From Arenicola marina (lineage: Eukaryota > Annelida > Polychaeta > Arenicolidae), in assembly GCA_964019135.1 (NCBI GenBank), contig OZ025265.1, positions 18,575,143-18,639,142 of the forward strand: a stretch of DNA of 64,000 bases, written 5' to 3'. Each line of letters begins with the position of its first letter. Position 1 is the first letter of the stretch. This document shows positions 1-64,000 of the stretch, in pieces. The position numbers and the translations under genes are program-made. The notes beneath the pieces are model-generated. The model was not told the DNA's origin, searched no databases, and was given only the letters and a program-made list of their open reading frames with translations.

Positions 1-848
1 CAGGACTGATGACCTGTCCCAGTCGTCAACGTGCAGGACTAACAGGACTCTGTCAATCTGAGGTAGTCACGACTGCCTCAGACCGCAGTCAACATTCAGG
101 ACTGATGACCTGTCCCAGTCGTCAACGTGCAGGACTAACAGGACTCTGTCAATCTGAGGGTAGTCACGACTGCCTCAGACCGCAGTCAACATTCAGGACT
201 GATGACCTGTCCCAGTCGTCAACGTGCAGGACTAACAGGACTCTGTCAATCTGAGGGTAGTCACGACTGCCTCAGACCGCAGTCAACATTCAGGACTGAT
301 GACCTGTCCCAGTCGTCAACGTTCAGAACTAACAGGCCTCTGTCAATCTGAGGGTAGTCACGACTGCCTCAGACCGCAGTCAACATTCAGGACTGATGAC
401 CTGTCCCAGTCGTCAACGTTCAGGACTAACAGGCCTCTGTCAATCTGTGGGTAGTCAAGACTGCCTCAGACCGCAGTCAACATTCGGGACTGATGACCTG
501 TCCCAGTCGTCAACGTTCAGGACTAACAGGCCTCTGTCAATCTGAGGGTAGTCACGACTGTCCCAGACCACAGTCAACATTCGGGACTGATGACCTGTCC
601 CAGTCGTCAACGTGCAGGACTAACAGGCCTCTGTCAATCTGTGGGTAGTCACGACTGCCTCAGACCGCAGTCAACATTCAGGACTCATGACCTGTCCCAG
701 TCGTCAACGTGCAGGACTAACAGGCCTCTGTCAATCTGTGGGTAGTCACGACTGCCTCAGACCGCAGTCAACATTCAGGACTGATGACCTGTCCCAGTCG
801 TCAACGTGCAGGACTAACAGGACTCTGTCAATCTGTGGGTATTCAAGA
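1..848. repeat. 97-bp tandem array (about 8.7 copies)
   Basis: Units begin with CAGGACTGATGACC at 1, 97, 194 and 291 and so on, spacing 96-97 bp, and include CCCAGTCGTCAACG and GCCTCAGACCGCAGTC. Copies differ by a few substitutions (for example GACTCTGTC or GCCTCTGTC). The array starts at the window edge, so its true length is unknown, and it decays after about 845. Short ORFs across it follow from the repeat and are not genes. Confidence 0.95.
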
Positions 849-3511
849 CTGAAAAGGATACCATTCAAGCCAAAGATTGTCTTGCGCTGACCCAGGCAGC
901 CCACACTTTCAGGCCTAATGTCATTTCGAAGGAAGTGTACACTTCGGCGACAGCTAATGGCATCTGTTATAGACCACGTGCAGCCAGTGCAGCTGACCCA
1001 AGATTATGACGTCATAGCTGGTAGTGACGTGTTTCCGGTACGTCAGCCCGGCTCCAGTACAAGCTCGGGTGTCTTTAGTTAGTCCGACTATTGGGCACCA
1101 TGTTGGATTTTGCAAAGTGTATGATTCCATCGGACATGTGGCACAGGTCATTCTTCCATGTTAAGGTGAACCAGTCCTTCAGAATAACCCACGTATTGCC
1201 TACCATGGAGGCCCTCCTATAGGTTTAATCAATGTAATACTAAACTCTCCGACAGCATTATGTACAGTTAGCCCCCCGCCCCGCCCCCCCACCCCCTGCC
1301 CCTCCTGCGCCCCCGCTTCCAACAGGCCTGCAGCATAGTGAAATGTCGTTAAGACTCAGTTGTGTTCTATGCGAGTAGTATCTCATCAAAATATGAAATT
1401 CATACCATAAAAATATGCAATTCATACCATACAAATATGAAATGAATTTAGATGACGTTCAGGGAGCGTGGTTATTCTGCAGGGCAAGGGATTGTAGCAT
1501 GAGCTCAAGGACATATATATATATATATATATATTCGTTTTAGATCGAATATAGATAGATTTATTAAAATCAAGCATGCATACACATTGGTAATCCGTAG
1601 ACATGGATTGATGGTTTGTAATTGTCTGTCATAGAGACTAATTGATACTTTGGTATCATTCCATTGTAATATTCTAACGCCGTTGTATTTGGGTTTCTAT
1701 TGTACGCAGGAGATTCGTAATTGTACTTCCATTCAATAATGGAAAACTTTATTGTCCTATAAAGGCATTGGGCTCAGAATTTCATATACCACGGATGAAC
1801 AATGCGGAAACAATGGCAGACTGCTTAAATATGGCTTTCGCTTTGTAATTGGGAAGCATCATAAATATAATATGTAACATTGCTGATTACCTTCGTATTC
1901 CTAGTGAATCGTGAATCTACTTCCGTTTGTGAAAAGACTTCAATCAAGCTCCCCGCACGGTGGCGCTACGCAAGCTTTGCTTTTACCGCTGCTGTCGGTC
2001 GGGGGCCAATTTCAAGATTCTTGAAAAACGGTCCAAACAGCAGTAATTTCTTTGCAACATTATAATTGTTGAGAATAAAACATAAAAATAACGAACACTG
2101 TGTATTTAATAGAGCAAAAAATCTTGTACCATTCGAATAAGTTGTGACTGAACTCCTTCCTTTTCATCACCTCATAACGTGTGTTATTAGGCTTAGGCTC
2201 GGTCCCGGCACTAATTTGTAGAAATGCTCGGCGCATTTTTCCTTCTTTGCGCAGCGCCGCCCTGGCGATTGAGTGTGAAAATGCATTGAGGAAAGAGGCG
2301 ACCACGGAGATATAATGAAGCCCTAGCGGAGTGAGTCGAAGGCAGAGAGTGGACTTCAATTTGTAAATGTGCTTCCGTTTCGTAGATGTACTTTCATTTG
2401 TCGCGCAATCTGAACTGTTCTGTTTCGAAAATGTGGAACTAAAATCTTGTTGAATTGAAGTTAGATATCGCAGCCCGCATGAGCGTGAGAGAAGGGGCGA
2501 CGAGCAGTTCTCGTCCGACCGGTTCACAAAATAATGTGGTGATCCTGTACTATTCAGGGGGCGGTCCACATACATCTGGCGCATTTAGCATTAAGAAAGA
2601 GCATCCTCGCTCACACAATGCTCCAGGGGGGGGGGGGGGGGGTGTCCAGGGGATCCGGACCCCACCCCCTCCCTTTTTGAGAGAGAATGCCGTTTTTCAA
2701 TGCAATGTTCGGAGCCCCTGCCCCCCCCCCCCCCCACCACCCTGGGTCGCCAGTTTGGACCCCCCCACCCTTTTTTTAAATTCCCGAATCTGTCCCTGCA
2801 CAATGGGTGTCCAGGGCCCCTAGACCAGCCACCCCCACCCCCACCCCTTGGATCCACGCTTGCATAAGGGGACGTTTGGAGTGACGTCTCCGTGGTCGCC
2901 ACTTGTGTTATGTGTTTGGGAGAGAGAAAGAACGTTCAGCTGTTCAGTAACATTTGGTTTAAGCATATTTATTGAAACACGATTGGAATACAGACACAAA
3001 TTGTATGTAGAGTGTGATTTATTCCGTCGGTTTGTGAGTGTGGGCACGCGGCATATAGTCACGTGATCACAGCAGTTTCAATCGCGTTATAGACGGTGCC
3101 ACGCCTGGTTATACAACTGGCGGCAAAAATATATCTCTACATATCACTTTCTGACTTCTGCTAAACAAAATATACGGAATCTCCACTTGTCCGGATAAGA
3201 TTGTTATAAATATAGAATATTATAGATATATAATATCTTTGTATATAATATCTTTGTATTCATATAAGCGTCTGCTGTATGCCCCACGCCTTGTTACCGT
3301 TATGTCACAGGTGGATTTGTATTTTATGCCACGATGATGCGCACAGGGGTCAAACCGGGTCACAGAATCACTGAACAAATTAGACGGATAACGCGGCCCC
3401 AGAGAAAGGTTAGTCAGAAGTTCTGCATTACACACAGAATGCCTATTGGCCTCGTTATTTCTGTAATAGCTTGGCCCGAAGCAAGCCTATGAGATCAGGG
3501 ATTAGGATTCA
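849..3511. other. Gene-free DNA with microsatellites and C/G-rich blocks
   Basis: I see no coding exon here. It holds a C-rich stretch at about 1269-1312, a TA microsatellite at about 1509-1534, and a segment at about 2620-2850 with long G and C runs around the repeated phrase TGTCCAGG, which resembles a degraded transposon end. ORFs crossing this segment are low-complexity artefacts. Confidence 0.6.
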
Positions 3512-3689
3512 TTAAAGTTGCATATCGAGCCACAACTAAGCCCAGGAGAAATGTATATCCAAATTTGCAGAAAACTCGACTGTTTCATTCTATAAATTCA
3601 AAAATCTGATAAACGTCGCACTTTTGGTTGTGGTGTGGCAAACGTGTCTATCTCGCTACACCACAGAACTCTGTCGCGGCGCTGCTACT
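3512..3689 (+). mobile_element. Left part of a TTAA-ended non-autonomous element (family B)
   Basis: It begins TTAAAGTTGCATATCGAG and shares its interior (GTGTGGCAAACGTGTCTAT, CTATAAATTC) with the complete copy at 12804-13211. It stops at GCTGCTACTA, where a family A repeat begins, so family A appears to have inserted into it. A matching right-end sequence in the expected orientation lies at about 6364-6414, but I cannot show that the two belong to one element. Confidence 0.6.
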
Positions 3690-4260
3690 AATAGCGAGCG
3701 CAAGCGAGCTCTTAAGGTAACATGCATGCATATTCAAAATCCATATCAAGCATAGGCTTAGGACTTTCATTTCGCGTAACAGCCGCCATGAGACGTTTTC
3801 GGATACGGAGTAAATATCAGCTGTATATAAATATATTCAAGCAAAGAGAGGTCGAAGCCTATGATGTCATATCTTTAATAATTAAATCAGCTTTGCCACA
3901 AAATTAACTAATAAATTCTTCAATGTTAACAATGGATGTATACTTCCAATTAAATTGAATTTATAAGCGACGGGCTAAATGTCTGTTGCCAAGCAGAGCG
4001 CTCTTGGTGACCGCCCATCGGCTGCTGTCATAGTGAGTAGTTGTGAAGTCAAAATGCTATTAACATGACGTCACAATGAGAGTTCCTAAGCAACCGAATG
4101 ATATGCCAAAAGCACGTGCATGGTATACGTCATCCCGCCAGAGATATTCTTAATGGCAAGCCGAAGTGAGATTAATTTTGAATATTATTCTAGATGTATC
4201 CCCTCAGAATATCTGATTTAATAAATATACGCTGGTATTTTTTAGGTAGCACCTATCCAT
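3690..4260 (+). mobile_element. Dispersed repeat family A, about 570 bp
   Basis: It starts GCGAGCGCAAGCGAGCTC followed by AACATGCATGCAT, and ends GGTAGCACCTATCCAT. A near-full copy lies in reverse orientation at 45541-46105, with shared landmarks TGACGTCA, GGGCGGTCACCAAG (reverse sense) and the same two termini. I see no coding capacity, so it is probably a non-autonomous DNA element. The family name is mine. Confidence 0.75.
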
Positions 4261-4400
4261 ATTAGTGAGCGCAAGCGAGCTTTTAAGGTAACATGCATGC
4301 ATAATCAAAGTCTATTTCAAGCATAGTCTTAGGACTTTCATTTCGCCTAACAGCCCCCATGAGACGTTTCTGAGTAAGGACCAAATTTCCGCGGCACCAC
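4261..4400 (+). mobile_element. Second, truncated family A copy
   Basis: GTGAGCGCAAGCGAGC then AACATGCATGCAT restarts directly after the first copy and matches its first 140 bp or so (CTTAGGACTTTCATTTCGC, CATGAGACGTTT) before diverging. The two copies are in direct orientation. Confidence 0.7.
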
Positions 4401-6047
4401 AAAATTATCCCCTAAACACTGGTCGAAATGTGTTATGTCAAGTATTTAATAATCAAATTATCTACACTAAAACGGTAACTAACAAATTATTGAAACGCTG
4501 ACACTTCATTTACGCTCTAAATTACAATACATTTATGAGTTCGACGATCCGCGCCGCGCTAAATATTCCTTGCCACACTCCCGGCAGAAGGCGCTCGTGC
4601 TGTATTCTACTAGTCAGACTGGTGCCCGACCTTCAACTGACTGTTTTCGCTTTCACTGACTGGTTCGCGTTCACATGCACAGTCGCCCCCGTAAACGGAA
4701 CTCCACCTACCGGCATCGTAAACTATGAGCGTCTCCGTATAACAAAATGGCTGGTCGTCTGCTAGCTTTGCTCACCTGCTAACTTAAACTGCTTGAAATC
4801 GCCATTTCACAAAGAAAATTAATAGACCAGAAACTGATAATGTGATGAAACAACGATCACAGATAAGTGTTACTTAATTCATTGTGCAAAACTGCGTGTA
4901 ATTCTACGCCATTGGCCATTTTGTTGACCTGCTTTCGCGCTCTGGCAACTGTCTGCCTGTCCGTCTGATAGGTCTACTACAATGAAAGCCTGAATGTTCA
5001 GACGTTACAGTTTGACAATCTGATGCCTACTGTAACAAGAACAAGTGTCAAGACTGTACCGTCTGAACATTCAGGCTATCGCCGTCGATGTGGTCAGTGT
5101 GACTCACTTTTTTATTGTCCCGGGCTGTCACTGTCAAACACACACCGTCACTGTGTCAGACACACACACAGCCACTGCGTCAGTGTCAGTGACTGTCGAT
5201 CCTGGCAATTTTACTGTACCTAATTTTAGGCTAGCCTAGCCGCATGACTAGAATTTTCAATTCAGGCTGATCAGGCTTGGATCCAGGGATATAGGGGGAG
5301 GGGGGTCATCTACTTCCCTTGATATTATTATGCCGTGGCAGCAATTTAACCGTGAAAATGTGCACATAAAAATTGGCAGGTTTATCATGTTTATATCTAA
5401 GATGGCATCTAAAGACCTAATTTGCAAATGAAAAAGGATAAAAAAAATGTGGGGTCAGGGGCTGCCGGCAGACGTGCCCTACGATCCAAGGCTGCTTCGA
5501 TCTCTCTGGACCACCTCTTCTCACAATCAGATGGAAAATAATAACAATAATTTTGTTCACAAAATCCTAGGCTATAATTTATAAATGGGTTTTTTCTAAT
5601 TTCTTCAGCGTTGATAAAGATAAATGAATAACATTAGGATAATTATTATGCATAATCGAAGATTGGCGCAAGTGCCCCCAGGCAAGCCTGCTTGCTAGGG
5701 GCACAACGGTGTCCATGCTAAGTTCTTTAGACGCCAGTCGGGAATCGACTGTAGCTTTTATCAAAATGTGTGCGCGTACAATCATAGTATTACATTGTTC
5801 TATCTTCTGACATCAAGAAAGTGTGTCAAGACTAGGTTGTTTCGGTTATATTTTCGCGAAGAAATGTTGGAGCATGGTCTTTTCCCGAGTATGGACAAAA
5901 GAAATCTTTAATGATTTAAGGACTGATTCACGGCTCAACTCACCCCTCCACCCCTCCACCCCTACCGCACATGCGTACCCTGTGTATTGGTGGCCGATCC
6001 GCTGCCCGTCAGCTACTTGCTGCATGGTGCTCTTATCGTGATGCGAG
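4401..6047. other. Intergenic DNA without a recognised feature
   Basis: I see no splice-consistent coding exon. There is a short CACACA/CTGTCAGTG-rich patch near 5120-5200 and a G-rich patch near 5290. The short ORFs do not resemble known proteins. Confidence 0.5.
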
Positions 6048-6163
6048 GGGCCAGCGCGACAGCTCAGTGGGTTAGAGCGCTCGCATTGAGTGCTATGGTT
6101 CCTTCTCCCGTTGACGCGATATGACCAAAAAGTGGTTAAAGCGTCCTGAATAACCAACCGTCG
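6048..6163 (+). mobile_element. tRNA-derived SINE, internally deleted copy
   Basis: The head GCGACAGCTCAGTGGGTTAG with GAGCGCTCGCATTGAG is tRNA-like (A box). It is joined directly to the family tail GACGCGATATGACCAAAA, AGTGGTTAAAGCGTCC and AACCAACC. The B-box middle seen in the full copy at 16172-16435 is missing. Confidence 0.85.
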
Positions 6164-6363
6164 TGATGCGAGCGCCCCCCCCCCCTCCCCGCTGACCCCC
6201 CAGCCCTCAATTGAGGTCGAGATGATAGCGATGGCATCGGCATGTAAAGCTGCGGAACGCTGTAATAATGTGCACCGAAACGACCCCCATGCATCAGTCA
6301 TGCGTCATCAGACGTCCATTTGAGCCATAAGCTCTCAGCCGCTAGGGTGACTTGCCTTCTTTA

Positions 6364-6414
6364 TATTTTGACCTCTTTAGTGTTGGGGCGGGAGAGCTCG
6401 ATATGCAACTTTAA
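6364..6414 (-). mobile_element. Family B terminal fragment
   Basis: This is the reverse complement of the family B terminus: it ends GATATGCAACTTTAA and carries the GGCGGGA block and TTTTGACCTC. It could be the right end of the element beginning at 3512. Confidence 0.6.
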
Positions 6415-6476
6415 GCAATAGAGGTACACTCTTGCTAAATCACCTAATATATCACCAATATCTATTTAAGGCCTTT

Positions 6477-6630
6477 TTAAGTTACGTATCGAGCTCTTTC
6501 CCGCCAAGAAGAGGTCAAAATACAAACAACAAGCGACAGAGTTCCGCGGTGTCCCGGTATAGACACGTTTGCCACATCACAGTCGAAACGGCGATGTTTA
6601 TTAGGTTTCTAAATTCATAGACTAAAATGA
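6477..6630 (+). mobile_element. Family B element, rearranged copy
   Basis: It opens TTAAGTTACGTATCGAGCTC and CCCGCCAAGAAGAGGTC, then carries the reverse complement of the family interior (ATAGACACGTTTGCCACA, TTATTAGGTTTCTAAATTC). Terminus and interior are thus inverted relative to the 12804-13211 copy. Confidence 0.6.
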
Positions 6631-7400
6631 TGGAATTGTCTGCAAGTTGTGATCTATATGTCGCCCGGGCTTACATTTGGCCCGAAAAGTTTGACAAGCA
6701 GCTTTAAGACAACTCGTATGGATATGATCTTGTTGGCCTAAGCAATGGGGGGGGGGGGGGCGTAAGCTTTCTCAAGGAATCGTCAGTATCAACTTCACAT
6801 GTAAATGGTTCCTGATATGTCTCGAATATAATACAAATACCTGTTTAAGGTCAGCGTAAGAAAGTCTGCATTTGAAGTATTTGCGTGATCTTGTACGTGT
6901 TAAAAATTCTTCATGAAATGTTTTACCCAAACATGAATCACAATAAAACGTTTGCTTAGGATAACGTTATGATTGCTCCGACGTCGTCAGACAATTATTT
7001 AAAACCTGAGGGCAACGTTATGAAACGGAAAGCTGGCTTTTCTGCCGCCTAATCACATTTGAAATTTGTACTACAGTGAAAGCCTGACGTTTATTATTCA
7101 TGAGCACTATGACGTACGTCTCGGGAGAGTTGGCGGAATTAATACTGAAACCTGAGTGGTCTTATCCATCGCACCTCGAAACCATCCCTCGAAACTATAC
7201 ATTTAGCGTGCTCTCTTTTTTTTTGCTGAGACGTCTCCCACCACAGATACGATCACATACCCACCATAAGCCGAAGTTATGATCGGCCTACAGCCGCATT
7301 TATTTTTCGAAGTGATACAACTTTATAAAGTTTAAGGGTCAGAGAACTTGTTTAATGTGTTGAATACTAAAGGAACATCTATTTTTATGCAATATTAAGG
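6631..7400. other. Intergenic DNA without a recognised feature
   Basis: There is a poly-G run at about 6746-6759. I see no coding exon, RNA gene or clear repeat. Confidence 0.45.
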
Positions 7401-7407
7401 AACTGGG

Positions 7408-8690
7408 GTCGCGGGGAGGGGGGGGAGGGGGCGGGCGGAGGGGGGGGGGTCGCGCGCAGCGGGGAGGGGCCGGACGTAGTGGGGAGGGACCTGGCGTAGT
7501 GGGGAGGGGTCGCGCGTAGTGGGGGGAGACCTGGCGTAGTGGGGAGGCGCTGCGCGTAGTGGGGAGGGGCCGCGTGTAGTGGGGAGGGTTCGCGCGTAGT
7601 GGGGGAAGGGGGGACCACGCGTAGTGGGGAGGGGCTGCGCGTAGTGGGGAGGGTTCGCGCGTAGTGGGGGAAGGGGGGACCACGCGTAGTGGGGAGGGGT
7701 CGCGCGTAGTGGGGAGGGTTCGCGCGTAGTGGGGGAAGGGGGGACCACGCGTAGTGGGGAGGGGTCGCGCGTAGTGGGGAGGGACCTGGCGTGGTGGGGA
7801 GGGACACATGCCTAGTGGGGAGGGGCCGTGCGTAGTGGAAAGGGGTCGGACGTGGTGGGGAGGGGCCACGCGTAGTGGGAAGGGGGGGAAGGGGGGACCA
7901 CGCGTAGTGGGGAGGGGTCGCGCGTAGTGGGGAGGGACCTGGCGTGGTGGGGAGGGACACATGCCTAGTGGGGAGGGGCCGTGCGTAGTGGAAAGGGGTC
8001 GGACGTGGTGGGGAGGGGCCACGCGTAGTGGGAAGGGGCCGGACGTAGTGGGGAGGGACTTACGTAGTGGGGAGGGACCTGGCGTAGTGGGGAGGGGGCG
8101 CGCGTAGTGGGGAGGGGCCGCACGTAGTGGAGAGGGGCCGCACGTAGTGGGGAGGGGCCTGGCGAAGTGGGGAGGGGCCGCACGTGGTGGGGAGGGGCCG
8201 CGCGCAGCGGGGAGGGGCCGCACGCAGTAGGGAGGAGCCGTGCGTAGTGGGGAGGGGCCGCGCGCAGCGGGGAGGGGCCGTGCGCAGCGGGGAGGGGGCG
8301 CGTAGTGGGGAGGGGCCGTGCGTAGTGGGGAGGGGCCGCGCGTAGTGGGGAGGGGTCGCGCCTAGTGGGGAGGGGCCGCCCGTAGTGGGGGGAGACCTGG
8401 CGTAGTGGGGAAGGGCCGCCCGTAGTGGGGGGAGACCTGGCGTAGTGGGGAAGGGCCGCCCGTAGTGGGGGGAGACCTGGCGAAGTGGGGAAGGGGGGCG
8501 CGCGTAGTGGGGAGGGGGCCGCGCGTAGTGGGGCAGGGGGGCGCGCGTAGTGGGGAGGGACCTGGCGTAGTGGGGAGGGACCGCCCGTAGTGGGGGGGGG
8601 GGTGGGGACCTGGCGTAATGGGGAGGGGCCGCGCGTAGCGGGGAGGGGCTCTGCGTTATAGAGAGGGGCGGCGGGGTGGCCCCGGTCGGG
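7408..8690. repeat. GC-rich 20-bp minisatellite (about 60 units)
   Basis: The unit is GTAGTGGGGAGGGGCCGCGC with many variants (CCTGGC, TCGCGC, GGACCACGC). Because 20 is not a multiple of 3, each frame runs through the unit in turn, and the minus strand lacks stops. This produces long Pro/Arg/Leu ORFs (PLPTTRGPSPLR) in several overlapping frames. I read these as artefacts. Confidence 0.95.
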
Positions 8691-8825
8691 GTCGCGCGTG
8701 GTTAGCAGGGGCCCTGGGTTTTTTCTCGGACACCAGCCCCACCTAGTGTAAACTCGTTTATGACAATAACGTAATTTTTCATTGTCACTGGTGTTAACCC
8801 ATTTCACAGCGTGCATAGCTACAGC
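8691..8825. other. Spacer between the two GC minisatellites
   Basis: About 135 bp of mixed-composition DNA separates the arrays. It is flanked by a perfect 16-bp inverted repeat (GCGGGGTGGCCCCGGT at 8671-8686 and its complement at 8828-8843). Confidence 0.8.
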
Positions 8826-11800
8826 AAACCGGGGCCACCCCGCTGCCTGCTTCGCAAGCCCCGGGCCGGAGCCACCCCGCTGCCCCTCCCTACTTCCAAA
8901 GCCCCGGGCCGGAGCCACCCCGCTGCCCCTCCCTACTTCCCAAGCCCCGGGACGGAGCCACCCCGCTGCCCCTCCCTACTTCGCAAGCCCCGGGCCGGAG
9001 CCACCCCGCTGCCCCTCCCTAGTTTGCAAGCCCCGGGCCGGAGCCACCCCGCTGCCCCTCCCTACTTTGCAAGCCCCGGGACGGAGCCACCCCGCTGCCC
9101 CTCCCTACTTCCCAAGCCCCGGGCCGGAGCCACCCCGCTGCCCCTCCCTACTTCCCAAGCCCCGGGCCGGAGCCACCCCGCTGCCCCTCCCTACTTCGCA
9201 AGCCCCGGGACGGAGCCACCCCGCTGCCCCTCCCTACTTCCCAAGCCCCGGGCCGGAGCCACCCCGCTGCCCCTCGCTATATCGCAAGCCCCGGGTCGGA
9301 GCCACCCCGCTGCCCCTCGCGATATCCCAAGCCCCGGGACGGAGCCACTCCGCTGCCCCTCCCTACTTCGCAAGCCCCGGGCCGGAGCCACGCCGCTGCC
9401 CCTCCCTACTTCGCAAGCCCCGGGACGGAGCCACCTCGCTGCCCCTCCCTACTTCCCAAGCCCCGGGCCGGAGCCACCCCGCTGCCCATCGCTATATCGC
9501 AAGCCCCGGGCCGGAGCCACCCCGCGGCCCCTCGCTATATCCCAAGCCCCGGGCCGGAGCCACCCCGCTGCCCCTCCCTACTTCGCAAGCCCCGGGACCG
9601 AGCCACCCCGCTGCCCCTCCCTACTTCGCAAGCCCCGGGCCGGAGCCACCCCGCTGCCCCTCCCTACTTCCCAAGCCCCGGGACGGAGCCACCCCGCTGC
9701 CCCTCCCAACTTCGCAAGCCCCGGGCCGGGACCACCCCGTTTCCCCTCCCTACTTCCCAAGCCCCGGGACGGAGCCACCCCGCTGCCCCTCCCTACTTTG
9801 CAAGCCCCGGGACGGAGCCACCCCGCTGCCCCTCCCTACTTCCCAAGCCCCGGGCCGGAGCCACCCCGCTGCCCCTCCCTACTTCCCAAGCCCCGGGCCG
9901 GAGCCACCCCGCGGCCCCTCCCTACTTCGCAAGCCCCGGGACGGAGTCACCCCGCTGCCCCTCCCTACTTCCCAAGCCCCGGGCCGGAGCCACCCCGCTG
10001 CCCCTCGCTATATCGCAAGCCCCGGGTCGGAGCCACCCCGCTGCCCCTCGCGATACCCAAGCCCCGGGACGGAGCCACTCCGCTGCCCCTCCATACTTCG
10101 CAAGCCCCGGGCCGGAGCCACGCCGCTGCCCCTCCCTACTTCGCAAGCCCCGGGACGGAGCCACCCCGCTGCCCCTCCCTACTTCCCAAGCCCCGGGCCG
10201 GAGCCACCCCGCTGCCCATCGCTATATCGCAAGCCCCGGGCCGGAGCCACCCCGCGGCCCCTCGCTATATCCCAAGCCCCGGGCCGGAGCCACCCCGCTG
10301 CCCCTCCCTACTTCGCAAGCCCCGGGACCGAGCCACCCCGCTGCCCCTCCCTACTTCGCAAGCCCCGGGCCGGAGCCACCCCGCTGCCCCTCCCTACTTC
10401 CCAAGCCCCGGGACGGAGCCACCCCGCTGCCCCTCCCAACTTCGCAAGCCCCGGGCCGGAGCCACCCCGTTTCCCCTCCCTACTTCCCAAGCCCCGGGAC
10501 GGAGCCACCCCGCTGCCCCTCCCAACTTCGCAAGCCCCGGGCCGAAGCCACCCCGCTGCCCCTCCCTACTTCCCAAGCCCCGGGCCGGAGCCACCCCGCT
10601 GCCCCTCCCTACTTCCCAAGCCCCGGGACGGAGCCACCCCGTTGCCCCTCCCTACTTTCCAAGCCCCGGGCCGGAGCCACCCCGCTGCCCCTCCCTACTT
10701 CCCAAGCCCCGGGCCGGAGCCACCCCGCTGCCCCTCCCTACTTCCCAAGCCCCGGGCCGGAGCCACCCCGCTGCCCCTCCCTACTTCGCAAGCCCCGGGA
10801 CGGAGCCACCCCGCTGCCCCTCCCTACTTCGCAAGTCCCGGGACGGAGCCACCCCGCTGCCCCTCCCTACTTCCCAAGCCCCGGGCCGGAGCCACCCCGC
10901 TGCCCCTCCCTACTTCGCAAGCCCCGGGACGGAGCCACCCCGCTGCTCCTCCCTACTTCGCAAGCCCCGGGCCGGAACCACCCCGCGGCCCCTCCCTACT
11001 TCCCAAGCCCCGGGACGGAGCCACCCCGCTGCCCCTCCCTACTTCGCAAGCCCCGGGACGGAGCCACCCCGCTGCCCCTCCCTACTTCGCAAGCCCCGGG
11101 ACGGAGCCACCCCGCTGCCCCTCCCTACTTCCCAAGCCCCGGGCCGGAGCCACCCCGCTGCCCCTCCCTACTTCGCAAGCCCCGGGACGGAGCCTCCCCG
11201 CTGCCCCTCCCTACTTCCCAAGCCCCGGGCCGGAGCCACCCCGCTGCCCCTCCCTACTTCCCAAGCCCCGGGACGGAGCCACCCCGCTGCCCCTCCCTAC
11301 TTCCCAAGCCCCGGGCCGGAGCCACCCCGCGGCCCCTCCCTACTTCCCAAGCCCCGGGCCGGAGCCACCCCGCTGCCCCTCCCTACTTTCCAAGCCCCGG
11401 GGCGGAGCCACCCCGCTGCCCCTCCCTACTTTGCAAGCCCCGGGACGGAGCCACCCCGCTGCCCCACCCTACTTCCCAAGCCCCGGGCCGGAGCCACACC
11501 GCTGCCCCTCCCTATTTCCCAAGCCCCGGACCGGAGCCACTCCGCTGCCCCTCCCTACTTCCCAAGCCCCGGGCCGGAGCCACCCCGCTACTAGCCCCTC
11601 CCTACTTCCCAAGCCCCGGAACGGAGCCACCCCGCTGCCCCTCCCTGCTTCCCAAGCTCCGGGCCGGAGCCACCCCGCTGCCCCTCCCTACTTCCCAAGC
11701 CCCGGGCCGGAGCCACTCCGCTGCCCCTCCCTACTTCCCAAGCCCCGGGACGGAGCCACCCCGCTGCCCCTCCCTACTTCGCAAGCCCCGGGCCGGAGCC

Positions 11801-11862
11801 ACTCCGCTGCCCCTCCCTACTTCCCAAGCCCCGGGACGGAGCCACTCCGCTGCCCCTCTGGT
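8826..11862. repeat. 43-bp GC-rich minisatellite (about 70 copies)
   Basis: Each unit has the blocks CCGGAGCCACCCCGCTGCCC, CTCCCTACTTC(G/C)CAAG and CCCCGGG. Variants are CCGGAG/ACGGAG, CGCAAG/CCCAAG and rarer CGCTATATCG. Three units (129 bp) are 43 codons, so all plus frames can stay open, which explains two overlapping ORFs of 1028 and 927 codons made only of Pro/Ser/Arg/Leu/Ala repeats. There is no start context, splice signal or domain, so I do not call a gene. Confidence 0.95.
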
Positions 11863-12475
11863 TGTTAATTTTACGCTTGAAACATAATATATTTGGCATG
11901 TTTTGACTTTTGTTATCTAAGCTTTGTAACTTCTCAGCTAAGTCAGGGCATCCTTAGTAAAGGCCTGTTAGTCAGGTATATGCTTTGGCAATATTTCTAC
12001 AGACACGTGCAGACTTACCGTGGCTTCGCAAAATTCTAATTAAAACTACTAAATTAATTAACGAATCTTTTATTATACCGGTTCAAACGTTCAGGTTAAT
12101 CACTTCCCCTAGCCCATGCGAGACCCTGCTGATTTTGCTGCACGGAGTATACGTCCGAGAGGGGGAGAATCCATCACTAATTCAATGCCATATTGTGGTA
12201 ATAAATCAAGTATAGCTGACAAAACAGTGCCGCTTTGGAAGAATACGCAAGACGATAAGATATGGCAATAACATATTTATTTATAGGTTTAACGCACTTT
12301 CTCATGTCAAGTAGCACCTATGACATATTAGCTGAAAATACGCACTCACATGTATATGTGCTAAGTGAATAATTTGTGCCTGATATCAGGCGCGGACGCG
12401 CTCTTCAAGCCAAAGTTTCCTGTCTATGTTTGGGGCCCTTTGCCCTAATTATTTCTTTCAAGCGTTTTATCGGCT
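11863..12475. other. Upstream flank of RAB3GAP1
   Basis: AT-rich single-copy-looking DNA between the 43-bp array and the RAB3GAP1 promoter. I see no exon or repeat. Confidence 0.4.
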
Positions 12476-12515
12476 GCATGCGCAGTAGTGTTACGGCAGA
12501 GTGTTCGACTTCCGG
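12476..12515 (+). promoter_or_regulatory. Probable RAB3GAP1 core promoter (NRF-1-like and ETS sites)
   Basis: GCATGCGCAG at 12476-12485 fits an NRF-1 half-palindrome and ACTTCCGG at 12508-12515 is a consensus ETS/GABP site. They lie 10-50 bp upstream of the initiator ATG at 12526. Such TATA-less pairs are typical of housekeeping-gene promoters. The 5' UTR would be very short. Transcript-start data would confirm or refute this. Confidence 0.5.
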
Positions 12516-12525
12516 TTCTTCAACT

Positions 12526-15500
12526 ATGATCGAAGACGTAAGCTTTCATTTCCTTTTATATATATATATATCGACACGAAACAAATGTTTTTGTTGCTAA
12601 TGTTACAGAAGTAAAACTAAAATGTATCTTTGCAATTTTAAATGGGTGAAAGTGTGACACTTCTTGGAACAAATAGGTGTTCATTGGTTTGATAGAGATG
12701 ACCCGAACCTGAAAGTGTAAACAGTCAACTTGCTGAGGCTGCAAACTGGCAAACTGCCGCTGTCAGTGTATCTTTCGGTGTTTTACTATATTTTCTGCTG
12801 TTTTTAAAGTTGCATGTCGAGTTCTTTCCCGCCAAAACTAAGCCTAGGCGAAATTTATATCAAAATTTGCAGAAAACTCGAATGTTTCATTCTATAAATT
12901 CAGAAACCTGATAAACATTGTCGTTTCGGCTGTGGTGTGGCAAACGTGTCTATCCCGGTACACCACAGAACTCGGTCGCGGCACTGCTACTTATACCAAA
13001 GCATCGCGAAGCACACAAACTGATGACGTTTACTACTAAAATGAAAACTTGTGGTAAATTGATATCACGGGCAAGGCTAAGAGACACTATTTGGCAGTCT
13101 GGTATGGGTGGAGTATAGATAACAGAAGTCTTGAATGATTCAAGGACTGATTCTTATATGTATTTTGACCTCATTAGTTTAGGCGGGAAAGAGCTTGACA
13201 TGCAACTTTAAGTACCAGTTTATAAATTAAAGGGTGGTAAGAGATTATCAGGTAAGAAGACTGCATAAATCAATATTTGTACAGTCCAATAAACAATTTC
13301 AATTCGCGGTTGATCAGCCATGGTCATTGTCCCTTTGAGGCACAAGTTGATCGTAAGATACGGCCGAATGGTGTTGTTTTAATGACATGCACGCATGCAC
13401 AGTTTCTCCACTGGGTGGGCAAGATGGCGGATAGAACAGAGCGGTCTGCTGGCTTGAGAAAATAATAAAGGTTATCGTCGTAATAATGAAGACTTGAACT
13501 AAAATAATATAGTAAGTTGATAGATACATACTTCCAGAAACTATTCCCATACTCCAACAAGTTTTTGCCATCAATATCGCTTCTCGCCACGCATGTTTAT
13601 GTATTTGATAGTTAGGACATGTGTACCCATGAATGGCCTCGACTCCTTCGTCGTTCTCATCCATGAGAGAAGCCCTTCACGTGCTGCTGCGCAAAAAAAA
13701 TTCTCTCTTTAAACTGACCCTGTTCATACATTTGTGACACAGGGCTTAAATAAAATACGTCACCGTGTTCCTGAGGCATACAGTTAGCACCCTGCTGCAT
13801 TATATTTATCCATACTTGCCGATTAATGGCATATTTTCACAAAATATCTTCCAAAGGTCTATCTCAACGACCAGCGACATCCATGTTTAGACTGCACTGA
13901 GAGCTCTGGCTACCTGAGAGCCTAATGGCACGTGGATCGGTGGTTCAAGCTCTGCTGTGGCCATGTCTGCGTGGTCGCAGGATAAAGATCCCATGTTTTT
14001 CTTTGTAAAGAGTAGGGGGTTATCCCCGGGGACAAGGCTACACTTCCTTCTCCTATTGATGCAATATGACCAAAAGTGGTTAAAGCATCCTGAATAACCA
14101 ACCAACCAACCTAATAAGATCTGCAGCTTCAAAAAGGCAGTTTACAGTATATAAAAGTAATGCATTATTTGATTTTTGATATTTAAAGCTAATTCCAACT
14201 GATTTCAACCCCTTATTGTGGAGCCACGCAGATATAGACAATACATCATTAAGAGATATTTAACCTGAAAAGTTAAAAGGTCTCTTCAAACCAGTCAATC
14301 ATACCTATTTTTCAAGCCTGTCTGATAATATCTTTATCGATATGTACTAAAACTAATTTGTGAAGTAAACCTGTCTAACTTGCATCATGCTAGCATTTAG
14401 TTATTAACTGTATCACCATAAATATTTATCATTTATATATATATATCATTAATATACCTTTTAAGTTTTCTTCCTTGGCAGGAGGCAGATGTTTTTGAAA
14501 TCACCGATTTTACCACAGCTTCTGAGTGGGAAAGGTAAGTGTAAAGCTATTATTATAAGCTATGTATCTGGTAGGCATTGTTTTTAATTACAGGTAATTT
14601 GACATTTGCTCTGTTATGGCGGTTTTTATAGTTTTAATATGAGATATATGATATTGTATGTTAATGCCAATAACAGTGCTGTTTGAAAAATTGTGTTGAA
14701 GGATGAATACATCTATTAGTTAACTAATATAATAATTTTAACTTGAGCTTATTTGTTTCACCTCTTTGGTCTAAATAGAAGATCAATATGCATATACGGT
14801 ATATCGTAACGTTCTGTTGGGCTAGCCATTAAGTTTTAAGTGAGGTCCTTTATTATGTAAATATTTTGCTCCATCTGTGGAGTAAAGGTAGAACTTAAGG
14901 GAGTTGTATGCTTAAGGGGTTGTGTAAAACAGGGACTATGTACTGTATTAAAAAATGAGTTGTTGGTGTTTATTCCCTATTGATTTATACTACCATATAT
15001 TTCATTACTATTTATATTCAGATTTATTGCACGGTTTGAGGAAGTGATTCATGAATGGAAGTTGACAAATATTGTACAAAAGCCACCTCTTGCGAAGGTA
15101 AGTTACCGGGTAATACCTTTTATGATTAATTTTCAGTATTCACATTAATTAAAGATGTTTATATACAATTGTTCTACTCTGTAGCAGTATTTAATCATAT
15201 TTTCATTGATGCTGACCAAAATACTGGTCTCTCTTTGAGTGTGCACAAAATAGTTTTTAAGTAGTTCAGTCAACTTTACTTCCCATAATAATAAATATTT
15301 ATGCCATGAAAACATTATATGATATCCACTCAAACTTTATACCAAATGTTATGAGGTGCCTTAATATGGTATGGTTATCTCGTTATATCCATAGCTTGTT
15401 CACAGTGTAAAAAGTTCTGCTATGCCAGCCCAAGTGGCCAGTGCATGGTGCGAACTCCACATGTGCCGATGTTTGGATAAGTCATGGGTTAATTACTTCA

Positions 15501-18500
15501 GGAGAGAGGGCTCTTCTCTGATCCTTCCCATTCTGGCGTTAGGACCCATCGTCTCGTTGTGACCCATTGTCGCGTTGTGACCCATTGTCGCGTTGTGACC
15601 CATTGTCGCGTTGTGACCCATTGTCTCGTTGTGACCCATTGTCGCGTTAGGACCCATTGTCTCGTTGTGACCCATGGTCGCGTTGTGACCCATTGTCGCG
15701 TTGTGACCCATTGTCGCGTTGTGACCCATTGTCGCGTTGTGACCCATTGTCGCGTTGTGACCCATTGTCGCGTTGTGACCCATTGTCGCGTTGTGACCCA
15801 TTGTCGCGTTGTGACCCATTGTCGCGTTGTGACCCATTTTCGCGTTGTGACCCATTGTCGCGTTAGGACAAGCATAACAAGCTTCAAGCTTAACTCAACC
15901 ATCCAAGCAACCATTCAGCCTCAGATTCTACACCTGAGTGATCATTATTCGATGCTTGTCCTCGCAGGGAGTCACATAAGTCCTAAGGAACCATTGAAAG
16001 AACTCCGTGACCAACCGACCGATTAGTAATTAGTATTCTTTGACCTTTAACCCTAGCCTCCCTGACGTCGGTCATACGTCACTATCTGTCATGCGCGGTA
16101 GACTTGATTTGTTTGTGCCAGCATTGTCATTACGGAATAAAGCGTCGAACATAACAGTCTCCAATCACTACAGGGGCCACCGCGATAGCTCAGTGGGTTA
16201 GAGCGCTCGCATTGAGCGCACTGGCCACCTGAGAACCTAGCGGCACGTGGAACGATGGTTCGAGCCCCGCTGCGGCGTTGTCTGTGTGGCCGCAGGATAA
16301 AGATCCCATGTCCTTCTTCCTTCTTCACAAAGAGTAGGGGGTTAATCCCGGGGGCATGGCTTCTTTTTTCCTTTCCTTTTCCCATTGACGCGATATGACC
16401 AAAAGTGGTTAAAGCGTCTTGAATATATAACCAACCAATGACTACACAGGCTGAGCTGACGTTGGGATCATGGAGCGAGAAGACAGAAAACCTGCAGTTC
16501 GCAGACTTCAACTTCACCGTCACCCACCATTTCTTGAACCAAGAGGCGGAGGAAGCAGAGACGGCACCCGAGGAGGGAGGAGAAAAAACAGATGGAACAG
16601 ATGAACATGACGACCGAGGGGGTGAAAGGGAACAGCCCGAAGCCGACACGGAGCCGGACGATGGTCAGTGGTTTATCTCTGATGTTTTTAGACAGGTTCT
16701 TGCATTAAATTAATTAATTGTAGATATTTATCATAATCCCACACTAAATTTAAATAAAGCTGTTCTTTTCTGACCTGCAGGCGTCTTTCTCGTATATTGA
16801 GGTGCCCCGATCATTCCTTTCATCCTTTTGATTTTGATGCTCGATGACTTGCTAAATCAAATAAATTAGTGTTTTAGACCACTTTTGTGTACATGAAGGC
16901 TAAATTAGAACCAAGAAACCCCCCGGAACAAGACAGTGAAGTTAAATGAAATTGTCGTTTACTCTCTCGTGACTTGCAGACCTGCAGCCCATGGCATTGA
17001 TGACCTGGTGAAAAAACCTTTCGCCTTTCCCACTCTGACTCGCAGACCAGCAGCCTAGTGGCATGGTATTAAATGCTAAATGAAGCTTTTGTCGTACAGT
17101 CTCTGAATCGCAGACCTGCAACCCACATGGCATGAAGTCTTTGACTTGAATGACATGCTAACTAAAGCTTTCGTCTTACCCTCTGTTGACCTTCAGACCT
17201 GCAGCCCGTGGCATTGGATGACATGCTCAATAAAGCTCTTGTCTTACCCTTCCTGTCTTGTAGACCTGCAGCCCACATGACGTGAAGCTTATGTCTTACC
17301 CTTCCTGTCTTGTAGACCTGCAGCCCACATGACGTGAAGCTTGTGTCTTACCCTTCCTGTCTTGTAGACCTGCAGCCCACATGACCTGAAGCTTGTGTCT
17401 TACCCTTCCTGTCTTGTAGACCTGCAGCCCACATGACGTGAAGCTTATGTTTTACCCTTCCTGTCTTGTAGACCTGCAGCCCACATGACGTGAAGCTTGT
17501 GTCTTACCCTTCCTGTCTTGTAGACCTGCAACCCACGTGACGTGAAGCTGGTGTCTTACCCTTCCTGTCTTGTAGACCTGCAACCCACGTGACGTGAAGC
17601 TTATGTCTTACCCTTCCTGTCTTGTAGACCTGCAGCCAACATGACGTGAAGCTGGTGTCTTACCCTTCCTGTCTTGTAGACCTGCAACCCACGTGACGTG
17701 AAGCTTATGTCTTACCCTTCCTGTCTTGTAGACCTGCAACCCACGTGACGTGAAGCTGGTGTCTTACCCTTCCTGTCTTGTAAACCTGCAGCCCACATGA
17801 CGTGAAGCTGGTGTCTTACCCTTCCTGTCTTGTAGACCTGCAGCCCACATGACGTGTAGCTTGTGTCTTACCCTTCCTGTCTTGTAGACCTGCAACCCAC
17901 GTGACGTGAAGCTGGTGTCTTACCCTTCCTGTCTTGTAGACCTGCAACCCACGTGACGTGAAGCTTATGTCTTACCCTTCCTGTCTTGTAGACCTGCAGC
18001 CAACATGACGTGAAGCTGGTGTCTTACCCTTCCTGTCTTGTAGACCTGCAGCCCACGTGACGTGAAGCTTGTGTATTACCCCTCCTGTCTTGTAGACCTG
18101 CAGCCCACATGACGTGAAGCTTGTGTCTTACCCTTCCTGTCTTGTAAACCTGCAGCCCACATGACGTGAAGCTTGTGTCTTACCCTTCCTGTCTTGTAGA
18201 CCTGCAGCCCACGTGACGTGAAGCTTGTGTATTACCCCTCCTGTCTTGTAGACCTGCAGCCCACATGACGTGAAGCTTGTGTCTTACCCTTCCTGTCTTG
18301 TAGACCTGCAACCCACGTGACGTGAAGCTGGTGTCTTACCCTTCCTGTCTTGCAGACCTGCAACCCACGTGACGTGAAGCTTATGTCTTACCCTTCCTGT
18401 CTTGTAGACCTGCAACCCACGTGACGTGAAGCTGGTGTCTTACCCTTCCTGTCTTGTAGACCTGCAACCCACGTGACGTGAAGCTTATGTCTTACCCTTC

Positions 18501-21500
18501 CTGTCTTGTAGACCTGCAGCCCACATGACGTGAAGCTGGTGTCTTACCCTTCCTGTCTTGTAGACCTGCAACCCACGTGACGTGAAGCTTATGTCTTACC
18601 CTTCCTGTCTTGTAGACCTGCAGCCAACATGACGTGAAGCTGGTGTCTTACCCTTCCTGTCTTGTAGACCTGCAGCCCACGTGACGTGAAGCTTGTGTAT
18701 TACCCCTCCTGTCTTGTAGACCTGCAGCCCACATGACGTGAAGCTTGTGTCTTACCCTTCCTGTCTTGTAAACCTGCAGCCCACATGACGTGAAGCTGGT
18801 GTCTTACCCTTCCTGTCTTGTAGACCTGCAGCCCACGTGACGTGAAGCTTGTGTATTACCCCTCCTGTCTTGTAGACCTGCAGCCCACATGACGTGAAGC
18901 TTGTGTCTTACCCTTCCTGTCTTGTAGACCTGCAACCCACGTGACGTGAAGCTGGTGTCTTACCCTTCCTGTCTTGTAGACCTGCAACCCACGTGACGTG
19001 AAGCTTATGTCTTACCCTTCCTGTCTTGTAGACCTGCAACCCACGTGACGTGAAGCTGGTGTCTTACCCTTCCTGTCTTGTAGACCTGCAACCCACGTGA
19101 CGTGAAGCTTATGTCTTACCCTTCCTGTCTTGTAGACCTGCAGCCAACATGACGTGTAGCTGGTGTCTTACCCTTCCTGTCTTGTAGACCTGCAGCCCAC
19201 GTGACGTGAAGCTTGTGTATTACCCCTCCTGTCTTGTAGACCTGCAACCCACGTGACGTGAAGCTTGTGTATTACCCTTCCTGTCTTGTAGACCTGCAGC
19301 CCACATGACGTGAAGCTTGTGTCTTACCCTTCCTGTCTTGTAAACCTGCAGCCCACATGACGTGAAGCTGGTGTCTTACCCTTCTGTCTTGTAGACCTGC
19401 AGCCCACATGACGTGTAGCTTGTGTCTTACCCTTCCTGTCTTGTAGACCTGCAGCCAACATGACGTGAAGCTTGTGTCTTACCCTTCCTGTCTTGTAGAC
19501 CTGCAGCCCACATGACGTGCAGCTTGTGTCTTACCCTTCCTGTCTTGTAGACCTGCAGCCAACATAACGTGAAGCTTGTGTCTTACCCTTTTTGTCTTGT
19601 AGACCTGCAGCCCACATGACGTGAAGCTTGTGTCTTACCCTTCCTGTCTTGTAGACCTGCAGCCCACATGACGTGCAGCTTGTGTCTTACCCTTTTTGTC
19701 TTGTAGACCTGCAGCCAACATGACGTGAAGCTGGTGTCTTACCCTTCCTGTCTTGTAGACCTGCAGCCCACATGACGTGTAGCTCGTGTCTTACCCTTCC
19801 TGTCTTGTAGACCTGCAGCCAACATGACGTGAAGCTTGTGTCTTACCCTTCCTGTCTTGTAGACCTGCAGCCAACATGACGTGAAGCTTGTGTCTTACCC
19901 TTCCTGTCTTGTAGACCTGCAGCCCACATGACGTGCAGCTTGTGTCTTACCCTTTTTGTCTTGTAGACCTGCAGCCAACATGACGTGAAGCTGGTGTCTT
20001 ACCCTTCCTGTCTTGTAGACCTGCAGCCAACATGACGTGCAGCTTGTGTCTTACCCTTCCTGTCTTGTAGACCTGCAGCCCACATGACGTGAAGCTGGTG
20101 TCTTACCCTTCCTGTCTTGTAGACCTGCAGCCCACATGACGTGAAGCTTGTGTCTTACCCTCCCTGTCTTGTAGACCTGCAGCCCACATGACGTGTAGCT
20201 TGTGTCTTACCCTTCCTGTCTTGTAGACCTGCAGCCCACATGACGTGAAGCTTGTGTCTTACCGTCCCTGACTTGGATGACCTGCTAAATAAAGCTTTAG
20301 TCTTTGCCTCTGTAACTTGCAGACCGGCAAGCCCCTGGCATTTGATGACCTGTTAAATGAAACATGACATAGATGACATGTTAAATGAAAAGTCTTTTCC
20401 CCTCTCTGTCTCACAGACCTGCAGCCCGTGGCCTGGGGAGACATAATGTCCTCTGAGAATGACTTCCCGGGCCGCGCCCACTGCCTGTGTCGGTGGTACG
20501 GCCTGCGGGACTTTATCGTCATGGCTCCCGCGTCCTCCATGGACGACATCCTCAGCGAGAGCCGCGCCAAGCTGCTCCTCAGCTCAGTGGCCATCGCGCA
20601 GCACAACACCACCTGGTGAGTGGGGGGCCGGCGCGATAGCTCAGTGGGCGAGAGCGCTCGCATTGAGTGAGTACTCTGGCCACCTGAGAGCCTAACGGCA
20701 CGTAGATCGGTGGTTCGAGCCCCGCTGTGGCCATGTCAGTGTGGTCGCAGGATAAAGATCCCATGTCCCTCTTCGCAAAGACTAGAGGGTTACCCCCGGG
20801 ACATGGCTCCGCTCTTTCCTTCCTTTTCCCATCGACGCGATACGACCAGAATTGGTTAAAACGTCCTAAATATACAACCATCCTGACCCGCAGAGCTACT
20901 CCAGTTTGACGGCCACTTGCAATGGGTTTTCTCCGGTATGTCTCACAGTTCGGTGCCCGTCTTTGTACAATTTTCACCAGAAGTGGTGACACGGCCACTT
21001 GCAATGGGTTTTCTCTGGTATGTCCCACAGTTCGGTGCCCGTCTTTGTACAAGTTCACCAGAAGTGGTGACACGGCCACTTGCAATGGGTTTTCTCTGGT
21101 ATGTCCTACAGTTCGGTGCCCGTCTTTGTACAAGTTCACCAGAAGTGGCGGCGCCTGTTTTTCGGACACCTCAGCTGTCCTGGTTTCCGGACTTCCTTCG
21201 AGATGGTTCACCTCAAGTACGTTCCCCATCAGTACAGTCACTTGGCCGGACTGCTGGACGTGTACAAAGCCAAACTGGTGAGAACAATGGAAAGGTCATG
21301 CGTTGAATTAAAGTGTTTGTGCCACGCCAAAACAACTTTAGCTCATATTAATCTTCTATGTGTCTGCGCTTATATTATCGAGCTGTAACGCCCAAAATCG
21401 TAGAAGGGCATACTTTTTCCACTTGTTTTCGCACTTACCAATTTAACTTCTGCGAGCGAGGAAAGTGACGTCAAAGAGGAATACAAACGCACGTGCTTTT

Positions 21501-24500
21501 ATATTGAGACTCAGATTCTGTCTGCTCATTGGCTTGAACTCAACGAAATGCACTCAACCATGAAAACGATACACGCCCTCGACCACAGATGTCTACGCAC
21601 TGCATCAAAGCTCACCTGTCAATCTTGTGACGTCATTGGGGAATTTTCAAATAACGCTCAGATGCAATGCTCCCAGAAGTAAACTGGCCGGACCTCACTC
21701 TTGCTACTTTAACGAACCCGTTTATAGTGATATCGTGGAATAAAAAACTCCCATTAAAACAAATTGTTTTTTGTTTATCTTCTCTAAACCAAGTTAACTC
21801 TGAGCAAGACAAAATCGTGGCACGAACACTTTAATCACCACGTAAAGACCACGCAAATCAAAATGACAGTTAGACTCGATATTTTGTTACCACGATTTTT
21901 AGCTACATGTCACGCGTTGAGTTAATTACCACGGCAAGACGTAGCATATCAAAATGACAGCTAGACTCGACATTTTGTTACCGCGATTTGTAGCAAAATG
22001 TTATGCGTTGAGATAATTAGCACATGAAGACTAAATCTTCCTTGTCTTTCTGGTCACAGCTCTGTCCGGTGAGCCCGCTTATGCCAGTCACTGTAGGCGT
22101 CCGGTTCACATACGTCTTACACGACTGGATCAGCTATAGCTGGCCCCAGCAACCGCCAGGTGAGTTCAACCAACCACTGCGCTCGTTACTTCTGGCCGTA
22201 GCAACCGCCAGGTGAGTTCAACCAACCACTGCGCTCGTTACTTCTGGCCATAGCAACCGCCAGGTGAGTTCAACCAACCACTGCGCTCGTTACTTCTGGC
22301 CATAGCAACCGCCAGGTGAGTTCAACCAACCACTGCGCTCGTTACTTCTGGCCATAGCAACCGCCAGGTGAGTTCAACCAACCACTGCGCTCGTTACTTC
22401 TGGCCATAGCAACCGCCAGGTGAGTTCAACCAACCACTGCGCTCGTTACTTCTGGCCATAGCAACCGCCAGGTGAGTTCAACCAACCACTGCGCTCGTTA
22501 CTTCTGGCCATAGAAACCGCCAGGTGAGTTCAACCAACCACCGAACTCGTTACTTCTGGCCATAGAAACCGCCAGGTGAGTTCAACCAACCACCGAACTC
22601 GTTACATCTGGCCATAGGGTGGGTTTAGCCAACCACTGCGCTCGTTACAGCGGGCCCCAGCGACCGTGCATTTTGTACAATTTAAATGTTGATACAATCT
22701 CAGTGATTGAAGCCGGTGAATTATCTCCCTGGTAGATATGGATTCTCTGACGGCTAATGAGGTGGGAGTGGTGGAGTTTGGAGATCTTCCCTTCGGTCCT
22801 TGTGAAGATCCAGTCAGGTGAGTTGCGTATAATGCCAGATATAAAAGACAACTTTAATGACTGTGTGGTAGGCGAGATTATCCCCCATGCGAGATGTCCC
22901 CCCCACCCTGTGTCTTTCATAATGGCACCGTACGAAGACATGGAGCGGTGAGGGTCTCAATACCATGTATTCTATATAAGGGGGACAGCTGTGCATGTGG
23001 GGGACACGTGTCTGAAAAATGTGCGAAATAACATGAGGTAATGTTAATTCAAACTAAAGTACAAATTTATCATTACATAAAATAGTTCCCGCCACATATG
23101 CACTTGACCTAACATGCGAATAGCTCAACCAGCAGCAAAACACCACTTATACATACTTGGCCTAACGTTTGAATGCCACTTGCAGCGAGCTCAACCTGTC
23201 GACCACGTGGCCGAGTCTATCTGAGGAGATGATCGTCGACAATGATGTGTACTCGTAAGTCTTGTTGCCATGTTAAAATCAAATAGATTGTGTTTTAGGC
23301 CGCTTTTGTGCACACAATGGTTAAACTATAAAAACTTAAAGATTTCACTTTAAACACTTCTTTAGGAGGTGATACTTCCAGTATCAGAAAATATTTCCCG
23401 TAGGTTTTTTTAAATAATATTTAAAAAATCATGATATATATGAAAAATTACTGTATGAACAGCTTTAATCAACTCTATAAACGACTCTTGTACTCTTTTG
23501 TTTTAGCGACCTTGACCCTTTACAAGCCCCACACTGGTGTGTAAGAGTCAGGATGACTGAAAACCCGCAGTGCCTGCTGGGTAGGTTATCGAGTCTCGCG
23601 GTGACCGCTGGGTAGGTTTTGCCTTGGTTAGGCAATTGAATAATAATTCTAAAGCACGAACTGACGTGGCGAATATATATTACATGCCAACAGAATGATC
23701 TCCGGAGTACAGTTTATTATCAATTGACAGTTCTGTGATAACACTAACTTGTCTTTCAGTCGTACATATTCAGTCGTGAGATAAAGTGCCCAAGGTGACC
23801 ATACTTACTAAAACATAAATCTGGGGCTTTACATAATGCAAAACTCATTCACGGAGGCTAAAACATATATAATATACTTCATTTTTCGGCTTTCTCGATG
23901 CTAGGAATGTCAGCATTGGCTGCACAATTAATAAAGAATATTTAATAGTCGGATTACCAGGATAATAAAACCAAAAATCCAATAAATTATTGGTCGTATA
24001 TGTTCTTGAATTAATTATATATATACATGTAGTTTAATTATTCGGTATTTCTCTATTTCCTGCAGGTGATTATTTAGAAGAATTCGTTCAGCTGTGCCGA
24101 AGGAAAGAGTCCACCGATCAGTTACTGGGGAAATCTATATTAGATGATGAGAACGGTAAGGATCCAAAACTTTCTATTATTAGATTAAATAGTTGTCAAA
24201 TTTTCATGTGTTTTTTCGCCGCACTTACTCTCTTACGTTCATTGATGTGAATTGCTACGATTATGTATATTTTGGACATATTTGACGTGGGAGGTTATTG
24301 AGGGGCAAATTGGCAAGGTGCCCTTAAAAACACAAAGTTCTTAATGTAATTGAGCTCTTGTAGTTCCTGCTACAGCAAATGCGGGATTTCTTTATGCAGA
24401 TATATATTTGCGCACAGTCAGTTCTGTGAATAACGTAAATTCAGACTCATTTTTAATTTAAAGATGCTATAAATACCTAGAAGACTTCGTAATATTTAGT

Positions 24501-27500
24501 ATTAATTAGTAATTTACTGTAGAGATGTTCATATATATTTTCTATGATCTCGTGATGAGTATATGGCGAGACTGCTCAAGGGCATACATTCCAGGGAGAA
24601 AAAAAACTATGTGTATGATTTTTAAACAAAATGGTTAAGCCATATCATGGGTGCGACAATCAAAACTGCTTGACTGATTGTGTGATGAACGTTTGGTTTC
24701 AAACTTGCTGTCCTGGGTGTTAGTATATGACTGTCAATCTTCTCCTCGTTGACCCCCGTCTCGCCTCTCCCACCCACCCTCCTCGCTCAGACATGGACGT
24801 CAGCCAAGCGCTCCAGCGACTGACTGAACCCGGACCCTACAAACTACCGTCTCTGGGACGGGTGGTAACCAGGGCAACTTCTAAGCTCCAGATGAAGCCG
24901 GAGGAGGCGCCAATCCCTGCAGACCTACTCAACGAAATATTACTGGTGCGACACCACGAGGGTCACACGACCAGCTTGATTGGGCTTTATCTGGGAAGCT
25001 TAACCGACGTCGCTCCTGGCATCAAATTCCGATCATGCTGTAAAGACTGTGTCTGTGATTGCTTCACGGGGCAATGATGGTATTGCAATGATGCAGCACG
25101 TATGGAGTGAGCGCGTTTGTATTAAGTCTTTAAGAAACGTAGGCGTTATCAAAAGTATCATCATGGCAAAACATGGCAGCAATGTCCAGATTAGATGATC
25201 GTAGAGAGTAGGGAGTTACCCCCGGGGACATGGCTCAACTCTCCCGTCTTTCTCCCATTGACGCGATATGACCAAAAGTGGTTAAAGACGTCCTGATTAT
25301 ACAACCAATCAGATTGGATGAAGTAGTACACAAGAAAAACACACTGGGATGCGCCGTTAAGGCGAAAAAGGTGTGGTTACCCCACGTCTTTTTATTTAAG
25401 GCACTCTTTATGTTTGTCCTTATACAATAAACACCTCGATTCATCGTTTTCTATTTTAATAATTTTACGTAATTGTCCACATAAAATGCTGCAAGATAAA
25501 CTGTAACGTTAACCCCGTGGTCTAGTAGGTAACCCGTTGGGCTGTATGGTAGTGTGCTCCGCTACGAGTGTGGTTGGAATCCAACCGGTGCAAATGATTG
25601 TGCAGGATACAGATCCTAAGTCTTTCTTTACAAAGACTAGAGGCTCAATTTCTCTCGGAGACGCGGCATCTCTCTACCTTTCCCTGCTCATTGTCACGAC
25701 ATGAGCTACAGAGGTTAAAACGTTCTACTTTAAACCAACCAAATACAAGTTTTTCTATATCTTTTTCGTGTCCCTAGATGCTGTTTCCAGACGCCAAATC
25801 TGACGCCCAGAAGATCTCCAAGAGCATGTCTGCGGCGTCCCTGGCGGGCGGGGAGGGTGGGGGAGGGGGAGGTGAGGGTAGTGACGCCAGCAAGGAGAAC
25901 TCCCCGCCATCCCGGGGCGATCCGCAGGACTTGGAGAAATCCATGGTGAGTTAGTTGTACGATATATGGAAGACATGGAAAAAATCGTGGTTAGTTGTGC
26001 GATACATGGAAGACCCGGAGAAAGCCATCGTTAGTTGTGTGATACATGCAAGACCTGGCGAAATGCATGGTTAGTTGCGTGATACATGCAAGACCCGGAG
26101 AAATCCATTGTTAATTGCGTGATACATGGAAGACCCGGAGAAATCCATGTTTAGTTGTGCTTTTTTTGTGCGTTAGTTCAATCTAGTGCTCTTAATCGTC
26201 ATAAAAACAGAGGATAAAAAAATCTTGATTCTCCTTGGCTTTAACACATTTTTTAAAAAGCCCCTGAGATAGAAATAAAATCACACAAAGTCAGTACGTT
26301 AGAAAACAAATTTAGCGGAGATTTAATTTGAGGTGGTTCATGAGACGCAGGCGGTGATACGAGATTCAGGTGTTGAATAATCATATACAAACTGCAAGCT
26401 ACCGATCATTACATTTCATTACACTATATGTAACTCTTACTACCCCCCCGCCACCCCGCCCTACCCCCCACGCAGGAGATGTTCAAGCAGTTTAAGTCTG
26501 CCCCGGCCGGGACCCTCAGCTACCGTCTCGCCACCTGTATGTGTATCGTGAACCACAGTTACGGCGGTCTGCGGGCCGTCGTCCACCTCTGGCAGGAGTT
26601 CGTGCTGGAGATGCGCTACCGCTGGGAGAACAACTATCCCGTGCCCGAGTGAGTATCTTAACATGGAAGCCCATTGCGGAAATAATTGTTTCTTTTAGTT
26701 GTATTATATATATTGCTTACTGAAGCTGTTACATTTTGTTTTTTTCTGCCAGTTTAGTACGAAAAGATATTTAGAAAATAAGTCTTGCCATTTGTTGTTG
26801 ACTTATTGTTTATTGAAGGTTTTACATGTCAGTGTCCGGCCAGCTTAGTATGGAAAGCAATTCCGAAAACAATCCCCTGTGTCAATCTGAGTCTAGGAAT
26901 CTAGTTCCTTTTACTTTGTTATCACAGAAGACGTCTTCGCCCAAGTAAACTGTTCTCATGAGCGTATGAAGCGTTTATTTTGGCATTAAATCAAACTCAA
27001 ATACTTGTCAGAAAGGTAGGATTCAATGTCCATAAGGAAGTGACCTTATACTTGTACAGCCATGAATATTAGCTGTGTATGATGCTAATTATATGACGGC
27101 GTTTTATTTACAGTTTAGACCCTGGATCACCTAACATGGGCTGCAGCTTGCTCCACCAGAAATTACAGGTAAGTCTAACTTCAGGCCTTATTCACAATAG
27201 GTGCCGTGTATTATTCCCAGCATTGCGGAAGGTATATGGTTTACATTTCCCTTTCTTGAGGATTTTTAAACGTAAACCTGTGGAGGATAAGAAACTGTTT
27301 ATAAAATATTGAATGTTCAAGTTGAAGGTTTATGTAAACGTAACTGTGTCAATTCTTTCATCTTATGAAAACATTTAAGGTCTTATCGTCCTTTATTGTG
27401 TAATTCACAGTAAAACATGAAAACATTTAAGGTCTTATCATCATTAATTGTGTACTTTACAGTATAACATGAACACAGTTAAGGTCCTATCGTCACTAGT

Positions 27501-30500
27501 TGTCTACTTCACAGTATCACACTGCATTATTTTCAGGACTTTGTGAGCACAGGGTCACGTGCGTAATAAAATAACATTTTAGCAAAGTCAATCACTCGAG
27601 ATTTTACTACAAGGATCATTAATGTCTTTTGCCAGATGTTGAATTGTTGCATCGAACGGAAAAAAGCAAGGGAGGCGCTCGCTAGTTCCAGAGGCGTCCC
27701 GCGAGCTGGCGCTTCAGCGAGATTGGACTCAATCTCCAGCGACACGGCAGATGGCGCTGACGACGCCATGAAACCACGTGGCCGATCCGGCTCCAAACCC
27801 GACGCGTCCGTCTCAAGCGACGACGAATTCTTCGAGTGCGAAGACGACAACGCCAGTGACGTGGGCTCCGACAAAGCCGCCAGCCAATCAGGAGCGGAGC
27901 CGATGGACGTCGACCAATCAGATTCCAAGGCGCCGTCCTCGGGAAGCCAGTCAGAGACGCGGAGACGGCTGCGCGAGCGGGATCAGTCTGTCGACGTGGC
28001 GTTCGCCGATTCGTTCACCCACCAGCCCGAGGGCCGGCTCAAGCCCTGTGATGACCTGAGGCTGTTGAATGTGGACGAGGCGTTGTACATACCACTGACC
28101 CAGGAACCGGCGCCCATGACGGAAGACATGCTGGAGGAACACGCCGAGGTGCTCGCCAAGTGAGTTACTTAATGGGAGATGTTCTTCAGTTCATTCTTGA
28201 ATTCCGTACACCGCAATGTACAGTGCTGCCCCCTATAGGGTCTGTAAGTGACATCACAGACAGCGCGCGCTCACCTCCAGCGAATCCGGTTCTGGGTACA
28301 TGACACTTCACCATCCGATATACAAAACATGGAGAGCTAGTTGTAATGGCGTGAAACGCACAAACAACCAGCGTCTTTCAATTCAAAAGTAGTCTGAAAA
28401 ACATTTACTCCATATGGTTTTCGACTCTAACAGTGCATTCATATCAAAAACTTCACGGAGTCTAATTTGAGGCCCATAGTAAAGTATAAGGACCCGCTGA
28501 CGCGTTGTAACCAAAATGGTTGTTCTAGAGAGGAGCGCGCGCTGTACCTCAATGTACAGTGCTGCCCTCTATTGATTATAGTCAGGATATTCCAGCATAT
28601 TCCAGCATCAGCTCGCGACCGGTGTAAATTATTTGATAACTTATGGCTGATTTTATATTACAGTAAAACCTCCACGCCCGACTACCTCCCTAACCCAATC
28701 GCCTCCCTAACTCGGATTTTTTTTCTCCAGTCCCGACGGTCGGCCTATGCTTTAGCATTGTAACAGTATTCTCTAACCCGATCACCTCCCTACTCTGTAA
28801 GTCAATGGATCATTTTGGTCCCAAAGCCCCGTTTCATATTCCCTAATCGAGCCGATCGGTTGTCGGCTAGCGGAAGGATTAGTGTCACCGGCTGATTGCA
28901 ATTAGCAGAACGCGCACACTCCGGCGATAACGCCTGTGGACTGAATGGCACTCTTGAAATGCGTGAAACATGTTTGCTTGTTGTTATAGGTTGTTAGAGT
29001 ATGCATTGAAGCTTTGATGTTCTTGACCCCAAAACTCCCTGGTTATAACACACCCGTAAGATACAAGTAGTTTATCTCCCTCAGCGTCAGGGCAGCAATG
29101 TATTTGATTTTTGATAGGTTAGTTGTATATTCATGTCTCTACTCTGTCCTCTGTCTCTCGCAGTGGACCCCCGGGGACATGGCTTTACTCAGTGCTCTGG
29201 CCACCTGAGAGCCTAACGGCACGTGGGTCGGTGGTTCGCGCCCCGCTGTGGCCATGTCTGTGTGGTCGCAGGATAAAGATCCCATGTCCTTCTTCTCAAA
29301 GAGTAGGGGGTTACCCCCGGGGACATGGCTCCACTCTCCCTTCCTTCTCCCATTGACGCGATATGACCAAAAGCGGTTAAAACGTCCTGAATATACAACC
29401 AACAATCAACCAGTCAGTGTAGCTGCTGTAAATAGCCCTATCTACACTCTGGTGGCCCAGATTTAGCGCACATGCGCACAAAAGGTGGCCGAAAAAAACA
29501 CCCAATTTGTTTTTCATCCATCTCAAATCTGAATCTCTACCTGTGTAGACTGGGGACGTCGCCAGAGGGCGCCACGCTGCGTGCCCGGATGCAGAGCGCC
29601 TGTCTGCTGTCCGACATGGAGTCCTTCCGGGCGGCCAACCCGGGGTGCATCCTGGGAGACTTCGTCCGCTGGTACTCGCCCCGGGACTGGGTGGAGGAGG
29701 ACGTGGTGGCGGAGGATGGCACCGTCACCAGGAAAAGTGAGTGTAAGGGGGGGGGGGGGCAGAGGTGGTGGCGGAGGATGGCACCGTCACCAGGAAAAGT
29801 GAAAGGAGGGGTGGTGGGGTGGATGGGGGGGGGGGCGGAGGACGGCGCCGTTACCAGGAAAAGTGAGTGGAGGGTGGGGGGGGTAGCGGCCGGGAGGAAG
29901 TGGAGAGCGGTGGGGGGGGGGGGGGAGTTGGCTTAGTTTTAAGACTTAGGGCGAACCATTGTTTCAGCATAGCTCTCGAATTACTCACCCCAAACTTTTA
30001 GTACAGTAGTCAATACCCTGGGCTCTAACATGGTATATATGGACGTAATTGTACAGGACCCATCTTCCATGTTAGATCCATCGGAATGGATTATTAGTGT
30101 AAATTGAAGGCCTGAGTAATACTTGAGCAATGCTGAAACAATAGTTCGCCCCTAATCACTATTTGTCCCGTAGGCTCAGGTCTTTCCGCCTCCTAAATTG
30201 TCCCCGAGCTGTAAACCCATTATGTGTTAGGCGTCATGACCATGTCCTAGGAGCCATCGTCGTACGCAGACTGGCGGCTGCCAACAACTGGACGAGCCGG
30301 AAATTAATATTCTCTCCCACAACTCTTCGAGTGTCCCCATCACACGAACAATTTCAAGCAAAACAAATAGTAAGCTGTTTTTTTTTATATCAAAGTCTAT
30401 ATAAAAGTGATCCGTGTCTTATGTTAGGTGACTGTCCGAGTGAGTGGTGTCCTCGCCTTGTTTACAGGTCAGCTGAGTGCCCGGATGCAGATCCCGGGTA

Positions 30501-33500
30501 ACATGTGGGTGGAGGTTTGGCAGAGTGCCAAGGCCGTGCCGGCCAGGCGACAGCGGCGTCTGTTCGACGACACCAAGGAGGCCGAGAAGGTATTTACGCT
30601 ATTATATATTTATATTAAATCTATATATGAAATATATTATAATGTAGTAAATGGTCTTGTGATATTCGACCGTAAATAAAGGGCATTGTGCTCTGTCTCG
30701 CTGAGACCCTTGGCGGATTTCACGAACCCAGTTTAGCAGACTACGGGAATTACTTGGTTACGATGCAAATGACGGGCGATTGTAGCCGTCTGAGCCCCTA
30801 TGTACGTGAAATAGGCCACATAGATCTCGACTGGTTGTCGGGTGAGCAGACTGTCCTGTGAGGTTTGGAGCTCGCCTAATGTAGGTCCTAGTATGGTTTT
30901 GATATAATGAGGTTTGACTCTACCATTAGTAGTAATACAGAACACGTGTGTCTGTCCTGTAGGTCCTTCATTGGCTTGTCGCCATGACTACTAGTAGTAA
31001 TACAGAACACGTGTGTCTGTCCTGTAGGTCCTTCATTGGCTTGTCGCCATGACTACTAGTAGTAATACAGAACACGTGTGTCTCTCCTGTAGGTCCTTCA
31101 TTGGCTTGTCGCCATGACTACTAGTAGTAATACAGAACACGTGTGTCTGTCCTGTAGGTCCTCCATTGGCTCGCCGCCATGACTACTAGTAGTAATACAG
31201 AACACGTGTGTCTCTCCTGTAGGTCCTTCATTGGCTTGTCGCCATGACTACTAGTAGTAATACAGAACACGTGTGTCTGTCCTGTAGGTCCTCCATTGGC
31301 TCGCCGCCATGACTACTAGTAGTAATACAGAACACGTGTGTCTGTCCTGTAGGTCCTTCATTGGCTTGCCGCCATGACTACTAGTAGTAATACAGAACAC
31401 GTGTGTCTGTCCTGTAGGTCCTCCATTGGCTCGCCGCCATAACTACTAGTAGTAATACAGAACACATGTGTCTGTCCTGTAGGTCCTTCATTGGCTTGCC
31501 GCCATGACTACTAGTAGTAATACAGAACACGTGTGTCTGTCCTGTAGGTCCTCCATTGGCTCGCCGCCATGACTACTAGTAGTAATACAGAACACATGTG
31601 TCTGTCCTGTAGGTCCTTCATTGGCTTGTCGTCATGACTACTAGTAGTAATACAGAACACGTGTGTCTGTCCTGTAGGTCCTTCATTGGCTTGTCGCCAT
31701 GACTACTAGTAGTAATACAGAACACGTGTGTCTGTCCTGTAGGTCCTCCATTGGCTCGCCGCCATGACTACTAGTAGTAATACAGAACACGTGTGTCTCT
31801 CCTGTAGGTCCTTCATTGGCTTGTCGCCATGACTACTAGTAGTAATACAGAACACGTGTGTCTGTCCTGTAGGTCCTCCATTGGCTCGCCGCCATGACTA
31901 CTAGTAGTAATACAGAACACGTGTGTCTCTCCTGTAGGTCCTTCATTGGCTTGTCGCCATGACTACTAGTAGTAATACAGAACACGTGTGTCTGTCCTGT
32001 AGGTCCTCCATTGGCTCGCCGCCATGACTACTAGTAGTAATACAGAACACGTGTGTCTGTCCTGTAGGTCCTTCATTGGCTTGCCGCCATGACTACTAGT
32101 AGTAATACAGAACACGTGTGTCTGTCCTGTAGGTCCTCCGTTGGCTCGCCGCCATGACTACTAGTAGTAATACAGAACACATGTGTCTGTCCTGTAGGTC
32201 CTTCATTGGCTTGCCGCCATGACTACTAGTAGTAATACAGAACACGTGTGTCTGTCCTGTAGGTCCTCCATTGGCTCGCCGCCATGACTACTAGTAGTAA
32301 TACAGAACACATGTGTCTGTCCTGTAGGTCCTTCATTGGCTTGTCGTCATGACTACTAGTAGTAATACAGAACACGTGTGTCTGTCCTGTAGGTCCTTCA
32401 TTGGCTTGTCGCCATGACTACTAGTAGTAATACAGAACACGTGTGTCTGTCCTGTAGGTCCTCCATTGGCTCGCCGCCATGACTACCAGTAGTAATACAG
32501 AACACATGTGTCTGTCCTGTAGGTCCTTCATTGGCTTGTCGCCATGACTACTAGTAGTAATACAGAACACGTGTGTCTGTCCTGTAGGTCCTTCATTGGC
32601 TTGTCGCCATGACTACTAGTAGTAATACAGAACACGTGTGTCTGTCCTGTAGGTCCTTCATTGGCTTGTCGCCATGACTACTAGTAGTAATACAGAACAC
32701 GTGTGTCTGTCCTGTAGGTCCTCCATTGGCTCGCCGCCATGACTACTAGTAGTAATACAGAACACATGTGTCTGTCCTGTAGGTCCTTCATTGGCTTGTC
32801 GCCAAGACTACTAGTAGTAATACAGAACACGTGTGTCTGTCCTGTAGGTCCTTCATTGGCTTGTCGCCATGACTACTAGTAGTAATACAGAACACGTGTG
32901 TCTGTCCTGTAGGTCCTTCATTGGCTTGTCGCCATGACTACTAGTAGTAATACAGAACACATGTGTCTGTCCTGTAGGTCCTTCATTGGCTTGTCGCCAT
33001 GACTACTAGTAGTAATACAGAACACGTGTGTCTGTCCTGTAGGTCCTTCATTGGCTTGTCGCCATGACTACTAGTAGTAATACAGAACACGTGTGTCTGT
33101 CCTGTAGGTCCTCCATTGGCTTGTCGCCATGACTACTAGTAGTAATACAGAACACGTGTGTCTGTCCTGTAGGTCCTTCATTGGCTTGTCGCCATGACTA
33201 CTAGTAGTAATACAGAACACGTGTGTCTGTCCTGTAGGTCCTTCATTGGCTTGTCGCCATGACTACTAGTAGTAATACAGAACACGTGTGTCTGTCCTGT
33301 AGGTCCTCCATTGGCTCGCCGCCATGACTACTAGTAGTAATACAGAACACATGTGTCTGTCCTGTAGGTCCTTCATTGGCTTGTCGCCATGACTACTAGT
33401 AGTAATACAGAACACGTGTGTCTGTCCTGTAGGTCCTCCATTGGCTCGCCGCCATGACTACTAGTAGTAATACAGAACACATGTGTCTGTCCTGTAGGTC

Positions 33501-36500
33501 CTTCATTGGCTTGTCGCCGTGACTACTAGTAGTAATACAGAACACGTGTGTCTGTCCTGTAGGTCCTTCATTGGCTTGTCGCCATGACTACTAGTAGTAA
33601 TACAGAACACGTGTGTCTGTCCTGTAGGTCCTCCATTGGCTCGCCGCCATGACTACTAGTAGTAATACAGAACACATGTGTCTGTCCTGTAGGTCCTTCA
33701 TTGGCTTGTCGCCATGACTACTAGTAGTAATACAGAACACGTGTGTCTGTCCTGTAGGTCCTTCATTGGCTTGTCGCCATGACTACTAGTAGTAATACAG
33801 AACACGTGTGTCTGTCCTGTAGGTCCTTCATTGGCTTGTCGCCATGACTACTAGTAGTAATACAGAACACGTGTGTCTGTCCTGTAGGTCCTCCATTGGC
33901 TCGCCGCCATGACTACTAGTAGTAATACAGAACACGTGTGTCTCTCCTGTAGGTCCTTCATTGGCTTGTCGCCATGACTACTAGTAGTAATACAGAACAC
34001 GTGTGTCTGTCCTGTAGGTCCTCCATTGGCTCGCCGCCATGACTACTAGTAGTAATACAGAACACATGTGTCTGTCCTGTAGGTCCTTCATTGGCTTGCC
34101 GCCATGACTACTAGTAGTAATACAGAACACGTGTGTCTGTCCTGTAGGTCCTCCATTGGCTCGCCGCCATGACTACTAGTAGTAATACAGAACACGTGTG
34201 TCTCTCCTGTAGGTCCTTCATTGGCTTGTCGCCATGACTACTAGTGGTAATACAGAACACGTGTGTCTGTCCTGTAGGTCCTTCATTGGCTTGTCGCCAT
34301 GACTACTAGTAGTAATACAGAACACGTGTGTCTGTCCTGTAGGTCCTTCATTGGCTTGTCGCCATGACTACTAGTAGTAATACAGAACACGTGTGTCTGT
34401 CCTGTAGGTCCTTCATTGGCTTGTCGCCATGACTACTAGTAGTAATACAGAACACGTGTGTCTGTCCTGTAGGTCCTCCATTGGCTCGCCGCCATGACTA
34501 CTAGTAGTAATACAGAACACATGTGTCTGTCCTGTAGGTCCTTCATTGGCTTGTCGCCATGACTACTAGTAGTAATACAGAACACGTGTGTCTGTTTTGT
34601 AGATCCTCCATTGGCTCGCCGCCATGACTACTAGTAGTAATACAGAACACATGTGTCTGTCCTGTAGGTCCTTCATTGGCTTGTCGCCATGACTACTAGT
34701 AGTAATACAGAACACGTGTGTCTGTCCTGTAGGTCCTCCATTGGCTCGCCGCCATGACTACTAGTAGTAATACAGAACACGTGTGTCTCTCCTGTAGGTC
34801 CTTCATTGGCTTGTCGCCATGACTACTAGTAGTAATACAGAACACGTGTGTCTGTCCTGTAGGTCCTCCATTGGCTCGCCGCCATGACTACTAGTAGTAA
34901 TACAGAACACATGTGTCTGTCCTGTAGGTCCTACATTGGCTTGCCGCCATAACTACTAGTAGTAATACAGAACACGTGTGTCTGTCCTGTAGGTCCTCCA
35001 TTGGCTCGCCGCCATGACTACTAGTAGTAATACAGAACACATGTGTCTGTCCTGTAGGTCCTTCATTGGCTTGTCGCCATGACTACTAGTAGTAATACAG
35101 AACACGTGTGTCTGTCCTTTAGGTCCTTCATTGGCTTGTCGCCATGACTACTAGTAGTAATACAGAACACGTGTGTCTGTCCTGTAGGTCCTCCATTGGC
35201 TCGCCGCCATGACTACTAGTAGTAATACAGAACACATGTGTCTGTCCTGTAGGTCCTTCATTGGCTTGTCGCCATGACTACTAGTAGTAATACAGAACAC
35301 GTGTGTCTGTCCTGTAGGTCCTTCATTGGCTTGTCGCCATGACTACTAGTAGTAATACAGAACACGTGTGTCTGTCCTGTAGGTCCTCCATTGGCTCGCC
35401 GCCATGACTACTAGTAGTAATACAGAACACATGTGTCTGTCCTGTAGGTCCTTCATTGGCTTGTCGCCGTGACTACTAGTAGTAATACAGAACACGTGTG
35501 TCTGTCCTGTAGGTCCTTCATTGGCTTGTCGCCATGACTACTAGTAGTAATACAGAACACGTGTGTCTGTCCTGTAGGTCCTCCATTGGCTCGCCGCCAT
35601 GACTACTAGTAGTAATACAGAACACATGTGTCTGTCCTGTAGGTCCTTCATTGGCTTGTCGCCATGACTACTAGTAGTAATACAGAACACGTGTGTCTGT
35701 CCTGTAGGTCCTCCATTGGCTCGCCGCCATGACTACTAGTAGTAATACAGAACACATGTGTCTGTCCTGTAGGTCCTTCATTGGCTTGTCGCCATGACTA
35801 CTAGTAGTAATACATAACACGTGTGTCTATTTTGTAGGTCCTCCATTGGCTCGCCGCCATGACTACTAGTAGTAATACAGAACACATGTGTCTGTCCTGT
35901 AGGTCCTTCATTGGCTTGTCGCCATGACTACTAGTAGTAATACAGAACACGTGTGTCTGTCCTGTAGGTCCTCCATTGGCTCGCCGCCATGACTACTAGT
36001 AGTAATACAGAACACGTGTGTCTCTCCTGTAGGTCCTTCATTGGCTTGTCGCCATGACTACTAGTAGTAATACAGAACACGTGTGTCTGTCCTGTAGGTC
36101 CTCCATTGGCTCGCCGCCATGACTACTAGTAGTAATACAGAACACATGTGTCTGTCCTGTAGGTCCTACATTGGCTTGCCGCCATAACTACTAGTAGTAA
36201 TACAAAACACGTGTGTCTGTCCTGTAGGTCCTCCATTGGCTCGCCGCCATGACTACTAGTAGTAATACAGAACACATGTGTCTGTCCTGTAGGTCCTTCA
36301 TTGGCTTGTCGCCATGACTACTAGTAGTAATACAGAACACGTGTGTCTGTCCTGTAGGTCCTCCATTGGCTTGCCGCCATGAAGCCGTCAGATGTCGCCC
36401 TACGTCTGATGCCGATGCTAGCGCACTCTGCGATAACCAAGCTTCTGGAACAAGGTGAGTCTCTTGTCTTCTGGAACAAGGTGAGTGTCTGTCTTCAGAA

Positions 36501-39500
36501 GCGAACCACTCCCTGTTGCCTTCTGCGTCATCATGTTACAGATTTTATTCCTCCAAGTTTTCATGCAAAATACTCGCAGATAATAGAAATATCAGTCCAA
36601 CAGCAAGGCATTAATTATTGAGTGAATATCTGTTCTCCTAGTTACGTTAATTTATATACTTGGCTGTAGAAAGTATATTATTAATTGACTCATATCTTTG
36701 TTTTACTATTTTGGTTCTCCAATAACAACCAATATTTATAGATGCAATATGATTTGAGTGACACAATAACGTTATTGACTGAAGTATTCTTCAGCGAACC
36801 CAATATAAATTTTGCTTCAATGCTTTTGGTATTTAAAATAGCACCCCATGATGTTATGGGTGGTTATTATCTTGTTGGTCCAAATTTGTATGAGTTTAAT
36901 GCACGATCGACATTGTTACGAGTGCCAAATGAATAAAATCAGAGCAATGAGCTTGTGAAATACATTGATGTCACTCATATGCGAATTCTATGCAATGTGG
37001 ACGATATGTTGTGGTTGTGTGGGAAGTAGTTTAGTCGGTAGTCTTCTATCAGCCGACAGAGTTGACTGTGGTTTGCCTTGTCTTTTTATATATACGAACA
37101 CCATCTATATGTATATGTTCTCATTGAAGTCACATATCACATATCGCTTTTCTGATGCCAGAGCCATTTTTACCATATGTTGGGCCTGCTATCCGTGATT
37201 CTGCTCCCAATACTATCATCCTCACCCAAGAACTATACATGTTATACAGTCAACTAAAGATGGCGGAAGGTGGTGTCAGTTGAATGTTTTATTCGTCATT
37301 TGTTCGAAACTGACTGTGCATCGGCCGTGATAAATGCTCTAGAAAATGCAACTTACAGTACCGGTACTAAAAATTGATGTATAACAAACTTGAAGGAAAT
37401 TTATATCGAAAAGACATTTCAGACGGTTGACATATTTCTCATGGTTTGACGGCGGATTTAGAGTTCACCTGACATACCGTCCACCATCTTTAGTTGACCG
37501 TGTCTGCCGTTGACGTACAGTGATATTTAAAGTAACACCATTTCTTACCCACCCATGTCTCATTGTTCAGACGAGGGCCAGCTTCCCATGCTGAAGAAAC
37601 TGATGAATCAAATCACCAATAAAGCCACGAAGGCCATGCGCGCCCCTCGGATGGAGGTCAAGCGATTCGAGGTAAGTCTCTCACATGGCCGGCACCACGA
37701 CATATCCTTAAAGTCGCCGTTGCGTGGTAATGCGTAGCGGTTTACAAGCCACGGGAGGCCGGACGTCTGAGTAATGTGCAGTGAAGTAGAATTTAGAACT
37801 TCTATGACGCTATTTACGAGGACTGTTTAAAAATCTTGACTAAAATGGATAGTACTTGTAGACACGCGCGGTAATTAAGTCACATGTAATATGTATACAG
37901 TGTGCGCCACCTAATCGCAATTCGGTTAATTAATCGCAACTTCCGCTTAATCGCAACAAATTTCAAATCCAAACGCCGTTTCCTCTACATCCCCATGTTA
38001 ACAAATTCGGTTAATCGCAACTTCGGTTAATCGCAACTTCGGTTAATCGCAACTTCGGTTAATCGCAACTTCGGTTAATCGCAACTTCGGTTAATCGCAA
38101 CTTCCGCTTAATCGCAACACAAATTTACCTGAAAATGGGCGAGATGTTTTATATGTTATATATGTTTGTTTTCTGTTTTGTTTTCTGTTTTGTTTTTTTT
38201 CTCTTTTTTTTTGGGGGGGGGGGGGGGAGAGAAGGAAGTTGTGTTTCTGTGTAGCAATATCGCATTTTTATTATCTCGTACTAGCGTATAAGCTTCGGCT
38301 TCAGCTTTTGCCATATTTTATGCTGTGTACTTTTACCGTTACAATGTATCATGCAACCTCTTTGTATGACAATCAGGATATTATTTATTATATATGAAGC
38401 CAGGATCTGTAACCAAGCGTAAGTGTGTACAAGCGTTCAAAGTATCTACCTTTAAATCTTCAAACGGTTAGAGCGTGTGATTTAATGTTTTTAGCCGGCA
38501 CAACAAAGTACCGTATGAAGCCAGGATCTGTAATCATTGTAATTCTAGGGGATGTAGAAAACGAAATTCATGTCTTGTTAGACTGCACTTATTATTGCTT
38601 TGCGTTCAAAGTATGTAAAAAAATCTTCAAACTGTTAGAATGTGAGATATAATGTTTTCCTTCGTTAGAACTATGTCGATGAGAGACGATGTTATAATCA
38701 GTCAACTGGCTGCTTTTGTTTTATAATATGTTTAAATTCAGGAAAGCTAACTGAATTGTTTTGATGTTATATTTGTCATATAGCCTACGCACAATGAGCA
38801 CACAAAACAGAATTGTACCATGTATGCACTTTGGCCGGTGACTGCTTTCTGCAATAAACTCATTTAATAATTCATACAGCTAATTTCTTGCTCAAAAACT
38901 TTGAGAATACTTTGTATTTAGGTTCTTAGTGTATCAGAACGCACTCTATTATATGCAATAAGTGACAGGGTAAGAGGTTAAACCACTTGTTTTGGCCAAA
39001 CTGCTGCGTCTCATGTGGCAAAATGTGACTTTCTTGTGGTTGGCTGTGTATTCAGGACGCTTTAATCACTTTGGGTCTTTTTAATCTTTTTTTGGCAACT
39101 AATGCTTAACTTGTTATAACATGTATTTTTTGTAATATAGTATAAGCATTATTCTTATTATTTGAGGAATATATATATGATTTGTTGTTGCCTCGGCCAG
39201 GTCGTTCTCCCGTGTAAGGATGAACCATTAATGTTTCAGCATAGCTCACGTAGTACTCACGCCTGATGTATACCACAATAATACATTTCATGGGCTCCTA
39301 ACAATGGAAGATGGACCATGAGCCAATACGAAACCCAACAATAATATTTTAAATTTAATTGAATTGAATCGGTTTATTGTTCTCTTAAATCAGTAACACA
39401 ACAATAATATTTTAAATTTAATTGAATTGAATCGGTTTATTGTTTTCTTAAATCAGTTACAGTTGTTAGACAAACTTATACAACATCAAAAGGGAATATT

Positions 39501-41161
39501 ATTAAACAAATTAACAGCAGCAGAAGCAAGGCTTATTAGTTCAAACACATTAAATGTTCCTCTCCATGACAGGACATCGTACGACAGATCTCCATGGTGG
39601 AAATTGTCATCACGCGTGCGCAGTCGCTGTTGGCCAAGTTCAATCAGGAGAAGCAGGGTCTGGATCTCTCCTACAAGGACCTCCAGCAGTTCGTGTCCAA
39701 CCTTCTGGATCAGCCGGATGTTAACATCATCGGAGCTTCCCGCTCCCCGCTGGGCACCATCATACACCGACTGTTTGCCGCCTCCCAGAAGGTCAGTGTC
39801 TCTTCTAGATCCGGGATCCTAGGGGAGTCTACCTGGTGTAGTGGTTAGCGCACTAGGCCGCAGATCAGTAGGTCCTGGGGGCCTCCCTGGTGTAATGGTT
39901 AGCGCACTAGACCACAGATCAATAGGTCCTGGGGGCCTCCCTGGTGTAATGGTTAGCGCACTAGACCGCAGATCAATAGGTCCTGGGGGCCTCCCTGGTG
40001 TAATGGTTAGCGCACTAGACCGCTGATCAATAGGTCCCGGGGGCCTCCCTGGTGTAATGGTTAGGGCACTAGGCCGCAGACCAATAGGTCCTGGGGGCCT
40101 CCCTGGTGTAATGGTTAGCGCACTAGACCACAGATCAATAGGTCCTGGGGGCCTCCCTGGTGTAATGGTTAGCGCACTAGACCGCAGATCAATAGGTCCT
40201 GGGGGCCTCCCTGGTGTAATGGTTAGCGCACTAGACCGCTGATCAATAGGTCCCGGGGGCCTCCCTGGTGTAGTGGTTAGGGCACTAGGTCGTAGACCAA
40301 TAGGTCCTGGGGGCCTCCCTGGTGTAGTGGTTAGGGCACTAGGCCGCAGACCAATAGGTCCTGGGGGCCTCCCTGGTGTAATGGTTAGCGCACTAGACCA
40401 CAGATCAATAGGTCCTGGGGGCCTCCCTGGTGTAATGGTTAGCGCACTAGACCGCAGATCAATAGGTCCTGGGGGCCTCCCTGGTGTAGTAGTGAGCGCA
40501 CTAGATCGCAGATCAATAGTCCTTGGGACCTCACCGGTGTAGTGGTTAGCGCAATAGACCGCAGATCAATAGGTCCTTGGGGCCTCCCTGTTGCAGTCAT
40601 TAGCGCACTGGACTCCAGATCAATAAGTCCTTTATAATAGGTACTTTACTACTGTAACAATAACTGTACATTATAATATTTGTTTCGTAGAAACCGGTTA
40701 CTAATCCACCCACTCATTCCTTAATATAAAACTTTTGTGATACTGACCTCTTTTGCCTGCCTATTCTGGTAAGTTATATGGTATGCTTGCATATAATAAT
40801 AATAATAAAATTATTATACTGGAATATTGTATGATTGCATATAATAATTATAATTATTATTATTATTGGTATATTGTATTATTGTATTATTACATAATAA
40901 TAATAATAATAATAATTATGTTTGCAGTCGGCATACTTGCTGCCGGAGGAGAACGAGGCAGAGGAGGAGGAGGGGGACAAGGCGGCCTCCCGCTCGGTGC
41001 CAGACTTCCCCACCCCCGCCGGCAAGGAGTACATCCTCCGAACGCTGGCCCAGTGCCCCTCCCCCTGGTCCCGCCCGTCCCCGCAGCGCATGTACTGCGT
41101 CCTGATGAAGGAGGACTTCAGGCTGGCCGGCGCCTTCACCCAGGACACCACCTTCCAGTGA
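12526..41161 (+). CDS. RAB3GAP1: Rab3 GTPase-activating protein catalytic subunit (22 coding exons)
   Basis: Exons: 12526-12537, 14482-14534, 15022-15097, 16450-16663, 20417-20615, 21112-21277, 22060-22159, 22736-22817, 23186-23254, 23507-23580, 24066-24155, 24791-24945, 25778-25945, 26476-26648, 27114-27168, 27636-28159, 29549-29736, 30468-30589, 36358-36454, 37571-37671, 39573-39791, 40928-41161. They sum to 3171 nt (1056 aa; human is about 981) and every junction is GT-AG with matching phase. Landmarks collinear with human RAB3GAP1: DVFEITDFTTASEWERF (start), FADFNFTVTHHFL, FVQVHQKWRR, RFTYVLHDW, WPQQPP, LHQKLQ/MLNCCIERKKAR, LTQEPAPMTEDMLEEHAEVL, LLSDMESFRAANPGC, VRWYSPRDW, PARRQRRLFDD (region of the family's catalytic arginine) and C-terminal MKEDFRLAGAF. 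With RAB3GAP2 the family protein stimulates GTP hydrolysis on Rab3 and acts as exchange factor for Rab18. The extra length is mainly a Gly-rich linker in exon 13 and an acidic Ser-rich insert in exon 16. Exon 1 (MIED, 12 nt) was chosen because its donor GAC|GTAAGC joins exon 2 in phase; it is the least certain part. Confidence 0.93.
12804..13211. mobile_element. Complete family B MITE with TTAA ends, about 408 bp
   Basis: The left terminus TTAAAGTTGCATGTCGAG and right terminus (complement TTAAAGTTGCATGTCAAG) form inverted repeats that continue through TCTTTCCCGCC for about 37 bp. TTAA at both tips could be a target-site duplication or part of the TIR. There is no coding capacity. It lies in intron 1 of RAB3GAP1. 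Confidence 0.8.
13890..14108 (+). mobile_element. tRNA-derived SINE, 5'-truncated
   Basis: It carries the family middle (ACCTGAGAGCCTAATGGCAC, B-box-like GGTTCAAGCTC, GTGGTCGCAGGATAAAGATC) and tail (ATATGACCAAAAGTGG, CTGAATAACCAACCAACC). The GCTCAGTGGGTTAG head is missing. It lies in intron 1 of RAB3GAP1. Confidence 0.85.
15541..15866. repeat. 18-bp minisatellite in RAB3GAP1 intron 3 (about 18 copies)
   Basis: The unit is GTTGTGACCCATTGTCGC. Because 18 is a multiple of 3, several frames stay open on both strands (THCRVV, SRCDPL and, reversed, MGHNAT repeats). These are artefacts of unit length. This array does not include an exon boundary. Confidence 0.95.
16172..16435 (+). mobile_element. 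Full-length tRNA-derived SINE adjoining the exon 4 acceptor
   Basis: It has the tRNA-like head GCGATAGCTCAGTGGGTTAG, B box GGTTCGAGCCCC, body GCAGGATAAAGATCCCATG and GAGTAGGGGGTTAATCC, and tail GACGCGATATGACCAAAAG. It ends in ATATATAACCAACC, 10-15 bp before the CAG acceptor at 16447-16449. The SINE tail therefore supplies most of the branch-point and upstream acceptor context of RAB3GAP1 exon 4. Confidence 0.88.
16960..20416 (+). repeat. Acceptor-junction minisatellite before RAB3GAP1 exon 5 (52-bp unit, about 58 regular copies)
   Basis: Each regular copy (about 17258-20268) contains a pyrimidine tract TTACCCTTCCTGTCTTG, the acceptor dinucleotide in TAG, then ACCTGCAGCCC, which are the first 11 bases of exon 5. 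The linker is CACATGACGTGAAGCTTGTG. Older, longer copies (about 60-80 bp) flank the array at 16960-17257 and 20269-20416. One at about 17197 matches 15 or so exon bases (ACCTGCAGCCCGTGGC). The real acceptor is CTGTCTCACAG ending at 20416. As 52 is 1 mod 3, using a decoy would shift frame. Confidence 0.95.
20627..20882 (+). mobile_element. Full-length tRNA-derived SINE just after the exon 5 donor
   Basis: The head GCGATAGCTCAGTGGGCGAG begins about 15 bp after the donor GT at 20616. B box GGTTCGAGCCCC, body GGATAAAGATCCCATG and tail GACGCGATACGACCAG follow. It ends just before the three-copy acceptor duplication of exon 6, so intron 5 is little more than a SINE plus duplicated acceptors. Confidence 0.88.
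20905..21148 (+). repeat. Three-copy duplication of the exon 6 acceptor (81-82 bp unit)
   Basis: Acceptor AGs end at 20948, 21030 and 21111. Each copy has CACTTGCAATGGGTTTTCTC, then a CAG, then TTCGGTGCCCGTCTTTGTAC, the start of exon 6. Only the third continues into AAGTGGCGGCGCCTG and the rest of the exon; the first two run into GTGGTGACACGGCC. All three acceptors look usable. Confidence 0.93.
22142..22625 (+). repeat. Donor-junction minisatellite after RAB3GAP1 exon 7 (52-bp unit, about 9-10 copies)
   Basis: Exon 7 ends CAGCAACCGCCAG|GTGAGTTC at 22159. CAACCGCCAG|GTGAGTTCAA then recurs with donors at 22211, 22263, 22315 and so on, separated by CCACTGCGCTCGTTACTTC. Later copies have GGCCATAGCAACC where the exon has GGCCCCAGCAACC. 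Use of a downstream donor would add residues and reach a stop at the second copy, so the first donor is the productive one. Confidence 0.94.
23569..23622 (+). repeat. Two-copy duplication of the exon 10 donor
   Basis: CTGCTGG|GTAGGTT at the real donor (exon end 23580) is followed 31 bp later by CCGCTGG|GTAGGTT (donor after 23611). Only about 14 bp are shared, so chance is not excluded. Confidence 0.6.
25203..25312 (+). mobile_element. SINE tail fragment
   Basis: It holds only the 3' half of the SINE family: GAGTAGGGAGTTACCCCCGG, GGACATGGCT, GACGCGATATGACCAAAAG and ATACAACCAATC. It lies in RAB3GAP1 intron 12. Confidence 0.8.
25509..25743 (+). mobile_element. Divergent tRNA-headed SINE with related tail
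   Basis: The head CCCCGTGGTCTAGTAGGTAA is tRNA-like but differs from the main family. The body (CAGGATACAGATCCTAAG, ACAAAGACTAGAGG) and tail (GGTTAAAACGTTC, AAACCAACC) match. It is probably an older or sister subfamily. It ends about 35 bp before the exon 13 acceptor. Confidence 0.6.
25928..26158 (+). repeat. Donor-junction minisatellite after RAB3GAP1 exon 13 (about 40-bp unit, 6 junctions)
   Basis: Exon 13 ends GACTTGGAGAAATCCATG|GTGAG at 25945. GACCCGGAGAAATCCATG followed by GTTAGTTG recurs about five times with drift (ATCG, ATTG). Most downstream copies carry GTTAGT or mutated sites, weaker donors than the authentic GTGAGT. Confidence 0.9.
28661..28930. mobile_element. Possible pogo/Tigger-like transposon remnant
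   Basis: TACAGTAAAACCTCC resembles a terminus widely seen in pogo/Tigger-group DNA elements. It is followed by repeated CACCTCCCTA-type phrases. I do not find the opposite terminus. It lies in RAB3GAP1 intron 16. Confidence 0.3.
29166..29408 (+). mobile_element. tRNA-derived SINE, 5' rearranged
   Basis: It has the body with GGTTCGCGCCCC, GTGGTCGCAGGATAAAGATC and GAGTAGGGGGTTACCCCC, and the tail GACGCGATATGACCAAAAG. CCCCCGGGGACATGGCT occurs both at the 5' end (29166) and internally, so the head was replaced by a copy of an internal segment. It lies in RAB3GAP1 intron 16. Confidence 0.82.
29700..29900 (+). repeat. Three-copy duplication of the exon 17 donor
   Basis: GGCGGAGGATGGCACCGTC and ACCAGGAAAA|GTGAGTG at the exon end (29736) recur with junctions after 29798 (GTGAAA, weak) and 29862 (GTGAGTG, strong). 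Long G runs separate them. The reading frame remains open past the first donor, so read-through isoforms are conceivable. Confidence 0.9.
29949..30151. mobile_element. TIR element (MITE), about 203 bp, in RAB3GAP1 intron 17
   Basis: The left end GGGCGAACCATTGTTTCAGC and right end GCTGAAACAATAGTTCGCCC are inverted copies with one mismatch in about 20. Similar TTGTTTCAGC(A/T)TAGCTC ends occur near 39230, 53160 and 54140, so this is a dispersed family. It has no coding capacity. Confidence 0.8.
30927..36357 (+). repeat. Acceptor-junction minisatellite before RAB3GAP1 exon 19 (65-bp unit, about 84 copies)
   Basis: Each copy has CTACTAGTAGTAATACAGAA, CACGTGTGTCTGTCCTGTAG (pyrimidine tract and AG), then GTCCTTCATTGGCTTGTCGC or GTCCTCCATTGGCTCGCCGC and CATGA. 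That is the first 25 bases of exon 19. The last copy runs into the exon proper (AAGCCGTCAGATG) at 36358. Two subtypes alternate in dimer- and trimer-like blocks. Any upstream acceptor would give VLHWLAAMTTSSN and then a stop, because 65 is 2 mod 3. Confidence 0.97.
36442..36487 (+). repeat. Two-copy duplication of the exon 19 donor (26-bp unit)
   Basis: CTTCTGGAACAAG|GTGAGT ends exon 19 at 36454 and is repeated with a second donor after 36480. The second site would add 26 nt and shift frame, so the first fits the downstream exon (phase 1). Confidence 0.88.
37915..38120. repeat. 16-bp minisatellite (TTAATCGCAACTTCGG), about 8-10 copies
   Basis: TTAATCGCAACTTCGG repeats head to tail at about 38005-38107, with looser copies from 37915. 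It lies in RAB3GAP1 intron 20 and does not involve an exon edge. Confidence 0.9.
38390..38655 (+). mobile_element. Possible LINE ORF 3'-end fragment with a short direct repeat
   Basis: The plus-strand reading ends in GDVENEIHVLLDCTYY, which resembles the C-terminal cysteine-motif region of many LINE ORF2 proteins (E-x-E-x-H-x-L-x-x-C). The usual upstream CxxC is not visible. ATGAAGCCAGGATCTGTAA occurs twice, at 38394 and 38514, with partly repeated flanks. It lies in RAB3GAP1 intron 20. Confidence 0.35.
39826..40635. repeat. 54-bp tandem array with tRNA A-box-like units (about 15 copies)
   Basis: The unit contains GGGGCCTCCCTGGTGTAATG, GTTAGCGCACTAGACCGCAG and ATCAATAGGTCCT. TGGTGTAATGG fits the Pol III A-box consensus and resembles the 5' half of tRNA genes. 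I see no B box in the unit. It begins about 35 bp after the exon 21 donor at 39791. As 54 is a multiple of 3, long shadow ORFs result. Confidence 0.92.
40796..40920. repeat. AAT/ATT microsatellites at the exon 22 acceptor
   Basis: Runs of AATAAT and TTATTA at 40796-40815, 40850-40868 and 40889-40918 make up nearly the whole 3' end of intron 21. The pyrimidine tract before the acceptor TTTGCAG is therefore minimal. Confidence 0.85.
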
Positions 41162-42612
41162 CCTTCAGAGTCACCTTGGCGGCGATTTTTGTACTCAAGG
41201 TGATGACCTTGAAGACGTGCGTCCCCAGACGGCAATCGCTCAATGAGATTGTCGGAGCTAGACGTTGGCCGATGACCTTGCTGGTACTTGATAATGACCT
41301 TGGTCCTTGCTGCGCGTCTCACCGTATTCAAGGACGATGGCGAGGTTGTGCAATGACCTTGGGAGTAACACTAGTCGGTAATGTTCGCCAAGTGGTAGGC
41401 GTGCGACCAAACCGCGTTCTTGGTAATGTATTGCCATCGCAATGAGTTCGTATGCATCATGGTTGAAGATGACAAAATGTTTTTTTCAACATGAAGACTT
41501 AATTGACATTATGTCACGGTACACCATAGGCATACCATAACTATACAGTATGGCCTTGAATGTGATCTGCCGCTTTGCAATTATATTTCAGTTTTTATTA
41601 TTATAGACTCAGTTTCAGCGTATACCCGCCTTACTGCGTGCTAAGTAACAGTCAGCATCACATGCGTTTATCATACAACCTGGGGTCTTATTCATAATCC
41701 CCTCGTAAGTTACACCCGAAAAGTGCATTTTCGTCTTAGCCTCACCAGCTCGTTGTGGTGGTGTTCATGATTAAAGAATCCTCTTCAATATAGTTTTAGC
41801 ACTTTCTCAATTCCGAAAACTTATTTCTTGGTGGACTATTTTTTGTATTTTGAACCTGATAATCGCTCGACAAATGATCCACTTAGCGCTAAGTCTAGTG
41901 GCGCAGCCTAAGTGGCGATTATGAATGCGGCCCCTAGTGTGTACGTCCTGTCCTCACCGCTCTTGCCTTTCATAAATGTATTGATCGTTATGTCGCTAAA
42001 CCCATGTCCATGTCAAATCGTTGAGTAGTTTCACGCGAATTTAGCGCATGGCCGCCCTCAAAAAGACATGAAAGAGGCATACCATTATACTGGTAGATCA
42101 TTGGAGGAATCGCTACGTCGCCCAATCCAATTCCATGATTGAAATTGGAGTTGTTTAGTTTTCATGCGGTTCAGGGTCTGACCGTCCACAAGAGGCTTCA
42201 TACTTCTCGACGATCATAACCGTTTGCGCTGATAGTAAAATGAAAATCATAATTTAGTCTCTGAGCTGAAGAGTTGTTTCTCGTTGTCGGTGGTATTTTC
42301 ATTACATATGCCGTTGTCATAGTAACCATGTGACGTATTAGGATTTCCATGGCGCGAGTCCTAAAAACCAAAATAAAATCTTTTACCGCTTCGCTTTCCA
42401 TTTGTGTTTCAGTCATGTAGTATATATATTAAGAGTTATGCTATTTATGATCAACCGGTTTTGCGGTTTGTAAATAATGCATTGTCTGTTGTGGAAGTCT
42501 TCACTCTGTATAAAACCCACATCACATTGCCGGACATAGGTATATGATTGTAAATCCTGTATTTATCTGACGCTCCTTACTCGAGACAATAAAGTACAAC
42601 AAGAAATATACT
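41162..42612 (+). other. RAB3GAP1: Probable RAB3GAP1 3' UTR
   Basis: It follows the TGA at 41159-41161. AATAAA hexamers occur at 42372-42377 and 42588-42593; the second is followed by AGTACAACAAG. The UTR contains a small TIR element. Its end is inferred from the hexamers only. Confidence 0.5.
41682..41934. mobile_element. TIR element in the RAB3GAP1 3' UTR, about 253 bp
   Basis: The left end GGGGTCTTATTCATAATC and right end GATTATGAATGCGGCCCC are imperfect inverted repeats. A related half (CTTATTCACAATAG) is seen near 27187. It is non-coding, so a MITE is likely. Confidence 0.65.
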
Positions 42613-42737
42613 TTTCTTCAAGCGTTATCAGAGATTTATGCAAAGTTTCATCCGTGGTTCGCGTGGTGCATTGTTTTTCCATGGCCCAGTTGTAGTTATA
42701 CGTTCTTCGCACAGTAGCGGGTTATTGCCGGAGACCA

Positions 42738-42845
42738 GGGCCCGTAAGTTCGAACGGCGGGGGCAAAATATTTCGCCCCGCTCCATGCTAATGTCCTATT
42801 CTAGGGCAAAATATTTCGCCCCGGCCGTTTCGAACTTACGGGCCC
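42738..42845. mobile_element. Short foldback element (108 bp)
   Basis: GGGCCCGTAAGTTCGAAC at the left is mirrored by GTTTCGAACTTACGGGCCC at the right, and each arm also carries GGGCAAAATATTTCGCCCC, itself nearly palindromic. The predicted structure is a long stem with nested hairpins. There is no coding capacity. Confidence 0.8.
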
Positions 42846-43149
42846 AGATTCCTCTCTTTTACCGGTTCAGCAGAAATGAAAAACTGAATAGGAGCAGATT
42901 TGAAGATCGAACCAGGGTTGTCTCTATGGCAAAAATATGTTAGGAGCTCATCGAAATTGAAAAAGAAAACTCCAAACTAAGGACCGGAGCAACGACCTTT
43001 GATTATAATGATACAATCCGATCAGTAACCGAACGAACTTCTGAATAAATAATTACACCACCCAATCGCGAACCTTCCACAAATCTTGGATTATTATTTT
43101 AGTTCACGCTTCGAATCTCTGGAGGCGACCCGCATGCCGATAATTCAAG

Positions 43150-43520
43150 GGAAACGTACCGTAAACTGCCTATTAGAAGCCGCACCCCAACTTTGGCCTA
43201 AAAACCGGGTTGGCCGGCGCCTAGAACGATTTCCGGAAAACTACATGTTATAAGCCGCACCCCGACTTTGGCCTTCTGAGTCTCAGAGTAACAGAGCTAC
43301 TGCTGAGCACTTTGGTCTCGAAGCTCGAAGAGGCTCCCTGGCGGTGGTAGAACTTTGATCGAGCCCAACCTCGTTTTGTTGATTTGTATGACGTTGTGAT
43401 GCAATAAATTATTTTAGCAACATCGGTAATTTTCACATTACTCCCCCCCCCCCCCCCCCCCGCTTGTCCTGCCACGCTCACTTGAAATCGGCAAAAGGCC
43501 CTATTTAAAGCCGCACCCTA
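43150..43520. repeat. Repeated AAGCCGCACCCC-containing segment
   Basis: AGCCGCACCCC occurs at about 43177 and 43252, and AGCCGCACCCT at about 43508, with shared context (CAACTTTGGCCT, CGACTTTGGCCT). This suggests a degraded transposon family. A C run occupies 43442-43461. Confidence 0.5.
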
Positions 43521-43965
43521 CCCGTACGTTCAGGCTGTGCGGAACTTCTATCGCAGGCCTGTGATTGACCCCTTACAAAGATATGATACTTTTGCCAGAA
43601 AGGGGGGTGGGGAGGGGCTGAATATGGATATGGCAAAAATAGGGCATTCTGATGAAAATTAGCTACGCCTTTTCTGCATATCTACATAACGAGATGTTTT
43701 TTACCCTTACCATATGATACATAACTTGAATCACATTGGGACCAGGCCAGATAACATGCATTCCAGTACCGTGTTATAGTTCATCGGGCATTAATCAGAC
43801 ACTTGGGGCGTGATCCGATTTACCTCAAACAAGGGGTACCATGCAGGTCATCTGGTCACATGACCGGAAAATAAAAGTTAAAAAGTGGTAATAAAAAAAG
43901 TGATGACAACCTTAAAAAAGTACTGAAAAAGTAGGAACGAGTATCGCAACTTCTCCGGTGCACAC

Positions 43966-44055
43966 GAAAGCCTCCCTAGCTCAGGTAGTATCACCGGACA
44001 GAGCTGCACCTTTTAGTCCAGAGTTCGATTTCGAGCAACTGTATCTGGGGCATTT
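43966..44055 (+). mobile_element. tRNA-like sequence (pseudo-tRNA or SINE head)
   Basis: CCCTAGCTCAGGTAGTATC resembles an A box, CCTTTTAGTCC sits where a Lys-type anticodon loop would be, and GAGTTCGATTTCGAG resembles a B box. The acceptor ends do not pair convincingly, so a functional tRNA is unlikely. Confidence 0.35.
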
Positions 44056-44294
44056 TTTAGCCAACCCCATTTCATTGTCCCGGGCGGTTACGTGGTAAAA
44101 TTCAGTGTCCCACAAAAACAGAACACCAACATTTTTCAAGTCACTGATGTACACAATATAATACAATTAAACAGAGCGCACATTTAACTTGAAAAGCCAT
44201 TGAACATTGATTACTTCACCGCGTAGTCAATTCACGAACTGGGTCGTTGCACGACAACAGCGAACGTCAATACCGACATATGCATGACGACAGA

Positions 44295-46748
44295 CTAGTT
44301 GAACATTTTCTTGTACATGTCCTTTTCCTTTTGGATGAGTCCTTGCACTGTCCTTATCTGATTGACAACCGCTTTGTTGTCCGGTTCCAGTTTTCGCGCC
44401 AGGTTTAAGTCCTCCATCGCCGTCTCGTACTTGTGTAGCTCGCCCAGGGCCTGAGCGCGCCGGAAGAGGCCTTTGACACTCTGGGGCTGCATGGCGAGTG
44501 CCCGATCACAGCTCTGCACGACTTGATCGAAGGCCTTCTGCTTGAGGAAGCACGCCGCCAGGTTGAGTTGGCATTGGCAGGAGAGCGTGGCGAACTGGTC
44601 TCGGAGGCTCGGGGGAAGACCGTCCATACACCCGATCCCTTCCAGACTCTCCACGGCCCTCGTGTACCGCTTAATGGCGAACTCCACCCGGTTGGCCTGA
44701 AACAACTCGGTGCCCTTGTCCTTGTGATGCTGCGCTCGCTCCAACCGCTCATCTTGTTCTAACTCGGCGATGTCGGCCGCTCGGCTGAATGAGGAGAGCG
44801 CCACGTTGAACTTCATGCTCTTCTCCTTCAGTTCCAATTCGTCCAGTTTATTTCCTTCAATGTCCACTTTGGATTTGATGTAGCACAGTTCGCCTTCTTT
44901 CATGCTCATCAACACTTTATCGAGAAGTTCGGACAGCAACGTGTCGCCCTCTCCAATGGTGACTTCAACGTTTTCATCAATTTTGTAGTTTCCCAAATCG
45001 GCCTCCGTTGCCTTGTGGTCTCCTGAAGATAATTAATATCATTAGATGTGTGATAATTACCCAGAATAACTGACAAGGCTCTTTACTTTATTATTACGAG
45101 TTGGTGGTCATGTTAACTAGTACAATAGCGTTACATCTGAAGGCCTCTAAAATGCTGTATTCTGACCCAAACCGCCCTGCTGCCCATGCAATCGACAATC
45201 GTTGCCATAGCGACATTGCATAGAACAATGAAACATGATGTCACGCAAAAAATTATTGTAGTTATAGCTTTAAATGGCCCGCTTACATGCCTAGTTTTCT
45301 AGTTGCACGTGCCATGTTTCTTGGCAACGATATATATGGTATAAAAAGGCGACTGGCCAACTATATGTGGAAAGGCTTGCGATTTGCGGACAGCAAAGAT
45401 ATTAGTACACCAAGTGGTGTACTAATATCTTTGCGGACAGTCAGTCCCAAAATGCTTTACTTTGGTCGTTGCATGCGGAAATTAAACCAAAGAAGCAGAG
45501 ACAAGTCAACACCTTAAATTTAAATTCAACTCGTAATAACATGGATAGGTGCTACCTAAAAAATGCGAGCGTATATATATTAATTCGGATATTCCGAGGG
45601 GATACATCTAGATTATTATTCAAAATTAATCTCACTTCGGTTTGCCATAAAGAATATCTTTGGCGGGATGACTTGTGGCATATCATTCGGTTGCTTAGGA
45701 ACACCCATTGTGACGTCATGTTTATAACATTTTGAGGTCACAACTGCTCACTATGACAGCAGCTGATGGGCGGTCACCAAGAACTTGGCAACAGACATTT
45801 AGCGCGTCGCCTAAAAATTAATTTTAATTTGAAGTATACATGTTATAAGTATACAATGTGTTAACATTGAAAAATTTATTCGTTAATTTTGTGGGGCAGC
45901 TGATTTAATTATTAAAGACATGACATAGTAGGCTTCAACCTATCTTTGCTTGAATATATTTATGTACAACTGATATTTACTCAGAATCCGAAAACGTCTC
46001 ATGGGGGCCAGCTGTTACGCGAAATGAAAGTCCTAAACCTATGCTTGAAATGGACTTTGAATACGCATGCATGTTAGCTTAAGAGCTCGCTTGCGCTCGC
46101 CAATAGTAATAGCGCGAGTTTTGCATGGCGTTAGGTATTTTATTGGCCCTTCATCAAGCTGTAGCAGCCCTTCATTTTCATTATCCGCCCTTGGCCTTAT
46201 GGCCTCGGGCCAATAATAAAAATTGGCGGGCTGCTACAGCTTGATGTCGGGCCAATAAATTGACTAACGCCCGGCAAACTCGCGCTATTGTCATATTAGT
46301 CCCATAGATACAATGTGTCAAGAATACTTTACACCCTCTTTAAAGCCACTTACCTAAACATTATTGGAGAGAAGTATCAACCCTTTCATTTAGAATATTT
46401 TTCAGTACAGTTTTGTCATGGAGGGCTTGGGAGGGAGGGGGGGGGAGGGGCATTTTTCATTCATATTGAATATCATTCATATCAATGATCGACTTATATA
46501 AATACCATTACAAACACAAATTTACCAAACAAAACATCTTACGTGGTTATCTATAACAGTTGTCAGTATCCATTCAGTGCCATGTTTCTCTACTTACCCA
46601 CGATGTTGATGTGAACAAGGCACACAGAACCCTCATTCGGAGTCAGATCCCCTTGGCCCGGTTTGAAGGAATGCTTCGAGAAGGACTTGTCTGGTGGTTC
46701 CCAAGTGTCCATAGCACCTATACTTCTATATGCACTCTTGTCCATCAT
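44295..46748 (-). CDS. FKBPL: FKBP-like TPR co-chaperone (two exons)
   Basis: Exon 1 is 46748-46598 (initiator MM, 151 nt) and exon 2 is 45022-44295 (728 nt). The donor is GTGG|GTAAGTA and the acceptor ATCTTCAG|GAGACC; phases agree and give 292 aa (human FKBPL is 349). An in-frame TAA lies just upstream of the first ATG. Residues about 13-130 (WEPPDKSFSKHSFKPGQGD, VCLVHINIVGD, LLSELLDKVLMSMKEGELC) form a degenerate FKBP-type domain. Residues about 143-270 hold three TPRs (KDKGTELFQANRVEFAIKRY, LNLAACFLKQKAFDQVVQSC, FRRAQALGELHKYETAMEDL), followed by C-terminal DMYKKMFN, as in FKBP4/5/FKBPL. Family members bind the HSP90 C-terminus through the TPRs. The exact symbol is inferred; another large TPR-immunophilin is the alternative. 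Confidence 0.82.
45383..45440. repeat. Perfect 18-bp hairpin between direct repeats
   Basis: CAAAGATATTAGTACACC (45394-45411), a 4-nt loop, and its exact complement (45416-45433) lie between two TTTGCGGACAG copies (45383-45393 and 45430-45440, the second overlapping the stem). It is in the intron of the FKBPL-like gene. Confidence 0.9.
45541..46105 (-). mobile_element. Dispersed repeat family A, inverted copy
   Basis: It is the reverse-orientation counterpart of 3690-4260: it starts ATGGATAGGTGCTACC and ends GAGCTCGCTTGCGCTCGC, with GATGACTTGTGGCATATC and GACGTCATG inside. It lies in the FKBPL-like intron. Confidence 0.75.
46108..46289. mobile_element. Foldback MITE with about 60-bp arms
   Basis: AATAGCGCGAGTTTTGC and TCAAGCTGTAGCAGCCC on the left match inverted GGGCTGCTACAGCTTGA and CAAACTCGCGCTATT on the right. 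It abuts the family A copy and lies in the FKBPL-like intron. Confidence 0.82.
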
Positions 46749-46799
46749 GGTTACAACTTAAGTCTGGTACTACCCACTTGAAACAGCTGATGTGGATTT

Positions 46800-47635
46800 T
46801 ACTCAATACTCTGAAAAATAATGTAAAACTACAGTGAGTTCAGTCATATCCATTGTGGTTTTTTAACTGTTAAAGTCTTGATACTATTGATAGTTCATAG
46901 TCATAGTTCATGCTACTTTTTTGTTATCATCAATGAATCAAGATTCTGATATATACAACTCAATGATAGAAATATAGTGCAATATATACTAAAAAAAGTG
47001 GCCTATAGAGGCTTACAAATAATCATGGGAAGAAGGTGTGTGAGTCACTGAGGTGAGTAAGCAAACACTGGACCATTTGCATGAAGCCAAATTTACCATT
47101 ACCAAGTTTATCATTTTGTTATTCTGAAGTACAGACAATAAAATGATTTAGTTGCCATAGTGTATGCATGGCTGGCACAAATAGAAAGAGTAACTTATTC
47201 AGAGCATGTATACACCATGGCAACTAGATAATTTCATGATGTGTACTGTAGTATATTTGTGACAGTGGCAGTGCATCTGCTGCCAATGCCAATGAAATGA
47301 AGCACAAAGAAATATTGTTTGTATCATAAAATAAGAAAAACTTGTAATACAATCAGAAGTATGATATCATTAAAATATATGGCTTATTCACCCAAGTGAT
47401 TTTCACAAAGATTACAGCAAATTTGTATATAATATGGGTGGAATCGTCACTCCACAGCAGTTATCATTTGGCTGTAGCTATTCATACAGACCCATACCAA
47501 TAAACAGATTTGCTAGTACAGCACGGATATCATATGACTACTACTCTACAACCACTGGCAGCCCTCTAACTCGCTGGCCAATCAGGGCCAATCATGTGAC
47601 GATTGAGCTCCCACTACATTGACTTGGCTGACTGA
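46800..47635. other. Upstream flank of FKBPL-like gene with a degraded foldback relative
   Basis: About 47030-47440 shows the same order of phrases as the foldback element at 49210-49750 (ACACTGGACCATTTGCATGA, TCTGCTGCCAATG, AAATATTGTTTG, ATCATTAAAATAT), so it is a related, older copy. I see no exon. Confidence 0.5.
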
Positions 47636-48664
47636 ACGTATTTCACGTATGTTTTCGGACACTGTATGTTTTCGGACACCCCCTCAAAGGCAGAAATAGG
47701 ATAAATTTAATGTACTGTAAGTTTTCGGACACCCAACGCAGATAATTTTTCAAGTGTATGTATATTTTCGGACACTATCGGACCTAAATTAACAATGCGT
47801 CTAGGCTCCTTTGTTATTGCGTAGTGCCGGCCCCCATGATTGCACTTCACTGCTTGTGATTGCAGGCTTTCGGCGAGAGGGGCAAGTCCCTGTCTCGGGG
47901 GTTATTTGTGCCGTGTATCAGGTGTGAAAGAGCAACACCTTGGTTGCTAAGTAATGAGCTGGGCTTTGGTCTCCATTGTGCTGCCCGGCGGACGAGTCAG
48001 TCGGCGGAGGAGTTGTTTATAAACCGCGAAAGTAAACAAGCCTTAAATCACGGAATGCGTGAAACTATTTGATTAATTTATTTTACCGAAGACTGCAGCG
48101 CGTCGGCTGCAGAATCAAAGTTTCTCAAGAATTGATCCATGCTCTATATCGTTTTCCGAACAACTGTCACAGGATCGAATCCGCAGCTATATATATGGCA
48201 CCTCTCGGATGGGAATTAATCCCCCTTTGTTCTTGTAACTGTGCTTTATCTCTCAGAAGTTACCGTTATATTTGGCACAATTGCAGTTCATTGTCACTGA
48301 TTGCAATTCATAACCACTGTTTGCCTAAAGCCATATCTTCATTTACATTAAAGTTATCGAGTATATTTTATCTCCTGTAACAGATGAGAGATGACGCCAG
48401 CAGATTGCACTCCGAGTATCTTCAAAACAATATTATACTCTTGATCACCTTATCCGCTGTTAAGGTGTGAAGCAGCAACACCTGGGTGTTAAGTGATATA
48501 ATCGGCATCAGTCGACTCGCAATGTAGAAATTCTTGATCGATATTTTGTTATGTATGTATGTTTTTCGGACAGTGGATGCGGGAGTCCATTTTATTGACT
48601 GTAAATATTCGGACAGCCAGAAAAACAATTATTTTTAAGTGTCCGAAAACATACGTGAAATACG
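47636..48664. mobile_element. 1.03-kb TIR element (non-autonomous DNA transposon)
   Basis: CGTATTTCACGTATGTTTTC at the left and GAAAACATACGTGAAATACG at the right form inverted termini of about 26 bp that continue as GGACAC/GTGTCC. Subterminal TTCGGACA motifs repeat four to five times. The interior has no transposase-like ORF. Two internal segments containing GGTGTGAA and GCAACACCT are related to each other. Confidence 0.8.
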
Positions 48665-48693
48665 GTAGTGAGTATTGGTATGGGTTCAGGGTA

Positions 48694-49062
48694 ATTCACA
48701 GATGTAATTCTGATCCGCCAATCTAGTTCCGATCTATGGTTTATGGTATGGCGATATTAAAAACAGTGGTATATATGGAATACCTGTTCATTGCAATAAT
48801 ACTTTGTTTTCAGGGCAATATGATATATCCAAAGTGACTATTAAGGCCCGTTCTACCCATCTGGATGATTTTGTGCCAATCCATCCACCATGACACTGCA
48901 GCAAGCTTTAATTAGTATTCACTTTAAATAAATAATATTGCTTAGAAAATGGAGTATTATAGCAATGAACAGGTACACATGCATGCCTCTGTTTTTAACA
49001 TTACCTGATCATAAACTATAGATCGGAACTAGATAGGTAGATCGAAACTACATCTGTGATTA
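48694..49062. mobile_element. TIR element, about 365 bp
   Basis: CACAGATGTAATTCTGATC and CTAGTTCCGATCTATGGTTT at the left are mirrored by AACTATAGATCGGAACTAG and CGAAACTACATCTGTG at the right. It is non-coding. Confidence 0.75.
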
Positions 49063-49208
49063 TCTTATATGCCATTAATATGATATATGAATAGCATGGC
49101 AGATATTATTTATACTATACTTAATTACTCGGGTTCATATCAATCAAAGTATAAAAATGTACACATAAGATAACAGGCTATTCATACAGCAGTCACTGCC
49201 TCAAGTCA

Positions 49209-49750
49209 GTCATAAATGCTGTAGACACACGCTTCGGGCCTATATTTTCCGCGAATTTGCCTCGATCACTCTCAAAATCACTGACCTGAGAAAGCAACAC
49301 TAGACCATTTTAATGATACTAAACTTATATTTGTACTGTGATGTTATCCTCTTTTATGACACAAAGAATATTTCTCTATGCTGATACACCATTGGCAGAA
49401 AACCCTCAGTTGCCAAACTACTAAAACACTCATCATAAAATAATGGTTGCCATGGCGCCAAACGTGCTTTAAACAATACATGCTCTATATTTATACCAGC
49501 CACTAATGCCATGGCAACTATAGAGCCTTTCATTGTCTGTGATTTAGTCTATTTGCGACAAAGTATCTGCTGCCAATGGAGTGTCAGCATGGAGAAATAT
49601 TGTTTGTGTCTTAAAAACGGGTAACATCGCAGTACAAACGTAAGTTTAGTATCATTAAAATGGTCTAGTGTTGCTTTCTCACTTCAGTGATCTTGAGAGT
49701 GATCGAGGCAAATTCACAGAAAATATGGGCCAAAACGTATCTACAGCATT
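49209..49750. mobile_element. Foldback element with about 180-bp arms
   Basis: The left arm has CGAATTTGCCTCGATCACTC, GAAAGCAACACTAGACC and TTTTAATGATACTAAAC. The right arm has the complements GTTTAGTATCATTAAAA, GGTCTAGTGTTGCTTTC and GAGTGATCGAGGCAAATTC. A central unpaired region separates them. Short ORFs here are artefacts. Confidence 0.8.
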
Positions 49751-52325
49751 TATGACTTTGACTTTAGATAAAGGTGAATACATAACAAGAATGCTGCAAG
49801 AATTACCAACACTGCAACAGTCACAGTTTATTTTAGCCTGCGAACAACCTGACAACTATCAACTGTGCTACGACAGTAATGTCTTGTGGAGTGTTGTTTT
49901 CAGGCGAGGTTTATTCATACGGACCCGTAGGACTATAGCTAAGGCTACGGCTAAGATAAGGCTACGGCTACGGCTACGACTAAGCTAAGGCTATAGCTAA
50001 GGCTATAGCTAAGGCTAGCTAAGCCTACTAAAAAAAACAAGTTAGGAACTTTAGGCCTAGTGGGCGATAATACCGACACAACAACGATTTTGATGTCAGT
50101 TTAACGCAATTTAAGTTCGTTTAATAGTAATACCAGAGATGACGTGAAATCTTACAAATGTGACACTCTGCTCATAATTAACTTACTTTGCCAAAACTAA
50201 TATGCAAAAATTTAGGTTTTAAGCAATAATATGCAGCGAACTCTAAATCATGTCTGTCACCACCAGAGGGCGTTGTGGATATGTTTATTATGCATTCGTC
50301 ACATAGAGGGCGCACAGGGTTCTGAAGAAAACCCCGGGCTTGTCGAGAGGTGAAACTGGTTCCGGTGTCACATGCGGAAATGCCCCTCTATGCGGAGATG
50401 ACCCCTTATATAAAACACATTATATTTATATGGTGGCATATATGTGCCACTCGCGCTCTCGCATTATCGCCTGATACAACCTGAGGCGAGATCGCGAGAA
50501 CGCGAAAATGAGCGAGGCGAGAACGCGAAAATGCGCGAGGCCTGGTGGAGGGGGCCGCGGTAAAGTTCCCCCCCCCCCCCCCACCTTCCATGTTCACCGC
50601 CCCTCACTACTCTCCGGTCGCAAGTTGTCTATAGGGATATCTATTTCATCACAAATGTCCGCTTTCTCACGCATCAAGGAACCCGCGGACACCCCCCCCC
50701 ACAACGGATTTGTATAATAATGTGTCTGTTCGGGTGAATCTCGCATTCTCGCCTCGCGGGTTCTCGCTTCTCACGTTCATAATGGTAACATGCATCATGT
50801 TTACTTTATGTGTAACCCTTGAGTTATGTTTGGGGATTGATGCAAAATGCTAATGCAATCATGCAAGCCATGCTCTCCCCTTTCGTTTTGCTCAGTCCTC
50901 CCCTTCGTTCTGTTCTCTCTCATTCCGGATCATTTTGCTCTCTAAACACCTAACTAAACACCTAACTTTTCTGATGTCCCCGATTGGCATCCAGGAATTC
51001 TTGGAGATTCGCGATCAGCTGTTGGCAATTTGTGGAGATCGTTACCCGTAGAATTCCTGAATCAATACGAAAGACCCCTTGCCTATATACGCGATCCGTT
51101 CAGTCTGTGAATTCCTCGATATTCACGATTTCCGCATTAAGATGTTTTCTTTCGCGCCTAGCTTTAAAATGTCTTATTTTGGAGATTCGATATTGCTCTC
51201 CCTAATTCTTGGGCTTCGCGATTCAGAGGGGGTATCCACCCCCCCCCCCCCCCACCCCGCCTCTAAACAGTGCTGGGGTGCGTTGCTTATGGGTGTCGAC
51301 CGCGTGCGCACGCCATCGTCAACGACTGATAAGGATTTGAACTTGGCGGATTGGTCAAGGACGCGTACAATTTTGAACCGGAAGTGGGGTGTAGTTCGCC
51401 GCGATCAAGAGCAGCACCGCATGATAATATTAAACTCTGGACGACGATTCTTCTCAAATAAGTGGGGATAACCCGTAAATATCGATGCTTTATAGTTATC
51501 TTTTATTTATCAATATTTACACTATTTAGATTGTGCTGCTATTTCCAAAGTAAAGACTTTATTTAGTAGATATCCCGCAACAAATGGAAATAGTTCGATG
51601 TGACCAATGTCGTTGCATAGCGAGCTCCGAGTGACCAAAAATGTTCGCGGCGGTCGAGCGTGCTCCGCAACTCAACCCCGATGCATGTTACTTCAAAGCG
51701 AGAAGACGTGAGACGAGCATGAGCGAGGCCCGAGAGATCGTTTTCGTTACGAGGTCGTAACCCTATCTTTTATATATGCTAATTTAGCGATTGTAAGTTT
51801 AAGACAAATGACCATAATCGTTTTAGTTTTAAAGTACGGTTATGACGTCATCGTATTGTCTAAACTGTACATTAATTTTCAAGAAGGTACTGTTTTAGCG
51901 AGCTGATAAATGGAGATTTACTCAACGAGACCAAACTATATTCCAGGTAAACAACCTTTCTTCAATGTTACGAAATCGACAATCGGAGTCAATGCCAATC
52001 ATGAAACGTGTTACAACCACAATGGATGATGAACTGGAAACTCAACGCCCGGTGGAATGCTCTAGCAAAACCTGAAATTCCATTTCTCTTTAAAACAAGC
52101 GTCGAACACGATACCCAATATTATAAACTGAAATTGAGATCATGTGCAATTCTTAAGCAAAATACGTATACCGACATGTCCTTATATCTTTCGGTTATCA
52201 CACAAGAAACTTATCTTTAAGCGGATTCCACAAAACTCATTTTGCAAAGGATATCCTATTCATCAACAACGCACTTTACGTGGTGTTCCTTGATGGTAGT
52301 GGGGGGGGGGGGGGGGGGGCAGGTT
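49750..52325. other. Gene-poor region with short simple repeats
   Basis: It holds a GGCTAC/GGCTATAGCTAA hexamer-type repeat at about 49940-50030. A segment at about 50440-50790 has repeated GCGAGAACGCGAAAATG and complementary TCTCGC blocks, suggesting an old inverted element. C/G runs lie at about 50570, 51240 and 52302-52319. No convincing exon. Confidence 0.5.
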
Positions 52326-52329
52326 TGCC

Positions 52330-52370
52330 AAGAAGGACTTCGAACTTGATCATCTAGAGGAAGGAAAAGG

Positions 52371-52403
<33 letters not shown>

Positions 52404-52412
52404 TGATCATTA
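52330..52412 (+). rRNA. Fragment of the 18S rRNA 3' end (pseudogene)
   Basis: TAACAAGGTTTCCGTAGGTG, AACCT(A)CGGAA and GATCATTA are the universally conserved 3' terminus of 18S rRNA, preceded by CGAACTTGATCATCTAGAGG. I count about 5-8 differences from typical metazoan 18S over some 75 nt (for example AACCTACGG where AACCTGCGG is expected). Only the last 80 nt or so are present, after a poly-G run, so it is a displaced, non-functional rDNA piece. Confidence 0.85.
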
Positions 52413-52432
52413 TCGAAATGGACTATCGGTTC

Positions 52433-52602
52433 CAGTGGCGGATCCAGGAATTTGTGAAAAACGGCCAAACCTCGTGTGAGAATATTTTCCATAAAAAACT
52501 AAATTTTTCCTCAAAAATCCGACTTTAACAGTGCTTGGCTCTTTCCTAAAAGGGGGGGCGCCCGCCCTCGGTGTCCCCCCCCCCCCGCTGGATCCGCCAC
52601 TG
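52433..52602. mobile_element. 170-bp TIR element next to the 18S fragment
   Basis: CAGTGGCGGATCCAG at the left and CTGGATCCGCCACTG at the right are perfect 15-bp inverted repeats. CAGTG-type ends suggest the hAT superfamily. The immediate flanks (GGTTC and GGTAC) are similar, but an 8-bp target duplication is not clear. It is non-coding. Confidence 0.85.
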
Positions 52603-54780
52603 GGTACAAATCGTATTTGTCGGTGGCAAGGAAAAATATAGATGATATTTTTTCCAATATTTGATGGCAAGGAAAAATATGGATAGTTTAGTTCATAAAT
52701 GATAAAGCCGTGATAAATGATTTTCATTAATCGTGAACTGGGAATTTTAATATTAAATGAGCGTGAATCGGGAAATCGTCAATTTAGTATCGTATATCCG
52801 CCCTCCCATTGCATGCGGAGAGTTCAGCTTTTAATTCATCGTGATTTGGGAATGCAGAAATTTATTCTTCGTGACCTGGGAACACGACCCCTCCCCCCTT
52901 GCCCCCCCCCCCCACCCCTTGATGTTAACCCGATCGCAACATCGCTACATATCATATCCTTTTAGTATCCAACAATTTGCACGATTGCATCATATTCCAC
53001 CTGCAAATGATAACGATCGTCGGTATCATGATACATAATCCCAGTAAAGTAACCTACGCGCCTTGATTCGAAACACTTCATTCTTGCAATCTGAAGATGA
53101 ATTAAACTAACGTGTAGCTGCAGGGTCCGACGGTTCTTCCATGTTTGGGCAGGCCATTGTTTCAGCTTAGCTCGCGTACGCCTCAAGCCTGCCATTTGCT
53201 ACAATAAGACATTTTTTGGGTCCAAAGATGAAAGACAGACTGGCTTCAGTCAACTATCTTGTTGCTTTCGGAAGCGAGAGATGCAATGTACATTTAAAGA
53301 ACTATGCATGCCATGGAAAACAGGTGAGGCTCACCGTACTTTAAGTCAGAGAATACCCGTGTAACAGTTCATTCTTGAAAAATTGTGTACTCTTGTGTAC
53401 TTCTTTTTCAAGAATGTAGTTACATGGGCATTCTCCTTACCGTCATCTCGGGTCAGCCACTGTGGCACTTCGGGTAAAGGAGAGATCCCTCTAGCCAAGG
53501 CTAGTAGGAATTGCTTGACTCACTGCTGTATGTTTTTCCTCCCTGCGTAAAAATTACCCCCAACTTACTAAAGCTATATTAATATGAAAAGACCTTTTTA
53601 TTTGGCATTAAGGCTTTTTATATAATATTATATTCTATGCCATATCGGCTTTCCATATTTTAAGAGCTCCGCTTCACTTCAATCTTTCTGGCCCCGAAAT
53701 GTATGCGATGTCTATTTCAGCTCATTGCACTACGCCTTATGGTAAGCGTGTTGCTTACGGGCAACGAACGGGTTACGGTGTACCGCATATATTCCAGCTG
53801 AACAATTTCCTTTTTGTTTTACGAAATCGACATTCGCAGTCATTGCCAATCATGAGCAATAAATGAGCTTCTCTGAAGCATTCTTATGCAAAATACCTAC
53901 CTACATGTTCTTATATAATTCAGCAATCCCTCACTTTGCAGCGTATCCTATCCATCAACAACGTACTTAAAGTGTTCGTTGTTTCAAACACCATCGCACA
54001 ATCGCTGCAGATCATATCCTTTTAGGTACTTTTAGTATCCAATAGCATCATATTCCACATTCAAATAACAATAATCGTCTGCATAATGATATATAATCCA
54101 TGCAAAGTAGCTTGCGCGCCTTGATTATGTTTGGAAGAAGCATTGTTTCAGCTTACCTGGCGTAGGACTCAAGCCTACCATTTGCTAAAATAATACATTT
54201 CGTGGGTTCTAAGATTGAAGATATACAGACTTCAGTCATTCAGTCAGCTAGCGCCTCGTACATTCTTTTTCAATAATGTACTGTTACATGTGCATTCTCC
54301 TTGACATTAGTTTAGCGAGCTAAGAAATTGATTTGGGCTCAACGAGACCGAACTATATTCCAGTTGAGCAATCTTCCTTCTATGGTACGATATTGACAGT
54401 CGCAATAATGTACAAGAAGTGAGCTGCTCTGAAACAAGCCACAACCACAAGGAATTATGAACTGGAAGCTGGACACCCGATCGAATTTTCTCTCGCGAAA
54501 TTGCTAAATTATAAATTATATTTGCCTTTAGCTAAGAGGTTTACATTACTTTATGTACTGGCAATCTATATAACAGCAGATACAAATTTCTCTTTAGCAC
54601 AAACGTCGATAACAAGATCTATTTTTAGAAACCGATATAATGAGATGTACCGACGTTTCTTTATATCTTTTGGCGATCACGATAGATTGTTCCTTTGACA
54701 ATTTACAAGCCAACGAGACTTGTTGTAAACAAAAATAAAGCTTAGAGTCCTTCACGACGTTTCAAAGTAGATTGATCGTA
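52603..54780. other. Gene-free repeat-derived DNA
   Basis: It holds an inverted repeat at about 53347-53434 (TTCATTCTTGAAAAA against TTTTTCAAGAATG, with CCGTGTAACA/TTACATGGGC outside), a related half at about 54260-54300, and two TTGTTTCAGCTTA-type ends of the 29949 MITE family at about 53158 and 54138. I see no exon. Confidence 0.5.
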
Positions 54781-54949
54781 GTCGACCATAGCTTATTGTG
54801 CAGCGTAAAGAACGCAAGTCTTACACTCTAGATGTCTCGAGCACAGCATTGTGTTACGGTGGGATCTGATGAAAATAGGTCCTTCAGACGAGAAGTATGC
54901 GATCAAAACGAACAGAAGTAAGATTAAACACTGGAAATTCCATGCAATT

Positions 54950-57900
54950 TCATAATTTATTGCACATACATAAATAGATTTCAAATAAATTTACAGACAA
55001 TCACATTTTACATCCATCATAGTAACATGGGTTCACAAACTACACAGAGTACTTTTCTACAGGAAAAAAAAACAGCTTCTATAACATATTTCAGCATATG
55101 TTTGAATTTCCTGTCACAGCCAGACCACATATTCCTGGAGACGCTAGATAGTGGGCCGACAAGAAGGGATAAGATCACATCAGGTACCGAATTACATACT
55201 ATATTCTCCAAGGGCGATATTTAACGCTATGCCTTGCTTGTTCAGCAAGTCATGTTCAACGCTTTGTAGATTTTCACCAGGCGATTACCGTCAAAGTTCT
55301 TTTTCTAGGTAAAAGGAAACGTACAGGAGGTGTATTCAATGCATATTCTAACCATCAAGAGATGAGTAAAGTTTTCGGAGATTGTCACATAATTAATATG
55401 GAAAAAGCGCCATTTTTGTCATTGAAAATAAAAATAAAATCAATTATCTGCTTAGCCTTCACAAGCTTGAACTGTCATTAAAATACCTTTACATAGCAGG
55501 TTATATAGATAATCATTTGTCGCAGTTGCGTCTCATACATGAATATACTTCTGTTCTAAAAACCGATATATTGCAGTTTGCACGTGCGACGAGGTTTGGC
55601 TACCTCTCAGCTCGAGCGCCCCCTTGATGTGTTCATCGTCATGACTAGGCTGGTTACTAAGTCTTCATGATTAGCAGTAACTAACAACACGCAACAACGC
55701 AGTACAATATAAAAGCATACTACCACGTGTTCGCTAAGCGACAGGGTTCGAACGGAGTAGGTCACACATGCCCGCCAATGCAAAGACCCGGCTCCAATGA
55801 GGTGACGTATACGACACTATATAGGTCTCCAGTGCCGCGATCATACATCGAAATGGAACTTTTCCATTCCAATATTTACTTTCCGGTGTTCTAAATGTCT
55901 TCTAAAATCGAATTATAATAGAACGCAAGCACCAACAGCACAGATTCAAACTCAAGTTCTCCCGAACCCTAATTATTGATAATTGAAGCGATTCGCAAGC
56001 GACAGAAACCGGTTTTGGTTGTGAACATAATCCTTTTCCGCGCGAAAAACTTTCCACTATTCAGACCGGAATTCCCAGGAGAGAAAGTAATTTCCGGAAC
56101 ATCCAGTTCACGATGAAACATCGGCCAATTCAATTACTGGGTGAAAAAAACAAAAAACAACAGGATTCTTCACATGTGGCTGAACGTTGCCAAGTCAACG
56201 CAGGAGCTACGATATAAATACGAATCATTTCTTATTCCGGGGAAACGGTTTCCATCTCTCTCTCGTATACGTGCTAAGCACAGCTAAGGTAAAATGACCA
56301 CAAATAATGACCTAGACAGCTACAGCGTTTCCAGTGGGCAGTATTTACAATAAACAATTCGTAGTTTGACCTTTGTACACATTAAGTTACAGAAATACAC
56401 AAACTCACATTACTAATCCGAGTGTGAGTTGGGACCATGCACTGATAGCAACTCGGGATTTCTGTAGCATTGTAACGAGACTATTAACAATACTTCGTTC
56501 TCATCCCTAGACATCATACAACTAAATTGGGATATGAAAGGGGCTGGGGTAGGGAGGGGCAGGAGGATGCTTTAATAAAATGCAAAGTTCTATCGCCATA
56601 ATGGAACAAAGTCAGACTGGGCTCTTTATCCGGCACAGACGTAAATCCGTGCACGAGTCGGGTCAGAACCCACCAAGATCTCACTTCCAACTGGAGTAGA
56701 ATATATGGGATGTTTAGTGGGACGCCATCTGGTTATAAATGCCCAGATCCGACAGATTCATTGTCCTTACTGTAGTAAACCTTTAGGAAACAACGATCTA
56801 CCTTGAAGAAATAAAGCGGAACAATTTCTTGTATTTTGTCTCGTAGAACTTCTCCACAAAGATCTCTTCCATAAATAACTAAGCATTCACCAGTAATGTC
56901 TGTAAAGATATGGCGCACGGTCCCTCGACATTTAGAAATAAACTCTAATGGATCACGGAGACTACGCGACTATCGAGTCGACGCAACGCCAAATTGGCGT
57001 ACGACAACGAACCCAAAGTCGGCATCCATTCGAAGGGGACCACGCGTTTTTTCCCCCCTTTTGCCATCAGAGTAACCTCACGCAAGCCAGCAAGACGAGA
57101 CGAGACGACTCCGTACACGTAATACCAATGAACAATAACAGTGCCAGCGTTGGTCGTTGCGTCGTTGCTTCAGACCCAGTTACTTACATGTCACCGCAAA
57201 GTAGTACAGTTTTTGTTGTCGATTGTACATCGGGTAAAACAAACTAAAATAGCTCTTACAACACCGATAGGACTAGGAGGTGCAAACACGTTAGTGGCCA
57301 CACATCGGCCCCCGCTGCAACTTTCGCTCCATCAATTATATAACATATATATATATATATATATACCACTTTAGACCTTGTGCAAGGTTAATTGGAGACC
57401 TACAGGATATTGGTTCTTACAACAAGTGCGGAAGAAAATAATACTGCATTTAAATAGCAGTCAACGTTTGGGAGATTTCGCTGTCAAGCGTTCGAATATA
57501 CGTCACATGACAACGCCGCGTCCATCAGTCTCCATGGCGACGGACGGATAACGCTCAGGAGAAACTAACTCAACCCCAGAGAGATCATTCTGACATCCTA
57601 ACGCACTGCCCAACTCCCTAACGACACTGTTTACGTTTCACATCACAGTTCGACATAAATATATGTACAGTTTATGTTCACGTCAGGCGACTTTACATGT
57701 ACCTGGAGGTTGATGGTTATTTCGGTTCGTCGCGGGGTGCTGTCAGCGCTATAGGCGTCAAAGTTGAAATGAATCGTAAAACTGGGTGAAATAAGTAAAA
57801 CTTGATGATGGGATGTTTTTGTGACATGCCTCGAGGCTTGCACTCTTAATGGCCAGCCAACCTACCGGCGGAATAGTTCCAGACCCAAGTCCGAATTTCT

Positions 57901-60103
57901 TCAGCGTACTTAAAATCTTATTTAGACCAACAACAAACCAGTGTTGAAGAGCCCCAGGCATCACCGCGTACTGGATCATTCATGCCAGTAGCGCCAGTTG
58001 CATCCCCATCTGAGAGGCAATTTGGGTGTTTACCTCAAATTGGCTGAGGTGTTCGTATACACAAGGATTTTCCCGAGCCTAAAGTTTATCGGGCTCGTCT
58101 GAGTTTCGGGAATTAAACGACTCCTACATGCGTTTTCCACGGCTTTTCGGGTAAGCAGATAAACCGGGCTCTTCGATGCTGGGAACCCGTATGCTAATCA
58201 TACCCCATAAAACAAAATGTGAAAAGCGAAATATCACTTACACGATCGAATAATTCAATATTACCAATACATACATGATCATTACGCAAGAGGCTATTGT
58301 TTACAAAGTAAAACTCACGCACAAAAAGATCACCGCCACACGACTTGTGTGTAATTAACACACGACACAACCACAATATTAAGTCCCATTGTAAATAGTT
58401 ACTTCAGTAAAATACGAGGAAAAACACGTTACCTAATACGCTTCGAGGTACATTCCATCACATGTCCATCCACAATCATCTTTCTCTCTTTTACAATAAA
58501 AATAATCTTTCCCTGACCAATCATATTCCAGCCCAATCAACGTCCCCAACCCAGCGTTGCAGTAAATGCTCACAATATTGTTTTTCTTCGCTTCTCGCTG
58601 TTTGACACGCTCTCGCCGTTGTGTGACGTCACGATGGCGGGCAACACTACACGATAACGTCATGCTGAAACATTCCAGAAGCGTCACTTAAAGAAGCTAG
58701 ACCAACATTTCGCTGACACCCTCGGCGTTCTTGGGTACAATCACCATTTTCATAGTGTCTATAAAGTAAATCTGGATGGAAACTTACATACAACATTTAA
58801 TTCCCCTACAGATACGCCCTTGGCGCCCCCTTTCGGAACAAAAATCTATCGCGGCCAAGTTGTGATATATATATAGATTTATATGGTCAATATAAATAAG
58901 ATCAGCATATGTTTTTGCACAATTCAGACAACAGCTAAGTTAACATGAATCATTATAATGCCGCAATAGGAACGTAAAACTCTGTCTTCATAATGACGCC
59001 AGCTATAACTGGTGATGTCAGATCGGTTTCATTTCCAGATGCTCCATCATCTTAGTGACCAATACATGTATAAAACTATGGGGCTGTCGGCCAGTTTCTC
59101 AGCCACCGAATGCGTAATAACTAGTGTCCATAAAAGCAGCCTTCCGCGTATAGTTAATTGAAGAGTCTGGCCCCCGTCAAATCTAGCTAAACCTATTAAA
59201 TCGTTCGGTCAGCGTGACGACAGAACACGTGGTGAGGTGGTACGTTGACGGGAAGACGCAGGGACAAGGTAGGCCGCACCTATACGGACCGCATGGGTAA
59301 GTCGCTATACCTGGTCGTACCACCGATATGATGGAGAGCGCCAAGCCCAGTCACAGACGTCGTCATAACGGCCGTTCTAGGGGTACCAGGCCGCATTATA
59401 GGAGTTCTACAACACGCAAACATGGCAACCATCCTATCGCGGCGATGGGCTTTTGGAAATTCTGCGCAGTTACCTAGCGAATCTGTCGGATTAAACTGAT
59501 GGCATAGGATCTAGCCTTGGGGATTATTGTCTGCATCAAGTAAAGCTACAAGTGCAATTCCCACCCCCCCCCCCCCCCCCCACCTTCACAGACAGACAAC
59601 TTGGCGGTGGTTTTATGGACGTAACTGCGAATGACTTCGTCTAAGAAGAATTAAATAATATTTCTGCTGGGTAAAGTCAGACACGCGGGGCGAGGTTCGA
59701 CATGGCACATAAGGTCGGTTAATTAACGAACAGCACGGGGCGCTGGGATTGGAGAGCACCCCCCCCCCCCGCTATACGACAACTCAAGACTTTAAAAAAA
59801 CACGCGCTTACAGGCTTCACATAGCAACCGTGGTATATATATCAGTGGCGGAGACTTGAGACGAGCAGTGAACATGGGAGCTCTCCCCCGCCATGGGAGG
59901 ACGCGGACTAACGACGAAATGCTGACGATGAGACGACTCCCTTTGACTGGCTGCTTGAAGAAGTGACGCCGCTATACGTACGGACGTACGTACGTAACCC
60001 TCCAAATATTGTCCGTAGTCTATCTTTACATGTGCTGTACTGTGTTTTGTCTTACTCTGAATGTGAACCAAGATCAAAGTCCAGATCAAGATGATGATCG
60101 AAG
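54950..60103 (-). other. Possible long 3' UTR of the CSRNP gene, otherwise unassigned
   Basis: No exon is recognised in this 5-kb stretch and foldback elements are sparser than to its left. On the minus strand the first AATAAA I find downstream of the CSRNP stop is at 54957-54962; an ATTAAA variant lies at 58797-58802. Where transcription ends cannot be decided from sequence. A TA microsatellite lies at about 57342-57365 and a C run at about 59563-59581. Confidence 0.3.
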
Positions 60104-62032
60104 TCAAGCCGAGACCGTTTCGAAGATGGATTCTTTGATGATCTCGCCGAAGTTCTGAGTGCCGTTGGACTGCTCGGCGCTGTTGGGGCTGTCCATCCCG
60201 GCGCTGTTGACGGCTGCCTCCTGCCGCGGGGTGAGGGAGTCGACCACCTCTTTAGGTCGGCGCATCGCCTCCTCCTCCGTCATCAAGTCGAACTGGTCCA
60301 CGGGCTGCACCCTCTGGGCGGCGGGGAAGCCGTACAGCTCCTCGGAGGGCTCCCCGCCGCCGGTCCCCGGCGCGGGCGGGACACCCCCCGTGCCGCAGTG
60401 AAACGACGCCACCGCCGAACGCCGGCTCGGATGGGCTGATGAAGAATCGAAGGCGCCGGCCGCGCCCTGATTGGCTGTCGATGAGACGCTGTAGGTTGAG
60501 GGGCACGTCGAGGAGTCGACGGCTCGCCGAGCTGGGGATTTAAGCTCCAGGTAGCGGGGCGTCTCCTCGTCCTCGTCTTCCTCCTCCTCCTCACCCTCTT
60601 CTCCCTCCTCCGCCTCCTCCTCCTCCTCCTCCGCCTCCTCCTCCTCCGCATCGTTGGCGTCGCCGGCTTTCGCCACGTGGTCGGCCATAGAATGGTCCCC
60701 GCCGCTGCCGCTCTCCAGGGACGCTGTACCGGCGGCTGATCCAGACGTGGACGCGTTGCCGGGGTAACCAGCCGCGGCGGCGACACCTGTCGAGCAGCTG
60801 AGATCCAAATACTGCCGGTCAGGGCTTTGGTGCGGGGAGTGGGTGGGGTTGTTATTATGAGAGGGGGCGTTTAATAGCTCCATCGTCGGGCTGACGCGTC
60901 CGTTGGTACCCCGAGCGTCAATCCCATGGCCGTCGCCGCGTCCCCCGGCACCCGCGCCGCCTCCCCCGCTCTGCCCCTCGCAGCCGCCGCCATGGTTACC
61001 GGCGCTGGGGTCGTGGTTACCGGCGCTGGGGTCGCCGCCGATGCCGTCGCACGGTCCCCCCCTCATGGACCCCCCCAGCGCCTCGTCAGACTGATGGCAG
61101 TGCTGAGAATGGTGGTGGTGATGGTGGCGCCCCTGGTGGTTGGCGTACACGGAGAAGTCTGTCGGGGCGTGCTGGGGGTAGGCCGAGACCGGCCTGGCGG
61201 TCATCGACACCGGGTAGCCACCGTCCCCCATGTACGGCCCTTCGTGGTGGCCGCTGAGGCCGTGCTCGTGGAGGCTCTTGGAGTACTGGTGGCAGTAGGC
61301 GGCGGCCTGCTGTGTACCCCAGGCCCCCGAGGGTCCGCCAGCCACAGCCTGGGGAGACGGCTGGCCTCCGCCCCCACCACCCCCACCACCATTCCCGCCA
61401 CCCCCGCCATAACCGGGGAAGCGAATCGGGTTGAGAATTTCTGATATGGGTTCTAATTTGTAGCCAGCTACCGAATTACTGAGATCCATGTATTTCTGCT
61501 CGGCAGAGACCGTGGTGGGCCCGAAGTCTTGGGGGCCTTGAGGGGGTATGCACGGGTACCCGGGGCCCTGCTGCTGGCCGGCGGCCGGGTGGTGGTGGTG
61601 GTGGTGGTGGTGGTGCTGCCCCGGGCCGACGACGCGACCGCCGACCCCATCGCCCGGTTTCCGCGGCTCACCGCCTTCCCCGACCCCGGCCGGGTCCGCC
61701 GCCATCTCGTAGGCGGCGGGCGGGTCGTGGTGGAAGCCGGGGCCGTCCAGCGGCGGGTTGAGGGTGCTGCTGGCGTTGGCCGTGGCCGTGGCCGTGGCGA
61801 TGGCGTTAGCGGTGGCTGTGGCCAGATCCTCGCCGCCCGTGTCGCTAGCCTCGCTGGAACAGTCGCTGCTCTCCGAGTACGAGCTCTCCTCCTTGGGGAA
61901 CTGGTACATCATCGTCGTGTTCTCCGCGTTGTACGCCTCCTCGTCGTCGCTGAACAGCATCACCTGCGGCAGCGACTCCCCCGGGTTGCTGACGGTCGGC
62001 AGGCCTTCGTGGTGCGGGGGAATCGCCACCCC

Positions 62033-62064
<32 letters not shown>

Positions 62065-62536
62065 TACAGCCGCCCCCAGCGCTGGCCCCGCCCACCCCAG
62101 GGGACCCAGACCCCGACCCTGACCCCGACCCGGACACCGCCGGGCAGAAGGTCGGCCGGCCCGGCACCGAGGGTCCCAGACAGGCCGATGACGACGAGGA
62201 GGTGTTGTCCAGCTCGGCACCGGAACCTGATCCCGAACCGGAACTGGCCGGGCTGGCTCCGAAGTGCGACTCCCGCAGGATGATGTCACTGAGCTCCCCC
62301 TTTTGGCAATCCCGGCAACTACCACGCTCCGTGCTGTTATACACATCCATCGTCATGCCACCGGGACCAGGACTGGGACTAGATCCGGGTCCGTGTCCGG
62401 GGCTAGATCCGGGACTGGAACGCTGCACGGACGACGCCAGCACCGCCGGCGGCGGGGATGAGAAACATTCCGGATTCCCATTCATCCCCTCATCCTCATT
62501 GTCCAGCCTCCCGGATTCGCTCTCCGACTCGCTCCT

Positions 62537-62569
<33 letters not shown>

Positions 62570-63357
62570 ACCCCCACCACCCCCGGGTCCCCCTCCCCCG
62601 CCCCCATCCCCGACCTCGCCGGCCGACTTCTCCTGCACGCCCACCAACCCCCAGCAATCCTTCTTCTCCATCTCGAGCCGCATGACGGTGTGGATGAAGT
62701 GAGTCCGGACGCGGATCGGGTTGAACTCGATGCGCCCATACAGGTTCTTGCAGCCGTCCTTGCTGCAGCCGCAGGGGAAGGACAGCCGGTCCACCTGGCA
62801 CTTGATGCCCGCCTGGCTGCAGATGCACGTCTCCGGGTCGCAGACGACTTTGCAGTCGCAGCCGCAGACCTCGCGCGAGCTGCGGATCTCCTTGCAGACG
62901 TCCTTCTCCAGGTTGTCGATCTTCTTGATGCCGGCCTGGCGCAGCATGACGCGCCGCTGCCGCGTCGACACCGGCTGCAGGAAGTAGTAGTCGTCCGCCG
63001 TCAGCTCCTCCTCCTCCGAACTCTCCACGTCCGAGCCGTTGTCGCTGCCGCTGCCGCTACCGCTGCCACTCGTCATCCCGCCATTCGGCTGACACTCGAC
63101 ACCGACGGCTCCGACGGCTCCGGCGTCGACGCCAGGTACAGCGCCACCGCTACCGCCGCCGCCGACGCCGGGTGGCGCCACTGGGCCGGGTGACTTGGGC
63201 GGCTGCGGGGCGGTCCGCGGCTTGGCAACGCACGCCGGAAGCGGGATCTTGCTCTGCTGCCGCCGGTCGGACAGGATCTGGCGGTGCAGCGCCCGCTGCA
63301 GCTTGGTGTACTCCGAGATGGAGAAGTACTCAGCCTGCGAGTGCTTGTCGTCCATCC
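60104..63357 (-). CDS. Cysteine/serine-rich nuclear protein (CSRNP/AXUD1), large 3' exon, 5' incomplete
   Basis: The exon begins at the acceptor TTTGCAG|GG (63357) and runs 1083 codons from the first Met to TGA. That Met is likely internal: family proteins have an upstream conserved exon ending near a GM at this point. Residues about 125-235 carry the family core: [36 protein letters not shown], the cysteine cluster [33 protein letters not shown], then [20 protein letters not shown]. The rest is low-complexity: Gly runs, a 9-His run near residue 580, Ser/Gly repeats and an acidic Glu run near 900-930. CSRNPs are nuclear transcriptional regulators; vertebrate CSRNP1 is AXIN1-induced. Vertebrate proteins are about 540-590 aa, so this one is greatly expanded. 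Antisense ORFs over it come from its GC-rich codons. Confidence 0.92.
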
Positions 63358-63415
63358 CTGCAAATCACAGATAACACATAGCATTAATACAGGCACATCT
63401 CATGATGGGACTTCA

Positions 63416-64000
63416 TTTCCTTCATCAGAGCATACTGACAGTGTTCCCACTGTAGTGACAGTGTTTCCAGTGTGGTGACTGTGTTCCCAGTATAGTGACA
63501 GTCGTCCCAGTGTAGTGATAGTGTTCCCAGTGTACGCACTGTGTTCCCAGTGTATTGACTGTGTTACCAATGTAGGCACTGTGTTCCCAGTGTAGGCACT
63601 GTATTCCCAGAGTAGTGACTGTGTTCCCAGTGTAGTAACTATGTTCACAGTGTAGTGACTGTGTTCCCAATGTAGGCACTGTGTTCCCAGTGTAGGCACT
63701 ATATTCCCAGAGTAGTCACTGTGATCCCAATATGGTGACAGTGTTCTCACTGTAGTTAATGTGTGCACAGTGCAGTGACTGTGTTCCCAGTGTAGTGAAT
63801 ATCTTCCCAGTGTAGTGACAGTGTTCCCAGTGTAGTGACTATCTCCTCAGTGTAGTGACTATCTCCCCAGTGTAGTGACCGTGTTCCCAGTGTAGTGATT
63901 ATCTTCCCAGTGTAGTGACCGTGTTCCAAGGGTAGTGACTATCTTCCCAGTGTAGTGACTGTGTTCCCGGTGTAGGCACTGTATTCCCAGAGTAGTGACT
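63416..64000. repeat. 20-bp minisatellite in a CSRNP intron (about 29 copies, runs off the edge)
   Basis: The unit is GTGTTCCCAGTGTAGTGACT with variants (TAGGCACT, CTATCTTCCC). Minus-strand ORFs rich in GNTVTTLGTQ are artefacts of the unit. It lies directly upstream (gene sense) of the CSRNP exon and does not copy its acceptor. Confidence 0.93.

Follow-up and report, generated by a model that had tools for sequence, protein, structure and literature searches.

The window, that is, the whole stretch of 64,000 nucleotides analyzed here, holds a gene that, judged from its sequence, is a complete RAB3GAP1. The exon model, made without cDNA, has GT-AG introns and an open frame with no internal stops, and the predicted product is matched by two Pfam entries (PF13890, E 5.1e-64; PF19533, E 2.4e-52) as well as by the RAB3GAP1 chain 8vyb_A (1090 bits). 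No RAB3GAP1 relatives were found in prokaryote and viral contigs, as expected. Five other long open frames of the window were sent to Pfam, which returned matches for two; Rfam (at gathering thresholds) and ARAGORN gave no match anywhere in the window, and a literature text search with six SINE-like strings from it was without match. The coding region and the repeats under discussion are given below, where A denotes an acceptor, D a donor and the number the exon (A5 being the acceptor of exon 5).

12526..41161, forward strand: RAB3GAP1 coding region, 22 coding exons, 42 splice junctions, 1056 aa
16930..20427, forward strand: A5 array, junction 20416/20417, unit 52 bp, 58 core copies between about 17233 and 20285 (TRF)
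20909..21148, forward strand: A6 array, junction 21111/21112, unit 81 bp, 3 copies, exon part 37 bp (TRF and copy comparison)
22140..22656, forward strand: D7 array, junction 22159/22160, unit 52 bp, 9 copies, exon part 20 bp (TRF)
23566..23618, forward strand: D10 doubtful repeat, junction 23580/23581, one 22-bp repeat (19/22) at a spacing of 31 bp
25925..26160, forward strand: D13 array, junction 25945/25946, unit 40 bp, 6 copies with the diverged exonic copy counted (TRF 25950-26160)
29703..29884, forward strand: D17 array, junction 29736/29737, unit about 62 bp, 2.9 copies by TRF (3 copies in the unit-by-unit walk)
30927..36382, forward strand: A19 array, junction 36357/36358, unit 65 bp, 84 copies, exon part 25 bp (TRF)
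36442..36496, forward strand: D19 array, junction 36454/36455, unit 26 bp, 2.2 copies, exon part 13 bp (TRF and sequence)

Head-to-tail repeats that take in the splice site together with exon bases were found at seven of the 42 junctions (A5, A6 and A19; D7, D13, D17 and D19), and, with three acceptors and four donors among them, both kinds of exon boundary are affected. A sequence-only reading of this DNA had counted eight duplicated junctions, and seven of these do carry arrays; the eighth, D10, is a single diverged repeat for which TRF gave no row even at a score of 30, and its score is reached by 1.2% of 4000 sampled non-array positions and is thus within chance. The periods are 26, 40, 52, 52, 62, 65 and 81 bp, and the copy numbers run from 2.2 (D19) to 84 (A19), in agreement with the 2 to about 84 copies of that reading, which was also right to call the unit sequences unrelated (lowest shuffle P 0.05 in 21 pairwise comparisons). 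It had further placed the splice site and 7-30 exon bases in every unit, which holds at the seven junctions with a range that is slightly low. By X-drop the exon-side match is 37 bp at A6, 20 at D7, 18-22 at D13, 25 at A19 and 13 at D19; at D17 it reaches 48 bp (34 by the TRF start), and at A5 it is 11 bp when measured on a core unit, 7 on the closest of the diverged copies and 28 on an old copy. The repeated sites are mostly intact, with the AG kept in 84/84 copies at A19 (20 distinct units) and in 54/58 core units at A5 (31/58 distinct), and with the CAG/GTGAGT site kept in 9/9 copies at D7. Diverged copies flank the A5 core units on both sides, the D19 unit has CTTC direct repeats on both flanks, and at A19 and D7 the exon-joined copy is distinct from the near-identical inner copies, a feature that by eye is clear in these two arrays only.

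The TRF limits cross the junction directly at A6, D7, D17, A19 and D19, whereas at A5 and D13 the array is tied to the junction only via diverged copies. One extension test, with shuffles for comparison, was run at either end of each of the gene's 16 arrays; extension toward the junction beat every shuffle at A5 (32 versus a maximum of 23) and D13 (30 versus a maximum of 22), and leftward extension at A5 scored 50 against a shuffle maximum of 22. The outer limits of 16930 (A5) and 25925 (D13) were placed by eye, and D13 is the least secure junction because the alignment to the human protein is gapped where its exon ends. A cruder self-match test gave a score of at least 15 at eight of the 42 junctions (A6, D7, D10, D13, D17, A19, D19 and A22), where A22 adjoins TAA-rich sequence; A5 scored only 11. 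A null for this test drawn from random positions over the whole gene was dropped, since 39-42% of them scored at least 15 (up to 25 or more), which we put down to random positions lying in the big arrays, and a collapsed-gene null took its place. A loose regular-expression copy count came out too low (42 at A19, 39 at A5), and a unit-by-unit walk was used instead.

Within this one gene, chosen because of its pattern, seven of the 16 arrays span a junction, as compared with the 1.45-2.2 expected under random seeding (P 0.00016-0.0011, uncorrected for this choice, over uniform and GC-matched nulls, with a 5-bp rule and with wholly exonic placements excluded or kept), and P is lower still under stricter overlap rules or with simple repeats left out. 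The excess that had been read from the letters is accordingly borne out within the gene, and suggests that junctions may be preferred seeds as opposed to the site of a lucky cluster. The overlap may nonetheless be incidental, RAB3GAP1 being a many-exon, minisatellite-rich gene noticed by a reader who was looking for splice sites, and we regard this as a real if somewhat doubtful possibility. Arrays with a unit of at least 25 bp are indeed concentrated in the gene (12 across the 17.2 kb that the gene measures when collapsed, versus 2-4 across the 30.4 kb beyond it, P 0.0002-0.0018), nine of the 16 arrays touch no junction, and the unextended TRF limits, with A5 and D13 dropped, leave 5/16 at junctions (P 0.016) for a finding that was itself selected for its pattern. 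The results under both seeding nulls speak against an incidental overlap, as do independent reports of junction arrays in several amphioxus genes.

These amphioxus arrays, termed mirages, are known in Adh3, globin, PGBD5 and other genes, and two papers (PMC3087553, PMC3902484) support the comparison made in the sequence-only reading. In Adh3 (Canestro et al. 2002, as cited in PMC3087553 and PMC3902484), units of 10-72 bp lie head-to-tail across the exon-intron boundary, are unstable in length and reportedly leave splicing undisturbed. The RAB3GAP1 units likewise run head-to-tail across the boundary with exon bases included; unlike Adh3, seven junctions are hit, there are up to 84 copies, and the 81-bp unit exceeds the Adh3 range. 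The globin mirages of BflGb6 and BflGb9 have units of 150-160 bp, can duplicate 5' and 3' exon boundaries alike, and comprise 6 repeat units in one haplotype of BflGb6, 3 in another, and one duplicate in BflGb9; their edge copies escape homogenization, one junction is described per gene in the sections consulted, and the data suggest regular splicing of the published mirages (PMC3087553). RAB3GAP1 resembles them in having arrays at donors and acceptors with distinct edge copies (A19, D7), and differs in its units of 26-81 bp at seven junctions. In lancelet PGBD5, exons 3 and 4 are overlapped by repeats of 60 bp and 108 bp, whose copy number varies between assemblies (2 or 7, 3 or 6) and one of which is partly annotated as exon (PMC3902484); like RAB3GAP1, PGBD5 has several junction-overlapping arrays in one gene (two), but with few copies. 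The RAB3GAP1 units fall within the range of lengths published for these three sets of mirages. As the phenomenon has already been described in several amphioxus genes, the arrays are not new in kind, although their number in one gene looks extreme.

We believe that the arrays are probably mirage-type minisatellites, in which a junction-crossing duplication was tolerated and then expanded within the intron. A segment of 26-81 bp, lying by chance across an exon edge, would have been duplicated in tandem, perhaps by slippage or repair between short direct repeats, for which the CTTC repeats around the two-copy D19 unit are the only trace we cite. The real site would then be the copy continuous with the remaining exon, first at donors and last at acceptors, and we propose that the duplicate is tolerated because the spliceosome uses this copy. 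The remaining copies, now intronic, could have multiplied, to as many as 84 copies, and been homogenized through replication slippage or unequal exchange, and the distinct exon-joined copy at A19 and D7 is as expected if edge copies escape homogenization. With the exon-adjacent sites, the predicted coding sequence is open and RAB3GAP1-like, which is consistent with their use.

It might be argued that the extra splice sites are instead kept for the control of expression, for example through slower splicing or the diversion of transcripts to decay. Scored with a small matrix derived from the gene itself, decoys equal the real site in strength at D7 (8/8), D19 (1/1) and A19 (82/83), but they are weaker at D13 (5/5), A6 (2/2), D17 (1/2) and A5 (31/37, acceptors there being scored in rigid 52-bp steps that covered 37/58 core units). 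Variation is lower in the splice-site columns than in the remaining ones at A19 (0.003 versus 0.030), A5 (0.022 versus 0.044), D7 (0 versus 0.034), A6 (0 versus 0.078) and D13 (0.11 versus 0.17), all five comparisons being descriptive and without a significance test; homogenization by itself, however, keeps copies alike, and A19 has only 5 columns with a variant in at least 4 copies. Switching to an alternative site led to a premature stop in 13/13 trials (that at 20950 being one base out of register, and one being the doubtful D10), which is weak evidence because random junction duplications do likewise in 2604/2866 cases; the notion that decoys are protected through causing premature stops fails as evidence on the same count. 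We hold a regulatory role to be quite unlikely. That the arrays are assembly artefacts is more improbable still. One published amphioxus mirage did look aberrantly assembled in a draft genome, according to PMC3087553, but the unit variants here are not in simple repeating order, and an assembler error would not, in our judgement, typically produce seven arrays that are all unrelated and each sit at a junction of their own. As to what might seed arrays, R-loops or GC edges at exon boundaries are an unlikely source. Array junctions and the remaining 35 were set side by side for exon length, folding, GC, GC contrast and skew, and the one measure to differ was the GC of the intron-side 50 bp (0.50 versus 0.38, P 0.036, array sequence included); against this, the exon-intron GC contrast is lower at array junctions (0.08 versus 0.16, P 0.22), and exon GC (P 0.25), GC skew (P 0.84), folding energy (P 0.22) and folding z (P 0.97) do not set them apart in this small sample of seven. 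The sequence proxies thus lend no support to the seeding causes that had been proposed from the letters.

Beyond the mirage-type origin, we tentatively entertain a broader reading, whose odds we would place somewhat below even, in which junctions are hot spots of minisatellite birth in this lineage. Duplications would be centered on exon edges and favored at GTGAGT donors by some process coupled to transcription or splicing, and the resulting arrays of spare sites would be ignored by the spliceosome and might seed new introns. Post hoc, the junctions fall near unit centers (P 0.005; KS 0.08), and GTGAGT is present at all four array donors (P 0.012). If arrays truly seed at exon edges above chance, this would imply that DNA breakage or slippage has a source linked to junctions, and that duplicated splice sites are in ready supply for intron gain. 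Gain of introns via tandem duplication of AG/GT sites has been put forward (Rogers 1989; Gao and Lynch 2009, as cited in PMC3087553), and the RAB3GAP1 duplications resemble that model in carrying the splice site, although none of the decoys is known to serve as a working exon edge or to have produced a new intron. Exons 19 and 7 also offer natural tests of splice choice: at the former, 83 near-identical decoy acceptors precede the presumed true acceptor, and at the latter the presumed true donor is followed by 8 decoy donors with an identical nine-base site.

An exon model built from the sequence predicts that the region encodes a complete RAB3GAP1, with 22 coding exons, GT-AG introns and an open frame of 1056 aa. 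The predicted protein matches PF13890 (E 5.1e-64) and PF19533 (E 2.4e-52) in Pfam, and the RAB3GAP1 chain 8vyb_A at 1090 bits; it is the exon-joined array copies that yield this open, RAB3GAP1-like product. By our reading of the part of the 8vyb_A alignment listed, the exon edges A6, D7, D17 and A19 (A and D denoting acceptors and donors of the numbered exons) are well aligned, A5 and D19 fall within weakly similar stretches, and D13, the end of exon 13, lies within a gap.

Across the gene span, TRF at its default score returned 19 rows, which were merged into 16 non-overlapping arrays, five of them spanning a junction directly (A6, A19, D7, D17 and D19). Both flanks of all 16 were subjected to a single extension test scored against shuffles, and by this means the junctions at A5 (extension score 32, shuffle maximum 23) and D13 (30, shuffle maximum 22) were reached via diverged copies. 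Three further extensions beat every shuffle (the outward side of the A5 array, the G-rich right side of D17 and the left side of the array at 38002), and with both sides of the 16 arrays covered these reached no additional junction. As such, seven of the eight duplicated junctions claimed by the sequence-only reading stand, whereas the eighth, D10, is doubtful: it consists of a single 22-bp repeat (19/22 identical, spacing 31 bp) that TRF does not report even with the score lowered to 30, and of 4000 positions sampled outside arrays 1.2% do at least as well.

Junction arrays of RAB3GAP1 (copies from a unit-by-unit walk and exon-side match by X-drop, unless stated)
A19: 84 copies; 25 bp
A5: 58 core copies; 11 bp (7 or 28 bp against other copies)
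D7: 9 copies; 20 bp
D13: 6 copies; 18-22 bp
A6: 3 copies; 37 bp
D17: 3 copies; 48 bp (34 by TRF start)
D19: 2.2 copies (TRF); 13 bp

The units had been described as unrelated, and indeed no similarity was found between those of different junction arrays in 21 pairwise comparisons (lowest shuffle P 0.05).

For comparison with random placement, the gene was shortened to 17,239 bp by reducing each array to a single unit, and 16 units with the lengths seen in the real arrays were scattered over it at random. Seven junction overlaps are seen against 1.45 expected when at least 5 bp are required on each side of the junction (P 0.00016), or against 1.63 when wholly exonic placements are left out under the same 5-bp rule (P 0.00044). 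An 8-bp rule, or the dropping of three simple repeats, gives P 0.00001 to 0.00015; accepting just 6 overlaps gives P 0.003, and just 5, P 0.016; placement matched to unit GC raises the expectation to 2.1-2.2 for all 16 (P about 0.001). The proposed excess of arrays at junctions over random seeding thus holds within RAB3GAP1 (7 against 1.45-2.2 expected, P 0.00016 to about 0.001), with the qualification that these values take no account of the finding having been chosen for its look, and its true strength is less. Arrays with a unit of 25 bp or more are concentrated in this gene, with 12 in its collapsed 17.2 kb and 2 in the 30.4 kb outside (P 0.0002), or 4 outside if two long-unit arrays that overlap arrays of shorter unit are included (P 0.0018).

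The two-copy D19 unit, in which CTTC direct repeats can be read at both bounds, may have arisen by slippage or microhomology repair, with which such repeats are consistent. At A19 and D7 the inner copies are homogeneous and the exon-joined copy is distinct, as is usual for tandem arrays under concerted evolution. Exon GC edges, suggested earlier as a cause of seeding, find no support here: exon GC shows no difference between the seven array junctions and the other 35 (P 0.25), and GC contrast at the seven is, if anything, lower (P 0.22). Nor is there a difference between the two sets in the length of the exon (P 0.45), in GC skew (P 0.84) or in folding (P 0.22 and 0.97). On the intron side the seven are richer in GC (P 0.036), in a measure that includes the array sequence itself. 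The exon fraction of the unit ranges from 0.21 to 0.55, and the junction lies near the unit middle (mean distance from 0.5 of 0.09, P 0.005 versus uniform, post hoc; KS test P 0.08). GTGAGT occurs at 4/4 array donors versus 8/21 of all donors in the gene (P 0.012, likewise post hoc).

Splice sites are largely preserved within the arrays, with AG kept in 84/84 copies at A19 and 54/58 at A5, the donor intact in 9/9 copies at D7, and GT lost in one of six at D13. Scored with a small matrix made from RAB3GAP1's own sites, the decoys (extra splice-site copies) are as strong as the real site at D7 (8/8) and D19 (1/1) and equal to or above it at A19 (82/83); they fall below it at D13 (5/5), A6 (2/2), D17 (1/2) and A5 (31/37 units scored). 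Since decoys match the real site at A19, D7 and D19, splice choice there would have to rest on position, most simply through exon definition, an established mode of splice-site choice. All 13 alternative site choices tried give a premature stop, counting one that was off register by a base and one at the doubtful D10; random junction duplications mostly do so as well (2604/2866), and the stops are therefore no evidence of selection.

Junction-spanning minisatellites are known from amphioxus, and the excerpted literature describes two such arrays in lancelet PGBD5, with troponin C cited alongside (PMC3902484). In excerpt, a whole-genome TRF run in amphioxus reports density only (PMC2632668), and an account of amphioxus huntingtin mentions tandem repeats in the gene, not placed at junctions (PMC2206037). 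Among the matches listed in the open-licence literature, no title or abstract opening describes a test, across a whole lancelet genome, of how often arrays overlap junctions. Pending confirmation by long reads, the RAB3GAP1 arrays are an extreme cluster of this known kind; as far as we have seen, the new part is the occurrence of seven junction arrays in one gene together with the within-gene excess.

Other repeats and genes were also observed.
8846-11858: 43-bp x 70 array, rich in GC and lying upstream of RAB3GAP1; three + strand frames are open for >900 codons, probably a repeat effect only
13971, 16286, 20741 and 29262 (+): a SINE-like dispersed repeat, present four times in RAB3GAP1 introns with a common 25-bp core
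16184 and 20635: stretches resembling a tRNA A-box by eye, directly ahead of two SINE-like copies; the tRNA-like stretches of this repeat have no Rfam or ARAGORN match
6058: another such A-box stretch (by eye), outside RAB3GAP1
27365-27521: intronic 52-bp x 3 array whose unit holds the acceptor-like CTTCACAG; it lies >100 bp ahead of the exon 16 acceptor, junction not spanned
39832-40631: 54-bp x 15 array beginning about 40 bp past the exon 21 donor, junction not spanned; by eye, the unit is like a tRNA 5' half with A-box
44298-45032 (-): exon of a TPR protein (TPR_1 E 8.4e-13) whose N-terminal part is FKBP-like (FKBP_N_2 E 7.9e-6, falling slightly short of the cut-off)
60107-63364 (-): large exon belonging to a CSRNP-like gene (CSRNP_N in Pfam, E 2.5e-65); its presumed acceptor has a 20-bp x 28 array about 78 bp upstream, with no contact between them
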